Assembly: GCF_007004725.1 (NCBI RefSeq)
Contig: NZ_ML660160.1
Coordinates: forward strand, 248,001 to 312,000
DNA: 64,000 nt
Direction: 5' to 3'
DNA from: Aliikangiella coralliicola
GTDB taxonomy: Bacteria > Pseudomonadota > Gammaproteobacteria > Enterobacterales > Kangiellaceae
Shown here: piece after piece, positions 1 through 64,000 of the stretch
Numbering within the stretch: the stretch's first letter is position 1
Layout of the letters: the number at the start of each line of letters is the position of its first letter
The notes under the pieces: model-generated
Told to the model about the DNA's origin: nothing
Database searches by the model: none
The model's input: the letters and a program-made list of their open reading frames with translations, nothing else
Program-made: the position numbers and the translations under genes

Positions 1-1199
1 TTTTTTCCCGAGCTAATTAAGTAGTTTTTTTCTGACAGGCTAATGAGTCGGATAGGTTCATGGGAAGATAGTTTTTTATCGAAATCAATCGATTGAATCG
101 CCCGTTGCTTTACGCTGTGAAACCTGGGTTTTTCGCCATTGTAACTTATCCAAACATTCTGATTGCTATCGGTAAATAATACATCTGCACGTAGGCTATG
201 AGTTGAGTAAGGTAATTCTTTATCCGGTTTGATAGTCCTGACTTTTGTTTTTGTTTTAGCGTTGAAAACCTCAATACCTGTCGATAGATTCAGTACCCAA
301 ATTTCGTTTGGAGTAGGTTGGGTAATGGACATGTGAATGTATTTTCCTGAGGTCGGATCATTATTTAGCTTGCTGATAACTCCGGTTTCAGGGTCTAGTA
401 CACGAATGTAATTTAAATGGCTGGCTAGCCAGATTTTTCCATAAGAATCTCTAAACATTTTTCTAAAAAAAATATTACTTTCTTCGTTGGGAATAGGCCG
501 TGAATTTTCATCAACCAGTGTAGGTATTCTGAGTGTCTGATTTTTCTGATCGAGAATTTTCAGCCCTGTACCAGTGCTCAACCATAATTTACCGAAGTTA
601 TCAAAGGCCATATCGATCACGTAATTACTTCTTGGCGCAGTGAATGATCCTCTATAGTGAGTAAAGCGATTATCCTTCACAGAATAGTAAGAAACTCCTT
701 CTGAACTCGCTACCCAGATATCATCATTTTCGAGTACGATAATATCTCTTATGGTATTGCTGGCTGGCGAATTGGTATCGTTCGGTTTGTGGGGATAGTG
801 GGTATAGGTCTGAGTTTGATAATTGTAGTGAGTTAATCCCTTGTAGTAACTCCCAATCCAAAGACCACCATGATTGTCCGGAGTAATAGTGCGAGTTTCG
901 ATCTCTTGCAGAGAGTTTTCTTCATCGATAATATGCTCAAGTTCATAAATCTTATGGCCGTCGTATCGCGCTATTCCACCGTATCCTGCGAACCAGATAA
1001 AACCATTGGTGTCCTCGACGATTTTATAATTGACGAAATCAAAGACTTTACTTTCTGCATTCACTTGGTGAAAGTACGGCATTATCGCTGGAGATGAAAT
1101 TGATGTTCTTTCTGACGCGCTGACTATTCCCTGAGTTGAATAAACTAGAAGTTGAAAACAAAAAATGGTCGCGACGAGCTGTATCTTTTTGAGCATCAT
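1..1199 (-). CDS. Periplasmic two-component-regulator propeller sensor (3' end outside window)
   Basis: An open minus-strand frame runs from an ATG-ATG pair at 1199 to the left window edge (about 399 codons) without a stop, so only the N-terminal part is present. It starts with a signal peptide (MMLKKIQLVATIFCFQLLVY...). It continues with tandem beta-propeller blades of the 'two-component regulator propeller' type: FIWFAGYGGIARYDG near residue 70, GLWIGSYYKGLTHY, DIWVASSEGVSYY, KLWLSTGTGLKI, KIWLASHLNYIRV. In this family the propeller is a periplasmic ligand sensor followed by a Y_Y_Y domain, a membrane segment and either a histidine kinase or a GGDEF output; the output domain is outside the window. 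The complete protein at 46620-50765 has the same N-terminal design. The gene is divergent from the giant secreted protein at 1395, with 195 bp between them. No strong ribosome-binding site precedes the start, so the exact start is moderately certain. Confidence 0.8.
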   Translation of the reverse strand, partial: MMLKKIQLVATIFCFQLLVYSTQGIVSASERTSISSPAIMPYFHQVNAESKVFDFVNYKIVEDTNGFIWFAGYGGIARYDGHKIYELEHIIDEENSLQEIETRTITPDNHGGLWIGSYYKGLTHYNYQTQTYTHYPHKPNDTNSPASNTIRDIIVLENDDIWVASSEGVSYYSVKDNRFTHYRGSFTAPRSNYVIDMAFDNFGKLWLSTGTGLKILDQKNQTLRIPTLVDENSRPIPNEESNIFFRKMFRDSYGKIWLASHLNYIRVLDPETGVISKLNNDPTSGKYIHMSITQPTPNEIWVLNLSTGIEVFNAKTKTKVRTIKPDKELPYSTHSLRADVLFTDSNQNVWISYNGEKPRFHSVKQRAIQSIDFDKKLSSHEPIRLISLSEKNYLISSGK

Positions 1200-1394
1200 A
1201 GGGTATCAAACATAGTCGTTAGCCGACTTTATCTTGTTAATAGCTTCATATCAATGTTCATTTATTTTATTCATGTATTTTCCAGAAAACATGCTTATTT
1301 GTAAGTGCTAATCTTGTTTTCTCCATACATTCTCCATACATTTTTTTTAGACTTGGCGCACGGATAGTCCATTCAGTTTATAGGGCAACTGCGC

Positions 1395-4300
1395 ATGTCG
1401 TATCAAAATCGTAAATTAGGAATTTTTAACTTTATCTGGCTTACCCTTGTGGTAATTATAACCTTGCTTCCTGATGAAATTGTAGCAGCATCTCCAGAAG
1501 ATAGCGGACTGATTAATCACCAGTTCAACCGGCTAATTGTCTTTGACCTGGGAACAGGAGAATGTATTGGTGAGCTTGATTCTCTGGATAGTATTGATTT
1601 CAACCAGGAACCTTCCGAGACGATTGAGAAGGAAGACTTTTCTGCAACGGCGCGCCCTAAAAGTGTATGTCAGGATTATTTTGCCGATGAATTTGTCGGT
1701 GATGTTTTTATTCCTGCTGCGGAAGACGTCACTTTCTATTTGAATTCCGATGACGGTAGTCGACTCTGGATTGATGGCAATCTTTTAATCGACAATGATG
1801 GTGCACATGGCGGTCGAGAAATGGCTGCCACAATCAATTTGAGTGAAGGGTGGCACTATATTGAAGTCAAATATTTTAACAATAGCGGTAATCAGACACT
1901 CTCTGTCAGTTATAGCGCAGCGACTATCGGCGCTAAACAGACTATCCCTAATTCAGCACTGAGACTTGGCGGTGGGCTAGATACCGATGATGATGGCCTG
2001 CGCAATTATTTTGATACCGACGATGATAATGACGGTTTTCTAGATGGTGTTGATAGTTGCCCTGTTGGAGAAGTGGGCGTTGCAGCTAACGATTTTGACG
2101 CTGACGGCTGTAATGATGCCAATGAAGATAATGATGATGATAATGATGGCGTGGCTGATGGCGTTGATGCTTGTCCCACTGGTCGACTAGGTGTCGCTGA
2201 AAGAGATTTTGACGGTGATGGTTGTGATGACTTTGCTGAAGATGAAGATGATGACAATGACACAATGCCCGACCAATGGGAACTGGATAATGGGTTAGAA
2301 CCGTTATTAGATGATAGCAATCTCGACCCTGATGGCGATGGTGTTGTCAACGTAGCTGAATATGCCCAGGATACTAATCCGTTTGCTCAAGATACTGATA
2401 ACGATGGCCTTAATGATGATGTTGACCTTAATCCGGCTTTAGCCTGTTCGGCTGCTATTGTGGTTGTGAATGATGAAGATGCTGGTGTCGGTTCTTTAAA
2501 GCAAGCATTACTTGATGTATGTCCCGGAGGTGATATTACTTTTGATGATGAATACACCATAGTGACGCAAGGCACGCTAAGAATCAGCCAATCACTCAAT
2601 ATTGATGGTGGTGGCAGAGTTACGATTAACGGAGATAAAGACAGCGATGGTGTAGGAAATCACCGCTTAATGAGTAACTCGCCGGGTAATACGGTCAATA
2701 TTTCCGGGTTAACTTTTACTAAAGGACGGGCCGGGTCAACGGCACGTGGTGGAGCGATTGAAAATTCCGGCATTATGACTATCGACCGGTGTCAGTTTAT
2801 TGAAAATGAGGCGTTTCACGGTGGTGCGGTATCAAACAATGTCGAAATTTCCATCTATAACTCTATCTTCAGCAAGAATAAAGCTCGTTCACTTGGAGGG
2901 GGCTTTCATAGTATTGCTAGTGCGACACGTTCGACTATTTGGAATAGCACTTTCTATGAAAACCAGGGGCTGCATGTCAGCCATGCTATTAATACTGAGT
3001 CGACAGCATTAATGCATAATGTTTTGGTTATTGGGGGCTTTCCTGACGAAGAGTGTTTCAACTTGGAGCCTCTTGAGAAAACCAATAACTGGGTTGAAGA
3101 TGGGTCTTGCTCTGCACAGTATAGTGGGGAGTTACGTTTGGTTAATCCAGATAACGGTGATTTCCGGCCATACCCGGGAAGTGGCGTGATTGATGCTGGA
3201 ACAAATAACGCAGCATTATTAACTGACTTTGAAGGTAATCCTCGACTTCGAAACGGTAAGGTTGATATCGGTGCGATTGAGTATGATCCCAATGGCGATT
3301 TCGATGGTGATGGTTTTTCCGATAGTGATGAAATTGATAACGGTACTGATGTTTTAAAGAAAAGAAGTTTCCCGGCTGATAACGATGGTGACTTCATTTC
3401 CGATTTAAACGATCCAGATGACGACAATGACGGTTACTCAGATAGTGATGAGACCGACAATGGTAGCGATCCATTTAACGCCGCTAGTACACCTCCTGAT
3501 AATGACGGCGACTTTATTTCTGATTTAAACGATTCCGATGACGACAATGATGGCGTAGCTGACGACGAAGATGCATTTCCGTTTGATGCCAATGAATCTC
3601 AAGACCTAGATGGCGATGGCGTTGGGGATAATTCAGATACGGATATCGATGGCGATGGCATGGGCAATGATTATGAGAATAACTTTGGACTCGACGATCG
3701 ATTGGACGATCGGTGGCTTGATTTAGATAAAGATCGCATTCCAAATTATTATGAATATCTTGCAGGCACAGCGCCTAATGATCGGCTTGATTTTGAATCG
3801 GAATTTATAGAGTCCTGGCGCCAGCAAGGCGAAGCGCTTTTTGATTTTCTTGGTCAGGAACAATCTGGTAGTGAGGTTCAATTAATCCTGCCTCAATTGG
3901 ATCAAGTGCTTTTAATTGGGACTCGCAGAGAGGGAGATGTTGATGATGCGATAGATGTAGTGCGACTGTCAGCGACTGGTAATGTTGATACTTCTTTTGC
4001 CAATTGGGGGCATTTGATTATTGAAGACGCCGAATTGGTTGATGCCGAAGTTTCGGAAAATGGTGATATTTATCTTGCCTATCTAGTTGGTAATAATTCT
4101 TATGAGGTTAGCAAGTATAACAAAGATGGGAAAATAGACTCTGGATTTGCTAATGCTGGTGCTTTAAGCGTTGATAATAGCGGCGACATATTTGGAATGA
4201 CCCTTTTATCTGATAATCGAATTGTATTATTTGGCAAGGACGATGATAGTGATACTGGCAAAGTCTGGTTGTTTGATAATACAGGGGTGGCAGATGCTTC

Positions 4301-7300
4301 TTTTGGTAACAATGGTGAATTGTTATTGCAAAGTCCAGGAGGTGGAACTAGTCATAAAGTGAGAGCCATTGCGCAACAAAACAATAATTTGCTGCTCGCA
4401 ATTTCATCATTTAGAGGTGGAGAAAATACTACAGACAGTTACCTACTTCGCATAAATTTTAATGGTGATATCGACGAAACCTTTAGTGAATATAATGGTT
4501 CTCGCCGATTAGAATATTATGAGCGAGGTTTTCGAGAAGTTGTCAATCAAATAAGCGTTTTAGAAGATGGTCGTTTCTGGGTTGTGACAACAGAAGATGC
4601 ACCGATGATTTGGCGTTTCTTACCCAATGGCTCGTTAGATAGTGAGTTTTCTAATGACGGCGAAATAGGGTTTCTTGCTGATTCAGGTTTATTCAGAGTG
4701 GCATTCTTTGATGAAGGTTTTGTTACCGTTGAAGATAAAGGTGGCTCAATAATAATAAGAAGTTTTGATTTTAATGGTGCCATAAATGTTAATTATGGGC
4801 CTAGTGCTCAGTTCCGATTTGTTGAGAATTACAATGAAAATTTATTGGCGAGCAATGTAATCGGGCAGCGCCTGTGGCTAGGTGGAAGAAGTGATCGTGG
4901 AGTTGAAGTACTTTCTGAAGAAGGGCCGTCTCTTACTGCTATTTGGTGGACTACACAAATATATCCACAGCCGGATATTGACCAGGATACTATCGCCAAT
5001 AACCAGGATAACTGTCCTTTCAACGCAAACAATTTTCAAGAAGATCTAGACTTCGATAAAGTTGGTGATGTTTGTGATGATGATATTGATGGTGATGGTT
5101 ATTCAAATCAAGATGAGAATGATAACAACACTTCTCCAACCGATATAAATGACATTCCTGCAGATAATGATAACGATAAAATTTCTGATCTGAACGATAA
5201 CGATGATGATGATGATGGTATCGAAGATCAGCAGGATGCATTTCCATTTGATGCTAACGAGTGGCTAGATAACGATGGTGATGGAATTGGTAATAATGGC
5301 GATCTTGATGACGACAATGATGGCGTTGAAGATATTAATGATGCATTTCCTTTTGATGCTAATGAGTCTGTTGATACTGATGGAGATGGTATCGGCAACA
5401 ATGCTGACGAAGATGATGATAACGATGGTGTCATTGATGATGAAGATGACTTGCCATTAGATGATTCTGATTCTGTCGATACTGACGGTGATGGTATTGG
5501 AAATAATGCCGACGAAGATGACGATAATGATGGTGTTGTTGATGCTGAAGACGCTTTTCCATTAGACAATTCTGAATCCATAGATACTGACGCTGATGGT
5601 GTTGGAAATAACGCTGACAATGATGATGACAATGACGGTGTCGTTGATGCTGAAGATGCTTTTCCATTAGACAATTCTGAGTCTATTGACACCGATAGTG
5701 ATGGTATCGGAAATAATGCTGACGATGATGATGACAATGACGGTGTTGTTGATGCAGAAGATGTATTCCCATTAGATAATTCTGAATCTATTGATACCGA
5801 TGGTGATGGCATTGGAAACAATGCTGATGACGATGATGATAACGATGGTGTGCCTGATGATGACGATGACTTACCGCTAGACGATTCAGATTCTGTCGAT
5901 ACCGACGGTGACGGAATCGGAAACAATGCTGATGATGATGACGATAATGATGGCGTGGCCGATGATGAAGACGAATTTCCACTAGATCCTGATGAAGCAT
6001 TCGATACGGACAACGACGGTATTGGTAACAACGCCGATGCCGATGATGATAATGATGGTATGAGTGATGATTGGGAAATTTTATATGGTCTTGATCCGTT
6101 CGATAGTTCCGATGCAACCATTGATTCCGATGGCGACCTGGTGGTTAATATTGATGAATTTGTTGCTGATACTAGTCCGCAAGATAGCCAAAGTGTTGAT
6201 AGTGGTCTCAATATGGAATTTGGTGTTCAGGGAATTGTCACCACAACGGCAAATAGTAGTCCTACAGGCTATGTGTATAACGATGAACTAAAAGATCAAA
6301 CGACTGCTGTTTTTGCCGCGAGACAATCTGATGGTAGCCTCTTACAAGTCGGTGTGGCTCTTGACTTTAATAACGAAGATGGTGAAGCAAGTCTGGTAAG
6401 TTTAAACCTTGATGGAAGTGTAGATACTTCCAATGGCAATGCTGGTTGGAAGTATGATGAAGGTCTATTTAATTTTATTTATCATCTCGATTTTGTTTTA
6501 AAAGATCGTGAAACTGATGGTGTTTTAATTGGCGAATATGATGGGGTTGCCTTGTTTAATAACCAGGGAGACTTGGATACCAATTTTGCTGATAAAGGTA
6601 TCTATTACGCTGATTCTGGTCATTCTTTTATCAGCGGAACTCAACAAATTAATGGTCAGTGGTTGTTGGGAACGCGCGGATACATTGGCGGTGCTGATCA
6701 AAGGCTGGATATTACTCGCTTAAACAATGATGGTTCGCTTGATCAGTCATTTGGTGATAGCGGACAAGTTACCATTGAAACTGAATTCGCTTACCCTTGG
6801 TCAATCCAGCAACAAGCAGGCGGAAATATATTTGTTCTTGCGGGTAAACATGCAGAACTTAATCGCCGAATTGTGAAACTAAAACCAAATGGTACAAAGG
6901 ATGAAAGTTTTGGTATTGATGGTTTTGCTGAAGTCAACTACGCAACACAAAAAATAGCATTACTAAGTGATGGAAAATTATTAACTGCTAACGACGCAGG
7001 TGAAGGTAATCTTAATATCACACGACTTAATGAAGATGGTTCTGTTGATACGGATTTTTATGATGGCAATCTGTCTATCAATATCGCCTTGCTTGAGAAT
7101 ACCAATCTCTTTATTCACTCTTTACATCAGCAAAGTGACGGCAAAATCATTGTCTCGGGAACGAGCAATAACAAACAGGTTTGGATGGTTCGCTTGAATG
7201 AAAATGGTGAGCGTGATAACACCTTTAATCATGATGGTATTGCGCGGCTTTTCGATCCTGATGCTGGGTTTAATAATGCTGATGAGCTGACCGCAACTAT

Positions 7301-9827
7301 AGGTTGGAACGACCGGGGAACCGCTAATTCGTTAAGTGACAATGATGTAGTTGTGATGAGTTATCGAAGCCTTGATGATCAGGTTAATCCAGGCGTTATG
7401 TATCGATTTAAAAACTCATCTGACGCAGATGGTGATGGACTAGTTGATGCATTGGATAATGATGATGATAACGATGGGATTGAAGATAGCGAAGATCAAA
7501 TGCCATTTGATGCTAACGAATCAGTTGATACCGATAGAGATGGTATTGGAAACAATGCTGACACCGATGACGATGGTGATGGAGTCAACGACGACGAAGA
7601 CGCATTCCCGCTGGATGAAAGTGAATGGTTAGATACCGATGGTGATGGAGTTGGTAATAATGCCGACACCGATGATGATAACGATGGGGTTAATGACGAT
7701 GAAGATGCGTTTCCATTAGACGAAAATGAATCGGTCGATACCGATGGTGATGGTACAGGTAACAATGCCGACACCGATGATGATAACGATGGCGTTAATG
7801 ACGATGAAGATGCGTTTCCATTAGACGAAAATGAATCGGTCGATACCGATGGTGATGGTACAGGTAACAACGCGGACACCGATGATGATAACGATGGTGT
7901 TAATGATGATGAAGACGCCTTTCCATTAGACGAAAATGAATGGTTAGATACTGATGGTGATGGTATTGGAGACAATAGTGATGACTCACCTTATCCATCA
8001 TCGGGAGAAATAAACTTTGAGTTTACTGAATATTTTATCGCTGAAAATGAAGCTAGTGTTGACCTAATCGTTATTCGAACTAATGGTGATTATGGAGAAC
8101 TGACGGTTGATTACTCATTTAGCGACGGTAGCGCCACTGCGACAAATGATTACGAGTTTGCTACCGGAACTTTAACTTTTGCTGATGGAGAAACAGAGCA
8201 AACTGTTAGTGTTAGTATTGTAGACGATAGCAGTTATGAAGGTGATGAGTTCTTTACTGTGAGTTTAAGTAATTTGCAAAGCATGGGTGAGTCTTCTTTA
8301 GGTTCTTCTTCAGAGGCGACAATTACCATTGAAGAAGATGATGAGATTCCGCCTGCCGGCGTAATCGGATTTGAGTTAGATACAGCGTTAGTTAACGAAA
8401 ATGATGGCGCTGTAAATATCATCATAGAGCGAACCAGCGGTAGTTATGGCGAGGTTGCTGTATCTGTTGCCACGCAAGATGATAGTGCTGTCGCGACTAG
8501 TGATTTTACGGCCTTAAGTCAAACTGTAACTTTTGCTGATGGTGAAACGGAAAAGTCGGTCACTATACAACTGATTGACGATGATATTTACGAGACTGAT
8601 GAGAGTTTCATTATCGCATTGTCAAATGTAACTGGAGACGCAGCTTTAGGTACCTCGAATTCAACAGTAACTATTTTAGATAATGAACCAGTTCCCGCAG
8701 CCGGTGTTTTAGAAATTGAAAACGGCAGTTACCAGGTGAATGAAAATGGTGAACTACTTGAAGTGACAGTCATTCGATCTGGTGGTAGTTTTGGAGAAGT
8801 TAGTGTCGATGTTGTTTCTCTAAATGATTCCGCGACAGCGACTGAGGACTTTGGTAACGTTAATCAAACTTTAACCTTTGTTGATGGTGAAACCGCAAAA
8901 ACAATTACAGTTAGTTTGATTGACGATATTATCTACGAAGGCAACGAGTCATTTAGTTTACAGTTAACTAATGTTGTTGGTACCGAATTAGGAAATCAAG
9001 CTGTATCAACTGTAACTATTATTGAAGACGATGCAGTACCACCTGCAGGCGTTATTCAATTTAGTGGACCGAGTTATTTCGCGGATGAGGGTGGTGGCAG
9101 CCTGACGGTAACGGTAATCCGCACAAATGGTAGCTTTGGCGAGGTTAGAGTGGACTTGTCAGTTAATGGAGGTACAGCTACCGATGGCGTTGACTACCAA
9201 TTGGCAACCAGTCAATTAACTTTCTTCGATGGTGAAGTGAGTCAAACGATCTCTATCCTGCTCCTTGATGACAGCGAGTATGAAGGTGATGAAAGCTTTA
9301 ATTTAAGTCTGGTTAACCTTGGCGGCGGCGCTAGCTTTGGAAGTAACAAAGAAGCAGTGATTACAATCGGTGAAAATGATCCAGTTCCACCGAGTGGCAA
9401 TATTCGATTGAGTGGAAATAGTTACAGTGTTAATGAATCTGATTCAGAATTGCTAGTCACAATCATGCGAGTCGACGGAATATATGGCGACATTCACGTG
9501 GACTATCAAGTTATTGACGATACTGCAGTGAATGGTGAAGACTATAACGCGACTAACGGTACGTTATATTTTGCTGATGGTGAAACGACCCAGACTCTGT
9601 CAATTGCCATTGTTGACGACAGTGCGGATGAAATTGACGAGTCATTTAGTATTGAGTTGACTAACCCGGTTAATACTATGATTACCGGTGAAGCTGATGC
9701 GACGGTGACTATTCATGACAATGATGAAGCGTTGCAAGAAGAACAGGAACAAAACTCATCTTCTGGTGGCGGTAGTATCGGTTGGATACTGGTAGTATTC
9801 GTATTTTTGTACAGGCGGCGTTTCTAA
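1395..9827 (+). CDS. Giant secreted PA14/TSP3/delta-60/Calx-beta protein with GlyGly-CTERM (2810 aa)
   Basis: The protein begins with a signal peptide (hydrophobic stretch about 12-25, then EIVAAS). Visible modules in order: a PA14-like domain (about 95-175, with FYLNSDDGSRLWIDG); acidic thrombospondin type-3 repeats (about 195-350, D-x-D-x-DG calcium motifs); a right-handed beta-helix of the choice-of-anchor-Q type (about 356-636, ending VDIGAIEYDPNGD); more TSP3; delta-60 repeats (about 830-1190); a long TSP3 array (about 1195-1570); delta-60 again (about 1600-2010); TSP3 (2011-2200); five Calx-beta domains (about 2206-2780); and a C-terminal SSSGGG, hydrophobic helix and RRR tail. That tail is a GlyGly-CTERM signal, which in known systems directs rhombosortase processing after type II secretion. 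The likely role is a calcium-stiffened surface adhesin or matrix protein (inference). The start follows a weak AGGG at an unusually long distance. The C-terminal 650 or so residues closely resemble those of the protein at 52813-56964. Confidence 0.9.
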   Translation: MSYQNRKLGIFNFIWLTLVVIITLLPDEIVAASPEDSGLINHQFNRLIVFDLGTGECIGELDSLDSIDFNQEPSETIEKEDFSATARPKSVCQDYFADEFVGDVFIPAAEDVTFYLNSDDGSRLWIDGNLLIDNDGAHGGREMAATINLSEGWHYIEVKYFNNSGNQTLSVSYSAATIGAKQTIPNSALRLGGGLDTDDDGLRNYFDTDDDNDGFLDGVDSCPVGEVGVAANDFDADGCNDANEDNDDDNDGVADGVDACPTGRLGVAERDFDGDGCDDFAEDEDDDNDTMPDQWELDNGLEPLLDDSNLDPDGDGVVNVAEYAQDTNPFAQDTDNDGLNDDVDLNPALACSAAIVVVNDEDAGVGSLKQALLDVCPGGDITFDDEYTIVTQGTLRISQSLNIDGGGRVTINGDKDSDGVGNHRLMSNSPGNTVNISGLTFTKGRAGSTARGGAIENSGIMTIDRCQFIENEAFHGGAVSNNVEISIYNSIFSKNKARSLGGGFHSIASATRSTIWNSTFYENQGLHVSHAINTESTALMHNVLVIGGFPDEECFNLEPLEKTNNWVEDGSCSAQYSGELRLVNPDNGDFRPYPGSGVIDAGTNNAALLTDFEGNPRLRNGKVDIGAIEYDPNGDFDGDGFSDSDEIDNGTDVLKKRSFPADNDGDFISDLNDPDDDNDGYSDSDETDNGSDPFNAASTPPDNDGDFISDLNDSDDDNDGVADDEDAFPFDANESQDLDGDGVGDNSDTDIDGDGMGNDYENNFGLDDRLDDRWLDLDKDRIPNYYEYLAGTAPNDRLDFESEFIESWRQQGEALFDFLGQEQSGSEVQLILPQLDQVLLIGTRREGDVDDAIDVVRLSATGNVDTSFANWGHLIIEDAELVDAEVSENGDIYLAYLVGNNSYEVSKYNKDGKIDSGFANAGALSVDNSGDIFGMTLLSDNRIVLFGKDDDSDTGKVWLFDNTGVADASFGNNGELLLQSPGGGTSHKVRAIAQQNNNLLLAISSFRGGENTTDSYLLRINFNGDIDETFSEYNGSRRLEYYERGFREVVNQISVLEDGRFWVVTTEDAPMIWRFLPNGSLDSEFSNDGEIGFLADSGLFRVAFFDEGFVTVEDKGGSIIIRSFDFNGAINVNYGPSAQFRFVENYNENLLASNVIGQRLWLGGRSDRGVEVLSEEGPSLTAIWWTTQIYPQPDIDQDTIANNQDNCPFNANNFQEDLDFDKVGDVCDDDIDGDGYSNQDENDNNTSPTDINDIPADNDNDKISDLNDNDDDDDGIEDQQDAFPFDANEWLDNDGDGIGNNGDLDDDNDGVEDINDAFPFDANESVDTDGDGIGNNADEDDDNDGVIDDEDDLPLDDSDSVDTDGDGIGNNADEDDDNDGVVDAEDAFPLDNSESIDTDADGVGNNADNDDDNDGVVDAEDAFPLDNSESIDTDSDGIGNNADDDDDNDGVVDAEDVFPLDNSESIDTDGDGIGNNADDDDDNDGVPDDDDDLPLDDSDSVDTDGDGIGNNADDDDDNDGVADDEDEFPLDPDEAFDTDNDGIGNNADADDDNDGMSDDWEILYGLDPFDSSDATIDSDGDLVVNIDEFVADTSPQDSQSVDSGLNMEFGVQGIVTTTANSSPTGYVYNDELKDQTTAVFAARQSDGSLLQVGVALDFNNEDGEASLVSLNLDGSVDTSNGNAGWKYDEGLFNFIYHLDFVLKDRETDGVLIGEYDGVALFNNQGDLDTNFADKGIYYADSGHSFISGTQQINGQWLLGTRGYIGGADQRLDITRLNNDGSLDQSFGDSGQVTIETEFAYPWSIQQQAGGNIFVLAGKHAELNRRIVKLKPNGTKDESFGIDGFAEVNYATQKIALLSDGKLLTANDAGEGNLNITRLNEDGSVDTDFYDGNLSINIALLENTNLFIHSLHQQSDGKIIVSGTSNNKQVWMVRLNENGERDNTFNHDGIARLFDPDAGFNNADELTATIGWNDRGTANSLSDNDVVVMSYRSLDDQVNPGVMYRFKNSSDADGDGLVDALDNDDDNDGIEDSEDQMPFDANESVDTDRDGIGNNADTDDDGDGVNDDEDAFPLDESEWLDTDGDGVGNNADTDDDNDGVNDDEDAFPLDENESVDTDGDGTGNNADTDDDNDGVNDDEDAFPLDENESVDTDGDGTGNNADTDDDNDGVNDDEDAFPLDENEWLDTDGDGIGDNSDDSPYPSSGEINFEFTEYFIAENEASVDLIVIRTNGDYGELTVDYSFSDGSATATNDYEFATGTLTFADGETEQTVSVSIVDDSSYEGDEFFTVSLSNLQSMGESSLGSSSEATITIEEDDEIPPAGVIGFELDTALVNENDGAVNIIIERTSGSYGEVAVSVATQDDSAVATSDFTALSQTVTFADGETEKSVTIQLIDDDIYETDESFIIALSNVTGDAALGTSNSTVTILDNEPVPAAGVLEIENGSYQVNENGELLEVTVIRSGGSFGEVSVDVVSLNDSATATEDFGNVNQTLTFVDGETAKTITVSLIDDIIYEGNESFSLQLTNVVGTELGNQAVSTVTIIEDDAVPPAGVIQFSGPSYFADEGGGSLTVTVIRTNGSFGEVRVDLSVNGGTATDGVDYQLATSQLTFFDGEVSQTISILLLDDSEYEGDESFNLSLVNLGGGASFGSNKEAVITIGENDPVPPSGNIRLSGNSYSVNESDSELLVTIMRVDGIYGDIHVDYQVIDDTAVNGEDYNATNGTLYFADGETTQTLSIAIVDDSADEIDESFSIELTNPVNTMITGEADATVTIHDNDEALQEEQEQNSSSGGGSIGWILVVFVFLYRRRF
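7632..7946 (+). repeat. Three 105-bp tandem repeats encoding TSP3 units
   Basis: Three consecutive 105-bp units begin at 7632, 7737 and 7842, each encoding 35 residues that start DTDGDG and contain NNADTDDDNDGV and DAFPLDE. The second and third units are nearly identical at DNA level, which suggests recent unit duplication or gene conversion. Older, more diverged units of the same kind lie at about 5270-6050. Confidence 0.85.
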
Positions 9828-9881
9828 ATCACCATGTGAGAAACAGAATAATAACTATAAAAATAACTATAAAGGAATAAT

Positions 9882-10157
9882 ATGAACAAAATAGAGGTCA
9901 GTTTATATTTTTTTAGTGAGCCCGAGAAATTTTCTCGGGTTTATGTTTCAGTTGAGCAAAATAACTCGGTTGAAGTGCTCTCATTTAATATTCTAGAAGA
10001 GTGCCACTTCTATAAAAAATTTATCAGCTGGTTTGAAAATAATATTTCACCGACGCTGAGCAAATATAACTTTGTTTTTAGTGGCGATAGCGAGTTCTAT
10101 TTTTTACTTTACAGTTCACTCTACAGTCGAGGTGCGACAGTGAGTCTGATAGGCTAA
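9882..10157 (+). CDS. Small cytoplasmic protein, copy A of a three-member local family (91 aa)
   Basis: I recognise no known family. The start has a good ribosome-binding site (AAGGAATAAT before ATG) and lies 54 nt after the giant gene at 1395-9827, so the two are probably co-transcribed. There is no signal peptide or membrane segment. The protein aligns over its whole length with those at 57005 and 57326: an N-terminal strand (EVSLYFF), a central FISWFENN, and a C-terminal block GDSEFYFLLYSSLYSRGATVSLIG. The shared pattern is G-x-x-E-x-x-F-x-L-[YF]-S-x-L-Y-x-x-G-A-x-V-S-L. All three copies follow TSP3/Calx-beta/GlyGly-CTERM giants, so a role in production, export or control of those proteins is plausible but unproven. 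The interval before it carries a short duplicated TAACTATAAA. Confidence 0.8.
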   Translation: MNKIEVSLYFFSEPEKFSRVYVSVEQNNSVEVLSFNILEECHFYKKFISWFENNISPTLSKYNFVFSGDSEFYFLLYSSLYSRGATVSLIG

Positions 10158-10264
10158 CTATCTGGCCCATTATCATCTAAATCTGGCTGAATGTTTTCTC
10201 CCAACATATCACCTAATAAGCAGACACGATCACGCAGAGCGTCATACGATAATTCTTGGTTCAT
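10154..10264 (-). CDS. Possible 36-residue acidic small protein
   Basis: A short minus-strand frame starts at ATG 10264 (MNQELSYDALRDRVCLLGDM...) and ends in an acidic tail (DLDDNGPDS). A GAGAGTGAG stretch 4-5 nt upstream could serve as ribosome-binding site. Its TAG overlaps the TAA of the convergent gene at 9882-10157. No family is recognised. At this length a chance frame is quite possible; the ribosome-binding site and clean composition are the only support. Confidence 0.3.
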   Translation of the reverse strand: MNQELSYDALRDRVCLLGDMLGENIQPDLDDNGPDS

Positions 10265-10606
10265 TATTCTCACTCTCTTTTGAGTACTTATCGCGTACGA
10301 ATTAAAAAGTTGCTTTGTCGAACAGTCGCTTTGATATCGAGTCTGTCGTTTTGTTTATGTTGACTCGGTATAATTTGGAAGTTTGAAACAGAATAAATTG
10401 GAGTTCTGGAAGCTTTCGTTGGGTACGCGGGAAAATGTAAGCTAGACTGTGTTGAAAGGCAAATTTCTATTTTGTTCCGAGATAAAAAATTTCGAGCTCG
10501 TATGAATTAATTCAGTTGCTCAGGTTTTCGGAAGAGTGGTAGTGCGGAAAAAAGCAGCCTCTATTCTGGCTGCTTATTTTTCCCAGACATTAGCAATACT
10601 TTATTT
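10265..10606. other. Intergenic region, 342 bp
   Basis: No gene is visible on either strand. The only structured element is the terminator at 10553-10580 belonging to the minus-strand aminopeptidase gene. The rest is AT-rich and would have to carry any promoter for the possible 36-residue gene. Confidence 0.6.
10553..10580 (-). terminator. Intrinsic terminator of the M28 aminopeptidase gene
   Basis: AGCAGCC (10553-10559) pairs perfectly with GGCTGCT (10568-10574) across an 8-nt loop. Read on the minus strand the hairpin is followed by a run of T, 27 nt beyond the stop codon of the aminopeptidase gene. A T-rich stretch also follows on the plus strand, so it could act in both directions. Confidence 0.75.
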
Positions 10607-12301
10607 CTAGTACTGTTTACGTCGCCTGAAAATTGCAATCAGACTAAAAATTGCTACCCAATAAAATCCAAATGTTCCACCACCACCGCTACTCGTTTGA
10701 GGTGTTTCTGTTGGTGGAGTCACTACCGTTGATTTATTTTTGATCGTGATAGTCAAATTGCTTGGGGTTCCCAGTGCGGCACCACCTTGAGGATTTGTTA
10801 AAACGAGATTAAAGGTTTTATCTTCAGTCACTTCCGAAGTTGAAATATCAATAGTTTTGCTACTTGAATCTTGATCCGCCCAATTAAGTGTGCCTGTAGC
10901 AGCGACATAGTCAGTGCCGGCAACTGCACTTCCGTCTTGAGTTGCGTAATCGATAGTGACTGCATTAGATGAGCCTGCGACTCGATTAATTGTTACGCTC
11001 GCTGTTTGCCCTTCTTCAATCTCAAGATTTGATGTCGTTAGCTGAATTGAGCCAACTTGCTGAGTGTTACCGGTGCTTCCTTTGGCAAGCTCGCCAACAT
11101 AGGCTACCGAAAGCTTAAGGAAGTTAGTCGCGTGATCGACATCAAAAGAACTGTCGTTTGAAGTATGAATCGTTGAGTTATAGTCACTTGAATTAGACTC
11201 AAATGGAAAAGAAGCTGCAAAGCCGGCGTTGTGCCACGATGCATGATCGGAGCAAGCATAACCACAGGGGTCAAATCCGTAAGTAACATTTGGCAGGTAT
11301 TTATCAATCAGCTGAGCCATAAATTGATTTTGCGCATTGTTAGTAAAATCACTCATGAACACGATGTTTTTATCGGCGGTTCCATGATAACCGGTCATGT
11401 CAAACTGGGCGACGCCGACTACGTTTTTACCATTGGTTTGATATTCTTGAGCGATTTCTTTAGAACCGCGTAACCCAACTTCTTCGGCGGCATATCCCAT
11501 TAATAGTAATGTTCGTGAAGGCTTGTAGTCTGTTGCAACTATAGTATTAAGCGTTTCGGTGATGACTGCTATTCCAGAAGCATTGTCATCGAAGCCAGGA
11601 GCTCGACCTGTTGGGCCGGTAATATTGTTGATCGAATCTAAATGACCTCCGATAACGACTATTTCATCGCTATTTTCGGTGCCTTGAATAGTGACGATGA
11701 CTGAAGGTTGTACCCAGGTATGTTGATATAGTTCTACTTTGATATCCGAACGACCGCCAGCAATACTTTCCCAGTGGCTTTTAATCCAGCTGGCTGCTTC
11801 GAAGCCAGATGCTTGAGAAAAATAGCGATTGTTGTAGTTTCCGAGACTAGTGACTGTTGCAGTCATGTTAGAAGGAGTTAGCTGACCGAGTAGTGTATTG
11901 ACGGTATCTTCATTATCAATGGTGTAATTAAAAGCCACATTCGATTTGGCGATTGGAGTCGATTTAGCGTATGCCATCGCTTCTTCGAGACTATCATGAT
12001 AAAAGTAGCCTCCGCACCGTTTAAAGTTTTGGTGCATAAACTTACTTAGTGCGTCTAGTTGTGATTCCTCAATACTTACAACAGTCACTCCATTGTCATT
12101 TATTTTCTCCTTTGCCGGCTGATGTAAATTAAAAGCCGTGGCATGTTTTTGATTAATTAAATTGACCGCATCTGAGCCAATTGAGATCCATACCGATTTA
12201 TCATTTTTGGATTGCGCTGTTTCGCTACTGGTCGAGAAAGCACTTGCATTAAAAGTAACTCCGCCTACTAAAAGTGCTACTGCACAGAGTGTATTTTTCA
12301 T
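10607..12301 (-). CDS. Secreted M28 (leucyl aminopeptidase-like) zinc peptidase with Calx-beta and GlyGly-CTERM
   Basis: The 564-residue protein has a signal peptide (MKNTLCAVALLVGGVTFNASA). Its catalytic domain (about 140-400) is close to Vibrio-type secreted aminopeptidases. The metal-site signatures are all present: GGHLDS (H220), GFDDNASG (D238/D239), AAEEVGLRGS (E273/E274, general base plus ligand), QFDMTGY (D301) and CSDHASWHNAG (H353). A nearby pair C346/C350 matches the disulfide next to the active site in that family. One Calx-beta domain follows (about 414-525), then a proline/threonine linker and SSGGGG, hydrophobic helix and FRRR, a GlyGly-CTERM signal. It should therefore be exported, sorted to or released from the surface, and remove N-terminal residues from peptides. 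GGAG lies 8-9 nt before the ATG. The gene stands alone, with its own terminator. Confidence 0.93.
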   Translation of the reverse strand: MKNTLCAVALLVGGVTFNASAFSTSSETAQSKNDKSVWISIGSDAVNLINQKHATAFNLHQPAKEKINDNGVTVVSIEESQLDALSKFMHQNFKRCGGYFYHDSLEEAMAYAKSTPIAKSNVAFNYTIDNEDTVNTLLGQLTPSNMTATVTSLGNYNNRYFSQASGFEAASWIKSHWESIAGGRSDIKVELYQHTWVQPSVIVTIQGTENSDEIVVIGGHLDSINNITGPTGRAPGFDDNASGIAVITETLNTIVATDYKPSRTLLLMGYAAEEVGLRGSKEIAQEYQTNGKNVVGVAQFDMTGYHGTADKNIVFMSDFTNNAQNQFMAQLIDKYLPNVTYGFDPCGYACSDHASWHNAGFAASFPFESNSSDYNSTIHTSNDSSFDVDHATNFLKLSVAYVGELAKGSTGNTQQVGSIQLTTSNLEIEEGQTASVTINRVAGSSNAVTIDYATQDGSAVAGTDYVAATGTLNWADQDSSSKTIDISTSEVTEDKTFNLVLTNPQGGAALGTPSNLTITIKNKSTVVTPPTETPQTSSGGGGTFGFYWVAIFSLIAIFRRRKQY

Positions 12302-12462
12302 TTAATTTGTCTCCGGGGAGAAATTGATGAGTTAAATATTGAGACATTTGCTGAGAGGTACTTCTACAACGAAAGATAATGTTGAAGTTATCTAACAGAA
12401 ATTTCAGGGTGAATTGTAATTCCCTGTGCCTTGTAACTCAAGGTACAAATTCACAGATAATA

Positions 12463-13305
12463 TTAATTAATCCTTTTGGTTATCTCCGAAAGTCGTGACC
12501 ACCCTTGAAGTGTCGTCGGAAGTACCAGTGCTGACTCAACAAACTCCCAGGAGTAGCTGATGATTGAAAAAATAGTGCCGACAGTTGTTTCGATATTAGA
12601 TGCTGAAAACCATAAGTTAAAAATAATAAAACTGAGCATGACGATAAATATTGCCCCATAAACATAAGCTTCGGTGTCGGAAATTTTTATTTCGCTACGA
12701 CGTAACAAATTTAGATGGGACAAGATATTTTCGGGCGATCTGGTTTCTAAAACACTCACTTGCTTTTCGCTTTGCTGATTGTAGTTAGCATTCAACCGGA
12801 AAAAACGACCGTGGGATAAACTATAAAGACCAAGCATTAGAATTGCGGCGCCCAAGGCCGCATAAGAAAGGGTTGGATGAAAAGAAAAAAGAACAATAAT
12901 CGAAACCACTAATTGGACAGTAGAGGTCATTAGCTCTGGAACTTCGTGTTCGAGAAAACTTACCAGTTCATGGCTCATTCCCAGTCTCGCATTGATGACC
13001 GAAACCGACGTATTGCCTGCGCGAGAAACCAGCGTCTTACCTGTTTCGACGCGAATAGTTCCATAAACCCGCGTATCGTAAATTCGCCGTACCACACTGA
13101 TTATAGTCAGACCACCTAATATCAGGCTGAGCTGTAACAGCGAATCGGTGTTGTCATTTAATAACCCATCAATTGCGAAACCAATAAACAGTGGAATTAG
13201 CGCCATCAGTGCGGTTTCGCAAAGCGTTAGTACCCAGGTCAAACCGATGGGACGTACGAACTTTTTAAGGAGTGTTTTTACGCTGATTGGTTCATCCTTC
13301 AACAT
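12463..13305 (-). CDS. ABC-exporter-type six-helix membrane domain without ATPase
   Basis: The 280-residue protein has about six hydrophobic segments (for example LTLCETALMALIPLFIGFAI, LVVSIIVLFSF, YGAIFIVMLSFIIF) arranged like the transmembrane half of an ABC exporter. It stops without any nucleotide-binding domain: no Walker A, signature or Walker B motif is visible. Stand-alone proteins of this 'ABC transporter six-transmembrane domain' type are known, but their function is not. Its start overlaps the end of the RND pump gene by 14 nt and has GGGAG about 10 nt upstream, so it is the last gene of the efflux operon. It may work with an ATPase encoded elsewhere or be an accessory membrane protein of the pump; the sequence does not decide. 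Confidence 0.75.
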   Translation of the reverse strand: MLKDEPISVKTLLKKFVRPIGLTWVLTLCETALMALIPLFIGFAIDGLLNDNTDSLLQLSLILGGLTIISVVRRIYDTRVYGTIRVETGKTLVSRAGNTSVSVINARLGMSHELVSFLEHEVPELMTSTVQLVVSIIVLFSFHPTLSYAALGAAILMLGLYSLSHGRFFRLNANYNQQSEKQVSVLETRSPENILSHLNLLRRSEIKISDTEAYVYGAIFIVMLSFIIFNLWFSASNIETTVGTIFSIISYSWEFVESALVLPTTLQGWSRLSEITKRIN

Positions 13306-16300
13306 TAACTTTTGTCTCCCAAATTGTATTTCTGAAAAATGTTTTTACGTCTTCTGTAATTGCAATCAAAACCGGTACTAACAGTAACATCAGTGCAGTA
13401 GAAAATAGCTCGCCGAACGCCAGTGATACTGCTGCAGGAATGAGGTACTGAGCTTGCTCAGACGTTTCGGTAAGTAATGGGAGCAGGCCGATCACGGTGG
13501 TCGCCGTTGTTAGGAATATGGCCTGGAACCTTCCCACACCTGCTTCTTGCAGTGCTGCTGAAACTGATAGTCCTTCTTCCCTGGCCTGGTTATATCGAGT
13601 GAGCAGGACCAGGCTGTCGTTAATTACCACGCCGGTCAACGCAAGCATGCCAAAAAATGACAATACTGAAAGTGGCAAGTCCATAATCAAATGACCGAGA
13701 GCAGCACCGACAAAACCGAAGGGAACTATGGCGAGAATAACAAATGGTTGCCAGTAAGATTTTAGCGGTACTGCCATCAAAACGTAAATGAGTACGGCTG
13801 CTAACAGCAACGCTTTTTTCATACCACCCTGAATTTCGCCAATCTCTTCTAGCTCACCTGCCAGTTTTACTTTGACACTGGGATATTTCGTTGCCAGGTC
13901 TGGCACAAATTGTTGGTATACCGCCTGGCCGATTTCTTCAGGCGCAACTGTCGCTCGGTCAATGGATGCCGCGAGAGTGTTCACCAATTTGCCGTTTTGG
14001 CGATGCATTGTCCCTGAGACATAACCGCTTTTTATTTCTGCTACTGATTGAAGCGGGATCCATTTTCCGCTTTTACTGCGCAGCTGAGTTTGTAATAAAT
14101 CTTCAATAGTATCACGCGCCAAATCTGCATTTTGAACGAGGACTCTGAGTTCTGTTCCTGCCCGTCTAATTTTTTGGACCTCTGCACCACCAAAGGAATT
14201 GCCGATTTGTGCCGCTAGCGTTTCTGTATCAAACCCAAGGTTACGCGCTTCTGGTTTAACTCGCACCTCTAGTTGAGGCTGGCCGGTAGTGAGTGTGTCA
14301 CGAATGTTGTTAACACCCTCAATTTTACCCAGGAATGCGCGTAAATCCTTACTCGCTAATTCGAGTAACTCGAGGTCTTTTGAAAAAAGTTGTAACTGGA
14401 AACCACCAGCCAGCTCTTCCGAACCGACGAATTGCAGTTGAGTAGCACCTTCGACCTGGCCGGTTCGCTCGCGCCACTGTTTAACTATGTCGAGAATTCC
14501 AACATCGGGTCGATCAGCAGTAGGGGTTAACTCGGCATAGATTTGTGCGGAACTGGCGTCAGAAATTTGCAGAAACATTGAGTGAATAGGCGACTTATCG
14601 AGAGATTTATTTTGTTTGATTTCCTCATTTAGTTTTATGCCAATACTACGAATGCGCTCTACGTTGGCTTGAGTGAGTTGAAAAGGAGCTCGCGCGTCCA
14701 TTTCAAGATTGACCGTGATGATTTGGCCAGGTACATCGGGGAAAAAGACGGTTTTGATTTTGCCTTGCCCAATTAACCCGAGGCCGAGGGTGCCTGCCGC
14801 AATAAAAAGTACTAGAGTTGCATAGCGATGGTGAATTGCGCTTTTAAGTAGTGGCGCATAAATGTTATTTCTGAACCATTTCAGACCGTTTTGCGAAGCC
14901 CGCTGGACCTTTTCCCAAAAGCGTGAAATCAAAAAGCGCGGACGCTGCTCAAATTTAGTGTGTGCAAGGTGAGCAGGCAGAATAAATTTACTTTCAATCA
15001 GTGAGAAAATAAGGGCAAAAATTACAATTCCAGAAAAACCCGCAAGCACTTTGCCGAGCGGATTATCAAGTAGTAGCATAGGAAAAAATGCGGCAATTGT
15101 CGTTAGCACGCCAAAAACAGTAGCTACCGCGACTTTATGTGTTCCTGCTTCTGTACCCAGAATCGGATCTGGGTTGGTGCGACGCTCTTCGAAAACACTT
15201 TCACCCACCACCACCGCATCATCAACGAGTATTCCCAGAACGATGATAAGGCCGAAAGTCGTCACGTCATTTAGCGAGTAGTCCACCCAATTTGATCCTG
15301 CAACTGCGAGTGCTCCCATTATTGATATCGGTATGCCCATCGCAACCCAGAACGCGAGTCTAACATTCAAAAACATCGACAAAACCAAAATGACTAATAG
15401 CAATCCTTGAATGCCGTTATTACTTAATAGCTGTAGTCGATCTGCGATATAGTTTGCTGAATTACCCCAGATAGTCACTTTCACGTTGGGTGGTAATTGA
15501 GACTCAAACGAGGCAACCACCTCGTGCACAACTTCTGATACGCGTAAAAGATTTTCTTTTTGGCCAATGAGAACTTCCATGCCGGTTGTGGGCTCTCCAT
15601 TAAAGCGAAATAGGTAGTCGCCTTCTTTAAAGGTATCTTTTACTGAAGCAATTTCACCAAGCAATACTGAGGTGCCATCGGGGCGTTCGATAATTGGAAT
15701 TCGTGCGTACTCAGTAGAGAATTTCGCGCGGTTATCCGCCCTTAAATAAATAAAACCGCCAGTTGTTTTTAAGGTTCCCGCCTGAAAGTTTAACGAGCTA
15801 GCTCGAATTTGAGTTACAACATCGGCGACAGTCAAATTAAATCGACGCAATATCTGCGGTTCGACTTCTATCTTCATTTCACGCTCATGCAAGCCCCAAA
15901 TATTCATTCGCGACAATTCTGGTTGTGACAAGAGTTCTTCTCGGAGTCTTTCTGCCAATTTTTGTAGTGTTGCGGGATCGGTGTGACCATGAAGGTTCAG
16001 GTAGAGAGCTGGAAAATCGAAACCACCGTCTTGAATAATGGGTCGTTGAACACTAGATGGTAAGTCAGAAACACCGTCAATTCTCAACCGAACTTTATCC
16101 AGCAGCTTTTGTAAATCTTGTCCGCCAGCGCGACGAACAACCACGCTAGAAAAATCATTATTAGATTGTGATGTGATACTGCGAACTCCTTGCAGTCCTT
16201 CGAGCGCCTTTTCAATTTTTTGCGTTACTAACTCATCAACCTGTGCTGTAGAGGCGTTCAGGTAGGTGGTGTTGATGCTGATACTTTCAGGGGGAACTCG

Positions 16301-16417
16301 AGGAAATCCTTCGATGCGAATAGTCATTGCGGTAATGACGCCAAGAAAAAGAATAAGCCCCATCAAAAGATTTGCGGCGACAGGATTGCGAATAAACCAG
16401 CCGGTTAGAAAATGCAT
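13292..16417 (-). CDS. RND multidrug efflux permease (AcrB-like, inner membrane)
   Basis: The 1041-residue length is the usual size for AcrB/MexB-type pumps. The N-terminus (FIRNPVAANLLMGLILFLG) is the first transmembrane helix, followed by a large periplasmic pore region, a central membrane bundle, a second periplasmic half and a final helix group. The adjacent acidic pair in TM4 needed for proton transfer is D399/D400 in GILVDDAVVVGES. Such pumps exchange protons for drugs or lipophilic compounds through an adaptor and an outer-membrane channel; no TolC-like gene is in the window. The start follows GGAGGG at good spacing, embedded in the end of the adaptor gene 3 nt upstream. Confidence 0.95.
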   Translation of the reverse strand: MHFLTGWFIRNPVAANLLMGLILFLGVITAMTIRIEGFPRVPPESISINTTYLNASTAQVDELVTQKIEKALEGLQGVRSITSQSNNDFSSVVVRRAGGQDLQKLLDKVRLRIDGVSDLPSSVQRPIIQDGGFDFPALYLNLHGHTDPATLQKLAERLREELLSQPELSRMNIWGLHEREMKIEVEPQILRRFNLTVADVVTQIRASSLNFQAGTLKTTGGFIYLRADNRAKFSTEYARIPIIERPDGTSVLLGEIASVKDTFKEGDYLFRFNGEPTTGMEVLIGQKENLLRVSEVVHEVVASFESQLPPNVKVTIWGNSANYIADRLQLLSNNGIQGLLLVILVLSMFLNVRLAFWVAMGIPISIMGALAVAGSNWVDYSLNDVTTFGLIIVLGILVDDAVVVGESVFEERRTNPDPILGTEAGTHKVAVATVFGVLTTIAAFFPMLLLDNPLGKVLAGFSGIVIFALIFSLIESKFILPAHLAHTKFEQRPRFLISRFWEKVQRASQNGLKWFRNNIYAPLLKSAIHHRYATLVLFIAAGTLGLGLIGQGKIKTVFFPDVPGQIITVNLEMDARAPFQLTQANVERIRSIGIKLNEEIKQNKSLDKSPIHSMFLQISDASSAQIYAELTPTADRPDVGILDIVKQWRERTGQVEGATQLQFVGSEELAGGFQLQLFSKDLELLELASKDLRAFLGKIEGVNNIRDTLTTGQPQLEVRVKPEARNLGFDTETLAAQIGNSFGGAEVQKIRRAGTELRVLVQNADLARDTIEDLLQTQLRSKSGKWIPLQSVAEIKSGYVSGTMHRQNGKLVNTLAASIDRATVAPEEIGQAVYQQFVPDLATKYPSVKVKLAGELEEIGEIQGGMKKALLLAAVLIYVLMAVPLKSYWQPFVILAIVPFGFVGAALGHLIMDLPLSVLSFFGMLALTGVVINDSLVLLTRYNQAREEGLSVSAALQEAGVGRFQAIFLTTATTVIGLLPLLTETSEQAQYLIPAAVSLAFGELFSTALMLLLVPVLIAITEDVKTFFRNTIWETKVNVEG

Positions 16418-16420
16418 CGC

Positions 16421-17614
16421 TTAGCCCTCCACATTTTGCGGGCGAGCTTTTTGGCCCGGAAGAAAAGACACCAGGGGCGTAGTCGCAACACGCCAGGTTT
16501 CTTTCTTCGTTTCAGAAGACTGAGGCGCTTTGATGACAATTCGATCATCGTGGCGAAACAGGACTGTTGGCGTTAATCGCTGCAGACGATCTTGCGCGTC
16601 AAGATACCAGATGTGTCCTTCCTGTGTCAGCGACGAGGCAGGAATATCTAATGCGTTTTGTACTGTCACTCCGGGGAGAAGTACGCGCACAAAATCACCG
16701 GATAGCAATTGCTCGGCACCTGGCTTTTTGACTTCCAAGTAGACTTTATATTGACGCGTCGTTTCGTCTAAAAAGCCACCACCCTGGCGAATTTCGGCCT
16801 GGGCAATGAGTTGGCCATTTTGATCATTCACTTGCGCGCTTAATCCCATGATTGGTTTTTTGAGCAAGCTCCAATCATTGCGTCCAAGCTCGACGACCAA
16901 TTCAAAAGTGGTATTGTCAGCAAGCTTTACTAAAGAATCGCCCACGTTGACAGTTTGCCCTGGACTAACAAAGCGCTCCGTCACGAAAGCAGAAAAGGGG
17001 GCGACGATAGTCGCTTCTTCTAATTGTCGTTTTGCTGCCAGTACTCTGGCTTCGGCTGATGCAACGGAAGTCTTTGCGATCTCCAGTTGGGGTAAGTGTA
17101 GTGCCAAATCGTTAGGTGGTTTTTTGCCGGTGCGTTTAAATTCTTTACGAGCAAGTAGCGTAGCGTTTTTTGCTTTCAGCAAGTTAAGATTGGTTTCCTT
17201 AAGTGTTAATTCAGCGGCACTAAGCTGCGCCGCATATTGGCTATTTTCAATGGTGATTAGCGTAGTGCCTGCCTGGACGCGTTCGCCTGCAAGTGCGCTT
17301 GGTAATACCTCAGTAATACGGCCTGAAACTGCAGCGCGTAATTCTGCGGACCATTGTGGCTTTACCTCTGCGAATGCGCTAATTTCTGCGGATTGGGGAT
17401 TCACCTGAATTGTTTCAATTGAGACTAATGGTGGCAGGGGGGGAGTTTTGGTCTGTTGTACGTCGATAGTATCTTCGACTGCCATCAGAAAAAATAGTAC
17501 ACCGATAAAAACGCCCAGCGAAACAAGTATCCAAACGCTGCGTTTGCGAGGTTTATCTACGCCAGATGAGTTCGCAAATGCCGACTGGGCATTTGAAATT
17601 GATTTGTCAGTCAT
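16421..17614 (-). CDS. RND efflux periplasmic adaptor (HlyD/MFP family)
   Basis: A 397-residue membrane-fusion protein. A single N-terminal membrane anchor (about 28-48, VWILVSLGVFIGVLFFLMAV) takes the place of a lipobox. Then come the first barrel-sandwich half (EVKPQWSAELRAAVSGRITE, GERVQAGTTLITIE), a coiled-coil hairpin (about 130-200), the second lipoyl-like half (ATIVAPFSAFVTERFVSPGQTVNVGDSLVKL) and a beta-barrel. It links the inner-membrane pump at 13292-16417 to an outer-membrane channel. GAGGGAAAT precedes the ATG. It lies 62 nt downstream of the TetR gene and 3 nt upstream of the pump gene, in one operon. Confidence 0.93.
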   Translation of the reverse strand: MTDKSISNAQSAFANSSGVDKPRKRSVWILVSLGVFIGVLFFLMAVEDTIDVQQTKTPPLPPLVSIETIQVNPQSAEISAFAEVKPQWSAELRAAVSGRITEVLPSALAGERVQAGTTLITIENSQYAAQLSAAELTLKETNLNLLKAKNATLLARKEFKRTGKKPPNDLALHLPQLEIAKTSVASAEARVLAAKRQLEEATIVAPFSAFVTERFVSPGQTVNVGDSLVKLADNTTFELVVELGRNDWSLLKKPIMGLSAQVNDQNGQLIAQAEIRQGGGFLDETTRQYKVYLEVKKPGAEQLLSGDFVRVLLPGVTVQNALDIPASSLTQEGHIWYLDAQDRLQRLTPTVLFRHDDRIVIKAPQSSETKKETWRVATTPLVSFLPGQKARPQNVEG

Positions 17615-17676
17615 ATTTCCCTCGGGGTGTTAGATAGCTGAGTTACCGATAATTGAGTTGGTTTCTCTCATCATTT

Positions 17677-18255
17677 TTATTTCAGTAAGTTAATCAATAG
17701 AAGCACTGCTTGTTTAGAATCTTTAGCTAGCTTGTCTAGCTTGCCTAAGGGAGTCAGGGATTCGACATTGAAGTAAATTCCCACGATACCTGCAGCAACT
17801 GCGGACACTAGTTTTTTATCGGTATCAGGGTAGTCATCGGTGATCAATTTTTCGATAGCCAGAATAAACTCCATGGTCCACTTGCGCATTTTGTCCGCCA
17901 AAACGGGATCATTAATTGCGGCCATAAAAAGCGCATCAGAAACCAGAACGAACTGCGTATCGGAATGAGCTGGATCGAAAAGCCATTCAGTCAATACTTT
18001 TAGACGGTTGCGTTTAGGGAGCTCGTCCATCATCTCGTCTATTTCCTGGCGAGTTTGTTTAATAAAACGTTCCACCAGGGCATCAATTAACTCGTCTCTA
18101 TTGCCTATATTATGTCGGATTAAAGCTCTTGCCAGTCCCGCCTGTTCTGCAATACGTTCGAGCGTAGCTCCTTCGATACCGTAGCGGGCAACACAAGCTT
18201 CATAGGCATCTAATATTTGTGCCTGACGTTGTTCTTTTACACTTGGGCGTGCCAT
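17677..18255 (-). CDS. TetR/AcrR-family repressor of the efflux operon
   Basis: A 192-residue regulator with an N-terminal helix-turn-helix (LERIAEQAGLARALIRHNIGN) and a helical ligand-binding remainder, normal for TetR proteins. I place the start at ATG 18255 (MARPSVKEQRQ...). The frame extends back to a TTG at 18276, but that codon lies inside the operator palindrome, and GGAATCC sits just before the ATG. It is the first gene of the operon that continues into the adaptor, pump and ABC-like membrane protein. Two matching palindromes over its promoter indicate autorepression, released when an efflux substrate binds (family knowledge plus inference). Confidence 0.92.
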   Translation of the reverse strand: MARPSVKEQRQAQILDAYEACVARYGIEGATLERIAEQAGLARALIRHNIGNRDELIDALVERFIKQTRQEIDEMMDELPKRNRLKVLTEWLFDPAHSDTQFVLVSDALFMAAINDPVLADKMRKWTMEFILAIEKLITDDYPDTDKKLVSAVAAGIVGIYFNVESLTPLGKLDKLAKDSKQAVLLLINLLK

Positions 18256-18269
18256 TTGGATTCCATAGA

Positions 18270-18325
18270 TTATCAAAGTTGATAATTAATATACCGGCAC
18301 TTTTATTAATTGTCAAATTTGATAA
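18270..18325. promoter_or_regulatory. Paired TetR-type operators
   Basis: Two 16-bp palindromes occur 40 bp apart. TTATCAAAGTTGATAA (18270-18285) is a perfect 7-bp inverted repeat around AG. TTGTCAAATTTGATAA (18310-18325) has one mismatch. They bracket the promoter at 18288-18316: one overlaps the -35 box and the other lies just downstream of the -10 box. This is a textbook repression layout for the adjacent TetR gene. Confidence 0.8.
18288..18316 (-). promoter_or_regulatory. Sigma-70 promoter of the tetR-efflux operon
   Basis: On the minus strand TTGACA (complement of 18311-18316, exact -35 consensus) is followed after 17 bp by TATATT (complement of 18288-18293, one base from the -10 consensus). 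Transcription would start about 25 nt upstream of ATG 18255. It is embedded between the two operator palindromes. Confidence 0.82.
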
Positions 18326-18666
18326 TTAACTGGGCTGGGTTTTCAATGGAAATTCCTGATTAGATTGGTTTTTAGCAAAATTGAAAATTTAAGCCATTTG
18401 CTCTGATTTAATAATAATGATGCTAAGGCGTTCTGTATGTTGGGGTTGGTCGCTCAAAGTTTAAGGGGGAATGAGAAGTAAGATTGATGTACTGATATAG
18501 GCTTTAGTTCTTTTTGTTATTTAGCTTAGTGAAAGAATTTTTCATCTTATCTGGTCTTTTATTCGTCACTTCAGAGAGCGACGAAAACTGGCTGCCAATC
18601 AGAACCAGTTGAACATTCAGTGACTTTTAACTGCATGATGTAGTTAATCACCAAATTGGAGAAACG
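18326..18666. other. Intergenic region, 341 bp
   Basis: This lies between the divergent TetR operon and the kelch gene. It has no coding frame of note and must hold the kelch promoter, which I cannot place with confidence. GGAG at 18658-18661 is the ribosome-binding site for the kelch start. Confidence 0.6.
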
Positions 18667-19716
18667 ATGAATCGAAGACATTTCTTATACTCTGCGACTA
18701 GTGGAATGGTAATTTTTTCTCAACCGTCATTTGCGAAACTCTTTGGGTCAAACAAAAAGAACTTGTGTTGGAAGTCTCTTGCTTCAATTCCAGTAAAAAT
18801 ACAAGAGATCTATCCATCAGTATTCAAGGGAAAGATTTATGTCGGTGGCGGATTAGCCGAGGTTCCAAATCAAGAAGGTGTTATGGGAAAGCTTTCGCTA
18901 ACTAATAAAGTATACGTTTATAATCCAGTTACTAATCAGTGGTCTATCGGACCGTCATTGCCTGAAGCGCGCCACCATTTAGGGTTGGTTGCTAACGAAA
19001 AATACCTTTATGGAATAGGCGGTTTTTCTGCCGTAACAGGAAATGCCTGGAAATTTAGCAATTCCGTTTTTCGTTTGTCAAAAGATAAGAGTTATTGGCA
19101 AGTTGCTCCTTCTTTACCTGTCGCTCAAGCAGAGTCGATCTATACAACCATTGGCAACACAATTCATGTCATTGGTGGGAGGGAAGTAGCGGGTAAGAAA
19201 ACACAGAAAAGCACAGATAGCAGCAGGCATTGGAAACTCATTGACGATAAATATTGGGAAGAGGCGGCCCCGATTAGTGTTGCACGAAACTCTGCTGCGG
19301 GGGTGACATTGAATGGAAAAATCTATTACATCGGCGGTCGAATTTATGCGAAACAACACCAAAATCAAACCCTGGTGGAACGGTATGATCCTGAAATGGA
19401 TGCTTGGGAGAAGGTTAGCCCTATTCCGCTTGCCACCGCTGGAATTTCTGCTGCTGTCGCGAATGGCAAGATTTATGTATTTGGGGGAGAGCGTTGGATT
19501 AACCGAAATACCAGTCGCTCTAAGTGGATAACCTATTCAGACGTTTGGCAGTATGATCCGCAAAAAGACAAATGGGAAAAAGCGGGTGATATGTCATCGA
19601 CTCGTCATGGATTGGGCGCTGTGACAATTAACGATCAAATTTATCTTATCGGGGGAGCATTTCAGGCAGGTATTTCAGGAACGACTTCATTGCTTGAAGT
19701 TATGCTTAATAATTAG
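18667..19716 (+). CDS. Tat-exported kelch-repeat beta-propeller protein
   Basis: A 349-residue protein that starts with a twin-arginine-type signal (MNRRHFLYSATSG, hydrophobic core to about residue 24). It then carries about six kelch repeats, each with a GG pair followed by spaced Tyr and Trp (GKIYVGGGLAEV, KYLYGIGGFSAV, NTIHVIGGREVA, GKIYYIGGRIYA, GKIYVFGGERWI, DQIYLIGGAFQA). The fold should be a six-bladed propeller in the periplasm. Similar proteins include sialic acid mutarotase NanM, but kelch domains are found in many roles and no sialic acid genes are nearby, so the function is open. GGAG lies 6 nt before the ATG. Tat use would suggest folding before export. Confidence 0.85.
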   Translation: MNRRHFLYSATSGMVIFSQPSFAKLFGSNKKNLCWKSLASIPVKIQEIYPSVFKGKIYVGGGLAEVPNQEGVMGKLSLTNKVYVYNPVTNQWSIGPSLPEARHHLGLVANEKYLYGIGGFSAVTGNAWKFSNSVFRLSKDKSYWQVAPSLPVAQAESIYTTIGNTIHVIGGREVAGKKTQKSTDSSRHWKLIDDKYWEEAAPISVARNSAAGVTLNGKIYYIGGRIYAKQHQNQTLVERYDPEMDAWEKVSPIPLATAGISAAVANGKIYVFGGERWINRNTSRSKWITYSDVWQYDPQKDKWEKAGDMSSTRHGLGAVTINDQIYLIGGAFQAGISGTTSLLEVMLNN

Positions 19717-20653
19717 TAGCAGGGCTCGAAACGCTATTGAAAAAACGCTACAAATTTGGATAAATTGTGGCCCCAAAAAAGCCTCAACGACTGTTTTGCA
19801 CAAGAAGTCTGACTGAGTATATTGTCAGCCTTCCTGCAGAAATAAATATTAGTGTGTATTACTAATACAAATGCCTATCTATCCTGCCTGCGAGTTGCTA
19901 AAAACTGATGCAAATATATCGGCGCTTTTAATTTGGAGACAAACCATAAAAGTCGTAGCGAGCTTTTGTTGGTATCGGGTAATGCTGAACCCAGCGGTAT
20001 TATTCATGTGAAAAGGGAAGTTCAGGATAACGTTGAAATACTTATTTTTCAGCATACGACTGATTATATAAAAGTGAATTGAACAAGTGATTGAAAATCA
20101 AAATTGAAATTTTTAAAGAACCAGTCGAATTTATTTTCTGCGATGAAATGAATAAATGAGTTTTCTACCGCCAGGAGGCTGTTCGTTTATTCGGTTTTTC
20201 AAATTTTCTATCAATTTCACCGAAAGTTAGCGTGAAAAAGATGTTTTTTTAAACCTTGTGTTTGAGTAATAAAGTACTATTGACTTGCAATGGGGGAAGG
20301 TCTGTTTTTCAATAGGCTGAAAATATTTTTTTATAATGATAAATGTTTAGATTTGTTGTGATTATTTCTCTGTTTTTTTGTGATTTTTTAACGCTTTTTT
20401 GCAAAGTTTTACCAAGTTTATCTCACTTCCAATTAATTCAAAAAATATCTCATATGTTATGTAATGCAATAACAAAAAGATCGATATACTCCTAGTGGTC
20501 TTCAATTAATTTTAAGTTGTTTTTTCGACGAAGACTGAAGTTATTTAGCATTTTACGTTCTTCATAAAGCCTGCATTGATCGCATAAGATTCAACTCGCG
20601 ATATAGCGTTTGAACGACACTTTTTTGAAATCTCTAACTAAGGGAGAGAATGA
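19717..20653. other. Long AT-rich intergenic region, 937 bp
   Basis: No convincing gene is present. A stop-to-stop frame of about 57 codons (roughly 19911-20083, ending ...DNVEILIFQHTTDYIKVN) lacks a credible start and ribosome-binding site and could be the remnant of a decayed gene. The right half is very AT-rich with many T runs. It must contain the promoter of the protease gene at 20654, but I cannot assign it. Confidence 0.5.
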
Positions 20654-22693
20654 ATGAAATGTTTAATAAAATATAATTTATTAGCTGTTATAGCAACAAC
20701 ACTTATGTTTTTTTCTGCTCAAAGTTTTGCAACTAGCGTTACAAAAATGCAAACGTTAAATAGCACAATTAATGCGCCAAAAAGACCCTGGGCAGGTTCT
20801 GTTTTAGGCTATGTTTGGAATGATCGAAATGGAAATGGCGTACGTAATTTTGGTGAACGCGGTCTTAAAAATGTTATCGTTTATGTTGACGCTAATGATA
20901 ATGGTATACGTGACTCCGATGAAGTTTATGCAATGACCAATCGTTTGGGAATATACACGTTAGGCGATCTGCCAGAAGGCGATCATAACATTCGTCAAGA
21001 AGTCGCATTTGGTTGGCGAAACGTATCCGGTGGTCGAGGCAATGAAGTGTCGCCGACAGTGATTGCAAACCCGGTAAATAGCGAACAACAAGATCTTATA
21101 GCACCAAGAATTATCGGTGGTGACGAAACAGAAATTGGAGAGTATCCCTTTATGATTTCTGTTGGGGTCATGAGTCCCTTGGGTTTTCGTCATTTTTGCG
21201 GCGGAACGCTTATCACTGATCGTTGGGTAGCTACTGCGGCTCATTGTTCTGTGGGAGCCAATCCCGCACAACTTGCGGTTGTAGCAGGAACTAATAATGT
21301 TCAAGATGGTAGCGGGGAATTACTCAGTGTTAAAGAAGTGTACGTTCACCCGGATTATGCCGCGTTTCCAAGTGAACCTGGTGCTCCCTTTGGAACAGTT
21401 GCTGGATACGACATTGCTTTATGGGAGCTTTCTGAGCCAGTAGACTTGCGTAAAAGTGGCCTACAATCAATCGCGATGCTTTCACCTGAAAACGCAGAAC
21501 TTGCCAAAGTTGACACACTAGCGACTGCTGTTGGCTGGGGAACTAGCAACCTGAGCAGCAACTTACTACAAGACGTGCACTTACCTGTTTACGACGATCA
21601 AAGTTGTCATGATGTTTATTTCAATGCGGTCAACTTTGAAACGCAAATTTGTGGTGGTACGCCGGAAGGTGGCATCGATGCTTGTCAGGGCGACAGTGGC
21701 GGACCACTTTTAGTCAGAGACTTTAAATCGAAAAAATGGAGTTTAGCGGGGATCACCAGCTATGGAAATGGTTGTGCACTTCCGGGAAATCCTGGGGTTT
21801 GGGCAAGAGTTTCGGAATTATCTGATTGGGCGAAAAGCGTCGCCGTTGAACCGTCAAGAGTACATCAAGTTACAGTACGAAATGGAAGAAGTTACATTGC
21901 TGTTTTCGGCAATCAAGAAACTCGTTATGAGCCAACTCAATCAATTAAACCAAGATGGCAATTGGTTAATTCAACTATCACTAACGACCCAGACCAAGGC
22001 CTGATTTTTGATTATCGAATTCTGGATGAGTCAAAGCGAGCGAGAGAATTTGAATGTGGTGCAGATGCTGATGGCCAGGGGCCATTAGGACCGGTTACTT
22101 CGAATTGCGTGGTTGGGGTAAATCAAATTGTCGCACCGCCTCTTACAGATGGCGTTTATTTGCCGAGCCTTACTGCCGAGCTAAACGAATCTAATTTTTC
22201 GCGGAATAGTACTATCATTGTCGGTACGCCGCCTGAAACGAGTGCGACTGGTCAGTTGACTGCAGATGATGAAACCGACCCTGACTTTCCATTTGCGCCT
22301 TTTTATATCGACTATTTCGATATTGCAAATCTGAGTAATGAAAAAGCGATTGTGATCAGAGTCGACTCTACGGGGTTTGACGGATTTATCGGTCTTTATG
22401 ATCGCGATGTTAGAGAGGCAAATGGCGGCGGTGGCGTCCTCAACTTTTTCTTTTCGCCATTTGTCGGCGGAACTGCCGAACTTATTTTCTTTCCTGATCC
22501 CGATATCAATTACCTGATAGGGGTTTCATCATTTAATCCTGAGGAAGTCGGAGATTATACCGTGACACTTGTTAATGATGGTTTGGCAGAGCCGACTGTT
22601 ATTTCTTCTCCGGTAGCCGGATTAACGCAACATAGAACATTTCGTAAGTTACCAACAACGAGAGTGATCATCCCCGCACCTATTCAGCAGTAA
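20654..22693 (+). CDS. Secreted trypsin-like serine protease (S1) with SdrD-B-like N-terminal domain
   Basis: A 679-residue protein with a signal peptide (about 1-26). Residues about 48-125 form an SdrD-type B domain (GYVWNDRNGNGVRNFGERGL, calcium-type NDNGIRDSDE loop). After R152 the sequence IIGGDETEIGEYPFM marks the zymogen cleavage point. The catalytic triad is H197 (TAAHC), D253 (GYDIALWEL) and S348 (CQGDSGGPL). D342, six residues before the serine, sits at the base of the S1 pocket and predicts cleavage after Arg or Lys. The C-terminal part (about 540-660) is a beta-rich domain like bacterial pre-peptidase C-terminal (PPC) domains. There is no GlyGly-CTERM, unlike the other secreted proteins here. 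GGGAGAGA precedes the start. The gene stands alone and faces a hairpin terminator. Confidence 0.93.
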   Translation: MKCLIKYNLLAVIATTLMFFSAQSFATSVTKMQTLNSTINAPKRPWAGSVLGYVWNDRNGNGVRNFGERGLKNVIVYVDANDNGIRDSDEVYAMTNRLGIYTLGDLPEGDHNIRQEVAFGWRNVSGGRGNEVSPTVIANPVNSEQQDLIAPRIIGGDETEIGEYPFMISVGVMSPLGFRHFCGGTLITDRWVATAAHCSVGANPAQLAVVAGTNNVQDGSGELLSVKEVYVHPDYAAFPSEPGAPFGTVAGYDIALWELSEPVDLRKSGLQSIAMLSPENAELAKVDTLATAVGWGTSNLSSNLLQDVHLPVYDDQSCHDVYFNAVNFETQICGGTPEGGIDACQGDSGGPLLVRDFKSKKWSLAGITSYGNGCALPGNPGVWARVSELSDWAKSVAVEPSRVHQVTVRNGRSYIAVFGNQETRYEPTQSIKPRWQLVNSTITNDPDQGLIFDYRILDESKRAREFECGADADGQGPLGPVTSNCVVGVNQIVAPPLTDGVYLPSLTAELNESNFSRNSTIIVGTPPETSATGQLTADDETDPDFPFAPFYIDYFDIANLSNEKAIVIRVDSTGFDGFIGLYDRDVREANGGGGVLNFFFSPFVGGTAELIFFPDPDINYLIGVSSFNPEEVGDYTVTLVNDGLAEPTVISSPVAGLTQHRTFRKLPTTRVIIPAPIQQ

Positions 22694-22708
22694 CTTTTCT
22701 CGGTGAAA

Positions 22709-22736
22709 CTCTCCTCGCATCTTTATGCGGGGAGAG
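22709..22736. terminator. Hairpin between convergent genes
   Basis: CTCTCCTCGCAT (22709-22720) pairs over 12 positions (one G-T pair) with ATGCGGGGAGAG (22725-22736) around a 4-nt loop. It lies 15 nt after the protease stop and 12 nt from the end of the convergent glycosyltransferase gene. No T run follows, so it may work as a bidirectional mRNA end or 3' stabiliser rather than a strict intrinsic terminator. Confidence 0.65.
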
Positions 22737-22747
22737 CCCGTCTCCAA

Positions 22748-23959
22748 TTATTGTTCTCTTAAGGTTTCGATTGTGCCAAAATAATGTTCTAGTGCCTGCC
22801 TGACCAAAACATCAATTGACCAATTATTTTTAAATAATTTTTGGCAATCGATTTGTTGGGCTGGTAAGTTTTTACTCATTACTGCCCTTAGGGATTGAAG
22901 AAATTCGTCCTCAGAGCCTCTTGACCATAAAGTTCCTACGGTGCCATTCCGTGTCAAAACTTTGAAGCTTGGTATTTGGGTTATTACTGGAACTGCGCCG
23001 CAAACCAGCGCATCCAACACTGCAATCCCCGATCCCTCGCGAGCACTACCCTGAACAAAGATGTCTGCCGCACTATAATAGTCTGCAATTTCTGAGTAGG
23101 GGACTTGCCCGATTAGAGATACTGCATTTTCGAGCTTCGAATTGCTTTCCATTTTCTTTTTCACTTGTGTTAATAATTCTTTGCTACGAAATAACATCAT
23201 GAGCTGTGCATCGGGGAAGTCAATTAGAAATTGTTCGAAACCAGCGAGTATTGTTAAGGGATCTTTATTGTGATTGAGGTTTCCGGTCCATAAAAGTAGC
23301 GGTTTTCCAGCAAAACCTAGTTTATGCTTCGATTTATTTTTGTCTCTTGGTATTAGAGTCGAAGAACACTCCATCAGCTCGGTTATCTTTGAGCTGCTCA
23401 TCGCTTTGACTTTTATCCAGGGTTCTGCGTGTGACTTAGTAGTAAAGAAAAAACGCGTGACCTTTCTGTTGGCTGTTCTGTTAAATAGATGAGGCAGTTT
23501 TTGTAAAGGTCTTTCTGCGTGGTGTTGAACAAAATAACGTACACCTTCATTGAGTGAGTGGGTGAGATGTAACACACTCATCGGAAATATCAGCCCATTA
23601 ATGTGAATAGCGACCTGGTGCTCAGGTGAAGTTGCTTCCAGTGCGGAAAGTGGTTGGGTATCAGAAAATAACACTTGTCTAGCATAGTTAATAATTCTTC
23701 GATTGAAACTCAACGCGCAATGATAGAAAGATAGTCTGGGCGGCAAGGTGTCACTAACAAAAAAATATTGAACGTCATTAGATTCGAGCTGTTCATCTGT
23801 TTTGAAACGCTGAAATACAGAAACTTTTACGTCTTTTTTGCGACAAGCGTTTGCCCAGGCCGGGAGCATAAAATAATTTTCTAAAAGTATTTTCGGGTTA
23901 TTAATTTCGCTCTGATACGCGTAGTTAACGAGTATCAAGTGTTTTTTGCTTTCAGCCAA
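22748..23959 (-). CDS. GT-B glycosyltransferase (family 4-like)
   Basis: A 403-residue protein with the two-domain GT-B layout. The C-terminal half shows the family-4 nucleotide-sugar pattern: KPLLLWTGNLNHNKDPLTIL (about 225-245), SAADIFVQGSAREGSGIAVLDALVCGAVPVI (about 310-345). The latter carries the E-x7-D/E acidic motif. It transfers a sugar from an activated donor to an unknown acceptor. The start is TTG 23959, with GGGGGA about 4 nt upstream and no in-frame ATG nearby. It is divergent from the methyltransferase at 24144 and probably belongs to the same glycan or glycolipid region. Confidence 0.82.
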   Translation of the reverse strand: MAESKKHLILVNYAYQSEINNPKILLENYFMLPAWANACRKKDVKVSVFQRFKTDEQLESNDVQYFFVSDTLPPRLSFYHCALSFNRRIINYARQVLFSDTQPLSALEATSPEHQVAIHINGLIFPMSVLHLTHSLNEGVRYFVQHHAERPLQKLPHLFNRTANRKVTRFFFTTKSHAEPWIKVKAMSSSKITELMECSSTLIPRDKNKSKHKLGFAGKPLLLWTGNLNHNKDPLTILAGFEQFLIDFPDAQLMMLFRSKELLTQVKKKMESNSKLENAVSLIGQVPYSEIADYYSAADIFVQGSAREGSGIAVLDALVCGAVPVITQIPSFKVLTRNGTVGTLWSRGSEDEFLQSLRAVMSKNLPAQQIDCQKLFKNNWSIDVLVRQALEHYFGTIETLREQ

Positions 23960-24143
23960 AATTCCCCCATCCGAATTTATCGTTCCTTTCTTTATTTTCT
24001 GACGAATGATCTCTGCAGCTTAATTAGAATATGGCAGAAATGCAAATAAGGTCAAAACCTTTCATTTATTTTGTGTAACTATTAAGGTAGGTGAAATTAA
24101 AGTTAAATTTACATTTGAAGTTAGGCTAATTATAGTAACTATT

Positions 24144-24965
24144 ATGTGTATAGAGTTGAATTTTAATACACTTCACAATAACTCAACGGGTTTAGCAATG
24201 AAACAGTTAAATAAACTAGTCAATGAAAATTCTGCGATAATCTATTTAAGTGAACCTATAGACGATGTTTTTGAAAAGGCTTATGTAGAGACGCGAATTA
24301 AGGAGGAGAGAATTTTAACTGATGAGCAGGTATCTGAACTACCGAGAGTTTCACCTGATAACGCTCACCACCGTGAATGGCAGATACGAGAGCATTCAGC
24401 TCAAAATGTTGTGAAGTATTTTCGTAAATTTGACTGTAGTTGTTCGGATTGGGTTTTGGATATCGGTTGTGGTAATGGCTGGTTTAGTCATTTACTAGCA
24501 GAGAATATTGAAGCTAATGTATTGGCTGTTGACATTAACAGGTTGGAATTAGAGCAAGCCGCCAGGGTTTTTAGTCGAAAAAACCTCTATTTTGCTTATT
24601 TAGATTTATTTAGTGGTGTTCTTGAGCCAGGGCAGTTTTCGTTAATTATATTTAATAGTAGTTTCCAATATTTTCAAGATCCTGATTTGGTACTAGAACA
24701 ATGCTTGCCGTTATTAGCACCTTCGGGAGAAATTCATATTATCGATTCTCCATTTTATGAGCAGGAGAAAATAGCCGCGGCGAAATCTAGAACAGAAGCT
24801 TATTATCAGCAGTTAGAAACGGAGAAAATGATTGCGTTTTATCATCATCACAGTCGCACACTTATTGAACGTTATAACGCTAAAATTTTTTACCAACCTT
24901 CAAAGAATAAAGCCGTTCAGACTGAGATATGCTCACCTTTTCCATGGATAATGATAACACAATGA
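24144..24965 (+). CDS. Class I SAM-dependent methyltransferase
   Basis: A 273-residue protein with motif I VLDIGCGNGWFSHLL (about 108-122), the acidic end of strand 2 (VLAVDINRLE) and a post-II block LIIFNSSFQYFQDPD. The substrate is not predictable. The given start lacks a ribosome-binding site; ATG 24198 (MKQLNKLVNENSAII...) is equally possible and would give 255 residues. Its stop overlaps the next gene's start as ATGA, so it is translationally coupled to the glycosyltransferase at 24962, suggesting both modify the same molecule. Confidence 0.82.
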   Translation: MCIELNFNTLHNNSTGLAMKQLNKLVNENSAIIYLSEPIDDVFEKAYVETRIKEERILTDEQVSELPRVSPDNAHHREWQIREHSAQNVVKYFRKFDCSCSDWVLDIGCGNGWFSHLLAENIEANVLAVDINRLELEQAARVFSRKNLYFAYLDLFSGVLEPGQFSLIIFNSSFQYFQDPDLVLEQCLPLLAPSGEIHIIDSPFYEQEKIAAAKSRTEAYYQQLETEKMIAFYHHHSRTLIERYNAKIFYQPSKNKAVQTEICSPFPWIMITQ

Positions 24966-26086
24966 AAATTCTCATTGTGGTGCCGGGCGGTGTTCATCCC
25001 AGCGGAGAAGTGAAGGTAATACCTGCATTGTTATCATTATTGAAAACACTTAGTGTGGAGAACGAGGTTTGTATCATCGCACTGAATCAGCACCGCGAAT
25101 TAACCGAATATTACTTACATGGTTGTCTGGTGATTTCTTTACCAAATGTCCGATTCAGAAATATCTTTAGTGCTTACAGAATTGCTATCGCTCGCATGAA
25201 TCATTACAGATTCAAACCTGAAGTAACTCATAGCTTTTGGTTAGGGTCTCCAACGATATTCGCCGCAATGCTCTGTAAGAAGCTAAAAGTTCCACTCTTA
25301 GCGAGTATTGCTGGTGGAGAGTTAGTGAATATCTCTAAAATTAGATACGGTGGTTATAGAAGTTTCCTAAGCCGTTACTTAATCAAAAAGAGCATTAAAA
25401 TGGCGCAGGCTAGCAGTTGTGGTTCTAATTACTTGCAGTCGATAGCAGTCGATACCGTTAACATCAGAGCGTCATTAATTCCTCTGGGCATCGACCGCGA
25501 GTTTTGGCCTTTCAAAGTATGTGAAGATAAGGCTGAAAATCGGTGGAATTTGTTGCAATTGGCATCGATTAACCGAGTTAAAGATCCCTGGTTGATGCTT
25601 GAGGTAGTTAAACATCTAAAGCAATTGGGTTTACCATTCCATTTGAATTGGGTTGGAGGGGACACGCTAAATGGAGAAATTCAAAAACTAGCTGAAAAAA
25701 TGGGCTTAACGGAGTTCATTAGTTTTCATGACTTTGTAAAACAAAAAGAACTAAAACAAATGATGGCGGAGCAACATTTTGTGATTCAAACTTCCTATTA
25801 CGAGTCTCAAGGTATCGCTCTCGCTGAAGCTTGTAGCCAGGGAGTATGCCCGGTAGGCACCAGTGTCGGTTGGCTAAGTGATTTACAACTTGGTTTAGAC
25901 TTTCCCAGAGAAATACTAGCAGATAAGATCGCGACCCAGATTGTTCATTTAACCAATGCTCCTGAAGAGCGTCAAAAACGCGTTTTAAAAGCTCAGTCAT
26001 GGATAAAAAAGAACGATGTGACCATAACTGCACAAAAATTCATTGACAGTTACAACGAAATATTAACTCGATATGAGCACGCTTAA
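24962..26086 (+). CDS. Glycosyltransferase family 4
   Basis: A 374-residue GT-B enzyme starting MKILIVVPGGVHPSGEVKVI, a typical N-terminal nucleotide-fold strand and loop. The donor-site half includes LLQLASINRVKDPWLMLEVV and YESQGIALAEACSQGVCPVG with the E-x7-E motif. I choose the ATG at 24962 because it overlaps the upstream stop as ATGA; a longer frame back to 24929 adds eleven low-value residues. It is coupled to the methyltransferase before it and convergent with the methyltransferase gene that follows. Confidence 0.85.
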   Translation: MKILIVVPGGVHPSGEVKVIPALLSLLKTLSVENEVCIIALNQHRELTEYYLHGCLVISLPNVRFRNIFSAYRIAIARMNHYRFKPEVTHSFWLGSPTIFAAMLCKKLKVPLLASIAGGELVNISKIRYGGYRSFLSRYLIKKSIKMAQASSCGSNYLQSIAVDTVNIRASLIPLGIDREFWPFKVCEDKAENRWNLLQLASINRVKDPWLMLEVVKHLKQLGLPFHLNWVGGDTLNGEIQKLAEKMGLTEFISFHDFVKQKELKQMMAEQHFVIQTSYYESQGIALAEACSQGVCPVGTSVGWLSDLQLGLDFPREILADKIATQIVHLTNAPEERQKRVLKAQSWIKKNDVTITAQKFIDSYNEILTRYEHA

Positions 26087-26124
26087 CGGTTTAATAACAG
26101 TATTTTCCCATAGGAAGTTGGAGT

Positions 26125-26802
26125 TTAGTCGACTGAACACTTTGAAATTTCAAAGATGAAATTGTCTTCTAGTAGAAACTTTCTTTTTAAAACGATATTC
26201 AGGCTAAAATCATGGAGTCTCGCTATTTTTTTTATCCTGATTAAGTCGCATTCCTCGGACATAATCATGTAGACCTTACCGTTAACTTCACAATAATTGG
26301 AGAGCTCGCCAAAAAAACGCTCAAAATATTCATGAGATGCACCACAATACCAGGCTTGTTCGGCACTAGATTTTGGGGTTTTAGGATAGTAGGGCGGATT
26401 AACCACAATATAATCATAACGTTGCGTAACCTGGCTGAATAGATCAGATTGAAGGCTTGTTATGTTCAGCTTGTTTTCGTGTGCGTTTTTACGTGTATTA
26501 ACGACAGCAACTTCGCTTATATCAACTGCAGTAACCTTAGCGCCTTTTTTCGCGCCAACTAAAGACAAAATGCCAGAGCCCGATCCTAGATCGAGCAGTG
26601 TCTTATTTTTGAGAGGTAAATCATTAATGAAATCGGCAAATAACCTGGAACTGTAGAACAAACCCGGGTGAAACACGTCAACATCAACTTGCAGCGATAA
26701 ATTGTCATAGGAATACTGCCTCGGCGAAGCAAGGTAGATGAACTTAATATAAGGCTTTAGAGTATAGGTAAGTATGATTTTCAGTAGCTTTTTTATCATC
26801 AT
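26125..26802 (-). CDS. HemK/PrmC-like class I methyltransferase
   Basis: A 225-residue protein with motif I LLDLGSGSGILSLVGAKKG (about 70-88), AVDISEVAVVNTRKNA, and the NPPYYP motif (about residues 135-140). The [D/N]PPY motif marks enzymes that methylate amide or amine nitrogens (PrmC/HemK and N6-adenine types). No DNA-recognition domain is present, so a protein or small-molecule substrate is likelier. The N-terminus (LKIILTYTLKPYIKFIYL) is hydrophobic and may associate with the membrane. ATG-ATG at 26802 is preceded only by an A-rich stretch. Confidence 0.78.
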   Translation of the reverse strand: MMIKKLLKIILTYTLKPYIKFIYLASPRQYSYDNLSLQVDVDVFHPGLFYSSRLFADFINDLPLKNKTLLDLGSGSGILSLVGAKKGAKVTAVDISEVAVVNTRKNAHENKLNITSLQSDLFSQVTQRYDYIVVNPPYYPKTPKSSAEQAWYCGASHEYFERFFGELSNYCEVNGKVYMIMSEECDLIRIKKIARLHDFSLNIVLKRKFLLEDNFIFEISKCSVD

Positions 26803-27428
26803 TATTTTTCTTATTCTGGGGTGGTAAAATTTTGCGATAGCAATATCTTCATTTGATAGCGATAAGACTTTCGATAATTATTGTCCAACATTTTTTATAT
26901 TTACTTATTAAAAACTGTAACATTTGTTCTATACCCGTACTCTATTCTTAATAGACTACAATTAATGAAAATATTCCTTATTGTGAATTTGTCTGTGTTT
27001 AAGAGAACCGCAAATCTGTAGTATTAACTGTGTTATTTGACATATGATTTTTAAAACCAATCAAATTTCGCCGTTGGTTATGCAGGAGCGGCGATGTCGT
27101 ATTGTAAGCATTTTTTGACCGTGAAGTCGATTGCGTTGTAAAGCAAAGCATTTTTTGACAAGCGCTACATTTCTGGGCTTTTTAACTAGAATTTTAAGAA
27201 AAGCAAATTGATAAAGGACAACTGAAGTTTAACAGTTTAAAGACTTCACCGAGTGAAATATTTAAACGTGTTAATAAAATAAGCTTGGTCTTTTGGAAGA
27301 CTATGTAGACTTTAAAGCGCGGAAGTACAGAAAATGATAAATGCTGAACTAGTGGTGATAAGGTAGGAAAGAGTAGAAGCGAATCCGGCTGAATATAAAA
27401 GTATAAAAATACAGGTGCATAAAGAACA
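26803..27428. other. Long upstream region of the radical SAM operon, 626 bp
   Basis: No gene longer than about 25 codons is visible. It contains the 14-bp direct repeat AAGCATTTTTTGAC at 27106-27119 and 27146-27159 (40 bp apart) and a 15-codon frame with a good ribosome-binding site (27094-27141). I looked for a cobalamin riboswitch because B12-dependent enzymes follow, and saw no B12-box-like sequence. Its length suggests a regulatory leader. Confidence 0.5.
27094..27141 (+). CDS. Possible 15-residue leader or mini-precursor peptide
   Basis: ATG 27094 follows AGGAG (27084-27088) with 5-nt spacing, the best ribosome-binding site in this leader, and encodes MSYCKHFLTVKSIAL before TAA at 27139-27141. 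The two copies of AAGCATTTTTTGAC fall one inside and one just after the frame. It is upstream of genes that resemble peptide-modifying systems, so it could be a regulatory leader peptide or a tiny substrate, but chance is a real alternative. Confidence 0.22.
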   Translation: MSYCKHFLTVKSIAL

Positions 27429-28376
27429 ATGAATTATTCTAGTGTACGAACAGTATTAGGTGTACCCATTCACTTTTCTTGTGAAAGTAGGTCAATTCAT
27501 AGCATTATTTCTCAGATTTTTCCGCTAGAACATAAAGAGGTGGTTAGTGCTAATTACCAAATCTCAATTAATCATAGTTTGGTCGACTCTAAATCTTTAG
27601 ATTTTCCTGCTTTATTTGAGTTGAATGAGCACAAATTGGTTGGTCAGTCAGGAAACAACTGTTTCAAGGCCGATAGACTCAATAATATTGGCGAAGCTTT
27701 TGTATGTCAGCGTATGCTTAACAACGAATATGTATTACGTCATCAAGTGCTAAACACCCTTTGCTATTTTCTGTTGACTCACCATCATTTTTTACCCGTT
27801 CATGCTGCAAGCTTTCGGCTCAACCAACTTTTAGTATTATGCATTGGCTCAAGCGGTGCGGGCAAGTCAACACTTGCGATGGCAGCTAAGCATCGAAATT
27901 TAGTGGTGCTTGCAGAAGATATTTGTTTTGTCGGTGTAAGTAAGTCTGTCGGCCTGCGAGCTGACTGCAGAGAGTTTCATCTCTTTCCTGATAGCTATCG
28001 TTTATTTAACAATGACATCAATGCTCAAGCGGTAATGACTCATAACGGAAAACTAAAGCATATTATTGCTAATGATTCTAAACAATTCTCAACAGGCAAG
28101 GCGAATGGCAGTGCGTCAGAGTTGATTGTCGTCTTTATCAATTCAGACCGCTCTCAAAAGTCAGCGAAGTTTGAGCCTATTTCGACTAACAGTTATTTTA
28201 ATGACTTGCTATACCCCAAAGAAGAGGGGTTTGAATTATTTTCTAATGCGCGTTTGCCGGCAGTCCAATGGTTGAAAAAGAGTCCTTGTTTTAGCGCAAA
28301 TATTGCGGGCGATTTCAACCAATTCTTTGACAGTATTGAAAAAGTACATGATGAATTAATATGCGTCACACAATAA
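27429..28376 (+). CDS. HprK-like P-loop kinase
   Basis: A 315-residue protein with the P-loop of HPr kinase/phosphorylase C-terminal domains, CIGSSGAGKSTLAMAAK (about 138-153), followed by VVLAEDICFVG, the usual strand and acidic position. The N-terminal half is not the HPr-binding domain of classical HprK, and no PTS genes are near. 'HprK-related' kinases of this size occur in lasso-peptide and other peptide-modification loci, where they phosphorylate serine or alcohols. Here it heads a compact operon: its end overlaps the next gene by 16 nt. No good ribosome-binding site precedes the ATG. The substrate is unknown. Confidence 0.8.
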   Translation: MNYSSVRTVLGVPIHFSCESRSIHSIISQIFPLEHKEVVSANYQISINHSLVDSKSLDFPALFELNEHKLVGQSGNNCFKADRLNNIGEAFVCQRMLNNEYVLRHQVLNTLCYFLLTHHHFLPVHAASFRLNQLLVLCIGSSGAGKSTLAMAAKHRNLVVLAEDICFVGVSKSVGLRADCREFHLFPDSYRLFNNDINAQAVMTHNGKLKHIIANDSKQFSTGKANGSASELIVVFINSDRSQKSAKFEPISTNSYFNDLLYPKEEGFELFSNARLPAVQWLKKSPCFSANIAGDFNQFFDSIEKVHDELICVTQ

Positions 28377-29608
28377 AAGAAATATCTGAAACGCTTTTTG
28401 GTTGGCTCGCCACATTACTCCGAGGCGATTCTAGTTATTTTCCTGAAGAAATTAAAAATTGGAGTGATAAAGAATGGGAAGTCGCTAAAACCATCGTTTT
28501 TGTACATGGTATGGGGCCCTTATGGGGAAAAGAATGCTCCCGAGGCTTGGGTTGTCAGGAAATACCAGATGAGTTTAGAGACTATTTAATTCAACAGTAT
28601 CATCAGAATGGGTTACGCATTCAAAAAATTCGCGAATGTTATGAAAGAATAACTCAGGGACTCTCTAGAAAAAAAACTCGTTTCGTTCCGTTTAAAGGTA
28701 TTGAGCTTGCATTTAACGTGTATCCCGATCCTGCCACTCGACCGATGGCTGATATTGACCTTTATCTTGATAGCAAAGACAAAGATCTAATTGATGACAT
28801 TTTGACTGAAGGGGGATTTACGCCCGTAGCGATAACCGAGTCGGGCGCTACCTATTATCCTGGAGAGTGGATTGATAAACAAAAAAATATGTTTCGACTT
28901 AACCCAACCAATATGGATATTAATAATGAATTGTATGCAGGGGAAAATGAAAACTCTCCGTTTGGTATTGACGTTCATTTTGAAATTAAGATATTAGCCC
29001 TTCGCGATTTGACCTGTGCATTTGAAAGCGCCAGGTTAGAATCTGGAAAGCTAGCCGACACAGAACACTTTATTTACTTGCTTGTTCATGCGGCAAAACA
29101 TTTTATGAACAGAGGTGGACGATGGCTACACTTATACGATATCTATCTTTTCGAGAAAAAACATAAACTCGATTATCAATTGATTGTAAAGAAAGCCGTT
29201 GAATGGAGAGTAGCACATTTATTGTTAATTTCTTTATCGTTGTGTGAGCACTATTTTTCCAGTTTTCATCAATTGAAAGCATTACTCTACGCCGAAGTCG
29301 GGTGGAGACATAAACTTTTGGTGAACAATCTACAGCTAAGTGAAATGTCTTGCTGTAATCCGTGGCCAGTGAGTCCATTTGCTCAATTTATCTGGGTTCA
29401 TAGCTTTGTTGATGGTTTTGCTCTTTTGGCTGCTTTTAAAAACAGGAAGAAAAATACTCAAGTTCGGGAAGGGAAATCTCTTTCCTCGATCCCTTGGGCT
29501 GGGGCAAGATTGCTTACGATTATTAATAGACTAATCCAAAAAAAACCGAGAGAAGTCTGGAGTATTATGGCTGCTCATGATCTGAGCCCCAAGCAAGATT
29601 GGAAGTAG
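28361..29608 (+). CDS. Nucleotidyltransferase-family protein (NTP_transf_5-like)
   Basis: A 415-residue protein resembling the 'uncharacterised nucleotidyltransferase' family. The putative active region is FKGIELAFNVYPDPATRPMADIDLYLD (about 107-133), with the D-x-D pair in ADIDLYL, followed by DILTEGGFTP. Downstream are conserved-looking FGIDVHFEIKI and a helical HLLVHAAKHFMNRGGRWLHLYDI segment. Family members often sit beside HprK-like kinases, radical SAM enzymes or ABC exporters, which is exactly the context here, but few have a proven reaction. The gene overlaps its upstream neighbour by 16 nt. Confidence 0.75.
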   Translation: MRHTIKEISETLFGWLATLLRGDSSYFPEEIKNWSDKEWEVAKTIVFVHGMGPLWGKECSRGLGCQEIPDEFRDYLIQQYHQNGLRIQKIRECYERITQGLSRKKTRFVPFKGIELAFNVYPDPATRPMADIDLYLDSKDKDLIDDILTEGGFTPVAITESGATYYPGEWIDKQKNMFRLNPTNMDINNELYAGENENSPFGIDVHFEIKILALRDLTCAFESARLESGKLADTEHFIYLLVHAAKHFMNRGGRWLHLYDIYLFEKKHKLDYQLIVKKAVEWRVAHLLLISLSLCEHYFSSFHQLKALLYAEVGWRHKLLVNNLQLSEMSCCNPWPVSPFAQFIWVHSFVDGFALLAAFKNRKKNTQVREGKSLSSIPWAGARLLTIINRLIQKKPREVWSIMAAHDLSPKQDWK

Positions 29609-29619
29609 GAGCTATTGCT

Positions 29620-31179
29620 ATGATGAACCAATCCAATAATAAAATCCTCATTGCACATGCCTTTTTTCTCAACAACGACAGCAAGCAATACTCAGATAAA
29701 TTCAAACCCTACCCTCCGTTAGCAGCGCTATATGCGGCCTCACTATTAAGAGAGAGTGGCTATGACGTAGATTTGTTCGATGCTGTCCTATCAGAAGGTA
29801 TTCAAGAACTTTTTGCTATTTTAGAAAGCGAACCACCATCAATGTTAGTGGTTTACGAGGACGATTTTAATTTTCTAACCAAGATGTGTCTCTCGCATGT
29901 TCGCGATACAACTTTGCGTATGATCGATTCAGCGAAAGCGCTAAATATTCCAGTTATTATTCATAGCTCGGATGCATCTGATAATCCAGAGATTTATTTG
30001 CTAAGAGGTGCTCGTTTAGTTATTTATGGAGAAGGTGAACAAACTTTAGTGGAGGCTACCGAGTACTTTTCTAAAGAAAAAGTAAGGGAACCGGAATATA
30101 TTGAAGGTATTTACTATTTATCAAATGATAAAGTCAAAAAGACCAGTGAACGCAAACCACTACGAGCGCTAGACAAATTGCCACAGCCAGCGTGGGACTT
30201 GGTTGAGTTTGACCAATATCGAGAAGCTTGGAAAAAAAAGCATGGTTTCTTTAGCATAAATATGGTCACCACGAGGGGATGCCCATATAAGTGTAATTGG
30301 TGTGCAAAACCTATTTGGGGGCAGCAATACAGTTCACATAGTCCCGAATATGTCGCTGAGCAATTAGAATGGCTAGTGAAAAATGCCGCGCCAGAACACA
30401 TCTGGTTTGCTGATGATATATTTGGGTTAAAAAAAGGTTGGATAGAGCGTTTCTCTAAAAAAGTTGATGAGTTAAAAATTCAAATTCCCTTCATGATTCA
30501 ATCAAGAGCCGATCTAATTAACGAGGACGTTGCTGCGTCATTGAAAGTTGCAGGATGCTCTGAGGTTTGGTTGGGGGTTGAAAGCGGAAGTCAGAAAATT
30601 TTAGATGATATGGATAAAGGGATAACCTTGTCTCAGGTAAAAAATGCACGGCGACTTTTGGCTGACTGCTCCATTGATGTTGGCTTTTTTATTCAATTGG
30701 GCTACTTGGGGGAAGACTTGCTTGATATCGATAGTACCCGAGAAATGCTGTTGGAACTAAAGCCGGAGAAAATTGGGGTTAGCGTGAGTTATCCATTACC
30801 CGGTACACCATTTTATCAAAAGGTTAGAGACCAGATGTCAGAGAAGAGCCACTGGTTAGAAAGTAATGATCTCGATACCGTTTTTCAGTCAACTTTTAGC
30901 GCAGAATTTTATCGTCGAATCAGAGAGCATTTACACCAAGAGTTGCAAAGTGAAGAGGAGGAAAGAAAATATTGGAATACTCAGTGGCGGCAATTAATGG
31001 AGACGGCTGAAAGTTATCGTAATAAAGTTCCAGAGTCGACTCTTGCGCCAGGCTGTCTTGCCTCGAATTTTGGCTCTGCAAAAACTTCGGTATCATTAGA
31101 TGCTAAGAGAGTAGCTAAGTCGTTAAAGGTAAGAAGCAGCAAATTGGGCGGCAAACGAATTAAGTTACAAGTACTTTAG
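29620..31179 (+). CDS. B12-binding-domain radical SAM enzyme 1
   Basis: A 519-residue protein. The N-terminal cobalamin-binding-like Rossmann domain (about 10-140: LAALYAASLLRESGYDVDLFDA ... LVIYGEGEQTLVEA) is followed by a radical SAM barrel with GCPYKCNWC, cysteines C221, C225 and C228. Then come the substrate-barrel strands IWFADDIFG and EVWLGVESGSQKIL. Class B enzymes of this layout methylate unactivated carbon or phosphorus or remodel rings. I set the start at ATG 29620 because TAGGAG lies 8 nt upstream; the frame extends back to 29599 inside the previous gene. An Arg/Lys/Ser-rich C-terminal tail follows the barrel. The gene is probably co-transcribed with those around it. Confidence 0.88.
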   Translation: MMNQSNNKILIAHAFFLNNDSKQYSDKFKPYPPLAALYAASLLRESGYDVDLFDAVLSEGIQELFAILESEPPSMLVVYEDDFNFLTKMCLSHVRDTTLRMIDSAKALNIPVIIHSSDASDNPEIYLLRGARLVIYGEGEQTLVEATEYFSKEKVREPEYIEGIYYLSNDKVKKTSERKPLRALDKLPQPAWDLVEFDQYREAWKKKHGFFSINMVTTRGCPYKCNWCAKPIWGQQYSSHSPEYVAEQLEWLVKNAAPEHIWFADDIFGLKKGWIERFSKKVDELKIQIPFMIQSRADLINEDVAASLKVAGCSEVWLGVESGSQKILDDMDKGITLSQVKNARRLLADCSIDVGFFIQLGYLGEDLLDIDSTREMLLELKPEKIGVSVSYPLPGTPFYQKVRDQMSEKSHWLESNDLDTVFQSTFSAEFYRRIREHLHQELQSEEEERKYWNTQWRQLMETAESYRNKVPESTLAPGCLASNFGSAKTSVSLDAKRVAKSLKVRSSKLGGKRIKLQVL

Positions 31180-31191
31180 AGGCTTAACGAT

Positions 31192-32568
31192 ATGCCTGAT
31201 ATCCTACTGACTCACGGTTACTTTCTTTTTGAGGATGAAAAAGAACAAGAGATTATGCGCCCGTACGTTCCATTGGGGTTGCTATATTTGTCTTCCTATT
31301 TGAAGCATCATCAAATTTCGGTTGAAATTTTTGACAGTACTTTCAAAAGCCGAAGTGAGTTAATCGCTCTTTTTCAAGCCAACCCAGGAGGCATCGTTGG
31401 AATTTATACTAACCTGATGACTCGTCCTTCGGTAGTAAAAATTATTCAGGCTGCGAAAAAATATAACTGGACTGTAATTACAGGTGGTCCTGAATCGGCT
31501 AACTACATCGAGAATTATTTATTGAATGGAGCTGATTTTGTCGTATTAGGAGAGGGAGAACAAACGACTAAGGAGTTAGTGCAAGCATTAAAAGACAATA
31601 ACGAGCTCGGCAATATCGCTGGTTTGGCTTTTTTCGATAAACAGGGCAAATTGATAAGAACCGCTGCGCGAAATATGCCGAGAAATATTAGCGAATACCC
31701 ATGGCCGGATAGAGAAGCAATCGATATACAAAAATACCTTGACGTTTGGCAGGAGTTTCATGGTGAGTCTAGCGTCAGTATGATTACCGCTAGAGGGTGT
31801 CCTTACCAATGCAAATGGTGTTCTCATGCCGTATTTGGTTTTAGCCACCGTCGGCGAGAGCCCGCAGAGTGTGCTGATGAGTTGGAACATATTGTTAACC
31901 GTTACAATCCAACCAAGGTATGGTATGCGGATGATGTCTTCACTATTAATCACCGATGGCTTTTCCGATATGCAGAAGAACTAAAAAAGAGAAAACTCAA
32001 GGTGCCTTTCGAAACGATTTCAAGGGCCGACCGAATGATGGATGAAAAAGTGGTAGATACGCTCAAAGAACTTGGGTGTTATCGGGTTTGGATCGGTGCA
32101 GAAAGTGGCAGCCAAAGGTTGCTTGACCATATGAAACGAAAGGTGACGATTGAGCAAGTGTATCAAGCCACAAAGTCTGCGCAGCGCCGAGGAATTGAAG
32201 TTGGGATGTTCCTCATGTGGGGGTATGCAGATGAAAATATTGATGACATCGACGAAACGGTGCGCCAAGTTGCTAAGATAAACCCTGACATCTATTTAAC
32301 GACAGTTGCTTATCCAATTAAAGGCACTGAATATTTTGCTGAGAATCAAGAGAAGATATCAATTCAAGTCAAGTGGGAAGATGGAAGTGATAGAGATTAC
32401 CAAATCTCAGGTAGGCGTAGCGCGAGATACTATCGATATGCGAATCGCTACCTTAAGAATACTGTAGAGTTTCATCGGTTGAAAGATAGTGGCTCGCCAA
32501 AGTTATCAATGAAATTAAAACATGCTGAAAAATCAAGGAAGCTATTGGAGAAAGCTGCCCATGAGTAG
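31192..32568 (+). CDS. B12-binding-domain radical SAM enzyme 2
   Basis: A 458-residue paralogue of the preceding enzyme, starting 12 nt after it. The N-terminal domain (LGLLYLSSYLKHHQISVEIFDS ... GGPESANYIENYLLNGADFVVLGEGEQT) is cobalamin-binding-like. The cluster motif GCPYQCKWC gives C203, C207 and C210. The downstream VWYADDVFTI and RVWIGAESGSQRLL match barrel strands 2 and 4 of the same family. The two enzymes may act in succession on one substrate. Its last 8 nt overlap the start of the following methyltransferase gene. Confidence 0.88.
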   Translation: MPDILLTHGYFLFEDEKEQEIMRPYVPLGLLYLSSYLKHHQISVEIFDSTFKSRSELIALFQANPGGIVGIYTNLMTRPSVVKIIQAAKKYNWTVITGGPESANYIENYLLNGADFVVLGEGEQTTKELVQALKDNNELGNIAGLAFFDKQGKLIRTAARNMPRNISEYPWPDREAIDIQKYLDVWQEFHGESSVSMITARGCPYQCKWCSHAVFGFSHRRREPAECADELEHIVNRYNPTKVWYADDVFTINHRWLFRYAEELKKRKLKVPFETISRADRMMDEKVVDTLKELGCYRVWIGAESGSQRLLDHMKRKVTIEQVYQATKSAQRRGIEVGMFLMWGYADENIDDIDETVRQVAKINPDIYLTTVAYPIKGTEYFAENQEKISIQVKWEDGSDRDYQISGRRSARYYRYANRYLKNTVEFHRLKDSGSPKLSMKLKHAEKSRKLLEKAAHE

Positions 32569-33340
32569 TATTCAATCGCTATTTGATGACTGTGCTGTTG
32601 ACTATGATAAAACATTTAGCCGAACGTTTTTAGGTGGCTATTACAGAAGTAGAACTCATCGTGTTTTTGATAAATATTATTCAGGTGATTCGAGGATTTT
32701 GGAACTCAACTCTGGAACTGGTGAAGATGCGATTTATCTAGCTGAATCCGGAAGTCAAGTGCTAGCGACGGATCTTTCTGCGTCCATGCTAAATGTGATT
32801 AATGATAAAGTTGCGCGAAAAGAATTGGAAGGTAAAGTTTCTACAAGAATACTGGATTTACAGGATTTAGACCAAATGGCTGGGTCGAAATTCGATGGAG
32901 TCGTTTCGAATTTCGGTGGACTTAACTGTATTAATAATTGGCGAAAATTCGCACGAGATGCTTATAACCTGATGAATGATGGTGGTATTTTGTTTGTCTG
33001 CATAATGGGACCGATAGTTCCCTGGGAATGGCTTTGGTATTTGTTGCAGAGAGATTTGGCTGAAGCATTCCGAAGAGTTAAAGGAAAATCATCTTGGCGC
33101 GGCGAAGATATCTACTACCCTAAGGCTAGCGAATTCAAAAAAATAGTTGAGGCAGAATCTTTTCAGTTAGTTTATCAAGAAGCTTTAGGAACTTTTATGC
33201 CACCACCGTATACGAACAAGCATGTGGAAAAGTGGCCTGTATTCTATCGAAGTATGAGCAAGCTGGAAACTTTTGTTTGTCAGAGTAACATTGCTTGCCA
33301 TTTATCTGATCACTATGTGTTGGTTTTTAAGAAGTGTTAG
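32561..33340 (+). CDS. Class I SAM methyltransferase
   Basis: A 259-residue methyltransferase. Motif I is ILELNSGTGEDAIYLAESG, then ATDLSASML (acidic strand-2 end), DLQDLDQM, and GVVSNFGGLNCI at motif IV. I place the start at ATG 32561, which overlaps the previous stop (ATGAGTAG) and has GGAG 10 nt upstream; the frame can be read from 32522. It sits between two B12 radical SAM genes, so it probably O-, N- or C-methylates the same product. The unusual LELNSGTGED replaces the common GxGxG start of motif I but keeps the required acid and glycines. Confidence 0.82.
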   Translation: MSSIQSLFDDCAVDYDKTFSRTFLGGYYRSRTHRVFDKYYSGDSRILELNSGTGEDAIYLAESGSQVLATDLSASMLNVINDKVARKELEGKVSTRILDLQDLDQMAGSKFDGVVSNFGGLNCINNWRKFARDAYNLMNDGGILFVCIMGPIVPWEWLWYLLQRDLAEAFRRVKGKSSWRGEDIYYPKASEFKKIVEAESFQLVYQEALGTFMPPPYTNKHVEKWPVFYRSMSKLETFVCQSNIACHLSDHYVLVFKKC

Positions 33341-33386
33341 TAATAGGAAGAAGCTGTTAGAACTGTATTGAAATAAGAAGGTTATT

Positions 33387-34895
33387 ATGCAAGTTGATGA
33401 ACAAACATTAATAATATTTTATAACCCTCAGTGTGCGAAACCAAATTATCAGCGAATGCCTGCTGCCATTCTTCAAGTCGCATCGTTAATTGAAGGTCGA
33501 TTTAGTTATGAGATCGTCGATGGGAATTTGCGTAGTGAAGTTAGTCATGCACAACAAATTGTCGATAAAGTTCACCACAAAGGTGTTAAATATTTAGCGA
33601 TTAGTATTATGCCTGGGCCGCAACTTGTCTCAACCTTAAAAGATTTGAGAATAATTAAAAAGCATTGTCCTGAATTAACTGTAATAGTTGGTGGTTATTT
33701 TCCGTTAAATCATTATCAAGTCTGCGCCAATGACCGGGATATTGATTATGTTATTGTTGGGCCTGGAGAGCGAAGTTTTCGGGATTTGATTGTTGCATTG
33801 GAGACTGGGAGTTTACCTGAAACAGTTTCAGGTATCGCCTTTGAGCGAAATGGAGAATTAGTTACGACTAACCGCAGTCACCCTATGAATCCGAACCACT
33901 TGCCTCGATATCCCTACCACAGAATTAACGTTGAAGATTACGTCTTACCCACTTTTTTAGGGTCCAGAACACTCAGTCACCATAGTAGTTTTGGGTGTCC
34001 TTTTTTTTGCAATTTTTGTGCTGTCGTTTCATTGGCCGACGGAAAATGGATAGGTGAGACTGGAGAGCGTCTCGGAGAGTTGGCTCAATATATGGTGAAC
34101 AAGTGGCAGATAAATGCATTGGAGTTTCACGATAATAATTTTTTTACAGCGGAAAAAAGAGTAAAAGAATTCTGCAATCAACTTATCAGTCGAAATCTAA
34201 AAATAAGTTGGTGGGGAGAAGGACGCGCTGATACATTGCTTAAATATAAAGATGAAACATGGCGGCTAATGCGAGATTGTGGACTGAAAATGGTTTTTCT
34301 TGGAGCGGAAAGCGGTGATGATGAAACTTTAAGGCGTATGAATAAAGGCGGGAAACAGTCGGCGTCCGGCGTGTTAAAGCTGGTTAAGAAAATGAAGGAT
34401 TTTGATATTATTCCCGAACTGAGTTTTATTTTAGGTAATCCGCCAAACCCAGTTAAAGATATGAAAAAAAGTATTAAGTTTATAAGAAAAATTAAGAAGT
34501 TAAATCCTAGTGCAGAAATCATAATGTATCGTTATGACCCCGTGCCTGTCGGCGGAGAAATGTTTGACCAGGTTACTAAATTGGGCTTTAGTTTTCCAAC
34601 CAGTTTGGAAGAGTGGGTTGACCCCAAATGGAGGAAAATCCAGAAGAGAACAACCGCTGATGTTCCATGGTTAACCGAAAAAGAGCAAATTTTCTTGGCT
34701 GAGTTTCAAACGGTACTGAATGCTTATTATCCTACGTCCACGGCTCGGCATATTAAACCTGGCTCGTGGCGTTATTGGTTGTTAAAACTGGTAAGTGGTT
34801 TTCGCTATCATGGACACTTTTATTTCAGGCCCTATGAGCTCAACTGGTTACAGCAGAAGTTGAGTTATCAAAGACCGGAAATTTCAGGCTTTTAG
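33387..34895 (+). CDS. B12-binding-domain radical SAM enzyme 3
   Basis: A 502-residue protein with an N-terminal cobalamin-binding-like domain (VKYLAISIMPGPQLVSTL ... VIVGGYFPLNHYQ, DIDYVIVGPGERSF). A radical SAM cluster motif GCPFFCNFC follows (C204, C208, C211). Barrel segments LEFHDNNFF, WWGEGRAD and KMVFLGAESGDDETL follow. It is more distant from the first two enzymes than they are from each other. The ribosome-binding site is AGAAGGTT before ATG 33387, and 46 nt separate it from the methyltransferase. The substrate is unknown. Confidence 0.87.
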   Translation: MQVDEQTLIIFYNPQCAKPNYQRMPAAILQVASLIEGRFSYEIVDGNLRSEVSHAQQIVDKVHHKGVKYLAISIMPGPQLVSTLKDLRIIKKHCPELTVIVGGYFPLNHYQVCANDRDIDYVIVGPGERSFRDLIVALETGSLPETVSGIAFERNGELVTTNRSHPMNPNHLPRYPYHRINVEDYVLPTFLGSRTLSHHSSFGCPFFCNFCAVVSLADGKWIGETGERLGELAQYMVNKWQINALEFHDNNFFTAEKRVKEFCNQLISRNLKISWWGEGRADTLLKYKDETWRLMRDCGLKMVFLGAESGDDETLRRMNKGGKQSASGVLKLVKKMKDFDIIPELSFILGNPPNPVKDMKKSIKFIRKIKKLNPSAEIIMYRYDPVPVGGEMFDQVTKLGFSFPTSLEEWVDPKWRKIQKRTTADVPWLTEKEQIFLAEFQTVLNAYYPTSTARHIKPGSWRYWLLKLVSGFRYHGHFYFRPYELNWLQQKLSYQRPEISGF

Positions 34896-34979
34896 TTTTA
34901 TGAATTTGTCTCGGAAACAACTGAAGAACATTTAGAGTCAACAAATGGGTATATCATTAATCTACTCAAGAGTCCGAAT

Positions 34980-36008
34980 ATGCACACACTGAAATGGTTA
35001 GTTTTAGGTGTCAATAATATATGCAACTTGCATTGCAAAATGTGCGATGTAGGAACTGGCTCAAAGGAAACCAATTTTTCTGAAAATTTGATTGGGGCCC
35101 GGCCTATTGATATGCCTTTAGAACTGTTTCGAGAGATTTCACTGCAAGCGAAATCATACTTTCCTAATGCCAAGTTAGGGTATGCTTTCACCGAACCACT
35201 TATTTATAAGTATCTAGAAGAGAGTTTGGAGATTGCATGCGTTAATGAATTAGAGGTTGCGATTACGACTAATGGTTTAAAGCTTAAACAAAAAGCGAAT
35301 GCAATTTTAGAATATGGCGTCGAGAATATTTTTTTATCATTAGATGGAACAGAGGAAATCCATAATAGTATCCGCGGAAATAAGTACTCTTTTCAAAAAG
35401 CATTGGATGGTATTGAAGAATTAATCAAGCACGCTAAGAGGCCCAAGATTTCCATTTTTTGTGTGATCACCGAGTGGAATATAGGCAATCTTAGTGAGCT
35501 TGTAGAATTTTTCTCACAATATCCCATTGAGCAGCTAGGGTTTATGCATACTAATTTTACCACAGTCGAAATGGCGCAGGAGCACAATATGCACCATGGA
35601 TATTACTATCATGCTACGCATTCGAATATTGAAGAGATTAACATTGACGAAATGAACCTCGACTTGTTGTGGAGCGATATTTGCCGAATTAAAAGTCTGG
35701 CTACTGATTTTAAGGTCAGTTTTTCTCCAGAAATAGAAACTCGAGAAATGTTGGATGTTTTTTACCATAAACCGAAACTTTTTATAGGAAGAAAATGCCT
35801 GGATATATATCGAAATATAATGCTCAAATCTGATGGGAGCGTGATTCCAGCACATGGTCGCTGTTTTAATCTTGAACTTGGCAATCTTTATCAAAGTGAC
35901 TTGCTGACGATTTGGCAGTCACAAGTGTTGCGGAAGCTGCAGTTGGATCTAGATAAGGCAGGAGGACTATTTCCTGCGTGTGCGAGGTGTTGTAGTGCTT
36001 TCCATTAG
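34980..36008 (+). CDS. Radical SAM/SPASM-domain protein
   Basis: A 342-residue protein without a B12 domain. The cluster motif lies at the very N-terminus: CNLHCKMC (C15, C19, C22). The middle has the GNKYSFQKALDGIEEL region common in peptide-modifying members. The C-terminus carries SPASM-like cysteines: GRKCLD, GRCFNL and CARCCSAFH. SPASM proteins bind extra iron-sulfur clusters and often modify ribosomal peptides (thioether, carbon-carbon links) or sugars and protein residues. The frame is open 84 nt further upstream but offers no ATG, GTG or TTG, so 34980 is the only standard start. Confidence 0.87.
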   Translation: MHTLKWLVLGVNNICNLHCKMCDVGTGSKETNFSENLIGARPIDMPLELFREISLQAKSYFPNAKLGYAFTEPLIYKYLEESLEIACVNELEVAITTNGLKLKQKANAILEYGVENIFLSLDGTEEIHNSIRGNKYSFQKALDGIEELIKHAKRPKISIFCVITEWNIGNLSELVEFFSQYPIEQLGFMHTNFTTVEMAQEHNMHHGYYYHATHSNIEEINIDEMNLDLLWSDICRIKSLATDFKVSFSPEIETREMLDVFYHKPKLFIGRKCLDIYRNIMLKSDGSVIPAHGRCFNLELGNLYQSDLLTIWQSQVLRKLQLDLDKAGGLFPACARCCSAFH

Positions 36009-36034
36009 TACACAAATAAAGCAAGAAATAGAGT

Positions 36035-37810
36035 ATGACTACGATGCTTAGTCAAATTAAATCTCTAGTATCTGCTTTTCGTTACCTGTACTCGTTTTCT
36101 CCATCGGGAGTTATCGTTAATCTGGTGCTTATGCTGTTGCAAGGAGCGACAGCTGGTATTGGTATATTGTTGCTAATACCTATGTTGGGATTTATTGGCC
36201 TGGAAGATTCAACAATGCCTGATATCCAGTTCACAGAGTCGCTTGAAAGTGCTTTAGGATTTCTAGGCATTAACTTGAGTTTGATGACTGTTCTGGTAGT
36301 GTATGTATCGATATTGTCATTGGTAGCGTTCGTTCAATATTCGTTAACCGTCCAAGTTTCAAAAATCCAACAAAGAATTATTTGTTACTTTCGCGAGCTG
36401 CTTCACTTTGCTCTTTTAAAATCAAATTGGCAGTTTATTACCGAAAATAAATTATCTAAGTTTGGGCATACATTGACATTGCAGATTCAGTCAATGGGAA
36501 ATGTGTTTCAGCAGTTATTGTTGCTGATAAGCCAGATGCTTATGATTTTTGTGTATGTAACATTGGCTATTCTTTTGTCCTGGGAAATAAGCTTGTTAGC
36601 CGTACTTTTTGCGGCAGCTCTTGTTCTTCCGATTATTCCATTTAACCATAAAATACATCAAGCAGGAAAAAAAAGGCTACTTGGTTTTAGTGATATTTTT
36701 CAAATTATTGGTGAGCAACTTGACAGCATTAAAACGATTAAAACTTTTAATGCGGAGTATTTTTTTCATAAAAAGCTAAAGGTAGCAAACCAGAAACTAG
36801 AGAAGCAAGTCGTTCTTGCTAGCTCAGCTAATGCGCTATCCAAGTTAATGTTTACTATTGCTTCTGTTGTTTTTATTAGCGCAATTTTTTATGTTTCTTT
36901 AGTCTGGTTAGAAGTAGCTGTTTCGACTCTGCTACTTGTTTTGTTTATTTTTTCTCGATTGCTGCCGAGTATCGCCACCTTAATTAATACGCTTCACTTG
37001 TTATTATTTGAGCTACCGTCTATTGAGGATGTTAGAGAAACAATAAAAACCTTTAGGGTGAATGAGCAAATTGATTTTTCAGCCTCAAAACTGAAAGCGT
37101 TTGATAGTTCAGAACATGACGGTGTTATTGAATTTAAAAATGTTGTTTATCGTTATCCAGGGAAAGCTTTAAATGCGATCGACAATTTGTCGTTTAAAAT
37201 TGCAATCAATCAAACAACCGTATTTTTTGGGCCATCTGGCTCGGGCAAAACAACGACAGCAGATTTACTAGTCGGATTGTTAATGCCAACAGCAGGCAAA
37301 GTTGTTATTAATAATCAGCATTTGAATCCTGAGTTACTAATGTCATGGCGGCATAATGTGGCTTATGTCACCCAAGAAAACCACCTGTTTCACCAATCTA
37401 TCAGAGATAATCTTAACTGGGTAAGTGAAGGAATAACCGAGCACGAAATTTGGCTCGCGTTAGAGCAAGCGTCCGCTAAAGATTTTGTCGAGAGATTGCC
37501 TGATGGGCTAGACAGTATTATTGGCGATAAAGGTGTACGAATTTCGGGTGGGGAACGGCAGAGACTGGCGCTTGCCAGGGCACTATTGAAAAAGCCAAAG
37601 TTACTTGTGTTGGATGAAGCGACAAGTGCGCTAGATAAAGTTAACGAACAGAAAATTCAAAGCGCACTAGCTCGTTTAAAGGGGAAGTTAACGATAATAA
37701 TTATTGCTCATAGAGATTCGAGCATTCGAAATGCTGATCAAGTCGTTTATTTTGGCGATAGTTCCGACGAGCAAAAAATAAGTAAGATATCTTCAATTAA
37801 TGTTTATTAG
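36035..37810 (+). CDS. ABC exporter, fused membrane and ATPase domains (MsbA/LapB-type)
   Basis: A 591-residue half-transporter with about six transmembrane helices (about 20-330), then a complete ATPase: Walker A GPSGSGKTT (399-407), the Q-loop region AYVTQENHLF, signature SGGERQ (504-509), Walker B LLVLDE (523-528) and the switch histidine in IIIAHRDS. No N-terminal peptidase (C39) domain is present, so it would not cleave a leader itself. Such exporters move lipid-linked glycans, lipopeptides or peptides across the inner membrane. It lies 26 nt after the SPASM gene and is the likely exporter of the operon's product. Confidence 0.9.
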   Translation: MTTMLSQIKSLVSAFRYLYSFSPSGVIVNLVLMLLQGATAGIGILLLIPMLGFIGLEDSTMPDIQFTESLESALGFLGINLSLMTVLVVYVSILSLVAFVQYSLTVQVSKIQQRIICYFRELLHFALLKSNWQFITENKLSKFGHTLTLQIQSMGNVFQQLLLLISQMLMIFVYVTLAILLSWEISLLAVLFAAALVLPIIPFNHKIHQAGKKRLLGFSDIFQIIGEQLDSIKTIKTFNAEYFFHKKLKVANQKLEKQVVLASSANALSKLMFTIASVVFISAIFYVSLVWLEVAVSTLLLVLFIFSRLLPSIATLINTLHLLLFELPSIEDVRETIKTFRVNEQIDFSASKLKAFDSSEHDGVIEFKNVVYRYPGKALNAIDNLSFKIAINQTTVFFGPSGSGKTTTADLLVGLLMPTAGKVVINNQHLNPELLMSWRHNVAYVTQENHLFHQSIRDNLNWVSEGITEHEIWLALEQASAKDFVERLPDGLDSIIGDKGVRISGGERQRLALARALLKKPKLLVLDEATSALDKVNEQKIQSALARLKGKLTIIIIAHRDSSIRNADQVVYFGDSSDEQKISKISSINVY

Positions 37811-37985
37811 TGCAGTTAGTTAAGCCAAATTAAATTGAAGCGAACTTTGTAACAATATTGATTTGTATTCTATGATTAAAAATTATCAGGTGAATTTAGA
37901 AGTTGATTTTTAAGTAATAATTACGAGCCAGAGAGCTATTGCTTTGTTTTGAGACAGTATTGCCAATATTTCTTTAGCTTCACAA

Positions 37986-38804
37986 ATGAAGCGAGTAAAT
38001 ATCATGAAACTATATATTTATGGTTGCCTACTGTTAGTGCTTTTAGGTTGCGAACCAGGAACCGGAGAGTTTTTTGAGGACGACTCTGGAAATGAGCCTC
38101 CTCCCCAAACCAGTGAATTGCTAAGCCAGATACAACAAACTGTGTTTACGCCCATCTGCATTCAATGTCATATTGGCGCGCAAGCGCCGCAAGGATTGAG
38201 GCTAGAAAGTGAGGTAATTGCTTTTCAATCCCTGGTCAATGTCGCGGCTGTCGGGAACTCTGATTTTGATTTAGTAAAACCATTTGATCCCGAGAATAGT
38301 TATCTTGTGTTAAAAGTTCGAGGAGATCCTCGTGCCGGACAGAGAATGCCTCTCGGATTAGCGCCTCTTAGTGATGAGAGTATTCAGTTGATAGAAGAAT
38401 GGATAAGGGAGGGGGCGTTGCCAATTCCTGAGTCGAATTTGACTAAAGTAATTTCTATTACTAGAGAGAAATCAAAAGGTAGTTTTTCAAATTCATATAT
38501 CGTCACTTTTAGTTCTCCGTTAGTTCCGGCAGCGTTTTCTTACGATAGCATTTTTTTATACGAGTTCAATGGTTCGCACAAATATCTGTTAACGCCAGGT
38601 GAGTATCAAATAAAACCACTTAATAGTTTTCAATTTAAAATAGTGCTTGAACAACGCACCAGAGAGTTAGAAGGATTGACGTTGGTTTTGAATGACCCTG
38701 ACGGTTCTCCTCTAATTGACTTGAATAATAAAACTCTTGATGGTGACAATGATAATCAAGAAGGGGGAAGGTATGAATTTCACCTTGAATTGCGTAATGA
38801 GTAA
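37986..38804 (+). CDS. c-type heme (CxxCH) lipoprotein
   Basis: A 272-residue protein with a lipoprotein signal ending LLVLLGC (C22) and one heme-attachment motif C58-I-Q-C61-H62. The region HIGAQAPQGLRLES ... GDPRAGQRMPLGLAPLSDESIQLIEEWIREGA resembles the planctomycete/marine cytochrome-c-like domain; the RMPLG methionine is a candidate second axial ligand. After that a beta-rich domain without known family ends the protein. A start at ATG 38004 (MKLYIYGC...) is equally likely. It is 175 nt after the ABC exporter and overlaps the next gene. Confidence 0.78.
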   Translation: MKRVNIMKLYIYGCLLLVLLGCEPGTGEFFEDDSGNEPPPQTSELLSQIQQTVFTPICIQCHIGAQAPQGLRLESEVIAFQSLVNVAAVGNSDFDLVKPFDPENSYLVLKVRGDPRAGQRMPLGLAPLSDESIQLIEEWIREGALPIPESNLTKVISITREKSKGSFSNSYIVTFSSPLVPAAFSYDSIFLYEFNGSHKYLLTPGEYQIKPLNSFQFKIVLEQRTRELEGLTLVLNDPDGSPLIDLNNKTLDGDNDNQEGGRYEFHLELRNE

Positions 38805-39900
38805 GAATTTATTCCTTAAGTTTATTTTTGTTGCAGCTTCGGTTTTCTCTGCAAATCAAGCTAAAGCGGAACCCTATATTTCTATCAAGACAAACCAGCC
38901 TTGTTCGGCCTGCCATGTTAATCCGAGCGGAGGAGGAATGAGAACAAGCTATGGAAACGTCTATGGTTATATGGAGTTGCCAGCAGAAAGTTCCGATGCA
39001 AACAATTTTGACTTCGCTAAAGTATCGGAATTTATTCAGTTTGGCGGAAATTTAAGGTATGACTTCGACGCATCAAAAGACGACGCTACCGATAAAACCG
39101 CTAGCGGCTTTGGAGTGGAGTCTGCGCAAATTTACACTTTAATTAAAGCTGGGAGAGACGATTTATTACTCTATCTTGATCAGCAAGTTTCACCAGGAAC
39201 AGCTTTGAGTAGAGAGGCTTTGCTAATCAAAAAGTTCGACAATGGTGATTACTTGAAAGTTGGTAAAATGATGCCTTCTCTAGGATTGAGAATCGAAGAT
39301 GACGGGGCTTTTATTCGACAAGTGACCGGGTTTAATTTTGACAATAGTGATAATGGTATTGAGTATGGGTTAACCAGCGGTTCTTCCTTTTACAACTTTT
39401 TCATTACTAATGGAACAAGTTCAGTAACGAATGACGACAATAAGTTTCAGTTTGGGGCTCGCGCTGAGTATTTTCTAGGTGACTTTCGTATAGGGGGAGC
39501 TGCAGTAATTAATCAAGGCGATGAGGTTGATAAGAAAATATTAGCCTTGTTTGCGGGGTATCATTGGAATAATTTCACCATTATGGGAGAAATCGATACG
39601 GTAAATAACCAAAATAATGGTACTGCAAATGGAAATGGTGAAGATATTACGGAATTGATCGGTCTGATTGAATTGAATTATGAAACCAGCAAAGGCCATA
39701 ATATTAAAGTGACCACAGAATACCATGATCCTGATGATGATTTTAAGGAAGATCACAGAATTAGAAACTCGGTTGTCTACGAATACACGCCTTACTCAAA
39801 TATTCAACTTCGGTTTGGATATCGAGAGCGTGAAGCACCACCACAATTTCCAGAACAGAATCTGGAGAGAATCTTTGTGCAAACACATTTTTATTTTTGA
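38773..39900 (+). CDS. Outer-membrane beta-barrel protein with N-terminal CxxCH motif
   Basis: A 375-residue protein. A signal peptide (to about AKA32) is followed by PCSACHVNPSGGGMRTSYG with one c-type heme motif (C44-S-A-C47-H48). The remaining 300 or so residues alternate hydrophobic and polar strands and end in THFYF, the aromatic C-terminus that outer-membrane barrels use for insertion. I choose ATG 38773 because AAGGGGGAAGG stands directly upstream; ATG 38797 and a longer frame from 38737 are alternatives. It overlaps the heme lipoprotein gene, so the two heme proteins probably work together, for example in electron transfer near or across the outer membrane (inference). Confidence 0.75.
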   Translation: MNFTLNCVMSKNLFLKFIFVAASVFSANQAKAEPYISIKTNQPCSACHVNPSGGGMRTSYGNVYGYMELPAESSDANNFDFAKVSEFIQFGGNLRYDFDASKDDATDKTASGFGVESAQIYTLIKAGRDDLLLYLDQQVSPGTALSREALLIKKFDNGDYLKVGKMMPSLGLRIEDDGAFIRQVTGFNFDNSDNGIEYGLTSGSSFYNFFITNGTSSVTNDDNKFQFGARAEYFLGDFRIGGAAVINQGDEVDKKILALFAGYHWNNFTIMGEIDTVNNQNNGTANGNGEDITELIGLIELNYETSKGHNIKVTTEYHDPDDDFKEDHRIRNSVVYEYTPYSNIQLRFGYREREAPPQFPEQNLERIFVQTHFYF

Positions 39901-40004
39901 ATTTATGCTTTCTAGTAGGCGCTTTTGCGTATAAGTGGTTCTGGAGTTTTTATAGTCATGTATTGTGACTTGTTTTACGGAGGTTAGTATTGAAGTATTT
40001 GTAT

Positions 40005-40048
40005 GTCATATCAACTGAAATAATGATTTCCACTTCAGTTGATATGAC
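40005..40048. repeat. Perfect 15-bp inverted repeat
   Basis: GTCATATCAACTGAA (40005-40019) and TTCAGTTGATATGAC (40034-40048) are exact complements around a 14-nt loop. It lies between two convergent genes and is not followed by a T run on either strand, so it is not a standard intrinsic terminator. It could still end transcription or mark a protein-binding or mobile-element remnant. Confidence 0.7.
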
Positions 40049-40102
40049 GGCTAGATAAGAAATTTATTATGCGCTACTGTAGGCTAAAGTTCATAAGCAA
40101 GA

Positions 40103-40489
40103 TTACCCGTCAGACTCCAACACCTCAAAATCATCTTCTTCTAATTTAAAGTTTCCATCTTCTTGCATTACCCAAAGCTCCTTATGGATCACGCCGCTGG
40201 CTTTATTCATTTTCCAGTGAGACTCAACGATGACCGATTTTTCGTCGATGACGTTGAACGCGGGATTAACATATTCCACTTCAGCAAAACCCTCATCAAT
40301 TAAGTTTTGCCAAAATTGTTTAATTGCTTCGGTGCCGTTGAATGTGCCGAAAGGGCGAGCATGCATAGTTGCGTTCGCTGTATATTGGTTAGCACATCCG
40401 GCTGAATTCCCTTGATTAAAGGCGTTTTTCCAGTCTTCGCTAGCACTGCCCACTTTTGCTAGTAGCGTTGTTTTCTGTTCGGTATTCAT
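40103..40489 (-). CDS. NTF2/SnoaL-fold protein (DUF4440-like)
   Basis: A 128-residue protein that fits the small cone-shaped NTF2-like fold. It has an N-terminal helix with DWKNAFNQGNSAGCANQYTANATMHARPFGTFNGTEAI, then strands VEYVNPAFNVID, SVIVESHWKMN and IHKELWVMQEDGNFKLEEDDFEVL. Family members are small isomerases, cyclases, polyketide-type hydrolases or simple binding proteins, so no substrate can be named. AGGA lies 7 nt before the ATG. It is divergent from the LysR gene 161 bp away, a common arrangement in which the regulator controls its neighbour. Confidence 0.8.
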   Translation of the reverse strand: MNTEQKTTLLAKVGSASEDWKNAFNQGNSAGCANQYTANATMHARPFGTFNGTEAIKQFWQNLIDEGFAEVEYVNPAFNVIDEKSVIVESHWKMNKASGVIHKELWVMQEDGNFKLEEDDFEVLESDG

Positions 40490-40650
40490 TGATCTGTCCT
40501 ATCTGTTCGGTTGACTATAGGTTCATGATAAAGAGATTAAGTGTTTAGAAAAAGATAGCAAATCAATAATTACTGTTCTAAAATACCGAACAATATTGAA
40601 GGGTAGAGCTATATTAAAGGATAGGGCATTATTAAAAAGTATCAAACAAA

Positions 40651-41580
40651 ATGATATCGACAAACACAATCAAATACCTGCGTCACATGGTGGTTTTTTC
40701 TCGTGTAGTCGAAGCCGGTTCGATTAGCGCCGCCGCTGAAGATTTGGACATTTCTAAATCGGTGGTCAGTCAACAGCTGAAGTCTCTGGAAGCAGAGCTA
40801 GGCGTCGTGTTGTTGAAAAGAACAACTCGCCAACAAATCTTGACGCCGGTAGGCAAGGCGTTTTATCTGCAGTGCCAAAAGATTAATCAGCTCACCCAGA
40901 AAGCCTGGGATGATGCCAGGGATAGTCAGATAGAACCAACCGGCTCGATTTCAGTCAACGCTCCACACGCGCTGATCGAGCCTGTGATTTCGCCTGCCGT
41001 TGGTGCGATGGTTAATCGATATAACAAAATAGTCCCCACCATACTGGCTAATGATCAGAGAGTTGACTTAATAGAGAAAGGAGTCGACTTAGCTATCCGA
41101 GTTGGAGAAATGCCTTCAAGTGAATACCGACAGAGATTAGTCGGCCAATTTCGCGAAGTCTTGTGTGCTAGTCCAGATTACATTCGAGAAAAAAACTTAT
41201 CCGCTGTAGCGCTACTCAAGGATCCTGAAGTTGCCGAGAGTTGTGATTATGTTGCCAATACCTGGCAGGGTAAGAATATTAATCACGAACTTTCTCATAA
41301 AAATACAGGTAAAAAAGGGACAGTTACTTTTCATGCTAATCGATTTAATGATTCTTTAAGCTCAGTGATCGCAATGGTTAAAGCGGGCGCAGGTATCGCT
41401 TTAATTCCTGATTTTTTATTTTATCCCTGTCAACAAAAGCATGAATTAGAAAATATCTTTAGTGATTATTTGCTGCCTTCAGTGCCGGTTTATTCCGTTC
41501 ATGCTTTTGGTAGTAACCCGCCGTTAAATGTGAAATTAGCTATCGACTTTATTAAGAGTCAAATGTCAGCGATTACCTGA
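40651..41580 (+). CDS. LysR-family transcriptional regulator
   Basis: A 309-residue regulator. The N-terminal winged helix-turn-helix is clear: FSRVVEAGSISAAAEDLDISKSVVSQQLKSLEAELGVVLLKRTTRQQILTPVGKAF in about residues 15-71, split across helices. An effector-binding domain follows (about 95-305, VDLAIRVGEMPSSEYRQRLVG, MVKAGAGIALIPDFLF). It is divergent from the NTF2-like gene at 40103-40489 and probably controls that gene and itself from the 161-bp shared interval. No clear ribosome-binding site precedes the ATG. Confidence 0.9.
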   Translation: MISTNTIKYLRHMVVFSRVVEAGSISAAAEDLDISKSVVSQQLKSLEAELGVVLLKRTTRQQILTPVGKAFYLQCQKINQLTQKAWDDARDSQIEPTGSISVNAPHALIEPVISPAVGAMVNRYNKIVPTILANDQRVDLIEKGVDLAIRVGEMPSSEYRQRLVGQFREVLCASPDYIREKNLSAVALLKDPEVAESCDYVANTWQGKNINHELSHKNTGKKGTVTFHANRFNDSLSSVIAMVKAGAGIALIPDFLFYPCQQKHELENIFSDYLLPSVPVYSVHAFGSNPPLNVKLAIDFIKSQMSAIT

Positions 41581-41631
41581 AGTAAAGAGATGGTTGATAA
41601 AGCAATAGCTAATCAAGTGATGGCTAACAAA

Positions 41632-41673
41632 AACCAGCTTCAGCTTTAGTTGTTATTAAAGAAGAAGCTGGTT
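41632..41673. terminator. Inverted repeat between convergent genes
   Basis: AACCAGCTTC (41632-41641) pairs exactly with GAAGCTGGTT (41664-41673) across a 22-nt AT-rich loop. It lies between the ends of the LysR gene and the DsbA-like gene. The loop is long and there is no strong T run, so it is a probable but not certain bidirectional terminator. Confidence 0.5.
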
Positions 41674-41697
41674 GTGGTCTATCAACACTTGGGAAAA

Positions 41698-42297
41698 CTA
41701 AGAACCGGAAAATTCCTTAATCGCTTCTTTTATTCGTTGATAGGACCCCAGGTTTTGATTGTTCAGTTTATATCGCTGATTAACCAACAGGGTCGGTGAT
41801 ACTCCAACTCGATGGTGTTGTGCATAAAGTTTTGATTGTTTTACTTTGTTTTTTAACCAGAAAGAATTATTGACTTCGTCATACTTTTTTTCGCTGACGC
41901 CGAGAGCAATAAAAAATTCTTTCATGTCCTTTTCACCCCTAAATGGTTTTTTCTCTACATGAATACGATGGAATATTTGACTATGGCTCTGGTCAAGAAC
42001 ACCTAATTTTTCTCCAAGGAAATACGCTTTTACGTAGATCTTCCACGATGGTCTTAATTCTATTGGTACAGGCTTCACTTTTAGGTTTGGGTAATCTGAC
42101 TTTATTTCAGTCATAAAACCTTCGATTGAGTAACAAGCACTGCAAGCATAGTTAAAAAACTCTTCAACCATTGGCTCGCTATTAACATTCGGACCTGTGA
42201 CTTGGTAGTCTTTGCCTTTTTCGAAGTTACCTTTTGCTGAAGCACTTTGCAGAACTGATAGAATTAGCATGGTGAAAAGCAAGTAGTATTTTTTCAT
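41698..42297 (-). CDS. DsbA-like periplasmic thiol:disulfide oxidoreductase
   Basis: A 199-residue protein with a signal peptide (MKKYYLLFTMLILSVLQSASA). The DsbA-type fold has active site C52-S-A-C55 in EFFNYACSACYS and a cis-proline loop VGVSPTLLV. The CSAC dipeptide differs from the classical CPHC; less oxidising behaviour is possible (inference). I set the start at ATG 42297, with AAGGA 7 nt upstream; the frame extends to 42324 without a ribosome-binding site. It lies directly downstream of the DsbC-like gene, 68 nt away, in what is probably one operon. Confidence 0.88.
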   Translation of the reverse strand: MKKYYLLFTMLILSVLQSASAKGNFEKGKDYQVTGPNVNSEPMVEEFFNYACSACYSIEGFMTEIKSDYPNLKVKPVPIELRPSWKIYVKAYFLGEKLGVLDQSHSQIFHRIHVEKKPFRGEKDMKEFFIALGVSEKKYDEVNNSFWLKNKVKQSKLYAQHHRVGVSPTLLVNQRYKLNNQNLGSYQRIKEAIKEFSGS

Positions 42298-42365
42298 AGT
42301 ATATTCCTTAAATGTGAAAGACAATTAAATGAGTTGTTACGTTTTCGATAGCGATAGCTGGCGCA

Positions 42366-43106
42366 TTATTGAATTGAATCTAACAAGGTACGCAACTTAC
42401 CTGGCGTCGTTAATCCCAGCCTAATCTGACCATCGGGCAAAATCATCGTAGGTGTCGAACTTATGCCGAGCTCTTGCGCCAATTTGAGTTGTTTGGGCAA
42501 AGAGGTTGCACATTGGGCAGAGCCAAAAAATTGGTTTTTCATCGCCAGAGTCATATTTTTTTGTGGATCATTAGAACAAAGTACCGCGACTGTTTTTTCG
42601 AAACTCGTCGAATTTATACCGGCGCGAGGTAACATGACATAATTGATGGTAATGCCTTCTGCATTGAATGCGTCCATATGTTGATGAAATTGGCGACAAA
42701 ATGTGCAATCGATGTCAGTAAATAATGTGACGACTTTTTGTTGCGGTGTTGACGATTCAAATGACAGGTACATGGTTTCATCGAGATTAGAAATCCGTTC
42801 TTTGCGGTAGTTTTGAGCCCTTAACTCAGTAATGTTTTGACCGGTTTTCGTATCTAATATTGGACCGGCGAAAATGTAGCGTCCGTCAGCGCTTGCGAAG
42901 TAGCTTTTTGCATCGATACTAATTTCGTAAAGACGATCATTAAAGCGCGTTAGTTTGAGGCGGGGATTGTTACCAAATAACTGTTTGATCTGGGTTTCGA
43001 CATCCGTAGAAAGTTCATCCTTCTGGGTTGTGTCACCGGCGCTAAGTATTCCGTAAGGCTGTAGCAGCAAAACGAGGGCTGCTATCAGAAATGCTCTCAA
43101 GTTCAT
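42366..43106 (-). CDS. DsbC-like periplasmic disulfide isomerase
   Basis: A 246-residue protein with a signal peptide (about 1-23), an N-terminal dimerisation region with DsbC-like ADGRYIFAGPILD, and a thioredoxin domain with active site C134-T-F-C137 in TLFTDIDCTFCRQFH. The cis-proline is in ISSTPTMILPDG, and an extra cysteine pair lies in VLCSND and SAQC, matching the structural disulfide of DsbC. Classical DsbC has CGYC. It would reshuffle wrong disulfides, normally kept reduced by DsbD, which is not in the window. GGAG lies 7 nt before the ATG. It precedes the DsbA-like gene. Confidence 0.88.
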   Translation of the reverse strand: MNLRAFLIAALVLLLQPYGILSAGDTTQKDELSTDVETQIKQLFGNNPRLKLTRFNDRLYEISIDAKSYFASADGRYIFAGPILDTKTGQNITELRAQNYRKERISNLDETMYLSFESSTPQQKVVTLFTDIDCTFCRQFHQHMDAFNAEGITINYVMLPRAGINSTSFEKTVAVLCSNDPQKNMTLAMKNQFFGSAQCATSLPKQLKLAQELGISSTPTMILPDGQIRLGLTTPGKLRTLLDSIQ

Positions 43107-43164
43107 CAGTAAACTCCATTCAAGTTGAATAGCGTTTATATACCGAGAGAGAACTAATGCCTTG

Positions 43165-43218
43165 TAAAATTATCTATCATTACCCAAGAATGAACCGAAA
43201 ACCATCTAAAATTATCTA
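43165..43218. promoter_or_regulatory. Direct repeat upstream of the Dsb genes
   Basis: TAAAATTATCTA occurs exactly twice (43165-43176 and 43207-43218), 42 bp apart, about four helical turns. It lies in the 134-bp gap between the ToxR/CadC-like gene and the DsbC-like gene. The spacing and T-rich, A-tract character suit a winged-helix regulator of this kind, but binding is inferred. Confidence 0.45.
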
Positions 43219-43240
43219 AAAGTTCATATTAAACAATAGG

Positions 43241-44326
43241 TTAAGAAAGTTGCCTTGAGCGACGAAAAACCTGGTTAACTGCAATACGAGTGATTGCTTG
43301 GTCTGTCGTACAGGCTGATTCTTCGTCAGACTTTTGGGTTTGTTTCAGCTGGCCGCAATCAATTGATAAGTTTTTCGGACTCTGATTTTCTTTCTCGCTT
43401 CGAGCTTTAATGCTGGTGCGCTGCCGCTCTAAATCCGCCTCAAGTTGGCTCGCATTGATTTGGTTGAGTTGAGCCTGAAGTTTATCGGGAACTTGTGTCG
43501 CTTTATTCTGGTTCGCGATTAATTGTTGGAGTGATTGGATTCGTTCATCGAATACTTCGACCGTACATTCCGCTCGAACAAAGTCCAGATTTTGAACACC
43601 ATCAATGGCGTATTGCAAAGCGTCGATCACATTACCTTTCTTTTGATAGAGCCGGCTTAAAAGGTTAGCCGCGGCAGAGGTTTCATAAGCAGAACTTTTC
43701 TCGCTGGATAAAATAGTCTGGAGATGAGTTTCTGCCTCTGGAAGATTATTATTCCGATACAATATTTCTGCGAGTAGTAGTCGTGACTCCCTGGAGTCGG
43801 GATTTTCAGTTAATGAAAAACGAAGCCATTCCTCAGCTGCTTTATCTTCCCCTTGTTGAAAGGCGACAACTGCTTTTGAGTAGGCGCTAATTGCAGGCAT
43901 AGCGAAATGCTTTTCGAGTTTGTTATTTTGATGAGCTGGGATTGATATTGCTGCGATGGTTGCGAAAATGCTGATACAAGAAACACAGGCGGCCCACTTT
44001 ATTGGCGTGGATAACTGCAATGTCTTTTTAACGGATGTATCAGCGACCCAACGGTAGCCCACATTAGGTTGGGTTCGAATCAGTTCATTATCTGGAGATA
44101 ATTTTCGAAGTTCACCAATCAGTTGAAAAAGCGTATGGTCTTGTACATGCTCAGAGCGCCATATTGCCTGAAACAACTCCTTCTTGGTGAGGGTTCTATC
44201 ATTATTCCTTAGCAGAAATTCTAATAATTGGGCTGTTTTGGGCCGAATATCACAGCGAACTTCTCCTCGATATAGATGATAGGTTTGAGTATTAAACCGA
44301 AAGTCTAAAAATCGAATTTGCGCCAT
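43241..44326 (-). CDS. Membrane-bound winged-helix regulator with periplasmic TPR domain (ToxR/CadC-like)
   Basis: A 361-residue protein. The N-terminal OmpR/PhoB-type winged helix (about 1-95: RPKTAQLLEFLLRNNDRTLTKKELFQAIW ... LIRTQPNVGYRWV, split over helices) is followed by one transmembrane segment (about 110-130). A TPR-like helical periplasmic domain comes next (about 135-245, AEEWLRFSLTENPDSRESRLLLAEILYRNNNLPEAE in several helices). The periplasmic part carries cysteines (AECTVEV, IDCGQL, ESACTT). ToxR-type regulators can depend on Dsb-made disulfides, and the next genes encode Dsb proteins. ATG 44326 follows GAGAG; the frame extends back to 44398 without support. Confidence 0.85.
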   Translation of the reverse strand: MAQIRFLDFRFNTQTYHLYRGEVRCDIRPKTAQLLEFLLRNNDRTLTKKELFQAIWRSEHVQDHTLFQLIGELRKLSPDNELIRTQPNVGYRWVADTSVKKTLQLSTPIKWAACVSCISIFATIAAISIPAHQNNKLEKHFAMPAISAYSKAVVAFQQGEDKAAEEWLRFSLTENPDSRESRLLLAEILYRNNNLPEAETHLQTILSSEKSSAYETSAAANLLSRLYQKKGNVIDALQYAIDGVQNLDFVRAECTVEVFDERIQSLQQLIANQNKATQVPDKLQAQLNQINASQLEADLERQRTSIKARSEKENQSPKNLSIDCGQLKQTQKSDEESACTTDQAITRIAVNQVFRRSRQLS

Positions 44327-44459
44327 GATGCTCTCTCGAAGTTTTAAGGTACGAAGCAAGAACTTAACAATCAACGGACTAACTTGCAAGATCCCCATTT
44401 TAATTATTTATTCTAACGTGAAAAACAACGAATGTATGTTTTTTGAACAGCTTAATCGC

Positions 44460-44483
44460 TTTTTAGCAAAATGATGCTAAAAA
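44460..44483. promoter_or_regulatory. Perfect 9-bp palindrome between divergent genes
   Basis: TTTTTAGCA (44460-44468) and TGCTAAAAA (44475-44483) are exact complements around AAATGA. The site lies in the 275-bp interval between the winged-helix regulator (minus) and the serine hydrolase (plus), so an operator is the natural reading. A small hairpin acting on RNA is the alternative. Confidence 0.45.
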
Positions 44484-44601
44484 ATCCCAACTAATCCTCT
44501 TTTGTTACGTATTATTAAATCAGGTTAACCCTTATCACCAATTCGCGCGTTAACCATCATACCTGAGTAGTCAAAAAAAGAATTAAGAAAAGGGGATATC
44601 A

Positions 44602-46395
44602 TTGAAAATCAAATTACTGGTTGCGCTTGGCGCAATAATTTCTATTCAGCCGTGTCTGGCTGACTCAATATCCAAAGAAATCGAAGCGGTTGAAAAAGGA
44701 CTACGTTCTACAACCCGGTTTGTCAACGATCCGGTTTGGACTATTGAGCGGAGAATGGAGCACTATGGTGTGCCAGGAGTCAGTATTGCTGTTATTAAGG
44801 ATTATAAAGTTTACTGGGTTAAGCATTACGGTGTAACAGATAAAGAAACTAATAAAGCGGTTAATGACAACACCTTGTTTCAGGCTGGCTCTATCAGTAA
44901 ACCGGTTGCAGCCTATGGTGCACTTAAACTGGTTGAACAAAAAAAGCTTTCCCTTGATAGTCCAGTTAATGAACAATTGGTCGGATGGAAAATACCCGAT
45001 AACGAATATACCAAAAAGCGACCGATAGCATTAAAGCACTTATTGAATCACAGCGCTGGATTAACAGTACACGGATTTGGAGGTTATGCAGTTGGCTCTC
45101 CTGTTCCCACAGTGACACAAGTATTAGACGGTAAGAAACCTGCTAACTCCGCTGCGGTTAGAGCAAATATTTTACCTGAGACGGAATTTCGTTATTCCGG
45201 TGGCGGATATACTGTGATGCAAAAACTGGTGTCGGATGTGACTAAAACAGACTACCCAGAGATTATGGATAAATTAGTTTTAGCCCCGCTCGCGATGACG
45301 CGCAGTACTTACGAGCAACCATTGCCACCTGAAAAATTGAAATTCGCAGCAGCAGGGTATTTACCCAACAAACAACCTGTCCCGGGTAAGCGGCATACTT
45401 ATCCTGAAATGGCGGCTGCAGGTTTATGGACGACCGCGGAAGACTTAGCCAGGTTTGCCATTGATGTTCAACTTTCCATTAAGGGAGATAAGGGCAGGAT
45501 ATTAAGTCAATCGATGACAAATAAAATGCTAACGCCTTTTGTCAGTAAAGATACCGGGCTTGGTTTTTTCATTCAGTCTAAGAATAACAGCACTTACTTT
45601 GGCCATGGCGGCTGGGATGAAGGATTTAGTGCGGATTTAATGGCGCATAAAAATGACGGTTATGGTGTCGTTATCATGACTAATTCAAACCATCCGGCAT
45701 TTATTGAAGAATTAAGAAATAGTGTCGCAGCTTACTATCAATGGGATAACTTTTTAGACCCTGAACTAGTTGCTTTGCCTATCAGTAAAGCAGAGCAACA
45801 GCGAATCGTTGGTCGATATCGTTTTTCGCCCGACATGATATTTACTATCTTCGCCGAAAATGATCGCGTGTTTATGCAATATCTGAATGATGACACAATG
45901 GAAGTATTTCGAATTGGTGATAATCAATATGTTCGCAGAGAATTTGCCAGAAAATTTCGATTTGAAAAAAGCCAGGGAAAGGGGAGTGTCGATTTAATTT
46001 TTGGTATTAATAATGAGCGTACTCATGTTCGAGCGCGGATGAAAAAGGGTGAGATAGTTCCTTTTGAGTTGGTTATGGCCGGTCAGTTGCAAAAAGCGGA
46101 AAAGCGATACGCGACATTTTTTGCCAAGTACCCGGATGAAAAAGGATCAGTTGAATGGAATTTATTGAAGAGGGCTGACAAGTTGGTAAGTGAGAACAAG
46201 GATGACACCGCCATCGCGCTGCTTAGGATGAGTAGCCGCCTGTTTTCAAATTCTCCGAATAGCTTTAGAAAGCTGGCTCAGTATTACCAGGAAAAAGGGG
46301 ATAAGAAAAACGCTATTTTGAATTTCAAGAAAGCGTTGGCAATTCAGCCGGAGAATCAACAACTTGCTCAGGCGCTTAAGTCGCTAGGAAGTTAA
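44602..46395 (+). CDS. Secreted class C beta-lactamase-fold serine hydrolase with C-terminal TPR
   Basis: A 597-residue protein with a signal peptide (MKIKLLVALGAIISIQPCLA). The beta-lactamase/D-peptidase domain (about 40-385) has S97-I-S-K100 (SxxK nucleophile motif in QAGSISKPVA), Y198-S-G in place of YxN, and HGGWDEG in the KTG position. A linker domain (about 390-490) follows and then TPR helices (about 500-597, FRKLAQYYQEKGDKKNAILNFKKALAIQPENQQL in helices). Substrates in this family include peptidoglycan peptides, D-peptides and esters; YSG instead of YxN argues against a true beta-lactamase. The start is TTG 44602 with AGGGG 7 nt upstream. Confidence 0.87.
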   Translation: MKIKLLVALGAIISIQPCLADSISKEIEAVEKGLRSTTRFVNDPVWTIERRMEHYGVPGVSIAVIKDYKVYWVKHYGVTDKETNKAVNDNTLFQAGSISKPVAAYGALKLVEQKKLSLDSPVNEQLVGWKIPDNEYTKKRPIALKHLLNHSAGLTVHGFGGYAVGSPVPTVTQVLDGKKPANSAAVRANILPETEFRYSGGGYTVMQKLVSDVTKTDYPEIMDKLVLAPLAMTRSTYEQPLPPEKLKFAAAGYLPNKQPVPGKRHTYPEMAAAGLWTTAEDLARFAIDVQLSIKGDKGRILSQSMTNKMLTPFVSKDTGLGFFIQSKNNSTYFGHGGWDEGFSADLMAHKNDGYGVVIMTNSNHPAFIEELRNSVAAYYQWDNFLDPELVALPISKAEQQRIVGRYRFSPDMIFTIFAENDRVFMQYLNDDTMEVFRIGDNQYVRREFARKFRFEKSQGKGSVDLIFGINNERTHVRARMKKGEIVPFELVMAGQLQKAEKRYATFFAKYPDEKGSVEWNLLKRADKLVSENKDDTAIALLRMSSRLFSNSPNSFRKLAQYYQEKGDKKNAILNFKKALAIQPENQQLAQALKSLGS

Positions 46396-46433
46396 GCAAT
46401 AGAAATCTAATTAAATCTCCTCTCAACTAATAC

Positions 46434-46468
46434 TCAATCCTTGTAGTTTTGCTTATTACAAGGATTGA
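46434..46468 (+). terminator. Probable intrinsic terminator after the serine hydrolase gene
   Basis: TCAATCCTTGTA (46434-46445) and TACAAGGATTGA (46457-46468) form a perfect 12-bp stem around an 11-nt loop, 39 nt beyond the serine hydrolase stop. The following bases are pyrimidine-rich (TTCTCTCTACTTTTC) but not a pure T run. Confidence 0.6.
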
Positions 46469-46619
46469 TATGATTCTCTCTACTTTTCTTATTGTCACCT
46501 ATTACGCAATGAGCAGGCTCAAGAGTATCTCGAATACTTTGTTAGGAATTTGGCTTTTCCAGGTGGTATGACTGGCTAATATATTTAGGCTATGAGATTA
46601 TAATAGCAAATTAACCGGA

Positions 46620-49600
46620 TTGTTGAACTCCTGCTGGATGAGACTGACATCTTTTCTCTGTGCACTACTTTTCTGTTTTGTAAGCTACTCGGCTCATAGT
46701 GAAGTAAGTGCTACGAATGCTACCACCAAAATAAATAATGGCCTGTTTTCACCTATTCTCTATCGCGCCAATACAAACAGTGATAGAACATTTTCTCCCG
46801 ATGCGGCTATAGCTCAAGATGATAAAGGTTTTATCTGGTATGGCTCGGGCGGTGGTTTATTCCGCTACGATGGGTATGAATATAAAAAGACCAAGTTAAA
46901 ATTACCCACTGGCGAAGTCGAAGGCTTACATGTTTTGGCGCTTTTGCCAGATAAAGAACACTTGTGGATAGGGACGCTTAGCGAAGGACTATTTCATTAT
47001 AACATGCGGACCGGTGAAGCAACTCAATATAACAAAGAAAAAGGTGATTCGAGTTCCCTGGCCGACACTCACGTGATGGGGCTGGCTTTTGATCACTCTT
47101 CTCAACTTTGGGTAACAACCTCTAAGGGGTTAAGTAGGTTTGACGCTACTACAAAAACGTTTCAAAACTTTGTCTCAAGCGAACAACCGAAAAATCCTTA
47201 TGCTAATTATATTTTCGATTTAGCTTTCGATTCGGACAATAGACTTTGGCTAGCAACAGCTAATGGTATTGCACATTTCGATCATGAATCTCAGGCATTT
47301 CACCGAGTTTATACAGATAGCGTCAGCAGTGATGAGTATAAAAAAGAACTGAAAGATATTGTTGTTTCGCGCATTCTTATTGCGTCAGACGAAAGGATTT
47401 GGTTAACCACTTTTAGCGCTGGCGTCTTTGTGATTGACCATAAAAAGCGAGAGTTCTTTGCTCTACCAATGGAGGAGGAAGGTAAAGGTAAAACTCATGC
47501 TGGTATCACTCAGGCCGGTGATCAAATCTGGGTTTCCGGCACTGAGGGGGTTCAAGTAAGAAACGCGGTAACAGGTGCGTTAGAACATGTAATTAAAGCT
47601 GATTTACCGCATAAACACGGCTTGTCAAATAATCAAGTGTTTGAGCTAATGACTTCGCGGTCGGGATTGGTTTGGTTGTCTACTCTAAAAGGATTACAGT
47701 TTTATAATCCTTTTAATAAAGCTTTTCAAATGATTAGCGCTAGCAAAGAAGATAGCAAGCAGCTATTTGAAAGTGGCATCTTAAATGTGTATTTACTTGG
47801 TGATGAAAACTTGCTCGTAGTTGCGAGAGATAAAGTGGTTACATTTAATTTAACCAATGGAAACATTAGCACTTTCCTCGAAAATTTTGATAAGGATGTT
47901 GGTGGAATTCATTCTGTCATACGTGAAAGTGAAACTGTTTTCTGGTTTGGTAGCGCCAATGGAAAAATTTTACGTTTCGATGCCGAATCAAAAGAAAGTT
48001 TAATGATTAAAGCGCCAACTCCCGAAGTAACCAAAGCTAATCATATCAAAGTTCTTATTGTTCAGAATGAAAAGTATTTATGGTTTTCATCATCTGCCGG
48101 AAATCATCGTTTAAATATTAAAACGTTAGAATTTGAGCCAGTCGTTAATTCTGCCGGGGATATGATTAGAGCAACTCAGAGAAAAGCCATTGAAACCTGC
48201 GATGGGCAACTACTGTTATTAGCCTCTGGTGGAATTGGCCTGGTGACAAAAGGAAAAACTGAACTTCGTGCATTTACTAAAAGTAGTGGTTTGGAAACTG
48301 TTAAAGGCAGCGACCTCAGGAATTTCGAAAAAGATAATCAATGTAATATTTATGTAAGCCACAATAATGGAATCGATAAGTTGATTGAAATTGACGAAGA
48401 CGAACTTATTTTTGAGCCATTCGCAGCTGAAGTTGTAAAAAAAACAGAAAGAGTAAAGACGCTTTTACAATTGAAAAATGGTAATTTTTGGTACGGTACA
48501 GAATATTATATTGATTCAAATGGAAGGGAACTTTCACATTTTCTAAGTGCAGATGGCAATATCGATGACACAGAGAGACCCGACTTGCTGAATATGCGAG
48601 ATGGAAGGATAATCAGTGTCTCAACTCAGCAAATGCTCCTGGTAAATCCTGATGAATTTAAAGCGTGGCAGTACCAACCTCCATTAGTTATTACAGAAGC
48701 AAAGGTTGAAGGAGAGGAGGTCGTTGTCAATTCTGCTGAGCAAGGGTTAAGTTTAAAGCCTGGTCAAACTAATTTTTCAGTTCGTTTTTCATCGCTCGAT
48801 TATACCGAACCGAAATCAAATTTATACCGTTACAAAATGCTTGGTTCAGATGATAAGTGGCAAGAGGTATCTTCCGAATTGCGTTTTATTAACTATCAAT
48901 CGCTAACACCGGGTCACTACCAATTGCTTATCCAGGGCTCAAATCGTCACGGTGAGTGGTCGGAAAATTCAATTTTGCTAAACATTGAAGCGTCGCCGTT
49001 TTTCTATCAGACGTTATGGTTTAAATGGCTGGTTGGTTTAGTTATTGTTGTCAGTTTATTTTGGCTGATGCAATGGCGAATTAGAAAGGTATCCGCACAA
49101 CAAAAAGTGTTGGCCGAGATAAAGATGAAGGCCGAACGCACGGAATTAGTGCAAGAGTTACTTGAGAAAAAGAATAATCTGCTGGCTAATATTTCTCACG
49201 AATTTAAAACGCCACTAACCTTAATTTTAGGACCTTTGAAATCGCTGATTAATCATTCAGAAAATAAACAACAAAGTGATGATTTGCAGCTGGTTAAACG
49301 CAATGCGCAAAGATTGCAAAGAATGGTTGAGCAGATCCTGGAACTTGCCCGTTTGGATTATTATCAAGAAGAACAAAACGGCGTGATCAATATGAGTGAT
49401 TTGACAAGGCATATTTGTCAGTCACTGGAATCGTTATTTGTGAGCCACCAGGTCACCTTTACTATGGATATTGAAGGCGAACTATTTGTCGCACTGACGA
49501 GTGATTCCGCTGAGAAAATTCTCGTTAATCTATTAACTAATGCGGTTAAGTATAATCGCGATAATGGGAGTGTTAATCTGGAACTAAAAAGCGTTGATGG

Positions 49601-50765
49601 AAAAATAATTTTAAGTGTTTCAGATACAGGAATTGGCATTGATGTAAATGAACTGGAAATGCTATTTCAGCGTTTTGTGCGACTAAATCAACGACATAAC
49701 AAAAACATACAGGGCTCCGGATTAGGACTGGCGTTGGTTAAAGAATTAGTCGAGCAGGTAGATGGTGAAATCAGGGTCGCGAGCCAAACAGGCGAGGGAA
49801 CAACTTTTACCATCAGCCTGCCACAAGCTGAGGTGCCGGCTTTACAGCAAGAAGTTGAGTTGGATGAGGAGTATATCCAGCAAGAAATGGATATTCTTGA
49901 TAGTTGGGAGAATGCTAACAATAAACTAAACGCTGATGATTCAATCGATAATCAAGATCTTGATAGCTACAACGGTAAGCCCAGGCTGCTAATTGTCGAA
50001 GATAGTATCGATATGCAGCAATTTATCGGTCAATGTTTAGCGCCTCATTTCCAATGTCGTTTTGCCGACGATGGCCAACAAGGTATCGCAATAGCCTTGG
50101 AGATGGTGCCGGACATTATTGTGACCGACCTGATGATGCCCAATAAATCAGGCTATGAACTCGCGCAAACTTTGAGAGCGGATGAAAGGACTTCGCATAT
50201 TCCTATTATTATGCTCACGGCAAAAGGAGATAATCAAAGCAGGATTGATGCCTGGAAGTCGGATATTGATGCCTATCTAGCTAAACCTTTTGACAGTGAA
50301 GAGTTAGTGATTAGGGCAAAAAATATCCTCAATATTCGTCAGATGTTAGGTCGCCGTCTGGGGCATCTAATCCATTCACCCAATCAGGATGCCAAGTCAA
50401 AACAAGAAAAGAAATCGGATTTAGCAGAGCTATCGCCTAAAGATCAACAATTCTTAAATCGGCTCGAAGTGTTTGTTGGCGAAGCCTACCAGCAACCTGA
50501 TCTCGATTTAAAAACAACGGCAAAAGTGATCGCGATGAGTGAGCGCCAACTTCAACGTAAATTAAAAGCATTACTCGATCAAACCTTAAGAGATTATCTG
50601 CGACTCTATCGATTACAACGTGCTGCTGAGTTGTTAGCCAAAGGACACCAAATAACCCAAGTATCGCTGGATGTCGGTTTTACTACCGCTAATTACTTTA
50701 GTCAGTGCTTTAAAGCGCACTATGGAATGAGCCCTTCTGATTATCAATCTGAGAACAGTCTATAG
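46620..50765 (+). CDS. Hybrid two-component system protein: propeller sensor, kinase, receiver, AraC output
   Basis: A 1381-residue one-protein signalling system. A signal/anchor helix is followed by about a dozen periplasmic propeller blades (FIWYGSGGGLFRYDG, LWIGTLSEGLFHYN, RLWLATANGIAHFD ...). A Y_Y_Y domain (about 710-795) precedes a transmembrane helix (about 806-822). Then come HisKA with H860 (NISHEFKTPL), HATPase (NLLTNAVKYN, DTGIGI, GSGLGLALV), a receiver with D1170 (IVTDLMMPN) and a C-terminal AraC helix-turn-helix (about 1285-1380). Such hybrid systems sense an external ligand, often a glycan, and switch nearby genes. The start is uncertain: TTG 46620 has no ribosome-binding site, and ATG 46638 is possible. 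The genes of the 51-64 kb surface island are candidate targets. Confidence 0.93.
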   Translation: MLNSCWMRLTSFLCALLFCFVSYSAHSEVSATNATTKINNGLFSPILYRANTNSDRTFSPDAAIAQDDKGFIWYGSGGGLFRYDGYEYKKTKLKLPTGEVEGLHVLALLPDKEHLWIGTLSEGLFHYNMRTGEATQYNKEKGDSSSLADTHVMGLAFDHSSQLWVTTSKGLSRFDATTKTFQNFVSSEQPKNPYANYIFDLAFDSDNRLWLATANGIAHFDHESQAFHRVYTDSVSSDEYKKELKDIVVSRILIASDERIWLTTFSAGVFVIDHKKREFFALPMEEEGKGKTHAGITQAGDQIWVSGTEGVQVRNAVTGALEHVIKADLPHKHGLSNNQVFELMTSRSGLVWLSTLKGLQFYNPFNKAFQMISASKEDSKQLFESGILNVYLLGDENLLVVARDKVVTFNLTNGNISTFLENFDKDVGGIHSVIRESETVFWFGSANGKILRFDAESKESLMIKAPTPEVTKANHIKVLIVQNEKYLWFSSSAGNHRLNIKTLEFEPVVNSAGDMIRATQRKAIETCDGQLLLLASGGIGLVTKGKTELRAFTKSSGLETVKGSDLRNFEKDNQCNIYVSHNNGIDKLIEIDEDELIFEPFAAEVVKKTERVKTLLQLKNGNFWYGTEYYIDSNGRELSHFLSADGNIDDTERPDLLNMRDGRIISVSTQQMLLVNPDEFKAWQYQPPLVITEAKVEGEEVVVNSAEQGLSLKPGQTNFSVRFSSLDYTEPKSNLYRYKMLGSDDKWQEVSSELRFINYQSLTPGHYQLLIQGSNRHGEWSENSILLNIEASPFFYQTLWFKWLVGLVIVVSLFWLMQWRIRKVSAQQKVLAEIKMKAERTELVQELLEKKNNLLANISHEFKTPLTLILGPLKSLINHSENKQQSDDLQLVKRNAQRLQRMVEQILELARLDYYQEEQNGVINMSDLTRHICQSLESLFVSHQVTFTMDIEGELFVALTSDSAEKILVNLLTNAVKYNRDNGSVNLELKSVDGKIILSVSDTGIGIDVNELEMLFQRFVRLNQRHNKNIQGSGLGLALVKELVEQVDGEIRVASQTGEGTTFTISLPQAEVPALQQEVELDEEYIQQEMDILDSWENANNKLNADDSIDNQDLDSYNGKPRLLIVEDSIDMQQFIGQCLAPHFQCRFADDGQQGIAIALEMVPDIIVTDLMMPNKSGYELAQTLRADERTSHIPIIMLTAKGDNQSRIDAWKSDIDAYLAKPFDSEELVIRAKNILNIRQMLGRRLGHLIHSPNQDAKSKQEKKSDLAELSPKDQQFLNRLEVFVGEAYQQPDLDLKTTAKVIAMSERQLQRKLKALLDQTLRDYLRLYRLQRAAELLAKGHQITQVSLDVGFTTANYFSQCFKAHYGMSPSDYQSENSL

Positions 50766-50840
50766 CAGTGGCTACAGTGGCAAGGCGGCTAAAATTGCTT
50801 TCGCTAGGGTAATTTCTTTAAAATCAGAGTGTTACTATTT

Positions 50841-50904
50841 TTTTGTCATCTTATGGATAGTCATTTTGGCGTCCCATCGTACCTATTTGACGTCTGATTT
50901 AATG
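50841..50904 (+). promoter_or_regulatory. Conserved upstream element, copy 1
   Basis: This 64-nt stretch aligns without gaps to 57773-57836, with 45 identical positions. The most conserved blocks are TTTTGTCAYCTT, ATTTTGGCRTCYCATYGTA and TTGRCGT. It ends 100 nt before the S74-domain gene. Shared sequence at the same side of two otherwise unrelated genes argues for a common regulator or promoter. Confidence 0.6.
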
Positions 50905-51004
50905 TCAATTTCTCCCAAATCGTTACCCTGAACCTATTCATTGTTCACTCGCGTTGATCGACCTTTACCTCAGCTCTCAATGCGAAAAAATAGGTTAAAT
51001 TCGT

Positions 51005-52786
51005 ATGAACCCGTTGTTTAAAAAATCTGCAATTGCTTTAGCTGTGTATTGCGTTAGTCCATTCTCATATGCTGAAAATACCACTCAAGGTACCAATGCC
51101 GGGTCGCAGTTGACCGGTGATCATAATGTCATGATCGGAGAGAGCGCCGGACTTAGCGCGACCGGGACCGATTACAGCGTTTTTATTGGTAAGGAGGCCG
51201 GCTATAGCAACACTTTAGCCGATGATAACGTTTTCATCGGTTATCAGGCGGGTTACTCAGAAACTACCAGCACCGATAACACCTTTGTTGGTACACAGGC
51301 GGGTTATACCAACCACGCAACCGACAACACCTTCATTGGGACTAAGGCTGGCTTCGCTAATACCACTGGCGGAGATAACACCTTTATCGGCGAAGAGGCC
51401 GGTATGAATAATACTGAGGGATACGATAATACCTTTATTGGAGAGGATACAGGTTATAACAATACTGGTGGCGATAAAAATACAGCTATCGGTAGTCGTG
51501 CGCTCTATTTTAATAAGTCGGGGTACTACAATACGGCGATTGGTTTTGAGGCCGGTTGGGAAATTGGTAATGCTCAGGCCTGGTATAGTGGAGGAGCCGG
51601 TGAAACTAATGCAGTACGCAATACAGTGGTGGGGAATTCCGCAGGTCTCGATATCGGTGCAGGTATTGCTAATACCTGTGTTGGCGATAACGCTTGCCCC
51701 AATACCGAACATGCGGACTTTAATACTTTTATCGGTGTTCAGGCTGGTTTTGATAATAACCGTACAAATACAGATGGGGAGAACATTGCCAACCGTAATA
51801 CCGGGTTAGGTACCTATGCTGGCTATACTAACCGCACCGGTGCCGACAATGTCTGGATAGGTGCCTTCAGTGATTCCGGCAAGCGCTTAGCTAATTATGA
51901 CCATGAAACCGAGGTCAATCACTTAAAGCAAGAGACTGCCTGGACCATTGGAGAAGGGCATCAGGAAACCGCGGGAAATACCGATGTTCACCGCACCACA
52001 GTGATGGGCAACTTTGCCTCTAGTAAAGAAGATGATTCTATCAGTATCGGCTATAACGCCCGTACCGAGAATCTTAACAGCATTGCCATAGGTAGTGGCG
52101 CAATCAGTAATGAGCTGGAGTCGATTGTGCTGGGCTATCAAACTCTAAGCCATGGTAATTACACTTTTACTGTGGGAAGCGCCAATACGCTTAGCTGGGA
52201 TCCCAATACCGATGCCGTAACCAGCCTTGGCACTAGTAGTTACCGCTTTAAAGATGTTCACTCCAATAAAGTTTCGATCAATGCTGCGGCAAGCAGTGCC
52301 GCCACTATCGATTTACATGCCGATGCGGGTAGTGCAGATGATGATAAGTGGGCGATTAGTGCTGCCGACGGCGGTGATCTCACTGTCAGTTCACAGGCGT
52401 CCGGTTCCAGCGCCAATATCCTTACACTAGAAAACGATGGCGATGTGACTATCGCCGGTAATCTTACCGTTAACTCTGATCGTCGCTTAAAACAAGGAAT
52501 CAACAAAATAGCAAACGCAACCGAACTGCTTTCAAAAATTGAGGGGGTAACTTATCTCTGGAAGCCGGAACTTAAGCGCGATAACAAAAAGCAATATGGT
52601 TTGATCGCACAAAACGTCGAAGCAGCGATCCCTGAGCTAATTAGCGAAGGTAAAGATGGAATAAAGTCAGTTAATTACCAGGCAATGATCCCCGTATTAA
52701 TTAACGCGGTTAATGACCAACAAAAACAAATTGCCGAGCAGCAAAAGCAAATTGAAGCATTAGTAAAGCTATTGGAAGCGAAGTAG
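51005..52786 (+). CDS. Secreted fibre-like protein with YadA-head-like repeats and S74 self-cleaving domain
   Basis: A 593-residue protein with a signal peptide (to about SYA23). Residues about 40-300 are repeats of the pattern D-N-T-F-I-G-x-x-A-G-x-x-N-T, a left-handed beta-roll design seen in trimeric fibres. A beta-rich shaft follows. The C-terminus is a peptidase S74 / intramolecular chaperone domain: NSDRRLKQGI with S491 and K496 (the catalytic pair in family members, cleaving next to the serine), then YGLIAQNVE and a coiled-coil tail rich in Q and K. In phage tail spikes and bacterial fibres this domain trimerises the protein and then cuts itself off. It lies 26 nt upstream of the Ig-like/Calx-beta giant. 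Confidence 0.87.
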   Translation: MNPLFKKSAIALAVYCVSPFSYAENTTQGTNAGSQLTGDHNVMIGESAGLSATGTDYSVFIGKEAGYSNTLADDNVFIGYQAGYSETTSTDNTFVGTQAGYTNHATDNTFIGTKAGFANTTGGDNTFIGEEAGMNNTEGYDNTFIGEDTGYNNTGGDKNTAIGSRALYFNKSGYYNTAIGFEAGWEIGNAQAWYSGGAGETNAVRNTVVGNSAGLDIGAGIANTCVGDNACPNTEHADFNTFIGVQAGFDNNRTNTDGENIANRNTGLGTYAGYTNRTGADNVWIGAFSDSGKRLANYDHETEVNHLKQETAWTIGEGHQETAGNTDVHRTTVMGNFASSKEDDSISIGYNARTENLNSIAIGSGAISNELESIVLGYQTLSHGNYTFTVGSANTLSWDPNTDAVTSLGTSSYRFKDVHSNKVSINAAASSAATIDLHADAGSADDDKWAISAADGGDLTVSSQASGSSANILTLENDGDVTIAGNLTVNSDRRLKQGINKIANATELLSKIEGVTYLWKPELKRDNKKQYGLIAQNVEAAIPELISEGKDGIKSVNYQAMIPVLINAVNDQQKQIAEQQKQIEALVKLLEAK

Positions 52787-52812
52787 TCACTATTTGGGTC
52801 TAAAGGACAGTA

Positions 52813-55800
52813 ATGATGAAGTTAATTCAAGAAGGCTCTTTCACTACCAAAGCAAATCGACAGAAACTGAGCGCGCCTACTCATGTTTTATTCCTATTTC
52901 TAGCTTTGACATCGAGCATAGTAAAAGCCGGAACAATTACCGTGGAGAACGGTGGTGTTGTCCAAGGCAGTGGAACTATCGTTAGCGATGTAATCGTTAA
53001 TAGTGGCGGTAGCTTAAACCCGGGTCAAAGCCCTGGGTGTCTTGCTATGAACAATCTTGATTATTCCGGTGGCGGAACGCTAACCGCTGAAATCGGCGGC
53101 GATACTGCCTGTACCGGTTATGACCAATTACGAGTGACCGGTACCGTTGCACTCGGCGCAATCCTCGACTTGTCGGCTTACAACTCTTTTGTACCGGTCG
53201 CTGGCGACTCGTACCAAATTATTGACAATGACGGTGCTGACTCTGTTACCGGAATTTTCACCGGGTTAGAAGAAGGAGATGTTCTTACTTTATCCGGAAA
53301 AAATTTGAGTATTAGTTATACCGGCGGTGACGGAAATGACGTTGTTTTAACTGCACTGTCGGATCAGACTATTACTTTTCCCGCTCCGGCCGATCAAACC
53401 TACGATGTCGGCAGTATTAATGTCGCAGCTACGGCGACTTCGGGTTTATCGGTTTCTTTTAGTTCTAATTCGCTTTCAATATGTAGCGTAAGCGGCAGTA
53501 CGGTTTCTATTCTTAATGTGGGGACTTGTTCGATCACTGCGTCACAATCAGGTAATGCAAGCTATAATGCCGCGGTAAATGTGACTCAGACTTTCACTGT
53601 TAATAAAGCCGACCAAACCATTAGTTTTGGCGCTCTGGCAAATAAAACTTATGGTGATGCTGACTTTGCTCTTGGTGCTTCAAGTAATTCGGGATTAACG
53701 GTTAGCTTTTCTTCAACTACTTCATCAGTATGTAGCGTATCGGGAACTACGCTATCAATCGTGGGGGCAGGAAGCTGCTCAATCACTGCGTCACAAGAGG
53801 GGGATAGCAATTACAACGCCGCAACAGATGTTACTCAGAGCTTTACCATTAATAAAGCCAATCAATCGATTAATTTTGCGTCTTTGGTAGATAAAACCTT
53901 CGGCGATGCTGCGTTCGGCATTAGTGCGTCGAGTGATTCCGGGTTAGCGGTGAGCTTTGTCTCGACCACGACTTCGGTATGTAGCGTATCGGGTTCAATT
54001 GTTTCGATTGTTTCGGCCGGTGACTGTTCCATTACCGCTTCACAAAGTGGTGACTCAAACTACAACGCAGCAACGAATATGGTGCAAAGCTTCACCGTTA
54101 ACAAAGCGGAACAATCAATTAGTTTTACTACTCTTGCCGATAAGACTTACGGAGATGCTGATTTCTCCATTAGTGCATCCAGTAGCTCAGGTTTAGCCGT
54201 AGCTTTCGCTTCCACAACGAACGAGGTTTGTACGGTCACTGGTTCAACTGTTTCGATTTTAGCGGCCGGTAGTTGTTCAATCTCCGCCAACCAGGCAGGT
54301 AATACCAATTACAACGCGGCTGCTGAGGTTGCACAAACTTTTGTCGTGAATAAGGCTGACCAATCGATTAGCTTTACCGCTTTAGTCGATAAGACTTTCG
54401 GCGATGCATCGTTTGCCATTAGCGCATCCAGTGATTCCGGTTTGGCGGTCAGTTTTGTTTCGACTACCACGTCGGTGTGTACCTTGTCAGGCTCTACTGT
54501 CTCGATAGTCGCAGCAGGCAGCTGTTCGATAACGGCTTCGCAAGCTGGAAATACCAACTACAATGCAGCAACCAATGTTGCGCAGAGTTTTACCGTTAAT
54601 CAGGCCTCCCAATCCATTAGCTTTGCTGCAATTGCTGGTAGAGAATTTAGTGAGGGTGGATTTGACTTAGTTGCATCAGCAGATTCCGGACTGGCAGTCA
54701 GTTTTGCTTCAAGCACACCTTCCGTCTGTACCGTTTCAGGGAGCCGCGTGTCTCTGGTTTATATTGGAGAATGTACCATTAGTGCCTCACAAGCCGGCGA
54801 TGGTAACTATCTGGCAGCGACAGATGTGGTGCGTAGCTTTAATGTGGCGGGAGATGACACTGATGGTGATGGTATTCCGAATGATGTCGACACCGATGAC
54901 GACAATGATGGCGTTGAAGACAGTGAAGATGCCTTCCCGTTAGATTCAACTGAGTCAGTTGATACCGATGGTGATGGTATCGGAAATAATGCGGATACCG
55001 ATGATGATAACGATGGTGTTTTAGATGAGGAAGATACCTTCCCACTGGATGAAACCGAGTGGCAGGATTCTGATGGTGATGGTATTGGTGACAACAGCGA
55101 TGATACGCCTTATCCCTACTCCGGTGATATTAATTTCGAATTCACTGATTATGTGGTAGCTGAAAATGGAACCAGTGTTGAAGTCAAAGTCACTCGTACC
55201 AATGGTGATTATGAAGAGCTGAGCGTTGATTATGCATTGCAAGATGGTACTAATCCGGATAGTTCAGCCACAGCCACCAATGACTACGAGTTTGCCGCCG
55301 GAACCTTAACCTTTGCTGATGGTGAAGTAGAGCAAAGTGTGAGGATTAATATTGTGGATGATTCAACCTATGAAGGCGATGAGTCCTTTACTATTAGCCT
55401 AAGTAATCTCCACAGTGTCGGTGACTCTACAATAGGCTCGGTCGCAATTGCCACGATAACCATTCAGGAAGATGATGCGGTTCCACCAGCCGGAGAAATC
55501 GGATTTGAGTTTGATACTGAGTTGGTGAATGAAAATGATGGCAGTTTTGCTATCAAGGTGGTTCGTACCGGTGGAAGTTATGGAGAAGTGTCAGTTGTTT
55601 TAGCCACCCAGGATGATAGCGCAGTGGCAATAAGTGACTACACGGCTCTAAGTCAGACCCTAACTTTCGCTGATGGTGAAACCGAAAAAGACGTCACCAT
55701 TAATCTGGTGGATGATGAGGTATACGAATCTGATGAGTCGTTTAGAGTGACGTTATCTAACGTAACCGGCGGGGCGACTTTAGGTACATCAAGTACAACC

Positions 55801-56964
55801 GTAACCATTTTAGACGATGAGCCGCTGCCACCATCCGGTGTCCTTGGAATGGAAAACGCTAGCTATCAAGTGAATGAAAATGACGTTTCATTTGAAGTGA
55901 CCATTGTTCGCAGTGGCGGAAGCTTTGGCGAAGTGAGTGCGGACATAGTGTCACGAAACGACTCAGCAATTGCTGGCGAAGATTATCAAGGCGTGAATCA
56001 ACCCCTGACCTTTGCTGATGGTGAAGTTACTAAGACGATTACCGTTAATTTAATGGACGATTCAACCTATGAAGGTGACGAGACATTCAGTTTACAATTG
56101 GCGAATGCTGTTGGCACCGAGCTCAACAATCAAATGTTATCAACAGTAACCATCATTGAAGACGATGCGGTGCCGCCGGCGGGGGTGATTCAATTTAGCG
56201 GCGCGGCTTACGCTATGAGTGAAGCGGGTGGCGACTTAACCGTCACAGTCACTCGAACCAATGGCAGTTTTGGCGAAGTGACAGTCGACTTAGCGGTGAC
56301 CGGCGGGACGGCGATTCACGGGGTTGACTATCGAATCGCTGACAGTCAATTAACCTTCTTCGATGGTGATGTCAGCAAAACGGTTTCAATCCTGGTGCTT
56401 GACGATAGTGACTATGAAGGGGAAGAAAACTTTGTTCTTGAATTAACTCATCTAACTGGCGATGCCAGCTTAGGCAGTGTTAACCAGACCACTATCACAA
56501 TTGAAGAAAATGACCCGGTTCCGGCCAGTGGCAACATTCAATTAAGTGGCAACGCCTTTAGCATTAGTGAGTCCTTCAGTGAACTGACTGTGACGGTTAT
56601 CAGAACCAATGGTAACTATGGTGATATCAGCGTTGACTACCAATTTATCGACAGTACAGCCATCAACGGCGAAGACTTTAACGCGACTAACGGGACTTTG
56701 TATTTCGCTGATGGCGAAACCAGTCAAACACTGGTTATCGATATCGTTGATGATAGCCGGGATGAAAATAATGAATCGTTCAGTATCGAGTTGAGTAACC
56801 CGGTTAATACAACAATCGCTGGAGAGGCCGGCGCTACAGTAACGATTAACGATAACGATGAAGCTGTTGAAGAAGAACAAGGTCAAAATTCATCTTCAGG
56901 TGGTGGTGCGATTTATTGGTTATTGCTTGCGTGCTTACTATTGATTAATAGACGACGAGCTTAG
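52813..56964 (+). CDS. Large secreted Ig-like/TSP3/Calx-beta protein with GlyGly-CTERM (1383 aa)
   Basis: An N-terminal signal region (hydrophobic at about 25-38) is followed by a passenger-like beta-helix part (about 38-180: SPGCLAMNNLDYSGGGTL, the pattern of autotransporter-associated strands). Six 83-residue Ig-like units come next (about 184-681; each has TYGDADF/TFGDASF, CSVSGSTVSI and CSITASQ). TSP3 repeats (about 683-765), five Calx-beta domains (about 770-1350) and SSSGGG, hydrophobic helix and NRRRA, a GlyGly-CTERM signal, complete the protein. The TSP3-Calx-beta-CTERM block is closely related to that of the 1395-9827 protein. It probably forms a calcium-stiffened stalk on the cell surface. 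GGA 7 nt before ATG 52813 supports the start. The 91-residue family copies follow at once. Confidence 0.92.
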   Translation: MMKLIQEGSFTTKANRQKLSAPTHVLFLFLALTSSIVKAGTITVENGGVVQGSGTIVSDVIVNSGGSLNPGQSPGCLAMNNLDYSGGGTLTAEIGGDTACTGYDQLRVTGTVALGAILDLSAYNSFVPVAGDSYQIIDNDGADSVTGIFTGLEEGDVLTLSGKNLSISYTGGDGNDVVLTALSDQTITFPAPADQTYDVGSINVAATATSGLSVSFSSNSLSICSVSGSTVSILNVGTCSITASQSGNASYNAAVNVTQTFTVNKADQTISFGALANKTYGDADFALGASSNSGLTVSFSSTTSSVCSVSGTTLSIVGAGSCSITASQEGDSNYNAATDVTQSFTINKANQSINFASLVDKTFGDAAFGISASSDSGLAVSFVSTTTSVCSVSGSIVSIVSAGDCSITASQSGDSNYNAATNMVQSFTVNKAEQSISFTTLADKTYGDADFSISASSSSGLAVAFASTTNEVCTVTGSTVSILAAGSCSISANQAGNTNYNAAAEVAQTFVVNKADQSISFTALVDKTFGDASFAISASSDSGLAVSFVSTTTSVCTLSGSTVSIVAAGSCSITASQAGNTNYNAATNVAQSFTVNQASQSISFAAIAGREFSEGGFDLVASADSGLAVSFASSTPSVCTVSGSRVSLVYIGECTISASQAGDGNYLAATDVVRSFNVAGDDTDGDGIPNDVDTDDDNDGVEDSEDAFPLDSTESVDTDGDGIGNNADTDDDNDGVLDEEDTFPLDETEWQDSDGDGIGDNSDDTPYPYSGDINFEFTDYVVAENGTSVEVKVTRTNGDYEELSVDYALQDGTNPDSSATATNDYEFAAGTLTFADGEVEQSVRINIVDDSTYEGDESFTISLSNLHSVGDSTIGSVAIATITIQEDDAVPPAGEIGFEFDTELVNENDGSFAIKVVRTGGSYGEVSVVLATQDDSAVAISDYTALSQTLTFADGETEKDVTINLVDDEVYESDESFRVTLSNVTGGATLGTSSTTVTILDDEPLPPSGVLGMENASYQVNENDVSFEVTIVRSGGSFGEVSADIVSRNDSAIAGEDYQGVNQPLTFADGEVTKTITVNLMDDSTYEGDETFSLQLANAVGTELNNQMLSTVTIIEDDAVPPAGVIQFSGAAYAMSEAGGDLTVTVTRTNGSFGEVTVDLAVTGGTAIHGVDYRIADSQLTFFDGDVSKTVSILVLDDSDYEGEENFVLELTHLTGDASLGSVNQTTITIEENDPVPASGNIQLSGNAFSISESFSELTVTVIRTNGNYGDISVDYQFIDSTAINGEDFNATNGTLYFADGETSQTLVIDIVDDSRDENNESFSIELSNPVNTTIAGEAGATVTINDNDEAVEEEQGQNSSSGGGAIYWLLLACLLLINRRRA
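53362..54855 (+). repeat. Six 249-bp tandem repeats encoding Ig-like units
   Basis: Units begin at 53362, 53611, 53860, 54109, 54358 and 54607, exactly 249 bp apart with no insertions, each encoding 83 residues. Exact in-frame spacing with diverged DNA suggests selection on protein length and occasional recombination between units. Confidence 0.85.
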
Positions 56965-57004
56965 CTCGTTGTCTTTGTTCGTTTAGCAGTGGATAATTTT
57001 TAGC

Positions 57005-57280
57005 ATGGATAAAAATGAAGTTAACCTCTACCTGTTACCTGAATCTGATGACTACCCAACGATGAATATTGTTGTTAATGGCGCGCAAGGCGTTATTTCG
57101 AGTACCTTTTCTGGAATCAGTTTCGAGCACCTCGGAAGTGATTTTATTGACTGGTTTGAGACTCGGTTTTTATCACCTGTTGATGCATTTAAGTTTACTC
57201 TTTTTGGTGAGTCGGAAAAGTGTTTTTCACTTTATTCTGAGCTGTATCAAAAGGGGGCCAGAGTTAGTCTGGTGAATTAG
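57005..57280 (+). CDS. Small cytoplasmic protein, copy B of the three-member family (91 aa)
   Basis: Homologue of the protein at 9882-10157: EVNLYLLPES, FIDWFETRF, then GESEKCFSLYSELYQKGARVSLVN, which matches the family C-terminal signature. It begins 40 nt after the giant at 52813-56964, as copy A does after its giant. It has no export signal and only a weak ribosome-binding site (GTGGAT further upstream), so translational coupling to the giant may matter. Function unknown; I recognise no wider family. Confidence 0.78.
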   Translation: MDKNEVNLYLLPESDDYPTMNIVVNGAQGVISSTFSGISFEHLGSDFIDWFETRFLSPVDAFKFTLFGESEKCFSLYSELYQKGARVSLVN

Positions 57281-57325
57281 ATTTTACTCTCAATACTGCG
57301 AGTTCTATCGACGCTGAGGATGATC

Positions 57326-57598
57326 ATGAAAGAAAATGATGTACTTGTATATGTTGCAGGAAAGGATGAAGCCGGCATTAGGATTCATGTGCAGGTTGGC
57401 AAGGAGGAGAGGGTCAATACACTAATTTTTTCTGACTACAATCATGTATACGAAGAAAGTTTTTTACAGTGGCTTAAAACCAAAACTCACTTGCCTATCA
57501 GTGCGTTGAATTTTACACTTTGCGGGCGGCTGGAAAAGGAGTTTCAACTATTTTCTGAGCTTTATTCAGCTGGAGCAAAAGTGAGTTTGGTTGCATGA
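57326..57598 (+). CDS. Small cytoplasmic protein, copy C of the three-member family (90 aa)
   Basis: The third member, 45 nt after copy B: DVLVYVAGKDE, FLQWLKTKTH, then GRLEKEFQLFSELYSAGAKVSLVA. I set the start at ATG 57326 because GAGG lies 6 nt upstream; an in-frame ATG at 57320 directly abuts that site. Copies B and C look like a tandem duplication that has diverged strongly in the middle but kept the C-terminal block. Confidence 0.78.
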   Translation: MKENDVLVYVAGKDEAGIRIHVQVGKEERVNTLIFSDYNHVYEESFLQWLKTKTHLPISALNFTLCGRLEKEFQLFSELYSAGAKVSLVA

Positions 57599-57962
57599 AT
57601 TTAAAACTAGCAGGCTATTGCTCCTGCATAACCCGAATATAATATCCTCGTAAAAATATAACATTCTTAACATTCCAGTAAAAAGTCGCTCCTAAAATTG
57701 CCTATACTTCATTTCTCTGAAAAACACCACGTAATAAAGATAATTTCTATAAATATCAATAAGTTAAAATTGTTTTGTCACCTTGGCTATATATATTTTG
57801 GCATCTCATTGTAGCCAATTGGCGTATGGATGAATGTTGTTGTCCGGCTAAAAAGATACTTTAACCCTCACGTAAATTTAGCCCTAGTATGAGACGAAAA
57901 AAGGATCGTTCTCAGTAAATTATCTAGTGCTTATTGATACTTTTCAGTGAGGTTTAGCTAAA
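57599..57962. other. Intergenic region upstream of the right-edge giant, 364 bp
   Basis: No gene is visible. It holds copy 2 of the conserved upstream element (57773-57836). A weak GCAGG/CCTGC hairpin just after the 57326 gene may end its transcript. GAGG about 10 nt before 57963 is a possible ribosome-binding site. Confidence 0.55.
57773..57836 (+). promoter_or_regulatory. Conserved upstream element, copy 2
   Basis: This is the gapless 64-nt partner of 50841-50904 (45/64 identical), ending 126 nt before GTG 57963. It includes TTTTGGCATCTCATTGTA. The GG and TG dinucleotides recall sigma-54 promoters, but the spacing is one base short of that consensus. Confidence 0.6.
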
Positions 57963-60900
57963 GTGAAGTTCCGCATCTATTCGTTGTTTTTAAGCCTGTT
58001 TACATGCCTGATATTTGCGCCGACCGTCGGCGCCAATGTTCAGTTAGACCAAGATTTTGGTAGCTCAGGTATTGTTCTTACCAATGTTCAAGCCGCCGAT
58101 TCAGGCAGCCAAAGAGTCTACAACATTATTCAATTAGCCAGCGGTAAGTTGCTGGCAGTAGGTCGTAGTTTTGGTGAGCAGGAGAGTGATGAAAATGGTC
58201 ATAATTTTGCCCTTGTTCGCTATAACGCTGACGGTAGTTTGGATACAACTTTTGGTGACAATGGCCTGGTGACCACTTCCGTCGGCGACTACGACCTGAT
58301 ACGCAAAGTTTATGAGTTGGATGATGGCAAGTTGTTAGTTGGTGGTTATACCCAAAGTGGCGACCGCGACTTTGCCGTCGCTCGATACCTAAGTAACGGA
58401 GAGCTGGATACCAGTTTTGGTGATAACGGTATTGTTATTACTGACTTCGGTTATAACGAGGAAGATTACGTTGCGGGCATGGTAATGCAAAGCGACGGTA
58501 AGCCTGTGCTAGTGGCAGAAAGTTATGATGGTACTTCCTATTTTGTTGCTTTGGCCCGCTATAACACCGATGGCAGTTTAGATACTAGTTTCGACGGTGA
58601 TGGTTTATTAAGGCTTGGCGCAATAGGTGGTGAAGGAGACCATCCCGAAGCGATCATCCAGCAAAGCGATGGCAAGTTATTAATCACCGGGTCCGCAACT
58701 AATGCCCTTAATGACGATTTATTTGTTGTGCGTCTTAATCAAGATGGCAGCATGGATACATCATTTGAGGGTGATGGAATTTTTGCGATTGAAATCGAAG
58801 ATGGCGACGATCGTGGTCGGGAACTTCTTGAACAGGCAGACGGTAAGATTATCGTTGCGGGTTATCATCATGACAATTCAAAACGCAACGGGCACCTCAT
58901 CCGATTAAACGCTGACGGTAGCCTCGATACGACATTTGATAGTGATGGAATTGCTTCTTTTAACCTCGCAGATTTCAATGACAGGTTTTACTCAGTCGTT
59001 CAGCAAGCAGATGGAAAGTTAATTGCTGTTGGCTCTGGTCAATCTTCAGACGACATTGACCAGTTTCTCCTGGTTCGTTTCAATGAAGACGGTAGCCTGG
59101 ACACATCTTTCGACAGCGATGGGATAGTAACCACTCAATTTCCAGATGTTGAAGAATCAAAATCACGTACGATTATTCAGCAAGCTGATGGCAAGTTTGT
59201 CGCAGCCGGATATACCGTTCATAACGATCAGGGTGACTTCGCGCTAGCTCGATTTAATAGTGATGGCAGCTTAGATACGTCGTTTGGTAATGATGGTCTG
59301 GTGACGCATTATGATGAAGCTGGAACGGCTGATTTGCTCAAAGCCCTGATTAAGCAAAGCGATGGTAAGTTAGTTGTTGCGGGTAGTAGTGATGATGGCC
59401 ATGACAACGAATTGATCGCTGTTGTTCGTTATAACCAGGATGGCACCCTTGATACCAGTTTTGACGAAGATGGTATTGTAACGACCGCTGTTAGTGGCAG
59501 TGGTGAAGACTACGGCAATGCGCTCTTGCAGCAGTCGGACGATAAGTTGATTGTTGCTGGTCGTAACCATTCCCAAGATTTTACTCTGGTTCGATATAAC
59601 ACCGATGGTAGTCTTGACGATTCGTTTGATAGCGATGGTATTGTCACAACTTCCGTTGGAACTTCTGCGGCAATCAATGGATTAATACAGTTATCAGACG
59701 GCTCAATAATGACAGTTGGTGACAGTACTCAATCAGGCACTCAAGCAATCACCTTGGCGCTTTATCAATCCAATGGTTCTTTAGATACTAACTTTGACAC
59801 TGATGGCATTGTTACAACTGTTGTCGATACTGAAAACTCAATTGGTAGCACGATTATTCAGCAACTGGATAGTAAATTAGTGGTGGCTGGTGCGCGTAAC
59901 AATAGTGGCGCAAACGATTTTGTTGTTGCCAGGTATGATCTTGACGGTAGCCTGGATACATCTTTCGATAGCGATGGCATAGCGACTTTAGAGCTAGGAG
60001 GAGATGATACAGCCTATGATGTGATTCAGCAGGATGATGGCAAGCTAGTTGTCGTCGGGGTTTCTATTCAAAGTGGCGTCCACTATGTTGCTGTCGCACG
60101 TTTTAATTCTAATGGTAGTTTAGACACTAATTTTGATGATGATGGTTATCGTCTTCTATCTGCAGGAAACTCAAAATATGCTGCTTATTCAATTTCTCAA
60201 TTGGCGAATGACAAACTGATTATTGCCGGACAAAGTCTTAACGCAAACTCTCGCTATGAACTAAATCTTATTCGGCTTAATAGTGATGGAAGCTCCGATA
60301 GTGATTTTGAAGAAAATGGTTTTTTCAGTTTTGATTTAGATGATGTTCAATTAACAACTGATAACGATGTTTTGGGAATTAATGGTTTTGTAATTGATGG
60401 TAATGACGCTTATCTTGCTGGTACTGCTAGCAGTGATTTTTACACGATTAAGTTGACTAACTTAAATGATAGAGATGGTGATGGTGTCAGCGATGAAGAA
60501 GATTATTTTCCAGACGACGCATCGAAAACACTCAAGGCAACGTATCTGATTGAAACAGGTAGTGTCGACATTACAAACACTATTGATAATGTTTCAGCAA
60601 CGACGATTAACTTAAAAAATTCGTTTGTTGACCCAGTGGTTATTCCGTTTGTCACGACAATGGCAAACATATCACCGCTGGAAGCTCGTGTAACCAATGT
60701 TTCCACCAATAGTTTTGATATTTTTCTTGAAGCACCTGATGGCAGCAGTCAAACAGAAACAGAGACAGTATCTTATTTAGTGGTTGAGAAAGGTCGTTGG
60801 ACTTTAGCAAGTGGTTTGGTTGTTGAAGCAGGCACAACTGAAACTGACAACGTTCATAGGGAATTAGATGTTGGTGATGACGGAGACGCAATTAGTTTCT

Positions 60901-63900
60901 CAAGTGCTTTTGATTTTCCGCCAGTGGTACTTCACTCGCTGAATAGTTACAACAACGGTAACTTTATGACCAGTCGTATCGATAATGTTTCTACTAATGG
61001 GTTCAATACTGAACAGGAAGCAGCAGGCTCAGGCTCGAACGTGACTACAGAAACCATTGGTTGGGTTGCTTTTTCTGCCGATAACGGAACCATTGGTGCC
61101 TACAGTTACGAAATTTCGTTTCAAAATGACGGAACTGCCGATGGTGTAGACGATGGACCTCATAGTATCAGTATGAACAGTTTTGGTGACACGCCTGCGG
61201 CAATTTATCCTGATGTTATTGTCGATGGCCAGTCATTTAATGATGGTGACGGCTATTGGGCAAGAGGAAACAATGTTCATGAATCGTTCAATCGAAATCA
61301 TCCTTTTAGTCTGGGTGTTTTTGCCCAAGAAGATCAGGTTTTTGATTCAGAGCAAAGTCATGGCGATGAGACTTTCGGTTGGGCTGCTTTTGAAAGTGGC
61401 ACGCAAATTTGGTTGCGTGATCTCGACGGGGATCTTGTGGATGATGCACAAGACGATGATGATGATGGCGATGGTGTTAATGATGACAGTGACGCGTTTC
61501 CATTAGATAACACAGAAACAACTGATACCGACGGTGATGGCATCGGTAACAATACCGACACTGATGACGATGGTGATGGCTATAGCGATAGTGATGAAAG
61601 TGACAATGGTACTGATTCTTTAGGTTCTAACAGTACACCAACGGATACCGATGGCGATTTCGTTTCTGATATCAATGATGAAGACGATGATAATGACGGT
61701 TTTAGTGATTATGATGAAACTGATAATGGTACCTCTACTACGAATGCATTGTCTTTTCCATCGGATATCGACGGCGATTTTATTTCGAATTTATATGATA
61801 ACGATGATGGTAACGACGGTGTAGTAGATGGTCTCGACGCAGACTGGAATTCTAGTGGTTATATTGAAGCGCAATTAGTTGATTCATTGGGTTCTGACTA
61901 TGAAGCATCAACAGAGGCTGTAGCCATTCAAAGTGATGGTAAAGTTTTAGTTGGTGGTGGGACTTTAATTCCTGGTGAGTCAGATCAAGCCTTGATTTTA
62001 CGTTTTAATACCGATGGTTCTCTAGATTCTTCTTTTGATAGTGATGGCCGGGTTAATTTGGACATAGCTGATCAAGATAATGAAGTGAAAGGATTGGTTG
62101 TACAAGAAGATCAAAAAATCGTAGCGCTGGTCGATTATGTTAATGCCGATGAGCAGTGTGGATTAATTCGTTTAAATAGTGATGGTTCTTTAGATAGTGA
62201 TTTTGGTTCAGCAGGTATTGTTGAAATTAATTTTATTAATACAAATCGCCATTCCTGCTTAGATATAAAGCAACATGATAACGATAAACTAGTTGTATTA
62301 TTCGAAGATAGTGACGCAGATACTACCTATGTTGTTCAATTTGATGTTGATGGTAGTGTTAACAATTCTTGGGGTTCAGACGGCATCCTTGATTTAGAGT
62401 CCCAATTTGCTGAATTTTTAGTCATTACAAGAACTAGTAGTGTCATGGTTGTCGGAACAAGTGACAGCAATAAAGTGAAAGTCAACAGATACACTTCGAT
62501 TGGAAATACATCTAGTTCGTTTGGGACTAGTGGAAGTTTTGAATACGATTTTGGTGGCAGAATCAATAACGTTGCTCTGTCTATATTAGATGATTATCAA
62601 TTCTTAATTGCAACTTCGACGAGAGACGATGATGATTTGAAGGTAATAAAAGTTAGCGAATGGGCTGGCGGGCTTGATACCAGTTTTGGTACTGATGGAA
62701 TCGCTGCCCATGATATTGATAGCGAAATTTTCCGTTTGGGTGAGAATAACGCCATGCTAGTTCAAGCTGACGGCAAAATTATGCTTGTCGGTAGTACTTA
62801 TTTGCAAGCTCCAATAACAAATCGTTTTATTAGTTTTACTGGCGTAAGATTAAATAGTGACGGTTCACTAGACTATACCTTTACCGATAGTGGTGCCAAA
62901 AGTTTTTACTTCAGCGGTGAAGATAATGGCCGGGCGCTCGATAGTTTTAACTCTGCGATCCAATTAAATAACGGTAGTATTTTTGTCGCTGGCGTAACGG
63001 TAGAGGCTTCGAGTGATTCAAGTAATGCCGTGATAGCTTTTAGTTTTGAAAGTGAAGCTGATACTGACGGCGATGGACTTCGTGATAGCTTGGATGATGA
63101 CGATGATGGTGATGGTTTCAGTGATAATGAAGAATTAGACAATGGAACCTCAACTACCGATGCTACTGATCAGCCGACAGATTCCGATAGCGATGGTATT
63201 TCTGATTTATACGACAATGATGATAATAATGATGGTGTGATTGATGGATTGGATGCCAGTTGGAATGTGCGAGGACTGGTTGAACACCAAGCCGTTTTTC
63301 CATTTGATGGTGACTATGATGCCGAAGCTTTTGCTATTGCGGTTCAAGACGACGGCAAAATTTTATTGGCGGGTGAATCTGATGCAGGCGGCGTCCCTGG
63401 TGAATTACTTATTGCTCGCTTTCATAATGATGCAAGCCTGGATGAATCCTTTGATGATGATGGTATTGTTAACTTTAATATCGCAGGACAATCGGACGAA
63501 ATAAATGCCGTAATGCCACAGTCCAATGGAAAAGTTGTTGCGTTAAATCAATGGAGTAACTCCGATCGCCAATGTGGACTGGTAGCCCTAAACAGTGACG
63601 GCAGTTTAGACACTGATTTTGGTGTTGATGGCCTGGCAGTTATTGATACGCTAAATACTGACAGGCAAAATTGTAGAGACGCCGAACAAGATAATGCCGG
63701 AAACTTCTTAGTATTAGCCACTACTGATGATGTATTACTTGCCCGCTTTGATGCAGATGGAAAATTGGATACTAACTTTAATGACGATGGCATTATTGAA
63801 ACAGGTGGCTCGAGCTCCGAGAGGCTAGATATTGCTTTACAGTCAAGTGATAAAGTACTCCTCGTCAGCGACACGACTATTTCCCGGTATGATAATGATG

Positions 63901-64000
63901 GCAATCTCGATACTACATTCGGTACCGATGGCGCTTATTCGATCTCTTTAACTGAGAGTATTCGCTATAACAATATTAAGGTATTGCCAGATGATAATAT
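57963..64000 (+). CDS. Giant secreted delta-60/TSP3 repeat protein (3' end outside window)
   Basis: One frame stays open from GTG 57963 to the right window edge (2012 codons). The signal peptide is VKFRIYSLFLSLFTCLIFAPTVGA. Residues about 25-835 are delta-60 repeats, each with QQSDGKLLVAG followed by a variable part, RYNxDGSLDTSF and DGIV; these should form a beta-propeller-like chain. Two related beta-rich modules follow (about 855-1145, FVDPVVIPF and FDFPPVVLHSLNSYNNG, somewhat like H-type lectin modules). Then come TSP3 (about 1150-1290), delta-60 (about 1300-1700), TSP3 (about 1700-1766) and delta-60 again. I checked the frame at several points and saw no shift. GAGG about 10 nt upstream supports the GTG start. 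No anchor is seen because the end is missing. Confidence 0.85.
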   Translation, partial: MKFRIYSLFLSLFTCLIFAPTVGANVQLDQDFGSSGIVLTNVQAADSGSQRVYNIIQLASGKLLAVGRSFGEQESDENGHNFALVRYNADGSLDTTFGDNGLVTTSVGDYDLIRKVYELDDGKLLVGGYTQSGDRDFAVARYLSNGELDTSFGDNGIVITDFGYNEEDYVAGMVMQSDGKPVLVAESYDGTSYFVALARYNTDGSLDTSFDGDGLLRLGAIGGEGDHPEAIIQQSDGKLLITGSATNALNDDLFVVRLNQDGSMDTSFEGDGIFAIEIEDGDDRGRELLEQADGKIIVAGYHHDNSKRNGHLIRLNADGSLDTTFDSDGIASFNLADFNDRFYSVVQQADGKLIAVGSGQSSDDIDQFLLVRFNEDGSLDTSFDSDGIVTTQFPDVEESKSRTIIQQADGKFVAAGYTVHNDQGDFALARFNSDGSLDTSFGNDGLVTHYDEAGTADLLKALIKQSDGKLVVAGSSDDGHDNELIAVVRYNQDGTLDTSFDEDGIVTTAVSGSGEDYGNALLQQSDDKLIVAGRNHSQDFTLVRYNTDGSLDDSFDSDGIVTTSVGTSAAINGLIQLSDGSIMTVGDSTQSGTQAITLALYQSNGSLDTNFDTDGIVTTVVDTENSIGSTIIQQLDSKLVVAGARNNSGANDFVVARYDLDGSLDTSFDSDGIATLELGGDDTAYDVIQQDDGKLVVVGVSIQSGVHYVAVARFNSNGSLDTNFDDDGYRLLSAGNSKYAAYSISQLANDKLIIAGQSLNANSRYELNLIRLNSDGSSDSDFEENGFFSFDLDDVQLTTDNDVLGINGFVIDGNDAYLAGTASSDFYTIKLTNLNDRDGDGVSDEEDYFPDDASKTLKATYLIETGSVDITNTIDNVSATTINLKNSFVDPVVIPFVTTMANISPLEARVTNVSTNSFDIFLEAPDGSSQTETETVSYLVVEKGRWTLASGLVVEAGTTETDNVHRELDVGDDGDAISFSSAFDFPPVVLHSLNSYNNGNFMTSRIDNVSTNGFNTEQEAAGSGSNVTTETIGWVAFSADNGTIGAYSYEISFQNDGTADGVDDGPHSISMNSFGDTPAAIYPDVIVDGQSFNDGDGYWARGNNVHESFNRNHPFSLGVFAQEDQVFDSEQSHGDETFGWAAFESGTQIWLRDLDGDLVDDAQDDDDDGDGVNDDSDAFPLDNTETTDTDGDGIGNNTDTDDDGDGYSDSDESDNGTDSLGSNSTPTDTDGDFVSDINDEDDDNDGFSDYDETDNGTSTTNALSFPSDIDGDFISNLYDNDDGNDGVVDGLDADWNSSGYIEAQLVDSLGSDYEASTEAVAIQSDGKVLVGGGTLIPGESDQALILRFNTDGSLDSSFDSDGRVNLDIADQDNEVKGLVVQEDQKIVALVDYVNADEQCGLIRLNSDGSLDSDFGSAGIVEINFINTNRHSCLDIKQHDNDKLVVLFEDSDADTTYVVQFDVDGSVNNSWGSDGILDLESQFAEFLVITRTSSVMVVGTSDSNKVKVNRYTSIGNTSSSFGTSGSFEYDFGGRINNVALSILDDYQFLIATSTRDDDDLKVIKVSEWAGGLDTSFGTDGIAAHDIDSEIFRLGENNAMLVQADGKIMLVGSTYLQAPITNRFISFTGVRLNSDGSLDYTFTDSGAKSFYFSGEDNGRALDSFNSAIQLNNGSIFVAGVTVEASSDSSNAVIAFSFESEADTDGDGLRDSLDDDDDGDGFSDNEELDNGTSTTDATDQPTDSDSDGISDLYDNDDNNDGVIDGLDASWNVRGLVEHQAVFPFDGDYDAEAFAIAVQDDGKILLAGESDAGGVPGELLIARFHNDASLDESFDDDGIVNFNIAGQSDEINAVMPQSNGKVVALNQWSNSDRQCGLVALNSDGSLDTDFGVDGLAVIDTLNTDRQNCRDAEQDNAGNFLVLATTDDVLLARFDADGKLDTNFNDDGIIETGGSSSERLDIALQSSDKVLLVSDTTISRYDNDGNLDTTFGTDGAYSISLTESIRYNNIKVLPDDN

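Follow-up and report, generated by a model that had tools for sequence, protein, structure and literature searches.

Few enzymes are able to methylate unactivated carbon, and B12 radical SAM methylases belong to them. In the Streptomyces fosfomycin pathway (Fom1/Fom3/FomD), a nucleotidyl tag is attached first and B12 radical SAM methylation follows, with Fom3 acting at C2 of a CMP-tagged substrate (PMC8158854). Another precedent starts with phosphorylation by PsmK, after which the phosphate is modified by PsmN, a relative of nucleotidyltransferases (PMC9266682). The paeninodin and pseudomycoidin lasso loci have an HprK-like kinase gene adjoining a nucleotidyltransferase gene, and O-antigen and capsule clusters contain genes for glycosyltransferases, flippase-like and ABC exporters, sulfotransferase-like proteins and O-antigen ligases.

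The locus analyzed here lies in a 64,000-nucleotide stretch of Aliikangiella coralliicola DNA (the window, taken as a whole). It resembles the fosfomycin pathway only in the way it would work, and differs from it in the PF14907 or ANT-like nucleotidyltransferases, the three radical SAM enzymes, the glycosyltransferases and the exporter, and in that no phosphonate genes were seen. With the paeninodin and pseudomycoidin loci it shares the kinase-nucleotidyltransferase pair and also an exporter, the closest relative of which within the genome belongs to a lasso-type locus, but a radical SAM core takes the place of PqqD, B2 protease, cyclase and precursor. O-antigen and capsule clusters have in common with it the gene types found near its core, but no sugar-nucleotide genes were seen in the window locus. 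We know of no surface-polysaccharide cluster with a core of nucleotidyltransferase, B12 radical SAM enzyme and methyltransferase, and to our knowledge the logic of tagging and then methylating is otherwise known only from fosfomycin. The core and most accessory families are also held in common with L008 and a series of Bacteroidota loci, all of them uncharacterised; the Bacteroidota loci differ from the window in having another nucleotidyltransferase family, no HprK-like kinase and often flippases in place of the ABC exporter.

We read the stretch 22748-37810, with a probability of roughly 0.4, as a biosynthesis-export cluster organized round an uncharacterised core, the product of which would be an exported methylated glycoconjugate made by a mechanism that we mostly infer. 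It is a run of about twelve genes:

22748..23959, minus strand, glycosyltransferase of GT1/GT4 type (PF00534, 1.4e-18)
24144..24965, plus strand, SAM methyltransferase (PF13649, 3.1e-13)
24929..26086, plus strand, glycosyltransferase of GT4 type (PF00534, 2e-15)
26125..26802, minus strand, methyltransferase with an NPPY motif, which we take to be HemK/PrmC-like (PF05175, 3.6e-17)
27429..28376, plus strand, g1, tentative HprK-like P-loop kinase (TIGR04352, 19.2 bits)
28361..29608, plus strand, g2, nucleotidyltransferase (PF14907, 7.5e-34)
29599..31179, plus strand, g3, B12 radical SAM enzyme 'a' (PF04055, 2.1e-16)
31192..32568, plus strand, g4, B12 radical SAM enzyme 'b' (PF04055, 2e-22; PF02310, 2.2e-11)
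32522..33340, plus strand, g5, SAM methyltransferase with an SNFGGLNC motif (PF13649, 3.8e-13)
33387..34895, plus strand, g6, B12 radical SAM enzyme 'c' (PF04055, 1.1e-11; PF02310, 9e-9)
34980..36008, plus strand, g7, radical SAM/SPASM enzyme (PF04055, 3.8e-17; PF13186, 2.2e-6)
36035..37810, plus strand, g8, ABC exporter (PF00005, 1.7e-31)

The ten ORFs of the initial annotation were all found where it had placed them, and its eight packed genes (27429-37810) are separated by -16, -10, +12, -47, +46, +84 and +26 bases, that is, from -47 to +84. Its boundaries had to be moved, as the set starts by homology at 22748 and is wider than first read, with four genes overlooked (22748, 24144, 24929 and 26125). 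The g3 ORF was called from a TTG at 29599, and the start given in the initial annotation, 29620, is an ATG internal to it. Promoter- and terminator-like sites were not more numerous than in shuffled sequence.

The comparison comprised 31 related loci, nine from a genome scan (L008-L016) and 22 from further Bacteroidota genomes (L040-L061), with L008 belonging to Gemmatimonadota and L009-L016 and L040-L061 to Bacteroidota. The clustering is beyond chance, as the same families recur as a group across the related loci, a pattern absent from 22 control regions, from which L064 and L065 were left out because both border a core locus. Co-occurrence in relatives, proposed earlier as a check, was thus observed. 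The shared core consists of a nucleotidyltransferase, 'a' and a methyltransferase, with 'b', 'c', the SPASM enzyme, two further methyltransferases, glycosyltransferases and exporters as variable companions. Relatives of 'a' were found in all 31 loci and those of 'b' in 14, both partly by construction, those of 'c' in 16 and those of g5 in 26 (E <= 1e-20); the methyltransferase is a separate gene in 30 loci and is fused to 'a' in the remaining one, L059. A nucleotidyltransferase-type gene accompanies the 'a' core in 29 of the 31 loci, suggesting a general tag-then-methylate logic, and in 24 it is the immediate neighbour of 'a' with the same orientation, a gene order that is suggestive of a nucleotidyl-tagged substrate for 'a'. 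In L008 the PF14907 gene, the HprK-like gene, 'a', 'c', 'b' and the methyltransferase are consecutive.

Among the upstream genes, 22748 has relatives at E <= 1e-20 in 5/31 loci (best 9.5e-69, compared to 0.59 in the best of the 22 control regions), 24144 in seven (5.1e-65; control best 0.5) and 26125 in ten (4.4e-62, 44% identity; control best 0.003). By the same matches 24929 is the weakest of these members, with relatives in two loci (2.6e-34; control best 1.1e-4). The 26125 family adjoins 'c' in nine of the ten loci that have it, L052 included.

The claim of three B12 radical SAM enzymes was borne out, as PF04055 is over its cut-off in 29599, 31192 and 33387. The B12-binding match (PF02310, cut-off 32.1 bits) reaches 44.1 bits in 31192 and 35.6 in 33387, and that of 29599 stays below the cut-off, at 20.8. 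The CxxxCxxC motif is invariant in the alignments of 'a' (9 rows), 'b' (10 rows) and 'c' (7 rows). For 'b', the nearest solved structures include OxsB, AprD4, CysS and TokK, the first two being enzymes of the oxetanocin and apramycin pathways. Pfam matches likewise agree with the SPASM enzyme, class I methyltransferase and ABC exporter proposed for 34980, 32522 and 36035. No listed NCBIfam model reaches its cut-off for these proteins (for three of them, among the best 25 matches), in agreement with the earlier statement that the gene set could not be matched to a named pathway, and in a tblastn search of 31192 against plasmids the matches listed were relatives of 21-29% identity. A description of the set was not found in the open-licence PMC literature, judged by titles and the openings of abstracts, an absence of little weight; neither a listed curated model nor a paper found matches the set, and its product seems undescribed.

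Among NCBIfam models, 'a', 'b' and 'c' score best against BchE and HpnJ or PhpK, which would fit radical SAM enzymes acting on a membrane lipid or a tetrapyrrole, with the glycosyltransferases decorating the lipid. The likeness of g8 to MsbA, PglK and HepA and the heme-type lipoproteins of some related loci point the same way, but all those model matches are far below their cut-offs, the best named-equivalog score being 141.6 of 481 bits for BchE (for 31192, among the best 25 of 30 matches), and no lipid or tetrapyrrole gene was seen in the set, so that we consider such a substrate improbable. A small diffusible product, similar to an aminoglycoside, nucleoside or phosphonate, with an ANT-like nucleotidyltransferase serving for self-protection and not for biosynthesis, appears very improbable. 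It would agree with the predicted ANT-type fold of the Bacteroidota nucleotidyltransferase described below, with the radical SAM profile matches to OxsB and AprD4 and with the minimal core of L059, which can occur apart from glycosyltransferases; the window, however, has a PF14907 protein and not the ANT-like family, its scanned ORFs include no gene for building aminocyclitols, phosphonates or nucleosides, and a surface-polysaccharide context is frequent.

The pair formed by g1 and g2 was studied next to its counterparts. The nucleotidyltransferase label of g2 proved solid, with 117.8 bits against PF14907 (NTP_transf_5; gathering cut-off 31.2), whereas the HprK-like label of g1 is weak, with 19.2 bits against TIGR04352 (HprK-related kinase A), the cut-off of 200 not being reached; the HprK-like protein of L008 scores 25.3 bits against the same cut-off of 200. 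Relatives of g1 were found only in L008 (3.4e-7) and in a lasso-type locus of the same genome (25.7% identity, 1.9e-6). Its H125, K146, D164 and D188 can be read as a candidate for the His-Lys-Asp-Asp set of lasso kinases, and in the alignment with L008, which consists of two sequences only, the His, Lys and last Asp align and the third residue is shifted by one. The predicted structure of g1, built on that two-row alignment, has a pLDDT of 36. When 398 genomes of the phylum were searched with 28361, a single distant match (25%) came up besides the genome itself, and L008 has a PF14907 protein in the same position as g2 (7.4e-42; 144.1 bits). In Bacteroidota loci the slot of g2 is occupied by a different protein with a putative nucleotidyltransferase fold, without similarity to PF14907 in a profile comparison, and no HprK-like kinase was present in any Bacteroidota locus examined; this dissimilarity of families, the modest fold match of the Bacteroidota protein, the weak HprK likeness of g1 and the lack of a kinase in Bacteroidota count against a glycoconjugate.

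The alignment of the Bacteroidota nucleotidyltransferase (21 rows), in which Gly-Ser and DxD were sought, shows a Gly and two Asp as invariant. Its best structural match is ANT(4') (Z 9.3, 3.1 A, 114 residues, 15% identity), and among the listed rows unrelated winged-helix proteins come below it (Z 7.4-8.6), matching residues 1-80. Foldseek gave nothing at E <= 0.001, and the predicted ANT-type fold is modestly supported by these comparisons.

Kinase and nucleotidyltransferase had also been said to recall peptide-tailoring loci, which agrees with the presence of a lasso-type locus on contig C9 (about 73-88 kb) in the same genome. That locus contains relatives of g1, g2 and g8, its PF14907 gene being the one other member of this family in the genome besides g2, and a PqqD chaperone (80.4 of 80) and a B2 protein (68.4 of 33) over the lasso cut-offs. 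Since g1, g2 and g8 resemble parts of that locus, a peptide product is an alternative, although an unlikely one; g1, g2 and g8 would then serve tailoring and export of lasso type, the peptide would be modified by the radical SAM and SPASM enzymes, and it would be encoded or processed elsewhere, for example on contig C9. Peptides are frequent substrates of SPASM enzymes, and the exporter of the contig C9 locus is the nearest relative of g8 in the genome (42% identical). A terminal Ser is the site modified by lasso kinases and by PsmN (PMC9266682). Against a peptide, the N-terminus of g7 is directly the radical SAM domain, with no extra leader-binding domain, and its close relatives (50-55% identity) are found in just 3/31 loci (3/9 genomes), while glycosyltransferases are enriched. 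The Pfam scan gave no leader-peptidase-type domain in g8.

Moreover, no PqqD/B1, B2 protease or cyclase was found by Pfam among the window ORFs between 10.6 and 57 kb with a length of at least about 120 aa, and the gaps within 26803-40102, read by eye, are too short for a PqqD-like gene, as their listed ORFs have about 50 aa or less. For the precursor, an all-against-all BLAST comparison (E 1e-3), of limited power at such lengths, took in 646 ORFs of 20-110 aa from positions 22001-40500 of the window and from the 31 related loci, those lying for the most part within larger genes being left out. Six matched groups of two loci each were obtained, five of them from the near-identical L049/L051, and none includes the window, in such a way that no conserved precursor was detected beside g7. 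These results support the initial annotation in reporting no cyclase, PqqD-like protein or obvious precursor; the conserved short ORF that it suggested looking for in relatives did not appear.

The g8 exporter was also considered as a specific marker of the locus and was ruled out, as its relatives at E <= 1e-20 occur in 6/31 loci and control regions match up to 2.9e-14. It is 27-33% identical to the exporters of related loci, and its greater proximity to the lasso-type one counts against the glycoconjugate reading.

The glycoconjugate reading draws on the surroundings of the core. Over 30 core regions (L008, of 7.5 kb, was left out), glycosyltransferase relatives were found in 23, compared to 2/22 controls, with own-locus seeds excluded (Fisher p 1.1e-6); the ratios were 24/30 and 2/22 with those seeds included, and 12/30 and 0/22 with only the two glycosyltransferases of the window as seeds. 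With own-locus seeds kept, flippase-like matches were found in 8/30 regions and full-length exporter matches in 4/30, with 0/22 in controls, and O-antigen ligase, sulfotransferase or capsule-type domains lie near the core in sampled representatives. Seven of the 30 regions have none of the glycosyltransferases sought and the core of L059 sits among genes foreign to this set, observations that count against a glycoconjugate, as does the lack of sugar-nucleotide synthesis genes among the Pfam matches of the scanned window ORFs (20654-46395).

In the glycoconjugate pathway that we propose, the HprK-like kinase would phosphorylate a small molecule acting as acceptor, be it a sugar, a polyol or a lipid head group, to which the nucleotidyltransferase would then attach a nucleotide as a handle. 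Unactivated carbons would be methylated by 'a', 'b' and 'c', O or N atoms would be capped by the SAM methyltransferases, and the SPASM enzyme may introduce an oxidation or a cross-link, several modifications on one molecule being plausible. The glycosyltransferases would use this unit in assembling an oligosaccharide or a glycolipid, and the ABC protein would export the finished molecule.

The core was found in 23/296 sampled Bacteroidota genomes (about 8%), Aureispira among these, and the only match in two Gemmatimonadota genomes was the known L008 genome. In its own class only the genome itself matched, among 99 close kin and in sets of 369 and 229 genomes, own included, and the cluster was probably gained by horizontal transfer. 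That the host is a gammaproteobacterium is in line with its 16S, for which the closest plasmid-borne copies among the matches listed come from gammaproteobacteria (up to 87.9%; E. coli 86.8%). A broader proposal, which we regard as doubtful, is that of an undescribed class of exported glycoconjugates or natural products in which a (phospho-)nucleotidyl handle is what permits one C-methylation after another by B12 radical SAM enzymes, the core having spread in Bacteroidota with optional methylases and having been acquired by one gammaproteobacterium in a version where a kinase, a nucleotidyltransferase and an exporter of lasso type have been substituted. If true, those 8% of sampled Bacteroidota genomes would make an undescribed methylated molecule, and the conserved gene pairs, the natural fusion and the minimal three-function version make the idea testable in vitro.

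Two heme genes had been included in the locus as well. Both 37986 and 38737 have CxxCH motifs, but only 37986 has a Pfam heme match, and a borderline one (PSCyt1, 22.4 bits for a cut-off of 22, no single stretch having passed). As members of the set, the genes at 37986-39900 were rejected, with relatives in 0/31 loci at E <= 1e-20. ORFs with CxxCH are present in 8/31 core loci, two of the eight looking incidental, and in 1/22 controls, counts that are suggestive at most of a tie to the core, so both genes were left out of the part list. Another lipoprotein-like family, with a CxWCHE motif, is present in six related loci.

The ten ORFs of the initial annotation were all found where described, eight of them packed head to tail on the + strand (27429-37810), where neighbours overlap or are no more than 84 bases apart, and separated by 175 bases from two overlapping CxxCH genes. 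Domain searches upheld the PF14907 nucleotidyltransferase (28361), the class I methyltransferase, the radical SAM/SPASM protein and the ABC exporter, as well as the three B12-type radical SAM proteins a (29599), b (31192) and c (33387), all of them with B12-binding matches, that of 29599 under the Pfam cut-off. The HprK-like label of 27429 is tentative, being drawn from a P-loop and a model match far under the cut-off.

When 31192 was used to scan the species-genome collection, nine loci were recovered: one in Gemmatimonadota (L008) and eight in Bacteroidota, three of the latter in Aureispira. A 31192 profile (E <= 1e-100) matched 23 of the 296 genomes of a Bacteroidota sample, mostly through the a paralogue; one was an Aureispira genome already among the nine, and the other 22 provided L040-L061, in regions of up to 20 kb. 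Having a or b was a selection criterion for the 31 loci, but having any of the other genes was not.

Relatives of window genes in the 31 loci, scored with the window's own proteins as queries (E <= 1e-20). Locus counts overstate independent lineages because several loci are closely related (e.g., the pairs L012/L014, L011/L013, L049/L051, L055/L056 and L040/L041).
22748 and 24929, two glycosyltransferases: 5/31 and 2/31
24144, methyltransferase: 7/31
26125, methyltransferase: 10/31
31192, + strand, radical SAM b: 14/31
32522, + strand, methyltransferase: 26/31
33387, + strand, radical SAM c: 16/31
34980, + strand, SPASM protein: 3/31
36035, + strand, ABC exporter: 6/31

Judged by homology, the limits of the conserved set are 22748-37810 instead of 27429-39900: neither the two CxxCH genes (37986-39900) nor any flanking gene tested (trypsin, SnoaL, LysR, DsbC, beta-lactamase) had a relative in the 31 loci at E <= 1e-20. 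Its core consists of a nucleotidyltransferase, radical SAM a and the 32522-type methyltransferase. A nucleotidyltransferase-type gene was present in 29 loci, directly adjoining a in 24, and was missing from L013, where the contig stops inside a, and from L016 (18 kb). L059 carries a and the methyltransferase fused into a single protein next to the nucleotidyltransferase gene; the other neighbours fall outside the set, and this arrangement is the minimal unit.

In a quick tree, the window a, b and c proteins fell into three separate groups (SH-aLRT 98, 99 and 99%), and the Gemmatimonadota b paired with the window b (93%). Two extra B12 radical SAM paralogues, d and e, were seen in L009, L011 and L013, with five B12-type genes in total in L011, and in L008 a radical SAM gene directly after the core methyltransferase (7197-7548) runs off the contig end. 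By its 16S, the genome is that of a gammaproteobacterium. Only the own genome was matched by 33387 among 99 close kin (E <= 1e-20), by 31192 among 369 genomes of the host's class (E <= 1e-40) and by a profile of a among 229 (E <= 1e-90), each sample including it; within it, 31192 matched itself and its two neighbours only (E <= 1e-10).

Two families, the PF14907 nucleotidyltransferases and a probable nucleotidyltransferase family of the Bacteroidota, occupy the same slot. The window kinase and PF14907 gene have counterparts in L008 only, and in both loci PF14907 is paired with an HprK-like protein. The Bacteroidota loci carry a different family with an invariant Gly and DxD (21-row alignment), for which the one representative scanned gave no Pfam match at E <= 0.01, and profile comparison detected no similarity between the two families. 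The Bacteroidota protein was modelled (pLDDT 92) with a winged helix at its N-terminus; for its core, the closest structures were ANT(4')/kanamycin nucleotidyltransferases (Z 9.3, 3.1 Å, 114 residues, 15% identity); with Foldseek a toxin-antitoxin nucleotidyltransferase ranked first (E 0.018), with nothing at E <= 0.001.

The genome's only other PF14907 gene lies in a lasso-type locus on contig C9 (about 73-88 kb; L092 6458-14093 and L093 504-10418), near PqqD and B2 proteins above lasso-peptide cut-offs. This locus also has an HprK-like kinase related to that of the window and an exporter with 42% identity to the window exporter over residues 11-582; by eye, it further contains an asparagine synthetase-like, two sulfotransferase-like and three tail-collar-like proteins. 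The window kinase, nucleotidyltransferase and exporter therefore belong to the lasso-locus type, which makes a peptide product a less likely but viable alternative; against it, neither precursor, PqqD, protease nor cyclase was seen in the window, and no short ORF was conserved. The Bacteroidota-cluster type, in turn, accounts for the window radical SAM enzymes and three methyltransferases and probably for the glycosyltransferases, so that the cluster is a composite of both types. It is the variant, in this genome, of an uncharacterised biosynthetic core that it shares mostly with Bacteroidota, whose individual enzymes belong to known superfamilies.

Glycosyltransferase relatives were found in 23/30 core regions versus 2/22 control regions, drawn from 11 genomes of the same set (Fisher p ~1e-6, own-locus seeds excluded), and in 12/30 versus 0/22 when only the window's two were used as seeds; 7/30 core regions had none of those searched. 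Pfam detected GT87, GT9, GT2 and GT4 proteins in representative loci, together with sulfotransferase-like, capsule-type, FkbM methyltransferase, amidohydrolase and O-antigen-ligase genes. An amidohydrolase-type protein of about 386 aa, with a weak resemblance to aminofutalosine deaminase, recurs near the core in L047, L048, L053, L054 and L055, in most of them adjoining a 250-aa methyltransferase.

From these gene contents we infer a pathway in which a small acceptor would be phosphorylated and then nucleotidylated, C-methylated by a, b and c, capped by the three SAM methyltransferases and oxidized by the SPASM enzyme, with glycosylation and export as putative last steps. The tag-then-methylate step could be modeled on fosfomycin biosynthesis, in which 2-HEP-CMP is the substrate of Fom3 (PMC8158854). 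Likewise, PsmK/PsmN may serve as a model for the kinase-then-nucleotidyltransferase step; the study of that pair found hexose addition by PsmN without settling the enzyme's true activity (PMC9266682). Both the product and the handle mechanism would be new, if confirmed.

By eye, the two CxxCH genes encode a lipoprotein-like and a porin-like protein, and 37986 weakly matched (7e-9) a 141-aa ORF in L055, 2 kb upstream of the core. A lipoprotein-like family of about 390 aa with a conserved CxWCHE motif, with no Pfam match in the one member scanned, lies inside or adjoining the core cluster in L010, L011, L012, L013, L016 and L041. Elsewhere in the window, 1395-9827 is an ORF of 2810 aa, and 51005-56964 encodes two large proteins with endosialidase-chaperone (S74) and Calx-beta domains.
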